Shown piece by piece: positions 1 to 21,525 of a DNA stretch of 21,525 bases. This stretch comes from Geobacter sp. Its GTDB lineage: Bacteria > Desulfobacterota > Desulfuromonadia > Geobacterales > Geobacteraceae. The number at the start of each line of letters is the position of its first letter. Positions within the stretch are counted from its first letter, which is position 1. Where the stretch lies: NCBI GenBank assembly GCA_003857395.1, contig RPRC01000131.1:1-21525 (forward strand), in the 5' to 3' direction. The position numbers and the translations under genes were made by a program. The notes beneath the pieces were generated by a model that was not told the origin of the DNA, did no database searches, and worked only from the letters and a program-made list of their open reading frames with translations.

Positions 1-73
1 CCAGTAGTCGTGAGCCAAAATAGTGGACTTTGCCTGATTTCAGTAACTGCACGGAAACTCCTTTATAAATGAG

Positions 74-170
74 GTTTTTAGTTTTTAGTTTTGAGTTGAA
101 AAGCCGTTCAAAGTTCACGGTTCAAAGTTGAACTCGTTCCTCCAACCAAAAACTAAAAACCAAAAACTAA
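74..170. repeat. Heptad tracts forming an inverted pair around short direct repeats
   Basis: Bases 74-93 are three copies of a GTTTTTA-type heptad. Bases 146-170 are the complementary CCAAAAA/CTAAAAA heptads, so the two arms can pair across a loop of about 50 bases. The loop holds a 10-base direct repeat, GTTCAAAGTT, at 106-115 and 120-129. The stop codon of the minus-strand pseudouridine synthase gene (167-169) lies inside the second tract. The tract could act as a 3' end structure for that transcript, but no GC-rich terminator stem is visible. Bases 1-73 hold nothing I recognise. Confidence 0.7.
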
Positions 171-1123
171 GAACTGATTTTTTCAAGGTGTTCAAGAATT
201 CGTCCCATGTCTTCCGGCAGCGGGGAGGAGAATTCCAGATACTCGCCGCTGACCGGATGGAGAAAGCCGAGGGTGCGGGCGTGGAGAGCCTGCCGACCGA
301 GTTTTCGAATCAAGGCCTGAAGCGTCGCATCCTTTAGTCCGGAGAGGCGTCCGGAACTGCCGTACACCGGGTCTCCCAACAAAGGAAAGCCTGCTTCGGA
401 GAGGTGGACGCGAATCTGGTGGGTGCGACCGGTTTCCAGGCGCAGTTCCACCGCCGAAAGAGGGCCGTAGCGGCCGATCACCTTCCAATGGGTAACGGCA
501 TGTTTGCCCCGGCGTGCGGAACCGGACATCTTCTTTCGATCCACCGGGTGGCGGCCGATCTCCGATTCGATCCGCCCCTTATCGGTTTTGGGTGAACCGA
601 AGACCAGGGCAATGTAGACCCGCTTGATGCTGTGTTCCTGGAACTGTCGGGCCAGTTCGAGGTGGGAACGGTCATGCTTCGCCACAACAATCACGCCGCT
701 GGTGTCCTTATCGATCCGGTGCACGATCCCCGGCCGAATCTCGCCGCCAATGCCGGAGAGATCGTCGCAGTGGGACAGGAGCGCGTTCACCAAGGTTCCG
801 TCGCGATTTCCGGCACCGGGATGCACCGACATTCCGGCGACCTTGTTCACCACGATCAGATCGCTGTCCTCGTAAAGAATCGAGAGGGGAATCTCTTCGG
901 CTTGGGGCACGGCAGCTACGGGTGGAGGGATCTCGATGAAGATCTGCTCGCCGCCCTTCAATTTCTGGGAAGGCCTGGGCGGGGAACCATTCACCGTAAT
1001 CATGCCTGACTCAATCAGGCGTTGGACCGCGGAGCGGGTTAGATCGGGAACCTCACGCGTAATAAACTGGTCGAGGCGTTCCGGCGAATTGTCAGAGGGG
1101 TACATCAGTTCTATGCTTTTCAC
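167..1123 (-). CDS. rluD: RluD-type 23S rRNA pseudouridine synthase
   Basis: Isomerises uridine to pseudouridine in structured RNA; RluD acts on helix 69 of 23S rRNA in the cytoplasm. The 318-aa product has an N-terminal S4-like RNA-binding region (about residues 15-65), then the RluA/RluD catalytic domain. The family signature HRIDKDTSG is at residues 135-143, and the first Asp (D138) corresponds to the catalytic residue. A later RTHQIRVHL motif and GDPVYG are also family hallmarks. Length matches RluD (about 320 aa). The start used is GTG at 1123; an ATG at 1105 (MYPSDNS) is also possible, and neither has a strong Shine-Dalgarno sequence. The gene lies 59 bases downstream of the beta-CASP nuclease gene on the same strand. 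Membership in the RluA/RluC/RluD group is firm; the exact target site is by family inference. Confidence 0.9.
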   Translation of the reverse strand: MKSIELMYPSDNSPERLDQFITREVPDLTRSAVQRLIESGMITVNGSPPRPSQKLKGGEQIFIEIPPPVAAVPQAEEIPLSILYEDSDLIVVNKVAGMSVHPGAGNRDGTLVNALLSHCDDLSGIGGEIRPGIVHRIDKDTSGVIVVAKHDRSHLELARQFQEHSIKRVYIALVFGSPKTDKGRIESEIGRHPVDRKKMSGSARRGKHAVTHWKVIGRYGPLSAVELRLETGRTHQIRVHLSEAGFPLLGDPVYGSSGRLSGLKDATLQALIRKLGRQALHARTLGFLHPVSGEYLEFSSPLPEDMGRILEHLEKISS

Positions 1124-1158
1124 TGATACAGAATACAGGAGTTTGAGGGGAAAAAACA

Positions 1159-1186
1159 GTTTTTAGTTTTTGGTTTTTGGTTTTAA
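1159..1186. repeat. TTTTTAG/TTTTTGG heptad tract between two minus-strand genes
   Basis: About four heptads (GTTTTTA, GTTTTTG, GTTTTTG, GTTTT) read on the plus strand. The stop codon of the beta-CASP gene (1183-1185, minus strand) is built into its edge. The tract is the reverse complement of the one at 146-170, so the RNA copies flanking the pseudouridine synthase gene could pair over about 1 kb. Confidence 0.7.
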
Positions 1187-2610
1187 GGAACAAAAATTTC
1201 GGCCTCATCTTTCAAGGCAGCCGCCAAGGCTTTCCTGGCAGTGTCTTCGCCATGCACCAGGCGAATCTCTTTCGGCTTGCAGCGCATGCGCCGGACAAAG
1301 TCCACCAGGTTCCTCTGGTCGGCGTGGGCCGAGTAGCCGCTGATGGTATGAATCCGGGCGCGGATCGGGTAGCGCTGGCCATCGAAGACCACGTAGCCGC
1401 CTTTCGGTCCGTATTCCTGGATGTCACGCCCCGCTGTTCCGGCGGCCTGGTAGCCGACGAACAGCACGTCGGTGCGGGAATCGCCGATCAGTGCCTTGAG
1501 GTAATTGACGATGCGGCCGCCGCTGCACATGCCTCCGGCGGCGATTACCACGCATGGCCGGGCGGTCTTGCGCAGATACGCCACGGTGTTTTCGTGGTCA
1601 GCGTGGCTGTCGATGGTGGTCAGTTGCTCAAAGCTGAGGGGGTGGCGGCCGGCCTGCACCCTCTGGCGGGCTTCGGCGTCCCAGTAGGGCAGGAGTTGCA
1701 GGTAGGCCTCGGTGAAACGACTTGCCAGGGGCGAATCAACGATGATTTCCAGATCATCCCACGGCATGCCTTCGGCTGCCTGCCGTGAGCGGCAGCGGAA
1801 GATGATCTCTTCCAGTTCGTAGAGCAGTTCCTGCGTGCGGCCGATGGCAAAGGCCGGCACCAGCACCACTCCCCGGTCCTGCAGCGCCCGCTCGATAACC
1901 TGCTGCAGTTGTTGACGGCGTTCCTTTCGTCCCTCGTGCCGCCGGTCGCCGTAGGTTGATTCCAGCACCAGCAGGTCAGCCCGGTAGGGCGAGCGGGGTG
2001 CCGGCAGCAGCGGCGTGTAAGGGGCGCCGAGATCACCGGAAAAAACCACGCGCACATCACGGGAGCCGGTTCCTGCCGGCCCCGGGCAGTTGACCTCCAC
2101 ATAGGCCGAGCCGAGGATATGCCCGGCCGGCTGGAGCCGGAGTGTTACGCAGGGCGCGTTGTCGGTTGTAATCTGCTGCCACCGGCCATAGGGCAGGGGA
2201 ACCAGCAGTGTTCTAAGGTGGTCAAGAAACCCTTCGATAAGGCGCTGGTTGTTGGTAACGCCGATCTTCAGTGCGTCTTCCAGCATCAAGGGCAGCAGCA
2301 CCGCCGAGGGTTCGCTGCAGTAGATTGGCCCCTTGAAGCCGGCTGCCAATAAATACGGGATTCTCCCCACATGGTCCAGATGAACATGGGTAACCACCAG
2401 CGCCTTGAGGTGTTCAATCGGAAAATTGATCCGGGATGATGACCGGTCCTGCCCTTCTCCTGCGGCAGGTCCCTCCGGGAGATCGTTCCCCTGGAACAGC
2501 CCGCAGTCCACCAGAATGCCGTCCTCCCGGGAGAGCTGTAGTTCGTGGCAGGAGCCGGTAACGCCGTGCAGGGCGCCGTGGTGGAGTACTTTTGGAAAAA
2601 TATCGCCCAT
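1183..2610 (-). CDS. Beta-CASP metallo-beta-lactamase RNase-like protein
   Basis: Predicted zinc-dependent RNA hydrolase of the metallo-beta-lactamase/beta-CASP superfamily, related to CPSF73/Ysh1-like enzymes. The 475-aa product has the zinc motif HVHLDH at residues 75-80. A metal-ligand Asp sits in the SGDLG motif, and LESTYGDRRH follows. The beta-CASP insertion contains the PAFAIGRTQELLYEL segment. The C-terminal RMMBL part has SGYSAHADQ and LVHGE. The full set of metal-ligand motifs is visible, so the protein is likely active. The ATG at 2610 is preceded by a purine-rich AGGGAAGG on the minus strand, which supports this start. It is probably co-transcribed with the downstream pseudouridine synthase gene, which would make the pair an RNA-processing unit unrelated to the capsule locus. 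The specific RNA substrate cannot be read from sequence. Confidence 0.88.
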   Translation of the reverse strand: MGDIFPKVLHHGALHGVTGSCHELQLSREDGILVDCGLFQGNDLPEGPAAGEGQDRSSSRINFPIEHLKALVVTHVHLDHVGRIPYLLAAGFKGPIYCSEPSAVLLPLMLEDALKIGVTNNQRLIEGFLDHLRTLLVPLPYGRWQQITTDNAPCVTLRLQPAGHILGSAYVEVNCPGPAGTGSRDVRVVFSGDLGAPYTPLLPAPRSPYRADLLVLESTYGDRRHEGRKERRQQLQQVIERALQDRGVVLVPAFAIGRTQELLYELEEIIFRCRSRQAAEGMPWDDLEIIVDSPLASRFTEAYLQLLPYWDAEARQRVQAGRHPLSFEQLTTIDSHADHENTVAYLRKTARPCVVIAAGGMCSGGRIVNYLKALIGDSRTDVLFVGYQAAGTAGRDIQEYGPKGGYVVFDGQRYPIRARIHTISGYSAHADQRNLVDFVRRMRCKPKEIRLVHGEDTARKALAAALKDEAEIFVP

Positions 2611-2839
2611 AAGCCTTCCCTTGTTTCGTTAGCCGCATCAAAGCAGAAACATAAGAAATATTCAATGATTCTAATGTTATTCGTATCAAACGTCTATGCA
2701 TAAATAGCGCAAGAAAAAAATGAAAGCATGAGTTCCGTCAGGTAGTTTTCGAAGCGCGACCAATTACACCTACTCTGCAAGAGAAATCCACGCTTGTCCA
2801 ATACCTTGTCCATGTTTCCTGCCGTATAACGTGCCCTGA
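2611..2839. other. Intergenic region upstream of the beta-CASP gene
   Basis: This AT-rich stretch should hold the promoter for the leftward beta-CASP/pseudouridine synthase pair. I see the Shine-Dalgarno sequence next to 2610 but no convincing -35/-10 pair. Its right side may include further decayed sequence of the adjacent transposase, since an LWW-like remnant appears in another frame near 2900. Confidence 0.3.
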
Positions 2840-3418
2840 GTGCAAGTCTGTCGATGTTGCATGCCATGGGCAGCAGGGAAGAGGTGCTTGATCAGGGCCT
2901 TTGTGGTGGAGAGTGGTGAGGGGTTGACCATAGACACTTTCTCCGCTTTCTTTGATTTCTTCGGCCCAGAGCGGACAGCCAGGCTTGTCAGCATCTGCTG
3001 CGACATATGGACTTCCTATGTTCAGGCAATCAAGTCCAAGGCTCCATAGGAGACACTGGTGTTCGACAAGTTTCATATGGTCCGGCAGTTCACCGCGGAA
3101 GTAAACAAAGTCAGCCGCCAGGAAGTTGTCGAAAAGGACAATGCGCATAAGGGTGTCTTGGGCCGCACCGGTTATATCAGGCTAAAAAACCCGTGGAACC
3201 TGACGGACAGACAGAAGGCCAGCCTCTATTTCCTGGAGACGCTTAATTTGAAGATCCATCGCTATGGTTTCAGAGCGGCAAAGAACTATATCCTGAATTT
3301 CTGTCACTGCAAGGGTGACTTATCGTTGCCTGCTTCCATGCACAGATTTGTGAGAGGATATTTATTTCTAAAGTATTATAACTGGTCGTCCGATAGATTA
3401 AATATAGCCCCGGTCTAG
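2840..3418 (+). pseudogene. ISL3-family transposase remnant, interrupted and deleted
   Basis: Residues read from about 2910 onward (TIDTFSAFFDFFGPERTARL, then CCDIWTSY) resemble the middle of ISL3-type DDE transposases, including the second catalytic Asp in the CDIW segment. A TAG stop at 3047-3049 breaks the frame, which then continues unchanged with TLVFDKFHMVRQF and the family's NPWNLTDRQK segment. After LETLNLKI the reading jumps directly to HRYGFRAAKNYILNF, which belongs near the C-terminus. The segment carrying the catalytic Glu (about 80-100 residues in relatives) therefore seems deleted. The N-terminal zinc-finger/HTH part is also missing. No terminal inverted repeats are recognisable. 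The copy is not functional and probably marks an old insertion at the capsule locus border. The family call is by remembered motifs. Confidence 0.7.
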
Positions 3419-3738
3419 AAAGACACGTCAAGATTAGTAGCTTGGCAAACCTCGAAGGTATCGCAGAACACAGTAAAAAGTTCGGCTGAAGAACATCGCT
3501 TTTCTTCCAGCAGAAATCTCAGGCCCGCCCTGGCAAGACACCTATCGGCTGGCCATAATTTGCTGCCTGCCGCCTCCACTAAGTAAGTCCCGACCTTGGC
3601 GCCAGCGTCGTCCTGTCGACCTGAATAACTGCGTATACAACAAAAACTTGACTTGGTTCGGCGTCGGGAAGTTGACGCCTACATGGTAGTATTTGATAAA
3701 ATTACTGTATTTCAAATAGATGCAGGAGTTGAGAAAAT

Positions 3739-3754
3739 CGGCACAGGTGTTGCA
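3739..3754 (+). promoter_or_regulatory. Candidate sigma-54 (RpoN) promoter
   Basis: The sequence CGGCAC, five bases, TTGCA matches the -24/-12 consensus TGGCAC-N5-TTGCW at all but one position. The invariant GG (3740-3741) and GC (3752-3753) are correctly spaced. Transcription would start near 3765, leaving a leader of about 285 bases before kpsM. No enhancer-binding protein site was identified. One such match can occur by chance, so this is a candidate only. Confidence 0.45.
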
Positions 3755-3971
3755 AATACGTAACAGAGTTGCAAGCAAGGCAAGTTGTATACAAAACACT
3801 AAAGAATCATAAGACGCGGCTAAATAGTCCGGTATTTTAACTATCTGGTAACATATAGTGCCTCGCTGGCGGGGGGCTCATTAGAGTCGGCTGTCAAGGC
3901 CCTAAACCTCCAGAAGTTACCGGCCTACCCTAGAAGCATGTATAGCAGCTGTATTTTGGTGTTGCTCGAAG

Positions 3972-3992
3972 TGACAGTCAAATAGACTGTCA
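3972..3992. promoter_or_regulatory. Perfect inverted repeat upstream of kpsM
   Basis: TGACAGTC (3972-3979) and GACTGTCA (3985-3992) are exact reverse complements around the loop AAATA. The repeat ends 58 bases before the kpsM start. It could be a regulator-binding site or a leader-RNA hairpin. There is no U-tract after it, so it is not a standard intrinsic terminator. Confidence 0.5.
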
Positions 3993-4050
3993 AATTACGC
4001 TGTATGCAAACAAACACTATTTTGAGATTTCAAGGAATTGATTGAGTCCC

Positions 4051-4824
4051 ATGCGTACTGCTATCCAGATACAGAAATCAGTCGTTTTTGCATTTTTCAT
4101 TAGGGAACTGAAAACCCGTTTTGGCAATTATCGACTCGGCTATTTATGGGCACTTCTCGAGCCATTGGGGCATGTGCTTGTAATTACAGTTATTTTTGGT
4201 GCTCTTGGACGTAGAACTATGCCTGGCATCGATTATCCGTTGTTCATCATAACCGGGCTGTTTCCGTTTTTGTTCTTTCGGCATGTTTGGACCCGCTCTG
4301 CCGAGGCTGTCAACTCCAACAGAGCACTGCTTGCTTATCGCTATGTTCAGCCCCTGGACAACATCTGGGCCAGGGTATTGCTGGAGTTGCTCATTTTTAT
4401 TGCCGGATTCGTTGTGTATTTGATTGGGGTAGCTGCTTTTGGAATACCTGTGCTGCCTCACAGGCCCCTTGAAGTATTGTGTGCGTATGCCTTGCTTTTC
4501 ATCTTTGCCATCGGGGTTGGCATCGTTTCGGGGGTCGTTTCAGCTATGTTCCCGGAAGTTAAAAAGTGCATCCCCTTTATAACCCGGCCGCTTTATTTCA
4601 TTTCCGGCGTATTTATTCCACTGTCAGTTGTGCCGGAACAGTATCGTGGTTGGCTATTGTGGAACCCCATTCTGCATGCCCTTGAACTGGCACGTGAGTT
4701 TTATTTTCCCTCTTTCCAAAATGCAGGTGCAACTTGGTACTATCTTGGATTGAGTGCCATGGTTTCTTTATGTTTCGGACTTGCCCTCTACCGACTCACT
4801 CGTTTCAAGTTGCTGGAATCATGA
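4051..4824 (+). CDS. kpsM: Capsule export ABC transporter permease KpsM
   Basis: Inner-membrane permease of the group 2 capsule exporter; with KpsT it moves lipid-linked capsule polysaccharide out of the cytoplasm. The product is an ABC-2 type membrane protein with about six hydrophobic segments. It carries family features such as RELKTRFGNYRLGYLWALLEP near the N-terminus, a RTMPGIDYPLF segment, RPLYFISGVFIPLS and LLWNPILHALELARE. I chose ATG at 4051 (257 aa) because the length and N-terminal alignment match E. coli KpsM (258 aa). An in-frame TTG at 4042 is closer to the AAGGA at 4032-4036 and remains possible. The gene overlaps kpsT by four bases (ATGA), implying translational coupling. First gene of the capsule operon. 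Confidence 0.93.
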   Translation: MRTAIQIQKSVVFAFFIRELKTRFGNYRLGYLWALLEPLGHVLVITVIFGALGRRTMPGIDYPLFIITGLFPFLFFRHVWTRSAEAVNSNRALLAYRYVQPLDNIWARVLLELLIFIAGFVVYLIGVAAFGIPVLPHRPLEVLCAYALLFIFAIGVGIVSGVVSAMFPEVKKCIPFITRPLYFISGVFIPLSVVPEQYRGWLLWNPILHALELAREFYFPSFQNAGATWYYLGLSAMVSLCFGLALYRLTRFKLLES

Positions 4825-5486
4825 TTGAGTTAAAGAACTTAACCAAATGGTACAAAACAAAGAAGGGGCGCCACTACGTGTTCCGAGACGTGAGCGTCGT
4901 GTTCCCCGAAGGAAAAAGCATCGGAATCCTAGGACCGAACGGTGCGGGTAAGTCTACACTCATGCGGATGATCAGTGGAACTGAGTATCCTAATAGCGGC
5001 CGTTTAATTACCAGTAAGAAAATATCCTGGCCGGTGGGGCTTTCGGGTGGCTTTCAGGGGAGCATGAGCGGTCGAGACAATATCAAGTTCATCTGTCGTA
5101 TCTATGGTTTATCACGTGATGAAATTCGTCAGAAGATTGACTATGTTCAGGAGTTCGCCGAAATCGGCGATTATTTCGATATGCCGGTAAATACGTATTC
5201 ATCGGGCATGAAGGGCAAGATCAGCTTCGGACTCAGCATGGCCTTTGATTTTGATTACTATCTCGTGGATGAATGTACATCGGTGGGAGATCAGACGTTC
5301 AAGCACAAGAGCAATAAATTGTTCGACGAGAAACGTCAGAAAGCAAACATTATCATGGTCTCCCACAGTCCAGAAGTGCTGATCCGTAACACAGATATCG
5401 GCGCGGTAATTCAAGACGGAAAAATAAACTTGTTGGATGACATTAAAGATGCGGCTAAATTCTATGGCAAAATCAATAAACGCTAA
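4821..5486 (+). CDS. kpsT: Capsule export ATP-binding protein KpsT
   Basis: Cytoplasmic ATPase subunit paired with KpsM. The 221-aa product has Walker A GPNGAGKST at residues 38-46 and an ABC signature of the KpsT/Wzt-lineage form (YSSGMKGK rather than LSGGQ). Walker B is LVDE in YYLVDECTSVGD, and the switch His is in MVSHSPE. Length equals that of typical KpsT (about 219-220 aa) and there is no carbohydrate-binding C-terminal extension. This places it with Kps systems and not with Wzt proteins that recognise a terminal sugar. The start at 4821 overlaps the kpsM stop. A longer in-frame reading back to 4734 would run inside kpsM and is unlikely. The end overlaps the start of kpsE. Confidence 0.94.
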   Translation: MIELKNLTKWYKTKKGRHYVFRDVSVVFPEGKSIGILGPNGAGKSTLMRMISGTEYPNSGRLITSKKISWPVGLSGGFQGSMSGRDNIKFICRIYGLSRDEIRQKIDYVQEFAEIGDYFDMPVNTYSSGMKGKISFGLSMAFDFDYYLVDECTSVGDQTFKHKSNKLFDEKRQKANIIMVSHSPEVLIRNTDIGAVIQDGKINLLDDIKDAAKFYGKINKR

Positions 5487-6582
5487 TCTGTGGGAAAAAT
5501 GTTTCAAGCTGTCAAAGAGTTTTCTCTTGATTGTGGTTGTTCCATTTCTGCTGATTGCGATCTACTACGGCGTCATCGCTTCGCCTCGCTATGTCAGCGA
5601 ATCCAAGATCACGGTCAGACAGAGCGGCGGCGGCCAGGATGTGGGTTCTCTTGCGGTCAGTATCCTAAGCGGCGGTGGTTCATCATCCCGGGAAGATAAT
5701 CTATATCTGCGCGAATACATCCTGTCCCTCGACATGCTTCAATATCTCGATGCTTCGGTCGGGCTGCGAAAAGCCTATCAGGGGCGGGGAGACTATCTGT
5801 CGAGGCTCCTGCCGTGGGCAAGCCAGGAAGACTTCCTCAACTTTTATCGAAAACATGTTTCGGTGAATTACGATGCCGTGACCGGTGTTCTGACCATTCG
5901 CACCGAAGCGTTTGATCGCGCTTTCGCCCGCCGGATGAACGCCGCCATCATGTACCAATGCGAAAAATTCATCAATGACAACTCCCACCGCATATCCAAT
6001 GAACAGCTACGCTTCATCTCCAGCGAGTTGACTCGCGCCAATGAGGAGTTACTGGCGACGAAGCAAAAGGTGCTTGCCTTCCAGAACCGCCACAATGTGC
6101 TTGATCCGGTCGAACAGGCAAAGGCCATGTCGGCATTTGTGCTTCAACTGGAAGCCGAAGTGGGTCGCCAGGAAGCCGAACTTAGAAACATGCGGACATT
6201 CCTTGCGGAAAACTCGACCCAGGTTGTTGCCTTTCGCGAAAAACTGGGAGCACTCAAACAGCAGTTGCAGAACGAAAAGCAGAAGATATCGGGAGGGCCG
6301 GCCGGCAAACTGAACACGATGTCAAGCCAGTTCATGCTCCTGCAGTTTCAGGCGGAGTTCGCCCTTGATAAATACAAGGCCACTTTGGCTGCCTACGAGA
6401 AGGAGCGGGTAGAGGCATCGCGCAAGGTAAAGAACCTTGTCGTCATAAGTTCGCCCCATCAGCAGGAAGAGGCTGAATATCCCAGACGACAGTATATAAT
6501 TTTCGCCTCGCTGGTCGGGCTGCTGATCCTCTACGGTATCTCCAGACTTATCATTGCCACTATTGAAGATCATAAGGATTGA
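5464..6582 (+). CDS. kpsE: Capsule polysaccharide co-polymerase KpsE (PCP-3)
   Basis: Inner-membrane protein with a large periplasmic domain that links the KpsMT transporter to the OPX protein KpsD. There is an N-terminal membrane segment (about residues 18-38), then RYVSESKITV, a long periplasmic helical/coiled-coil region with HRISNEQLRFISSEL and NRHNVLDP, the VVISSP motif, and a C-terminal membrane segment ending in IATIEDHKD. All of these parallel E. coli KpsE (382 aa). I place the start at ATG 5464 (372 aa), overlapping kpsT by 23 bases. In-frame ATGs at 5437 and 5449 are alternatives, and none has a clear Shine-Dalgarno sequence, consistent with coupling to kpsT. kpsD follows three bases after the stop. 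Confidence 0.93.
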   Translation: MAKSINANLWEKCFKLSKSFLLIVVVPFLLIAIYYGVIASPRYVSESKITVRQSGGGQDVGSLAVSILSGGGSSSREDNLYLREYILSLDMLQYLDASVGLRKAYQGRGDYLSRLLPWASQEDFLNFYRKHVSVNYDAVTGVLTIRTEAFDRAFARRMNAAIMYQCEKFINDNSHRISNEQLRFISSELTRANEELLATKQKVLAFQNRHNVLDPVEQAKAMSAFVLQLEAEVGRQEAELRNMRTFLAENSTQVVAFREKLGALKQQLQNEKQKISGGPAGKLNTMSSQFMLLQFQAEFALDKYKATLAAYEKERVEASRKVKNLVVISSPHQQEEAEYPRRQYIIFASLVGLLILYGISRLIIATIEDHKD

Positions 6583-6585
6583 TCC

Positions 6586-8283
6586 ATGAAACAAGCATTT
6601 GCCCTAGTCGTTGCACTCTTGATTTTATCCCTCGGCATTACCGTTACGGCCGCACAACTGCCGAGCAGACCGTTGTCAGGCCCAGATGCGACATATGTTA
6701 ACAAGTCGGACTCAATGTCCATGACTTCGCCATCGGCATTGACATCCACATCCACTTCCACATCCTTGACGGAGCCCCAAACGATTATGCGGCAACGTAT
6801 CACCTGTGAGCCGTTTGGCTGTTTTCTCTTTGATGGGGATTTTGCCACCGAAAAAACCCCTGTTTTCAGTCCCGAATACGTAATTGCCATTGGAGACAAG
6901 ATCAATATCAAGATATGGGGAAGCGTTGAATTCGAACAGATTCAGTCCGTGGATGCCCAAGGCAACATATTTCTTCCTAAGGTCGGTCCTGTTTCGGTAC
7001 TTGGGGTGAAAAACCGGGAGTTGACCGCCACCATATTGCGGGTGCTGCGCACCGTCTACATAAACAATGTGGGCCTTTACGCGGGTCTGCTCGAAACCCA
7101 GCCTGTTATCGTCTACGTAACAGGCGGTGTAGTGCGTCCGGGCGCTTATGGCGGCACCTCAGCCAACAGCCTCATGTATTACCTGGACCGCTCGGGCGGG
7201 ATAGATGCGTCTTCCGGTTCCTACCTAGATATCTCCATAATCAGGGGAACGGAAAAGATCCGCACCTTCAACCTGTATGATTTCGTCCTTAGAGGCGAAG
7301 TCCCGGCATTTCAGTTTGCCGACGGCGATACCATCCTGGTGACTCCCCGCCGGCAGACGGTCAAGGTAAGCGGACTCGTGGCCAATCCTTATCGCTTTGA
7401 ATTCAACGGCGATTCCATCTACGCAAGTGAAATGCTCAGGATGGCCGCCCCCCGCTCCGAAGCGACCCACATGAGGGTCGTGCGCAACAGCCGCCCCACC
7501 CGCGACGTGGAAATATATCCCCTGCAGGCGGCACCGCAAACCACACTTTACGGGGGGGATGAAACAACTATTCTCTCCGATAAGAACAACGGAACCATCA
7601 CAATTCGTTTCGAAGGTGAGCAACTCGGCGCTCGGGAAGTGGCTCTACCCTACGGGGCACGACTCTCAGATGCTCTCGGCATGATCAAGTACGCGCCGAC
7701 GGCTGACAAAACAGCTGTGCAGCTTTTCCGCACCAGCGTGGCGTCAAGGCAAAAAGAAATGCTCCTTGAATCACTGCGCAATCTCGAAGCGTCAGTCCTG
7801 ACTGCCCGCTCCGCAACTGCGGAAGAGGCTAAGCTGAGAAAGGACGAGGCGGAGTTGTTCCTCAAGTGGATCGAGAGGGCCAAGGATATCCAACCCAAGG
7901 GGCAGGTAGTTATAGCCGGAGGCGACCCGAAAGGGATCATTCTGGAAAACGGCGACATCATCCGCATTCCTTCCGACAACGCCTTGGTCATGGTTCACGG
8001 CGAAGTCCTCTTTCCCAGTACCATTGCCTATCGTCCGGGTATGGACGTGTCCGATGCCATTGATCAGTCAGGCGGAAATTCCCAGTCGAAAGGCAGTTCA
8101 CGCATTGTGATTCTCAGTCGTGACGGCTCGTACAAGATTGCCGGTGCTGGAGAAACACTCAAGAAAGGCGACGAGGTTCTCGTGCTTCCCAAGGTTGAAA
8201 CGAAGTACCTCCAGTTTGCCAAGGATGTGATGCAGGTGCTTTATCAGATTGCCGTGTCGGCGGCGGTGGTGTTGAGGCTGTGA
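6586..8283 (+). CDS. kpsD: Periplasmic/outer-membrane capsule export protein KpsD (OPX)
   Basis: Polysaccharide export protein that forms the periplasmic-to-outer-membrane path with KpsE. The 565 residues compare with 558 in E. coli KpsD. The N-terminus is a clear Sec signal peptide (MKQAFALVVALLILSLGITVTA, cleavage probably before AQ). No lipobox Cys follows it, as in KpsD and unlike Wza. A Ser/Thr-rich linker (about residues 45-65) is encoded by hexamer repeats. Then comes the polysaccharide-export domain (SPEYVIAIGDKINIKIWG, DAQGNIFLPKVGPVSV) and SLBB-like beta-grasp repeats (VYVTGGVVRPGAYGG; VSGLVANPYRF; VMVHGEVLFPSTIAY). AAGGA ten bases before the ATG supports the start. A hydrophobic C-terminus follows the last domain. 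Gap to kpsF is 61 bases. Confidence 0.93.
   Translation: MKQAFALVVALLILSLGITVTAAQLPSRPLSGPDATYVNKSDSMSMTSPSALTSTSTSTSLTEPQTIMRQRITCEPFGCFLFDGDFATEKTPVFSPEYVIAIGDKINIKIWGSVEFEQIQSVDAQGNIFLPKVGPVSVLGVKNRELTATILRVLRTVYINNVGLYAGLLETQPVIVYVTGGVVRPGAYGGTSANSLMYYLDRSGGIDASSGSYLDISIIRGTEKIRTFNLYDFVLRGEVPAFQFADGDTILVTPRRQTVKVSGLVANPYRFEFNGDSIYASEMLRMAAPRSEATHMRVVRNSRPTRDVEIYPLQAAPQTTLYGGDETTILSDKNNGTITIRFEGEQLGAREVALPYGARLSDALGMIKYAPTADKTAVQLFRTSVASRQKEMLLESLRNLEASVLTARSATAEEAKLRKDEAELFLKWIERAKDIQPKGQVVIAGGDPKGIILENGDIIRIPSDNALVMVHGEVLFPSTIAYRPGMDVSDAIDQSGGNSQSKGSSRIVILSRDGSYKIAGAGETLKKGDEVLVLPKVETKYLQFAKDVMQVLYQIAVSAAVVLRL
6742..6765 (+). repeat. Hexanucleotide repeat within kpsD
   Basis: Four copies of ACATCC (one with ACTTCC) in tandem, encoding alternating Thr/Ser in the linker after the signal peptide. 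Copy-number change would alter linker length without shifting the frame. Confidence 0.6.
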
Positions 8284-8320
8284 TCAAAGGCCTAGCTGAA
8301 TTAACAGTTTTTGCATAACG

Positions 8321-8337
8321 AAAATCGATTTTAGGAG
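8321..8337 (+). promoter_or_regulatory. AAAATCGATTTT palindrome abutting the kpsF Shine-Dalgarno sequence
   Basis: A 12-base perfect palindrome (8321-8332) is immediately followed by AGGAG (8333-8337) and the kpsF ATG at 8345. The Shine-Dalgarno assignment is good. Any regulatory role of the palindrome is speculative. Confidence 0.4.
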
Positions 8338-8344
8338 TAAGCGA

Positions 8345-9319
8345 ATGTTTGAAACCGTAAGATTATTGAGAAGAGAAGATTTTATTGACCACACCGAAAT
8401 TGCAAGGGAGGCGCTTATAGCGCAATCGATAGCAGTAAAATCTCTGGCGAACCGTCTTGGGGATGAGTTCTACCAGGCAGTCGAACTGATACTCAATTGC
8501 TCCGGACGTTTAGTTATCTGCGGCATGGGTAAGTCTGGATTAGTCGGGAAAAAAATCGCTGCAACATTTGCTTCAACTGGTACGACAAGTTTCTTCATGC
8601 ATCCAGCCGAAGCATTGCATGGTGACCTTGGGATGATTAGGCAAGAGGATCTGTTGGTCCTGATCTCATACAGTGGGGAGACTGAAGAGGTCATTAAACT
8701 CATTCCCAGCATTAAAGCTTTTGGCAATAGCATTATCGCAATTGCCGGAAACAGCAACTCAACATTAGCGAAAAATTCTGACGTCTTTTTGAATGTCTCA
8801 GTCGAACGTGAGATTTGTCCAAACAATCTCGCACCTACCACATCGACTCTAGTCACGATGGCGATCGGTGATGCTTTGGCCGTAGCACTCATAAAAGCAA
8901 GAGACTTCCATGCAACTGATTTTGCCCGTTTTCATCCGGGTGGCAGCTTGGGTAAACGATTGTTGACGCGCGTACATGATGTTATGCGTACCAACCTGCC
9001 ATCCATCGAACCGAACGCCACCGTGCGAGAATGTTTATTCACCATGACTTCAAGTCGTATGGGGTTGGCGTTAATAATGACCGATGGGAAGTTGCAAGGT
9101 ATTATAACCGACGGTGACTTGCGACGTGCTTTGCTGAAAGATCCCCAAATGCTTGAAAAGCCCGTAAATGTGTTCATGACTCGTAAACCAGTAACGATCG
9201 ATGCAGAGACTAATCTTGCCGAGGCGGAAGCTTTTATGCACCGAAATAAAGTCCGTGCACTTGTGGTTACATCAGGAAAAGAGAACCAAGTATGTGGAAT
9301 ATTGGAAATATTCGATTGA
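8345..9319 (+). CDS. kpsF: D-arabinose 5-phosphate isomerase KpsF/KdsD
   Basis: Converts D-ribulose 5-phosphate to D-arabinose 5-phosphate, the first committed precursor of Kdo. The 324-aa product has an N-terminal SIS sugar-isomerase domain (about residues 35-180) with GMGKSG at 60-65, the active-site region HPAEALHGDLG at 86-96 and SYSGETEE. Two CBS domains follow (about 210-324; VMRTNLPSIEPNATV, then FMTRKPVTIDAETNL). Length and layout match KpsF/KdsD (about 325 aa). An AGGAG seven bases upstream (8333-8337) supports the start. The position inside the capsule operon favours the capsule-specific name kpsF. With kdsA and the two CMP-synthetase genes it completes most of the Kdo supply route in this window. 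The 3' end overlaps the next gene by 28 bases. Confidence 0.95.
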   Translation: MFETVRLLRREDFIDHTEIAREALIAQSIAVKSLANRLGDEFYQAVELILNCSGRLVICGMGKSGLVGKKIAATFASTGTTSFFMHPAEALHGDLGMIRQEDLLVLISYSGETEEVIKLIPSIKAFGNSIIAIAGNSNSTLAKNSDVFLNVSVEREICPNNLAPTTSTLVTMAIGDALAVALIKARDFHATDFARFHPGGSLGKRLLTRVHDVMRTNLPSIEPNATVRECLFTMTSSRMGLALIMTDGKLQGIITDGDLRRALLKDPQMLEKPVNVFMTRKPVTIDAETNLAEAEAFMHRNKVRALVVTSGKENQVCGILEIFD

Positions 9320-10434
9320 GAAATATCCTTTTATTTTTGATCGTTACCTTATATGCGACCTCAGCGTTTGCAGGCGATGTATGTCCGGAAACGCTTCCGG
9401 CGGTAGTACGTGGTGACGTTACCTTACCGGAAGGGTGTGTGTTTGAGCAGTCCATAAATATAATCGATAGCAATACTTCGCTCAATTGCAATGGGTCGGT
9501 TTTTGATGGAAAGGGCAAAGACAAGATAGGCTTGCTTATCGATTCTAAAGGTAATCCGTTAACAAATATCAAAGTGGAAAACTGTGTTTTCAGAAATTTC
9601 AAATCGAGTGGAATACGCATTAGCTGGTCCGAGGTGGATGCGCGAAAAGGAACGGATCACGAAAAAATATACTCGGTTAGCCCGAACAGCATTTTTTTGG
9701 ACAAGATCATAATAGAGGGTAGTGGTGGTGTTGGGTTGTACATTGACGATTATGTAACCAATGTAACTGTGCAAAATTCAGTTATTCAGCGTTCCTCCGG
9801 AGTTGGTATCTATCTTGAGCATAGTTCAAAAGGAAACAGGATAGTTAACAATAAGTTACTTGAAAATGGATATCGAGTCGGCAAGGGGGCTCGTGAGGCA
9901 ATTGCTGTTGATTCTTCAGCAGAAAACCTCATTGACGGGAATATTTTTAAAAATAATGCGGCGGGCGGTATATTCCTTTACAAAAACTGTGGTGAACGTT
10001 TCAGCAGCGGCAAGCAGGTTATCAGGTGGCAGCATAGTAGCCACAACACGATCCGCAACAACCTATTCCAAGACGAGAAAGTCGGAATCTGGCTGGCTTC
10101 GCGCCAAAGTCGCAACCTCAGCAAATGGGACTGTGGTGATAAGCCGATGGATCAAGCCGGAAAATACTTCGAGGATTTCGCAGACTCAAATACCATTTAC
10201 AACAACCTCTTCTGCAGAACTGTTGTTGGAATCCGTGTCGCCAGTGACCTCAATGAGATCACTGGAAACCAGTTCGATCAACAGACTGCTACCGATATAG
10301 ACATACCGGTAACAATGAGAGAAAAATTGCTGCATCGACCCCATATTGGAAATATCATCACCAACAATTCAAAAGTTAATTGCAGAGAAACTGAGATCTG
10401 TAAAACCATGGAGCAAATGAATGCAAAAAACTAA
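9292..10434 (+). CDS. Secreted right-handed parallel beta-helix protein
   Basis: Predicted exported protein of 380 aa. Residues 1-27 form a signal peptide (hydrophobic NILLFLIVTLYATSAFA, cleavage before GD). The rest shows the short repeats typical of parallel beta-helix (PbH1/NosD-like) folds: NCVFRNF, NSVIQRSSGVGIYLEHS, NRIVNNKLLENG, NLIDGNIFKNNAAGGIFL, NTIRNNLFQDEKVGIWLA, NTIYNNLFCRTVVGIRVA. It contains many Cys residues, suggesting disulfides in the periplasm. Folds of this kind occur in polysaccharide lyases, C5-epimerases and carbohydrate hydrolases, so a capsule-trimming or capsule-modifying role is a reasonable inference, but no catalytic motif is identified. It overlaps kpsF by 28 bases and the next gene by 14, so it belongs to the operon. 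AGGAAAAGAGA lies before the ATG. Confidence 0.8.
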   Translation: MWNIGNIRLRNILLFLIVTLYATSAFAGDVCPETLPAVVRGDVTLPEGCVFEQSINIIDSNTSLNCNGSVFDGKGKDKIGLLIDSKGNPLTNIKVENCVFRNFKSSGIRISWSEVDARKGTDHEKIYSVSPNSIFLDKIIIEGSGGVGLYIDDYVTNVTVQNSVIQRSSGVGIYLEHSSKGNRIVNNKLLENGYRVGKGAREAIAVDSSAENLIDGNIFKNNAAGGIFLYKNCGERFSSGKQVIRWQHSSHNTIRNNLFQDEKVGIWLASRQSRNLSKWDCGDKPMDQAGKYFEDFADSNTIYNNLFCRTVVGIRVASDLNEITGNQFDQQTATDIDIPVTMREKLLHRPHIGNIITNNSKVNCRETEICKTMEQMNAKN

Positions 10435-13400
10435 GCGACTCTTCAAGAAATTTGTAAGGTCCCCTATTCAGTTCTTTGCTGATGCCAGGAAAAATCGGCT
10501 GAGGAGGCTTAAAATAAAATCCATTCCAACAAATGGAAATGTCATAACAACCTATGTAATTGGTTTCAGTACCTGGAAGCAATACCTGAGAAAATATTTT
10601 CCGGATCGTAACTTAGTTTTCTTGCCGAAAGAAATTAGCCGCGAGGAATTCGACGCCCTCTACCGGAAAAAGATTTTGGCTAGCCCAGATGCGGAAATCT
10701 TTATCTGGGGTTTCAAGGCACCCGACTACCTGCTCAAATTCATCGAAAAAAACAACATCAAGGTCTTTTTTGTCGAGGATGGCTTTGTCCGCTCGGTTCA
10801 GTTGGGCGCAACCAAAGCCCCACCTTTCTCGCTCTGTCTGGATTCTCGCACCCCTTACTTCAATGCACGCCAAGGATCTGATCTAGAGGAGTTGCTTTGC
10901 AAGTATGATTTTAATTCCGATCCGACATTGATGGAACGCGCAGGCGAGGCTATTAAGTTGCTTCTGGACACAGGGGTAAGCAAATATAACAGTGCCAAAC
11001 CAACTGATGTTGATCGAATTTACGGCAAGAAAATTGGCAAGCGCATCTTGGTACTGGGACAGGTTGAGGAAGATGCCTCGATCGAGTATGGCTGCGACAA
11101 ACCCTGCACCAACAACGACGTAGTGGTACTGGCTGCAAAGGAAAACCCCGGTGCTCAGATCATTTACAAACCGCATCCAGATGTCATTAACGGGCATCGT
11201 CCAAACCAATCCAACCCTGCTGATGTTAGGCAGTTATGTTTGATATTGGAACAAGATATACCATTGGCGCAGGCATTTGCGACCATCGACCATGTATATA
11301 CCATTACTTCCCTAGGTGGTTTTGAGGCTTTACTGCGTGGTATTTCAGTAACTACTTTAGGCTGTCCATTCTACGCAGGATGGGGCCTCACAGATGATCG
11401 CCAGTTCAATTCCCGCCGTACTCGACCGCTTAACATTCAACAAGTCTTTGCTGGTGCATATCTGTTGTATGCAAAATATTTTGATCCTGAAACGGGAGCG
11501 CGTCTGGAACTTGTTGACGTAGTCCGTACCCTCCTACACCAAAAGAATGAATCCTTGGTATTAGCTGCCAATCATGGAGTGAACAAACTGTCAGCAATTG
11601 CCGATAATACATCTATTCCAACTTACATTATTGGTGATACGTCTTATAAACACTTACTAAGTATATGGTTTCCTGGTCGTAAGTTTGTCCATATTCCCTC
11701 GAAGGTATCCCCTGAAGAGTTTATATCAAAATATAAAAAGAGAATTCAACGCAATCCGCAGGCCGAGATATTCCTATTTGGCGGTGAGCCGGCTTTATTT
11801 CTAAGAAAGTTCATAGCACAAAGCGATCGGAAGGTTAGCTATGTTGAGGATGGTTTCCTTGGTTCACGGGGTCTGCTGGCCACGAAATCACCATCATTCT
11901 CGCAGACGCTTGATAATCAAGCTCCCTATTTTGATGCAAGTAAGACTTCGGACCTGGAATGTTTGCTCAACGAGTATGATTTTGCCGGGGATGAGGCACT
12001 GTTAGAGCGTGCCGACAAATTGATTGCAACCCTGATCGAATTGGGATTAAGCAAATACAACCATGTGAGCCGGATTGATGACATCCAGTCCATTTATGGT
12101 TCAAAGGAGAAACGCCGGATTTTGGTGCTGGGTCAGGCGGAAGGCGAAGCCTCAGTCAAACTTGGCAATCCGCGCGGATACACAAACAACGATGTGGTGA
12201 TGATTGCGTCATTAGAGAACCCTGGTGCTCAAATTATCTTCAAGCCACATCCGGACGTCTTAAGTAGGCACCGGTCTGCTATGTCCGACCCCGGCAAAGT
12301 GAAGCATCTTTGTTTGGTGATGGGACAAGATGTCCTGTTGGACCAAGCACTGGAAACGATAGACCACGTCTATACAATTACATCTCTGGCAGGTTTCGAA
12401 GCACTTATACGGGGGATCAAGGTGACAGTCCTTGGGTGTCCATTCTACGCTGGCTGGGGCCTGACGGATGATCGGCAAGAGAATGCTCGCCGCAAGCGAA
12501 AGCTCTCATTGCGTGAAGTTTTTGCAGCAGCCTATGTGTTGTATTCGAAATATGTAGATCCACTATACAGGATGGAAATTTCACCGGAGGTCGCTTTTGA
12601 CCGTATTAGTAACCAATATAATCAACTGCTGCAAGCCAAAAGGAAATCTGAGGAAATTCGATCGGCAAGCAACGCAATAAAAAATTTAAATAATGACTCT
12701 GCGATAGAGTTTCTGAAAACCGCCCTGCTTAACGGCCAGAATAATTGTGATATTTGGAATGGGTTAGCTGAAGCCTATACAAACAAGGGTATGTACAACG
12801 AAGCCATAGATGCCTACACGAACTCACTCACACATTCTGAAGGTGCTGATATTTACTTAAAAAGAGCAAAAGTAAGACTCAAAAGCGGCGACTTTTCTCA
12901 AACAACAGATTACGATTTTAAAAAGAGCCTTGAGATGTCCCCGACGAAGAACGACATTTTATATTCGTACTTTTCTTACCGTTGGGAGGCCGAACCGCTC
13001 ACGGAAAATATGATGAGAGATTTTGAATCTGCTTTGAACAATCTCTCATCCAAGCAAAAAGAAGGAAGGGCATATGGAAAGCTGCTGCTTCTTTATGCTG
13101 CCATGTTGAATGAAATTGGCAGAAAAACGGAAGCAACAAAAATACATAATCGCGCCATTAGCATGGGAGGTGTCGATGTGACGCTGCTTCCTTTGCGATA
13201 CACTGCTTATGGTAAGGGCAATAACAAAGCAGTAACTCCCTTTGAGGCTGAGAACTTTAAGAAGCTACTCAAATACCGAGAACGTTTTAAGGAGTTGGTG
13301 CTTGATGCCAGAGGGTCTGTATGTGTTGTGGGAAACTCCCCAAGCATGTTGGGCGGTAACAAAGGGGCTGAAATTGACCAGCGTGATTTAGTGGTTCGTT

Positions 13401-15097
13401 TCAACTCTTATTCTACTGATTACCCATATTGCGAAGATTGCGGAGTTAAGACAGATGTCTGGGTACGAATGCCATTCCATCCATATGTTCGAAAAGAGTT
13501 GGATCCAGCGCTTAAACTTGTAATCTTCAGCGGATCCAATCGCTTGCATCGCCCCTATACCGAGTGGCCAAGTATATTAGAGTATGTGGCTTCCGGTTAT
13601 CCGGTTCAGTTCTTCCCTCCTGAATACTTTTATGAATTGCAATCTATGCTGGGTAGTCCGCCAACCTCCGGGTTGATGATGTGCTATATGCTTTATAAGA
13701 TAATCGGACCACTGAAGCCTGAGAATTATTGTGGCTTTTCCTTTACTGATGATGTTGATCATAAGAGCGCTTACCATTATTCAGATCTAAATGCTTCCGC
13801 TAGCCTGCGGCACAGTTGGGATAAAGAAGCGGAGGTTTTTAAGGGAATGAAAGCCGCACCCAACGCTAAGGTACTAGTGACAAGAACTCTCCTTTTCCGC
13901 CAAAATGCACACGACTCAGAAACAAGAGAGCAGCTGCAACCGGCAGTACAAAAAGATTTTGCTGTAAATAAAACTGAATTCGATCGTGTAATTTCTGTTT
14001 CCCCTGGGTTGGGGGAATATTCGGTGTTCGGTAAGTCAGTTGAACTTTTGAGCCCAGCTAAAGCTGAGAAACACTTGGCATTATTAAGAGGGGAAAAAGG
14101 TGGCGAAGAAAGCAGTATTTTATCAGGGATTGGAAGTAGTGACAGAGTATGCTTCTTAGGTTTTGGACGTGCCCGAACAGGGATAATAGCTCAGGATTTG
14201 GCAAATTATCTCAACGTGCACTACCGCTTGGTGGAGTATGGTCTGATTTCTTCGATGCATTTACCATCTGAAAAACAATACAATTTTTCTCTTATACTGG
14301 ATGATCGAGGAATATTTTATGACACCACCAGGCCTTCATTGATTGAAGAAATTCTGTTTAACAATGAATCAATCAGATCTGAGTTTACGAAGACCCGCTC
14401 AAAAAAACTCATTCGAATGATTGTTGATAACAATATCACCAAGTACAATAATTCGCCTGACATTACCCTTCCGGAAAAGAGCTCGTCCAAAAAACGAATA
14501 CTTGTAGTTGATCAGACTGCCAACGATAACTCGATTATATATGGCCAGTGTTCCAGATATAGTTTCAAAGATATGCTGGATGAAGCACTGCAGGATTATA
14601 ATGCTGAAGTGATATTGAAACTTCACCCCGAAACTGCGGCAGGAGCGAAGGGGGGCAATTTTGACTTAGCCGAAATATCGGCTGATCCACGTATCTTGGT
14701 TATCAGCCAGCAATGCAACATAATTTCACTGATCAAGCAAGTTGACGAAGTTTTTGTGATGACGAGTGGAGTCGGTTTGGAAGCACTTCTGGTTGGAAAG
14801 CCAGTAACCTCTTTTGGAGTGCCTTTCTATGCTGGCTGGGGTTTGACCAAGGAAATGACTGAGGTCCATAATCCAAGAAGAAAACTAACCCTGGAAGAAC
14901 TCTTTGCGGGTGTCTTTTTAGAATATACCAGTTATTTTCATCCCGATTCGCATGCCGCGAGCAACCTTGAAGAATGCCTGGAGTGGATTATCGCTCATAA
15001 AAACATTACCACAAGTATCGTAACGGAGGACCAAAATGAAGAACGATCAGATACAAGTTTTGGATTGTACAATGCGAGACGGCGGATACTACAATGA
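10421..15097 (+). CDS. Multi-domain capsule glycosyltransferase: KpsC-like modules, TPR, GT29-like
   Basis: A 1558-aa cytoplasmic fusion. Module 1 (about 20-370) and module 2 (about 395-740) resemble the C-terminal Kdo-transferase half of KpsC (GT107 type). They have EDG at 119-121 and 476-478, KPHPD with His 252 and 610, LGQ..DAS-type nucleotide motifs, SLxGFEAL and GCPFYAGWGLTDDR. Residues about 760-935 are TPR-like helices. About 960-1150 matches GT29 sialyltransferases: L motif (VCVVGNSPSM from 967, then GAEIDQRDLVVRFN), S motif (PPTSG at 1080-1084) and VS motif His-x4-Glu (H1131, E1136). Module 3 (about 1230-1530) resembles the N-terminal half of KpsC (GT99 type: DDRGIFYDTTRPS, ILVVDQT, HP at 1402-1403), but its EDG motif reads EYG (1272-1274). 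E. coli KpsC is about 675 aa with GT99 before GT107. Probably builds the poly-Kdo linker and adds a CMP-ulosonate-derived sugar. GGAG precedes the ATG. No frameshift seen. Confidence 0.85.
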   Translation: MQKTKRLFKKFVRSPIQFFADARKNRLRRLKIKSIPTNGNVITTYVIGFSTWKQYLRKYFPDRNLVFLPKEISREEFDALYRKKILASPDAEIFIWGFKAPDYLLKFIEKNNIKVFFVEDGFVRSVQLGATKAPPFSLCLDSRTPYFNARQGSDLEELLCKYDFNSDPTLMERAGEAIKLLLDTGVSKYNSAKPTDVDRIYGKKIGKRILVLGQVEEDASIEYGCDKPCTNNDVVVLAAKENPGAQIIYKPHPDVINGHRPNQSNPADVRQLCLILEQDIPLAQAFATIDHVYTITSLGGFEALLRGISVTTLGCPFYAGWGLTDDRQFNSRRTRPLNIQQVFAGAYLLYAKYFDPETGARLELVDVVRTLLHQKNESLVLAANHGVNKLSAIADNTSIPTYIIGDTSYKHLLSIWFPGRKFVHIPSKVSPEEFISKYKKRIQRNPQAEIFLFGGEPALFLRKFIAQSDRKVSYVEDGFLGSRGLLATKSPSFSQTLDNQAPYFDASKTSDLECLLNEYDFAGDEALLERADKLIATLIELGLSKYNHVSRIDDIQSIYGSKEKRRILVLGQAEGEASVKLGNPRGYTNNDVVMIASLENPGAQIIFKPHPDVLSRHRSAMSDPGKVKHLCLVMGQDVLLDQALETIDHVYTITSLAGFEALIRGIKVTVLGCPFYAGWGLTDDRQENARRKRKLSLREVFAAAYVLYSKYVDPLYRMEISPEVAFDRISNQYNQLLQAKRKSEEIRSASNAIKNLNNDSAIEFLKTALLNGQNNCDIWNGLAEAYTNKGMYNEAIDAYTNSLTHSEGADIYLKRAKVRLKSGDFSQTTDYDFKKSLEMSPTKNDILYSYFSYRWEAEPLTENMMRDFESALNNLSSKQKEGRAYGKLLLLYAAMLNEIGRKTEATKIHNRAISMGGVDVTLLPLRYTAYGKGNNKAVTPFEAENFKKLLKYRERFKELVLDARGSVCVVGNSPSMLGGNKGAEIDQRDLVVRFNSYSTDYPYCEDCGVKTDVWVRMPFHPYVRKELDPALKLVIFSGSNRLHRPYTEWPSILEYVASGYPVQFFPPEYFYELQSMLGSPPTSGLMMCYMLYKIIGPLKPENYCGFSFTDDVDHKSAYHYSDLNASASLRHSWDKEAEVFKGMKAAPNAKVLVTRTLLFRQNAHDSETREQLQPAVQKDFAVNKTEFDRVISVSPGLGEYSVFGKSVELLSPAKAEKHLALLRGEKGGEESSILSGIGSSDRVCFLGFGRARTGIIAQDLANYLNVHYRLVEYGLISSMHLPSEKQYNFSLILDDRGIFYDTTRPSLIEEILFNNESIRSEFTKTRSKKLIRMIVDNNITKYNNSPDITLPEKSSSKKRILVVDQTANDNSIIYGQCSRYSFKDMLDEALQDYNAEVILKLHPETAAGAKGGNFDLAEISADPRILVISQQCNIISLIKQVDEVFVMTSGVGLEALLVGKPVTSFGVPFYAGWGLTKEMTEVHNPRRKLTLEELFAGVFLEYTSYFHPDSHAASNLEECLEWIIAHKNITTSIVTEDQNEERSDTSFGLYNARRRILQ

Positions 15098-16655
15098 CTG
15101 GGACTTTGATCGAAATCTCGTTGAGGCGTATCTCCAGGCCTCGGCTGCCAGTGGGATCGACGTGGTCGAGTTGGGGTTTCGTTTTCTCCCGAAAGTAAAA
15201 TTTCTCGGGCCATACGCATATACCACCGAACGCTTTCTTGAAGGGCTTCCTATCCCGCAGGGTATAGTTCTTTGTGTAATGGTCAATGCAAGCGAATATC
15301 TCAACGCGCCGAAAGGACCAGAAGCCACAATTCGTGAAGTTTTCAGCAAAAGGGAAGATTCGAAGGTGGCAATGGTGCGAGTGGCTGCCCATGTAGCTGA
15401 CGTGGAAAAATGCGCTCCCATTGTTAAAACATTGCGGGATCTTGGGTATCGAGTGGGTTTAAACATAATGCAATCCAATGCCTGCAGCGATGAGCGGCTT
15501 GTTGACCTTGCTCGGGCCGTCCGCGAATTCGAGGCCGTAGAGGTGCTTTATTTCGCGGATTCCCTAGGCAACATGAATGCCGACTCCATCAGGCGAATTG
15601 TTGCAGCTTTGCGTAAAGAGTGGTTTGGACCTTTGGGTTTCCATGGACATGACAATGTTGGCACAGGGGTAAGCAACACATTAACTGCTGCCGAGGCTGG
15701 TGTAACATGGCTTGATGCCACCGTTATGGGCATGGGTAGAGGTGCCGGTAATGCGCAGACGGAATATCTTCTGGCGGAATTGAACCACCGGGGGTTGAAA
15801 AAGGTGAACCCTCCTCCGTTGATTGAGATTGCATGCAAAGGGTTCCTAGATTTAAAAAGACGCTATGACTGGGGAACAAATGTCTATTATTACATTGGCG
15901 CTTTGCATGGTGTACATCCTACTTATGTGCAAGATATGCTGGCACAGGATACGTTTTCGCCCAATGATATCGCTTTCATACTTGAAATGTTGGGTCAGAC
16001 AGGGGGTGCCTCCTATAAGGCCACAGGGGTTTTCAATGCGCTCACGTCCCGATTTGCTAAGGAAAATGGCAATTGGTCGGCTTGCTCTGCATTTACAGGT
16101 CGTTCAGCATTGATCGTTGCTGGCGGTCCGAGTGCACAGCGACATTGGCCAAGCATTGAAGAGTTCATTGAGCGGGAAAACCCACTGGTTGTTACACTGA
16201 ATCGACTATCCTTCGTACCGCAGAACACAGTCGCTGCAACGGCCGTTTGTCACCCTGGCCGACTGGTCCCATTTATTGATGAAACTGGGGACAACACTAG
16301 ACATCCACTTATCACACCATTTAGTGCATTACCCGCAAGTCTGAAATCTCGCCTGAAAGGACACGAGATCTGGGATTATGGTATGCGAGTAGAGCACAAT
16401 GCATTACGTGCGAGTGAAAAAGGTTGCACCGTGTCTCTACCGCTCGTGGCAGCTTATGCAATGTGTGCGGCAATCGCAGGAGGCGCGGAATCTATCTTCC
16501 TTGCAGGACTGGATGGATATGATGGCCGAGACAAGCGTTTCCATGAAATGAACAACATCATGTTGAAACTACAAAAAGAATATTCTGATGTTCCGATTCT
16601 GTCGCTTACATCTACACATTACGAAGTGCCCCAGCAGTCAGTATATATTCACTAG
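15036..16655 (+). CDS. HMGL-like (DRE-TIM) aldolase fused to a sialyltransferase-fold/DUF115-like domain
   Basis: 539 aa with two domains. Residues 1 to about 340 are a DRE-TIM metallolyase barrel like 4-hydroxy-2-oxovalerate/pyruvate aldolases: LDCTMRDGGYYNDW (R14, D15), and the metal-binding GFHGHDN with H203 and H205. GMGRGAGNAQTEYL also matches this family. Residues about 357-539 form a Rossmann-like domain (ALIVAGGPSA, VTLNRLSF, CAAIAGGAESIFLAGLDGYDG). It recalls GT42 sialyltransferases and the DUF115/Maf group. The likely chemistry is aldol addition of pyruvate to a sugar aldehyde, giving a 3-deoxy-ulosonic acid; this is inference. GGAGGA at 15025-15030, six bases before the ATG, is a strong ribosome binding site. 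The gene overlaps the end of the upstream transferase gene by 62 bases and is followed ten bases later by a CMP-ulosonate synthetase gene. The substrate is unknown. Confidence 0.8.
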   Translation: MKNDQIQVLDCTMRDGGYYNDWDFDRNLVEAYLQASAASGIDVVELGFRFLPKVKFLGPYAYTTERFLEGLPIPQGIVLCVMVNASEYLNAPKGPEATIREVFSKREDSKVAMVRVAAHVADVEKCAPIVKTLRDLGYRVGLNIMQSNACSDERLVDLARAVREFEAVEVLYFADSLGNMNADSIRRIVAALRKEWFGPLGFHGHDNVGTGVSNTLTAAEAGVTWLDATVMGMGRGAGNAQTEYLLAELNHRGLKKVNPPPLIEIACKGFLDLKRRYDWGTNVYYYIGALHGVHPTYVQDMLAQDTFSPNDIAFILEMLGQTGGASYKATGVFNALTSRFAKENGNWSACSAFTGRSALIVAGGPSAQRHWPSIEEFIERENPLVVTLNRLSFVPQNTVAATAVCHPGRLVPFIDETGDNTRHPLITPFSALPASLKSRLKGHEIWDYGMRVEHNALRASEKGCTVSLPLVAAYAMCAAIAGGAESIFLAGLDGYDGRDKRFHEMNNIMLKLQKEYSDVPILSLTSTHYEVPQQSVYIH

Positions 16656-16660
16656 GAGGT
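16654..16660 (+). promoter_or_regulatory. Strong Shine-Dalgarno deciding the CMP-synthetase start
   Basis: AGGAGGT sits five bases before ATG 16666. It rules out the longer in-frame start at 16588, which lies inside the aldolase gene. Confidence 0.85.
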
Positions 16661-16665
16661 TGCAG

Positions 16666-17397
16666 ATGCGATTTATGGTTGTGATTCCTGCTCGTTTTAA
16701 ATCCTCGAGATTCCCGGGTAAACCACTGGCAGATCTCTGCGGCCGTCCCATGATTCTTCATGTTTGGGACCGCTGTGCTGCTGCAGTCGGTAAGGATCAG
16801 GTTTGCATCGCTACTGACGACGAGCAGATTCGCAAAGTATGTACTGCGGCCGGTGCGAAAGTGGTCATGACCTCAGAAAAATGTTTTACCGGTACAGATC
16901 GCGTACATGAAACTGCCCGCATTCTGGATGCGGATATCTATATCAACGTCCAGGGGGATGAGCCCTTAATTGCATCTAGTGACCTGCTTGCGGTGATTGA
17001 AGCAGCGCGACAGTACCCTGGCGAAATAATAAATGCGATGTGCCCGATAACTATTGAGGAGGACTTCCGTAGTCTTACCGTCCCGAAAGTTGTTGCCACC
17101 CCAGACGGACGTCTTCTGTATATGTCTCGTGCGGCAATTCCCGGCAGCAAGGACGCCGGCTTTCATGGGGCAATGAAACAGGTATGTATTTACGCCTTCC
17201 CGAAGCAGGCCCTTGAAGCCTTTGCATCGATAGACAATCGTACTCCTCTTGAAGGTACGGAAGATATCGAAATTCTGCGTTTTCTCGAATTAGGATTTGG
17301 AGTGCGGATGATCGAAGTATCCGGAAGTTCCGTGGCTGTCGATACACCAGCAGACCTTAGCCGTGTGCAAAGCTTGATGAAAGGAAATATGCCATGA
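16666..17397 (+). CDS. Divergent CMP-ulosonate (KdsB-like) cytidylyltransferase
   Basis: Transfers CMP from CTP to a 2-keto-3-deoxy sugar acid. The 243 aa compare with about 248 for KdsB. It has the nucleotide-binding loop IPARFKSSRFPGKPL (7-21), ATDDEQI, the GTDRVHE motif, NVQGDEP with D98, and the C-terminal VDTPADL. It departs from KdsB where the sugar is gripped: canonical H-x-GIYGYR is KQVCIYAFP here, and the LE-x-IE-LEQLR segment is LEGTEDIEILRFLE. A separate canonical kdsB is present at 20883. This one is therefore likely to activate a different ulosonic acid, presumably the product of the adjacent aldolase; the substrate is inference. It overlaps the HAD gene by four bases (ATGA), consistent with a co-translated cassette. 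Confidence 0.85.
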   Translation: MRFMVVIPARFKSSRFPGKPLADLCGRPMILHVWDRCAAAVGKDQVCIATDDEQIRKVCTAAGAKVVMTSEKCFTGTDRVHETARILDADIYINVQGDEPLIASSDLLAVIEAARQYPGEIINAMCPITIEEDFRSLTVPKVVATPDGRLLYMSRAAIPGSKDAGFHGAMKQVCIYAFPKQALEAFASIDNRTPLEGTEDIEILRFLELGFGVRMIEVSGSSVAVDTPADLSRVQSLMKGNMP

Positions 17398-18053
17398 GTC
17401 GAACCTATGATTTTGCAGTGTTCGACTGCGATGGAGTCATTCTGCAATCAAATGCAATCAAATCGAATGCTTTTGCTGAAGCATTGACAGGTGAGCCTGA
17501 TGACCTGGTACAGGCTTTTGTGGAATACCATAAAGCTAATGGCGGAGTCTCGCGTTATCAAAAATTTGCACACTACTTCGAGAATATGCGTGGCATATCA
17601 TCACCTCAGGCTGAAATGGAGCGAGCTCTGAAACGATATGCAGAAATTGTACGGCAAGGTTTGATGAATTGTCCAACTATCCCTGGAGTGGAAAACTTCC
17701 TGATGGATCTTCACGTTAAAAGTATCCCGTGCGTGGTTAACTCTGGAGGCGATGAAGCGGAATTACAATCGGTTTTAGCCGCGCGAGAACTTGATAAATA
17801 CTTTGCATTAATTCTCGGTTCGCCAGCAACCAAAACGGACAACATGCGAAGACTAAGAGACCGTGGTTTTTTAATCGGTTCCGGAGTAATGTTCGGCGAC
17901 TCTCGTTCCGATTATCTGGCTGCTCAAGAGTTTGGCCTTGAATTCGTATTTGTGACATACGAAACGGAATGGAAAAAAGGCTTCAACGAATGCAAAATAT
18001 CTGAGTGTACCATTATACGCAATTTCCTAACGAATTCGCTACTCGTTAGTTGA
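17394..18053 (+). CDS. HAD-superfamily phosphatase, phosphoglycolate-phosphatase-like
   Basis: Predicted sugar-phosphate phosphatase of 219 aa. HAD motif I is FDCDGVIL with nucleophile D11 and D13. Motif II is VNSGGDE, motif III the Lys of TKTDN, and motif IV FGDSRSDYLAA. A helical cap region lies between motifs I and II (about residues 20-95), as in C1-type HADs. It is therefore not the capless KdsC type (about 170-190 aa). ATGA overlap with the CMP-synthetase gene puts it in the same cassette, where it could dephosphorylate an ulosonate phosphate or its sugar precursor. That role is inferred from context only. After the stop the DNA becomes degenerate with a broken acetyltransferase gene. 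Confidence 0.82.
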   Translation: MSRTYDFAVFDCDGVILQSNAIKSNAFAEALTGEPDDLVQAFVEYHKANGGVSRYQKFAHYFENMRGISSPQAEMERALKRYAEIVRQGLMNCPTIPGVENFLMDLHVKSIPCVVNSGGDEAELQSVLAARELDKYFALILGSPATKTDNMRRLRDRGFLIGSGVMFGDSRSDYLAAQEFGLEFVFVTYETEWKKGFNECKISECTIIRNFLTNSLLVS

Positions 18054-18112
18054 AGATAACACTCTTTCAGAAAGTGAAAATGTGCTTGAAGAACGATTAG
18101 TACAGATTGTAA

Positions 18113-18322
18113 TTCCCACAAGATTGGCATGTATCCATTGGAGGTAATGTATGGCTTGGTACTGAATACGTAATATCAAAAGGAATTACCCTGCCTGATG
18201 ATTTTATTGTAGGTCAACGAGCTTATGTAAACAAAACAATTGATGAGTCACATTGCATTATTGCGGGTGCTCCTGCAACGGTAGTTAAAAAAGAAGTAAC
18301 TTGGGACAGAAAAGTTATTTGA
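18113..18322 (+). pseudogene. Hexapeptide-repeat acetyltransferase, 3' remnant
   Basis: The frame ending at TGA 18320-18322 reads DWHVSIGGNVWLGTEYVI, then SKGITLPDDFIVG, IIAGAPATVVKK and VTWDRKVI. This is the C-terminal end of left-handed beta-helix O-acetyltransferases of capsule loci, whose hallmarks include IG..VW.G, a KGV/KGI turn and AG.PA..V. A TAA at 18110-18112 stops the frame upstream. The DWH element is joined directly to the final coils, so an internal piece seems lost. There is no start codon or ribosome binding site that would give a complete enzyme. It is probably a decayed capsule O-acetyltransferase gene. Bases 18054-18112 may be further remnant. Confidence 0.72.
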
Positions 18323-18459
18323 AATGGGCAAGGCAAGATTTCTCATAATTTGCTGGAATAAAATCAAAATGCACAGCTAGCAAGATAATAGGTAAATATT
18401 TTTCGTTCTAAACATGTGTAACGAACAATGAAATTACACATATTTCAATAGGATATATT
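18323..18459. other. Leader region with two overlapping hairpins
   Basis: AT-rich gap before the GSCFA gene. TTCGTT (18402-18407) can pair with AACGAA (18420-18425). ATGTGTAA (18414-18421) can pair with TTACACAT (18434-18441). The two pairings share bases and exclude each other. A weak Shine-Dalgarno sequence (AGGA near 18450) follows. A promoter may be here because the operon is interrupted by the pseudogene, but no clear -10/-35 was recognised. Confidence 0.3.
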
Positions 18460-19695
18460 ATGGCAATAGAGATTGTTTCCGCTGAAGAAGCGTGGGGTGG
18501 CTTTGTAAAAAGCAGAGAATATCGCCGTTGGCCTACCCGGGAGAAACCTGATCGACTTTATCCGGTAGCCAGACCTGAGCCTAATGCATCTTTCCGTATT
18601 GACCAAGACGCAAAGGTGTTTTGTGTAGGTTCGTGTTTTGTTCGCGAAATAGAGCAAGCGATAAAGGAATTAGGTTTCGATGTACTTTCTATTGTCAGAG
18701 ATTTGCCGGAGAGTCTTCGTCGAAAAACCGCAGATGCAGGAATGTTCAATAAGTATACTCCACCGTCAATTCTGAATGAAATTAATTGGGCAATGAACAG
18801 CCCCGATTTTTATGCCCATGATCGTGTCTTGGTTGAAAATTCATCCGGTTTGTTTGAGGACTATCAGTTGGCTGGTGATGATTATGCCGACAACTACCAA
18901 GATGCGTGCAATTTTCGAAACGCATTTAACAGGGCATTTGCCGGAATTAAATTCGCTAATCTAATAGTGTTGACTTTAGGTTTGGTTGAAGCCTGGTTCG
19001 ACAAGCAGACATGTTTGTACCTGAACAAAGCTCCTTCAAGAAATCTTATAAAAAAATACCCGGGAAGATTCGAGCTGCGCGTCCTGGACTATGACGAGAT
19101 TGTTGAAAATCTGGAAGAGATCTACCGTCTGCTCCAAGAAAAATTACATCCGGATTTCAAGATGCTGGTTACTGTTTCTCCGGTCCCCTTGAAAGCGACT
19201 TTTCGCCGACAAGATGTGTTGTCTTCAAACATGTATTCAAAATCAGTATTGAGGGCTGCAGTTGAGCAGTTTATACAAGGCAAGCCGAGGGTTGATTATT
19301 TCCCGAGTTACGAGTTTGTAGCGCTTAGTGATCCGGATTCGGTTTGGAATGAAAAGGATTTTCGACATGTCAATCGCCAGACTGTGGATCGAATCATGTC
19401 GAGTGTGTTGTCAAAATATTCCACCCTTCCCGGGGCTAACTTGTTGGAAAGTTTTGCAAAGATAAAATCTTTGTATGCCGAAGGCTTCTTCGCTGAAGCG
19501 GAATCTTTAGCGCAAGAGTTGGTTAATTTACCCAACGTTTTACCTTCGATGATTTTGCGTGCAGCAATGATCAAGCGTCGCTTAAAGAAGAAAGCGGAGG
19601 CAATACTTTTATATGAACGTTACCTTCACCTTTGCCCAACTGACGAAAAAACAAAGCAGATTTATCTTTCTCTAAAAGGAACCAAGAAACATTAG
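18460..19695 (+). CDS. GSCFA-family SGNH hydrolase with TPR-like C-terminus
   Basis: 411 aa. The segment VFCVGSCFVREIEQAI has the GSC signature at residues 57-59, with S58 the expected nucleophile. A DFRH motif at 300-303 supplies the D-x-x-H pair typical of SGNH/GDSL esterases. This layout matches the GSCFA family found near polysaccharide genes. Residues about 325-411 are helical and TPR-like (LYAEGFFAEAESLAQEL; KKAEAILLYERYLHLCP). There is no signal peptide or membrane segment, so it probably acts in the cytoplasm, perhaps as an acyl-esterase or acyltransferase on a glycan or its precursor. Its position right after a broken acetyltransferase is suggestive, but no substrate can be assigned. 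The ATG at 18460 has an AGGA about seven bases upstream. Confidence 0.8.
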   Translation: MAIEIVSAEEAWGGFVKSREYRRWPTREKPDRLYPVARPEPNASFRIDQDAKVFCVGSCFVREIEQAIKELGFDVLSIVRDLPESLRRKTADAGMFNKYTPPSILNEINWAMNSPDFYAHDRVLVENSSGLFEDYQLAGDDYADNYQDACNFRNAFNRAFAGIKFANLIVLTLGLVEAWFDKQTCLYLNKAPSRNLIKKYPGRFELRVLDYDEIVENLEEIYRLLQEKLHPDFKMLVTVSPVPLKATFRRQDVLSSNMYSKSVLRAAVEQFIQGKPRVDYFPSYEFVALSDPDSVWNEKDFRHVNRQTVDRIMSSVLSKYSTLPGANLLESFAKIKSLYAEGFFAEAESLAQELVNLPNVLPSMILRAAMIKRRLKKKAEAILLYERYLHLCPTDEKTKQIYLSLKGTKKH

Positions 19696-20043
19696 CGACC
19701 TCAATACATGTCCTTTGTAATCCACAACAAAGAGACTTCTTTGAGCCTGGGTAAAATCGAGAACCCTTGTCTTGAAATACAGACAAAGTATCCAAGTTGC
19801 GTAGAATGGCATTTCCATCGCGTATTAACATTCAAAGCACAGCAGGACTGGCCAGTTGCCATAATGTTTCCAAATGGGATTTATGGAGGCAAAATCTGAG
19901 TGATGGTTAAAGGCTGATGTAGCCTATCGAACAGCATTAGCAAGACGTTGCTTCAAGGATCTGAGCAGGTCAGTTCTTTTTATTAGATTGTGACTTGATG
20001 CCTGCCAGAAGAATACAACGAGATTTACCGAGGAAATGACATT
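19696..20043. other. Gap before kdsA; only a doubtful small ORF
   Basis: About 350 bases. An open frame at 19708-19899 (63 codons, plus strand) has no Shine-Dalgarno sequence and resembles no family I know. It may be a decayed gene fragment or chance. The right end carries the kdsA ribosome binding site (CGAGGAAATG near 20030-20039). A separate kdsA promoter is plausible but not recognised. Confidence 0.35.
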
Positions 20044-20886
20044 ATGAGCAAAATAGCAAAACATCTACAGTCAAAGAGCAGCCTCTTTTTCATCGCAGGA
20101 CCCTGTGCCATAGAAAGCCGCAGTTCTGCCATGGAAACCGCAGAGGAACTGAAAAACATCTTCGAATCGGCTGCTTTACCGTTCATTTACAAATCATCTT
20201 TCGACAAGGCAAATCGCAGTTCTTCAAACAGTTTCCGCGGTGTGGGGATGGATGAAGGCCTTTCAATCCTGGCCGAGATCCGTGAAAAACTCAACGTTCC
20301 CGTGTTGACTGATGTTCACGAACCTTGGCAGGCCAAACCTGTGGCCGAGGCGGTGGACATTATGCAGACACCCGCATACCTTTGTCGCCAAACCGATTTC
20401 ATCAATGCCGTGGCAGCTGCCGGCAAACCGGTAAACTTCAAGAAAGGCCAGTTTCTGTCGCCCTGGGACATGAAAAACGTCATCGACAAGGCTCGCTCTG
20501 CGGCAAGGGAAGCCGGGATGTCGGATGACCATTTCACCGTTTGTGAGCGTGGAACTTCCTTTGGTTATGGCAATCTGGTTGTGGATATGCGCGGTTTGCA
20601 GGTAATGGCTGATTCAACCGGATGCCCGGTTGTTTTTGACGCAACCCATTCGGTGCAGTTGCCTGGCGCCCAGGGCAGCAGCAGTGGAGGTCAGCGCGAA
20701 TTCGTGCCGCACTTGGCACGTGCAGCTGTGGCTACCGGTGCGGTATCCGGAATATTTCTGGAAACTCATCCTGATCCGGATAAGGCCCCATGCGACGGGC
20801 CGAATATGGTGGGATTCAAGGATTTGCCCAATCTGCTGGCCGAACTGAAGGGCATTTATAACCTGGTCAGAGGATCGAGACGATGA
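20044..20886 (+). CDS. kdsA: 3-deoxy-8-phosphooctulonate (Kdo-8-P) synthase KdsA
   Basis: Condenses phosphoenolpyruvate with arabinose 5-phosphate (the KpsF product) to give Kdo-8-phosphate. The 280-aa product has the complete family signature set: [62 protein letters not shown] and [13 protein letters not shown]. The Cys in GPCAIES (C21) replaces the Asn of the E. coli-type enzyme. With the His of DATH, the Glu of LETHPD and the Asp of CDGP it recreates the metal site known from Aquifex KdsA, so this is probably the metal-dependent class. A GAGGAA precedes the ATG by several bases. The stop overlaps the start of kdsB (ATGA). Confidence 0.97.
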
Positions 20887-21525
20887 ACGTGGTGATTGTG
20901 ATACCTGCCCGATTCGGATCTTCCCGTCTTCCCGGTAAGCCGCTGGCGGACATCCTTGGTAAACCGATGATCCAACACGTCTACGAGCGTGCATGCGCAG
21001 TGCGTACCGCCCAGCGAGTTGTGGTCGCAACGGATGATGAGCGCGTAGCGGAAACGGTTCGCTCTTTTGGCGGGGCGGCGCTGATGACCGATCCGGATCA
21101 CTCATCCGGAACTGACAGGTTGGTAGAAGTAATGGAGAAGGTTCCCGCTGATCTTTACATCAACATCCAGGGTGACGAACCATTGGTCCGACCGGAAGAT
21201 ATCGAAAAACTGATAGCAGGCATGCTGGTCGATGATTCCGTAGCGGTCGGTACGCTTTGCCATACGCTGCCTGCCGGGGAGGCGCACAACCCGAACGCTG
21301 TCAAAGTGGTTCTTGACGACAACGGTGATGCACTTTATTTCAGCCGTGCACCAATACCATTTCCGCGTGATGACGATTATACAGGAGTTTATCTGAAGCA
21401 TGTGGGCGTGTATGGCTATCGCAATTCAGTTCTTGAACAATACGCCAATTTGAAACAGCCGATGCTGGAAAAAGCTGAAAAACTCGAGCAATTGCGACTG
21501 CTGTATGCCGGTTTCAGAATCAGGG
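20883..21525 (+). CDS. kdsB: CMP-Kdo synthetase KdsB (3' end beyond window)
   Basis: Activates Kdo with CTP to CMP-Kdo. The frame is open from ATG 20883 to the window edge (214 codons, about 85% of a normal 248-aa enzyme). It has [15 protein letters not shown] at residues 7-21, [22 protein letters not shown] (D98) and [11 protein letters not shown]. It also has [18 protein letters not shown] and [15 protein letters not shown]. These are the canonical Kdo-binding segments, unlike the paralogue at 16666. It overlaps the kdsA stop by four bases, so kdsA and kdsB are translationally coupled. A kdsC-type phosphatase could follow outside the window. Confidence 0.96.

Follow-up and report, generated by a model that had tools for sequence, protein, structure and literature searches.

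A capsule gene cluster of Geobacter sp. raises the question of what a single chain carrying several sugar-transfer units makes, and from which sugars. The stretch of DNA analysed here (the window, 21,525 nucleotides of contig RPRC01000131.1) encodes such a chain, the multimodule protein P0001, among genes for capsule export and Kdo supply (Table 1).

Domain organization of P0001

The first-pass annotation described P0001 as three KpsC-type modules, a TPR-like stretch and a GT29-like domain joined in one intact frame. The frame proved to be intact: starting with ATG, it ran for 1558 codons (1558 aa) without an internal stop, compared with a longest stop-free run of 176 codons in 50 shuffles of its bases. 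Pfam and module profiles also bore out the composition of the chain. PF05159 matched in three stretches (E 6e-94), so that the domain scan which the annotation had called for placed all three KpsC-type modules in this family and none in an unrelated one. The GT29 family (PF00777) matched at residues 968-1018 with 33.0 bits against a cut-off of 23, and TPR_1 at residues 777-805 with 26.3 bits, slightly below its cut-off of 27.8. The order was C-type GT107 (M1), C-type GT107 (M2), TPR, GT29 and N-type GT107 (M3). For residues 740-1558, AlphaFold predicted (mean pLDDT 85.9) a solenoid of TPR repeats, a domain with the GT29 fold and a module of the KpsC type, the placement of the modules relative to each other being uncertain (pTM 0.55). 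In the database, P0001 is present on two contigs. Judged from its sequence, P0001 is one chain with four predicted sugar-transfer units, of which M2 is altered at a key catalytic residue and M3 at sugar contacts.

Table 1. Features of the window. The limits of M1, M2 and the GT29 domain were set by module profiles; for M3 the profile match itself covers residues 1245-1525.
Feature	Position	Strand	Basis
KpsM-like ABC transporter permease	4042..4824	+	Pfam, NCBIfam
KpsT-like ABC transporter ATPase	4734..5486	+	Pfam, NCBIfam
KpsE/BexC/CtrB-like inner-membrane export protein	5437..6582	+	Pfam, NCBIfam
Polysaccharide export (KpsD-like) protein	6586..8283	+	Pfam, NCBIfam
KpsF/GutQ arabinose-5-phosphate isomerase	8345..9319	+	Pfam, NCBIfam
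P0001, multimodule glycosyltransferase, 1558 aa	10421..15097	+	ORF, Pfam, module profiles
M1, C-type (array lineage) GT107 module, residues 41-380	10541..11560	+	Profiles, tree, catalytic residues
M2, second C-type GT107 module, residues 398-738	11612..12634	+	Profiles, residue comparison
TPR solenoid linker, residues 740-955	12638..13285	+	Pfam, AlphaFold model
GT29 (sialyltransferase-fold) domain, residues 956-1180	13286..13960	+	Pfam, alignment, model
M3, N-type GT107 module, about residues 1189-1529	13985..15007	+	Profiles, tree, model
HMGL-type pyruvate aldolase-like protein, 539 aa	15036..16655	+	Pfam, structure matches
KdsB1, cassette cytidylyltransferase (KdsB/KpsU-like), matching the family from residue 27	16588..17397	+	Pfam, NCBIfam
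HAD phosphatase of the cassette	17394..18053	+	Pfam, NCBIfam
KdsA, Kdo-8-phosphate synthase	20044..20886	+	
Second CMP-Kdo synthetase (KdsB), truncated where the contig stops	20883..21525	+	

KpsC had been taken to consist of a GT99 half and a GT107 half. This is wrong, as both halves are described as GT107 and GT99 as the family of WbbB (PMC10148158, PMC12887879). Of the proposal that two GT107-type modules come first and a GT99-type module last, the order (C-type before N-type) stood and the GT99 label did not. Assignment of M3 to GT99 was rejected on structure scores, M3 being no closer to WbbB than to KpsC.

Conservation of the module order

The C-C-TPR-GT29-N order was present in at least five homologues, P0001 included, among the 120 matches listed of 185, on which all the architecture counts rest; two of the five are cut at one end. 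Conservation of the order, which had been proposed as a check, thus extends to several genomes, including those of Halomonas (P0002, 50% identity across 97% of the length) and of Amphritea and Vibrio isolates, where single open frames of 1559 aa and 1548 aa share it. A further homologue search is represented by 120 of its 691 matches. When P0001 alone was the query in a direct scan of genome contigs, no relative was found, and the GT29-M3 stretch of the window had no DNA-level match in E. coli genomes. The shortness of the contig might point to an assembly artefact or a chance joining of adjacent genes. We consider this exceedingly improbable because the order recurs in independent isolates and the stop-free run far exceeds that of the shuffles.

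P0001 did not match the layout of KpsC, being C-C-GT29-N and 1558 aa instead of N-type then C-type and about 670 aa. Ordinary KpsC proteins, scoring N-type then C-type, were found in 62 of 80 genome loci, counting only frames of 590-740 aa and excluding the KpsS-type frames of three loci (L081, L083 and L084), which were parsed as N plus C.

M1 and M2 belong to a lineage separate from KpsC-C

All three modules match KpsC modules in sequence and fold (GT107). M1 and M3 both have the equivalents of the QXXXD nucleophile, the HP histidine and the Glu66 base, which are Asp218 (in QVEED), His252 and Glu119 in M1 and Asp1369, His1402 and Glu1272 in M3. The number His194 used below comes from our counting along the printed sequence; the source names the HP motif and has His94 in its text (PMC10148158). 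M2 is 55% identical to M1, and its nucleophile position is occupied by Glu576 (QAEGE) instead of Asp, a departure from QXXXD; it also has the equivalents of Trp42->Phe and Gly76->Leu. At the acceptor contacts 42 and 67, M1 keeps Trp and Asp, M2 has Phe and Asp, and M3 has Phe and Tyr.

The first-pass annotation called the architecture expanded. Extra modules are indeed present, but extra catalytic steps need not follow, as M2 lacks the nucleophilic Asp. M2 retains 89 of the 98 positions typical of live modules, inside the live range (80-98), whereas 55 other modules without the Asp keep 42-87, all below M2. With so many positions retained, the idea that M2 is plainly dead was not kept as certain. 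M2 has probably lost transfer efficiency and may hold or position the chain instead. For the counts that follow, a module was called intact when the equivalents of Glu66, Asp160 and His194 were all present (a gap counting as not intact); modules spanning <230 residues were excluded from the residue counts. The catalytic triad was intact in 50 of 98 later C modules of such arrays, and this frequent loss looks like a new feature. A degenerate C module was found in 9/18 C-GT29-N relatives; the C module may therefore not be a needed catalytic step.

In a module tree, M1 and M2 together with a single-module Rhizobium protein (L015) formed a lineage apart from KpsC-C (SH-aLRT 99), and M3 fell on the KpsC-N side; the tree was built by a quick method from 106 chosen rows with SH-aLRT as the sole support measure, and 42 of its 101 inner branches are weakly supported. 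This topology led us to reject the idea that M1 and M2 are KpsC-C simply moved forward. The Rhizobium protein groups with the array C modules and differs from P0001 as a single-module frame without GT29 or an N-type module. We take the rhizobial single-module proteins of the M1 lineage to be LpsZ/RkpZ-like; Sinorhizobium plasmids gave matches at about 44% identity.

GT29 and M3

The GT29 assignment is supported by both a curated profile match and the fold. Residues G971, N972, N995, H1119, D1122, H1131 and E1136 were invariant in 38/38 aligned sequences and are presumably the sialylmotif residues, with the catalytic His among them.

In 31 of 31 M3-type sequences, the acceptor contacts Trp42 and Asp67 are lost, and so is Tyr93, which in KpsC touches the Kdo adduct at O4; the M3-type contacts at 42, 67 and 93 are Phe, Tyr and Phe. 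In KpsC, Trp42 and Asp67 are reported to be absolutely conserved (PMC10148158). Two other changes of the clade are not special to it: Gly76->Pro also occurs in 7/62 ordinary KpsC-N modules, and Asp196->Glu in 19/62 and in 6mgb. The changed donor and acceptor contacts suggest that M3 uses substrates other than those of KpsC. A clade of 31 sequences in which the catalytic residues are kept and the sugar contacts fixedly changed looks like a new feature.

A putative sugar-nucleotide cassette accompanies GT29-M3

The start of the gene for the aldolase-like protein may lie at 15072, since the database copy has 527 aa. The N-terminal half of the protein resembles 3dxi and DmpG-type aldolases; for the modelled C-terminal half, there was no separate match in the best 50, which follow the aldolase half, and this is not evidence of a new fold. 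KdsB1 passes the NCBIfam kdsB and PRK13368 cut-offs, which makes plain CMP-Kdo a possible product of it; the KdsB1 counterparts in three other loci (L001-L003) pass the PRK13368 cut-off and not that of TIGR00466.

The aldolase-HAD-cytidylyltransferase cassette accompanied the GT29-M3 unit in 4/4 loci and was found in 0/76 other loci, among which a distant cassette could be missed since only 53 are >=20 kb and 10 are <10 kb. HMGL homologues are common elsewhere (1691 matches, 120 of them listed). The linkage of the cassette to GT29-M3 suggests a second CMP-sugar and looks like a new feature. Aldolase relatives also appear to be placed beside P0063 and P0111, where GT29 is present without an M3-type module; the cassette may accordingly act for GT29 and be uninformative about M3.

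Relation to known capsule enzymes

The closest precedent of P0001 is a protein of E. coli K6, a dual GT29-GT107 ORF linked to a putative Kdo homopolymer capsule (PMC13171606). Like P0001, it unites GT29 and GT107 in a single ORF within a capsule cluster (group 2 in K6) and has CMP-ulosonic acid donors, which are predicted for P0001. Compared by description only, it differs as a dual-domain protein for which that report mentions no M1/M2 array or TPR (PMC13171606). The claim that the domain order is undescribed holds in part: no description of the four-module arrangement was found in the open-licence literature, subscription papers being outside the scope, but the K6 ORF means that P0001 is not wholly unprecedented (PMC13171606). 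Apart from the K6 report, we found no study of the activity, product or sugars of the P0001 family.

KpsC shares with M1 and M3 the module fold, the QXXXD nucleophile and the HP motif, as well as the capsule cluster context, and is described as having two modules, N then C, in about 670 aa, without GT29 or TPR (PMC10148158). P0001 differs from it in the C-C-GT29-N order, the other lineage of M1 and M2, the missing Asp of M2 and the changed sugar contacts of M3. CpsD-type capsule polymerases, in which TPR is needed to elongate the primer, likewise join several transferase modules and TPR in one chain; unlike those of P0001, their modules belong to other families (TagF-like, CgaT) (PMC11666461). 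Pfam and NCBIfam scans found no TagF-like transferase module in P0001. A CpsD-type structure (8qoy) was Foldseek rank 8 for residues 740-1558, with a poor overall overlay (TM 0.11-0.14). KrkA of E. coli K13 resembles P0001 as proposed below in that a single chain produces a capsule repeat containing Kdo, but its GT140 domain has negligible sequence similarity to GT107 and its partner is a ribosyltransferase (PMC12887879). No report of an inactive GT or pseudoenzyme in capsule polymerases was found in the open-licence literature.

Proposed function and alternatives

The best reading is that P0001 polymerises ulosonic acids in a serotype-specific manner, with the KpsS/KpsC linker as its substrate. 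We regard it as fairly probable that P0001 is a single-chain cytoplasmic capsule polymerase for CMP-activated ulosonic acids whose product is exported by the adjacent KpsMTED-type transporter; the sugars of the chain are probably Kdo plus a second one of the ulosonic class. KpsS and KpsC, encoded elsewhere, would build the usual lipid-Kdo linker. By homology, M1, with its full GT107 active site, would add beta-Kdo by double displacement, and M2, the weakest step of the scheme, may hold or position the growing chain. The TPR solenoid may aid elongation, by analogy with CpsD polymerases. GT29, as expected of its family, would add an ulosonic acid with inversion to give an alpha link, M3 would add a beta-linked one, and their alternation would yield an alpha/beta repeat, with CMP-sugar for GT29, M3 or both supplied by the neighbouring cassette. 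Since the contig stops at 21525, further transferases, KpsC and KpsS might lie beyond its end or be absent there.

The first-pass annotation instead saw an assembly line for capsule initiation. We rejected this as the main reading, since two isolates with a P0001-type protein also have an ordinary KpsC and a KpsS-like protein. In Amphritea these measure 673 aa and 434 aa and share the contig of the P0001-type protein; in Vibrio they measure 659 aa and 408 aa and lie in the same genome. KpsS-like here means a frame of about 400-430 aa with one PF05159 module, as opposed to a match to a KpsS-specific model. On the initiation reading, P0001 would replace KpsC as a single-chain enzyme making the conserved lipid-linked Kdo primer. 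Three KpsC-type modules by Pfam and PDB sequence match, and window frames in which the scan found no separate KpsC or KpsS, would suit such a role. So would a Planctomycetota MAG, possibly incomplete, whose one PF05159 match is the GT29-M3 protein, which means that ordinary KpsC and KpsS do not always accompany that protein. Yet M3 has replaced acceptor contacts reported as absolutely conserved in KpsC (PMC10148158), and the linker as known involves no GT29 domain. We consider this replacement unlikely. Quite unlikely, too, is that the long frame merely joins modules which act separately and have no polymerase role, as in a decorating or terminating enzyme. The related beta-Kdo transferase WbbB ends its chain (PMC12887879), and the GT29-M3 part stands as a separate 909-aa protein in a Planctomycetota locus (L002), but the window frames scanned contained no glycosyltransferase family beyond those of P0001, which leaves no other visible candidate for making the chain, and the array expansion and the TPR domain of P0001 resemble polymerases.

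A Kdo homopolymer synthase, as proposed for E. coli K6, is a more serious though still doubtful possibility: all modules would use CMP-Kdo, with the cassette as an alternative Kdo supply. Besides this precedent, the KdsA, KpsF and two KdsB-type synthetases of the window and the KdsB1 scores point that way. Against it, the Kdo and acceptor contacts are lost throughout the M3 clade, and if only Kdo were needed, a second, aldolase-type route would be hard to explain next to the complete KdsA one. A more speculative idea within the polymerase reading, less likely than not, is that bacteria make poly-ulosonic-acid capsules with long modular chains: working GT107 units would alternate with copies that retain the fold, lack catalytic residues and hold the glycan, and the specialised M3 together with GT29 would polymerise a non-Kdo CMP-keto-sugar made by a pyruvate-aldolase route, not by the usual PEP-dependent synthase.

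P0001 enlarges on the type of capsule enzyme that was lately reported from E. coli K6 and probably builds an acidic-sugar capsule. Its family widens that single report to a modular class that spans proteobacteria and, judging by source names, also halophilic Bacillota. A candidate CMP-sugar pathway is a further lead from this family. Retaining GT107 enzymes are described as forming a covalent sugar-enzyme adduct, with linkage specificity in the N-terminal domain (PMC10148158). The family offers natural experiments on this mechanism, with the fold kept and the nucleophile lost in some modules, and the catalytic residues kept and the contacts changed in others.

A rare multimodule transferase in a capsule gene cluster

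The 1558-aa protein, in which modules M1 and M2 (both C-type GT107) are followed by TPR, GT29 and M3 (N-type GT107), is a genuine, intact, conserved but rare multimodule capsule transferase. Its gene lies in a cluster of the capsule export and Kdo supply type. The window encodes KpsM-, KpsT-, KpsE- and KpsD-like export proteins and KpsF, together with a beta-helix protein, an HMGL-type aldolase, a KdsB-like cytidylyltransferase, a HAD phosphatase, a GSCFA protein and KdsA, and a second KdsB is truncated at the contig end. The first-pass annotation had described the transferase as a single intact frame, and this was borne out: the frame was uninterrupted, compared with a longest stop-free stretch of 176 codons in 50 shuffles. 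The third-position GC was nearly even across M1, M2, GT29 and M3 (0.42 to 0.48). A tblastn relative of the GSCFA gene was found in none of the 80 fetched loci.

Coordinates of the cluster features and of related genes noted elsewhere
Feature	Source	Position	Remark
1558-aa transferase	window	10421-15097 (+)	uninterrupted frame
Right-handed beta-helix protein	window	9292-10434	directly 5' of the large transferase gene
GSCFA-family gene	window	18460-19695	within the cluster
Beta-helix relative	Thiothrix locus L024	8464-9561	directly 5' of KpsC and an unfused GT29 gene
Beta-helix relative	Thiothrix locus L066	70-936	directly 5' of KpsC and an unfused GT29 gene
Phage gene	Rhizobium phage RHph_X2_30 (MW980061.1)	22049-22759	33.6% identical to part of M3
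511-aa GT29 protein	E. coli plasmid capsule cluster, locus L104	11059-12594	adjoins GT2
887-aa protein	locus L128	7758-10421 (-)	glycerophosphodiester phosphodiesterase domain and weak GT29 match (below cut-off); adjoins a further aldolase-cytidylyltransferase-HAD cassette

The same annotation had proposed a search for its domain order in other genomes, and the order did recur. Among the 120 homologues listed of 185 found, C-C-GT29-N was present in 5, counting the window protein, and isolate loci from Amphritea (1559 aa) and Vibrio (1548 aa) carried it in full. The other architectures were C-GT29-N (18), GT29-N (9), C-C-GT29 (10), C-N (33), C-C-N (12), C-C-C-N (6), C-C-C (10), C-C-C-C (5) and remaining arrays (12). 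In a Planctomycetota MAG, GT29-N was a separate 909-aa protein. The GT29-N fusion is rare, since among 369 genomes of the class of the Amphritea genome it was found in the seed genome only. Ordinary KpsC of 590 to 740 aa, in N-C order, was present in 62/80 loci. The 1558-aa protein widens a GT29-GT107 kind already reported recently, and its four-module form is a variant of that kind.

Five C-module arrays (P0010, P0036, P0038, P0060 and P0064; 4/5 with a terminal GT29) were assigned by source to the genera Halalkalibacter, Oceanobacillus and Halobacillus, which are Gram-positive and in which a Kdo capsule is unexpected. In some C-N proteins, including P0069 (381-851) and P0101 (361-936), about 470 to 580 residues separated the C from the N module. 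Because Pfam gave PF05159 alone, in three stretches in each of these two, the intervening stretch may contain a diverged third module. Of 5426 complete E. coli genomes, 7 carried the gene for the 511-aa GT29 protein.

Module lineages and sugar contacts of M3

A tree of 106 selected modules was built with a quick method (supports are SH-aLRT). The array C modules fell on one side of a branch, separate from KpsC-C (support 99), and M3 formed a single group with the other GT29-linked N modules (support 100) on the KpsC-N side (support 99). M2 clustered with modules 2 and 3 of homologue P0003 and module 2 of P0035 (support 100), and the nearest to M1 was the first module of P0003. Because M1 and M2 group with different modules of these proteins, their split probably predates the present form of the 1558-aa protein. 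In P0024 from Ignatzschineria, three C modules were identical over the columns used for the tree, which points to very recent duplication, and P0010 holds several near-identical C modules.

According to an extract of PMC10148158, Trp42, Glu66 and Asp67 are strictly conserved in the two modules of all KpsC homologues, and O4 of the Kdo adduct is contacted by Tyr93. In all 31 GT29-linked N modules, Phe was found at positions 42 and 93 and Glu at position 66, while position 67 was Tyr in 30 and Phe in 1; the catalytic residues and Lys133/Tyr134 were retained in 31/31. Phe93 occurred in 0/124 ordinary KpsC modules, where the residue is Tyr or His. Gly76 to Pro and Asp196 to Glu, also in 31/31, are less telling because they are seen in ordinary KpsC-N modules as well (7/62 and 19/62, respectively). 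The contact changes of M3 track the GT29 partner and not the reversed module order, because N modules of GT29-less C-N proteins keep KpsC-like residues: Asp67 and Gly76 are present in 33/33, residue 93 is Tyr in 31 and His in 2, and Trp42 is present in all 18 sequences in which that column is filled (15 have a gap).

Catalytic state of the C modules

The Asp of QXXXD was kept in KpsC-N (62/62), KpsC-C (62/62), GT29-linked N modules (31/31) and other array N modules (52/52). In 58 proteins with at least two C modules, which are related sequences and not independent events, the Glu-Asp-His triad was intact in 52/58 first and 50/98 later C modules. The patterns included active-dead-active (5 proteins), active-dead-dead-active (4) and alternation across five modules (2). 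All counted C modules were intact in about 19 to 20 of the 58 proteins (12 with two, 6 with three, 1 with four and 0 with five). In Asp-less modules, sugar-contact residues had disappeared jointly (Glu66 remained in 13/58, Trp42 in 19/58 and Lys133 in 32/58), and the core fold positions were nearly fixed (e.g., 1.0 at G314, P316, Y318 and W321).

M2 shows Asp to Glu, Trp42 to Phe and Gly76 to Leu. These changes aside, it resembles live modules (89/98 positions), so that it may be either dead or still active. In P0002 and P0020, homologues with the same architecture, the Asp was present in both C modules.

Proposed function

GT29 enzymes are inverting and GT107 enzymes are retaining. GT29 and M3 would therefore build a chain of alternating alpha and beta links, provided that each accepts the other's product. 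This chain-building idea is supported by E. coli K6, which has a GT29-GT107 ORF and gave MALDI signals that fit a Kdo homopolymer; its authors do not commit themselves to a structure (extract of PMC13171606). When the TPR of CpsD was truncated, primer elongation stopped and the enzyme became more distributive (extract of PMC11666461). Polymerisation is the likely task of the 1558-aa protein, because the Amphritea and Vibrio genomes with the full-order protein encode a separate KpsC and KpsS-like protein, which would make the linker; the Planctomycetota MAG is an exception to this co-occurrence. A bolder joint reading, in which dead modules hold the glycan and a non-Kdo sugar is polymerised, seems rather unlikely.

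An adjoining aldolase-cytidylyltransferase-HAD cassette

Relatives of the HMGL aldolase were found in the flanks of 4/80 loci, exactly the 4 with a GT29-N unit, and the HAD gene likewise in 4/80; neither gene was present in the five loci where a GT29 relative stands alone. The 76 comparison loci comprised 53 of at least 20 kb, 13 of 10 to 20 kb and 10 shorter ones. In L001 (Amphritea), L002 and L003 (Vibrio), aldolase, cytidylyltransferase and HAD genes adjoin one another (Pfam). Matching contig sizes suggest more cases for aldolase relatives P0212, P0214, P0215, P0262 and P0277, with GT29-bearing partners P0063, P0111, P0065, P0131 and P0130, respectively; the last pair has Henriciella tags 25020 and 25050. 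An M3-type module is absent from P0063 and P0111, so the cassette may go with GT29 as such.

Of the 369 genomes, 7 had the aldolase. Six of these were examined for a cytidylyltransferase, and all had one near the aldolase: the 4 further genomes scanned with Pfam, G069 (tblastn) and the Amphritea genome. A HAD match was found in 6/7, the exception being G167, on a 4.5-kb contig. The aldolase family is broad (1691 matches). The fold of its N half resembles 3dxi and DmpG-type aldolases, and R14, D15, H203 and H205, which after the latter we take to be catalytic and metal positions, were invariant in 46/46.
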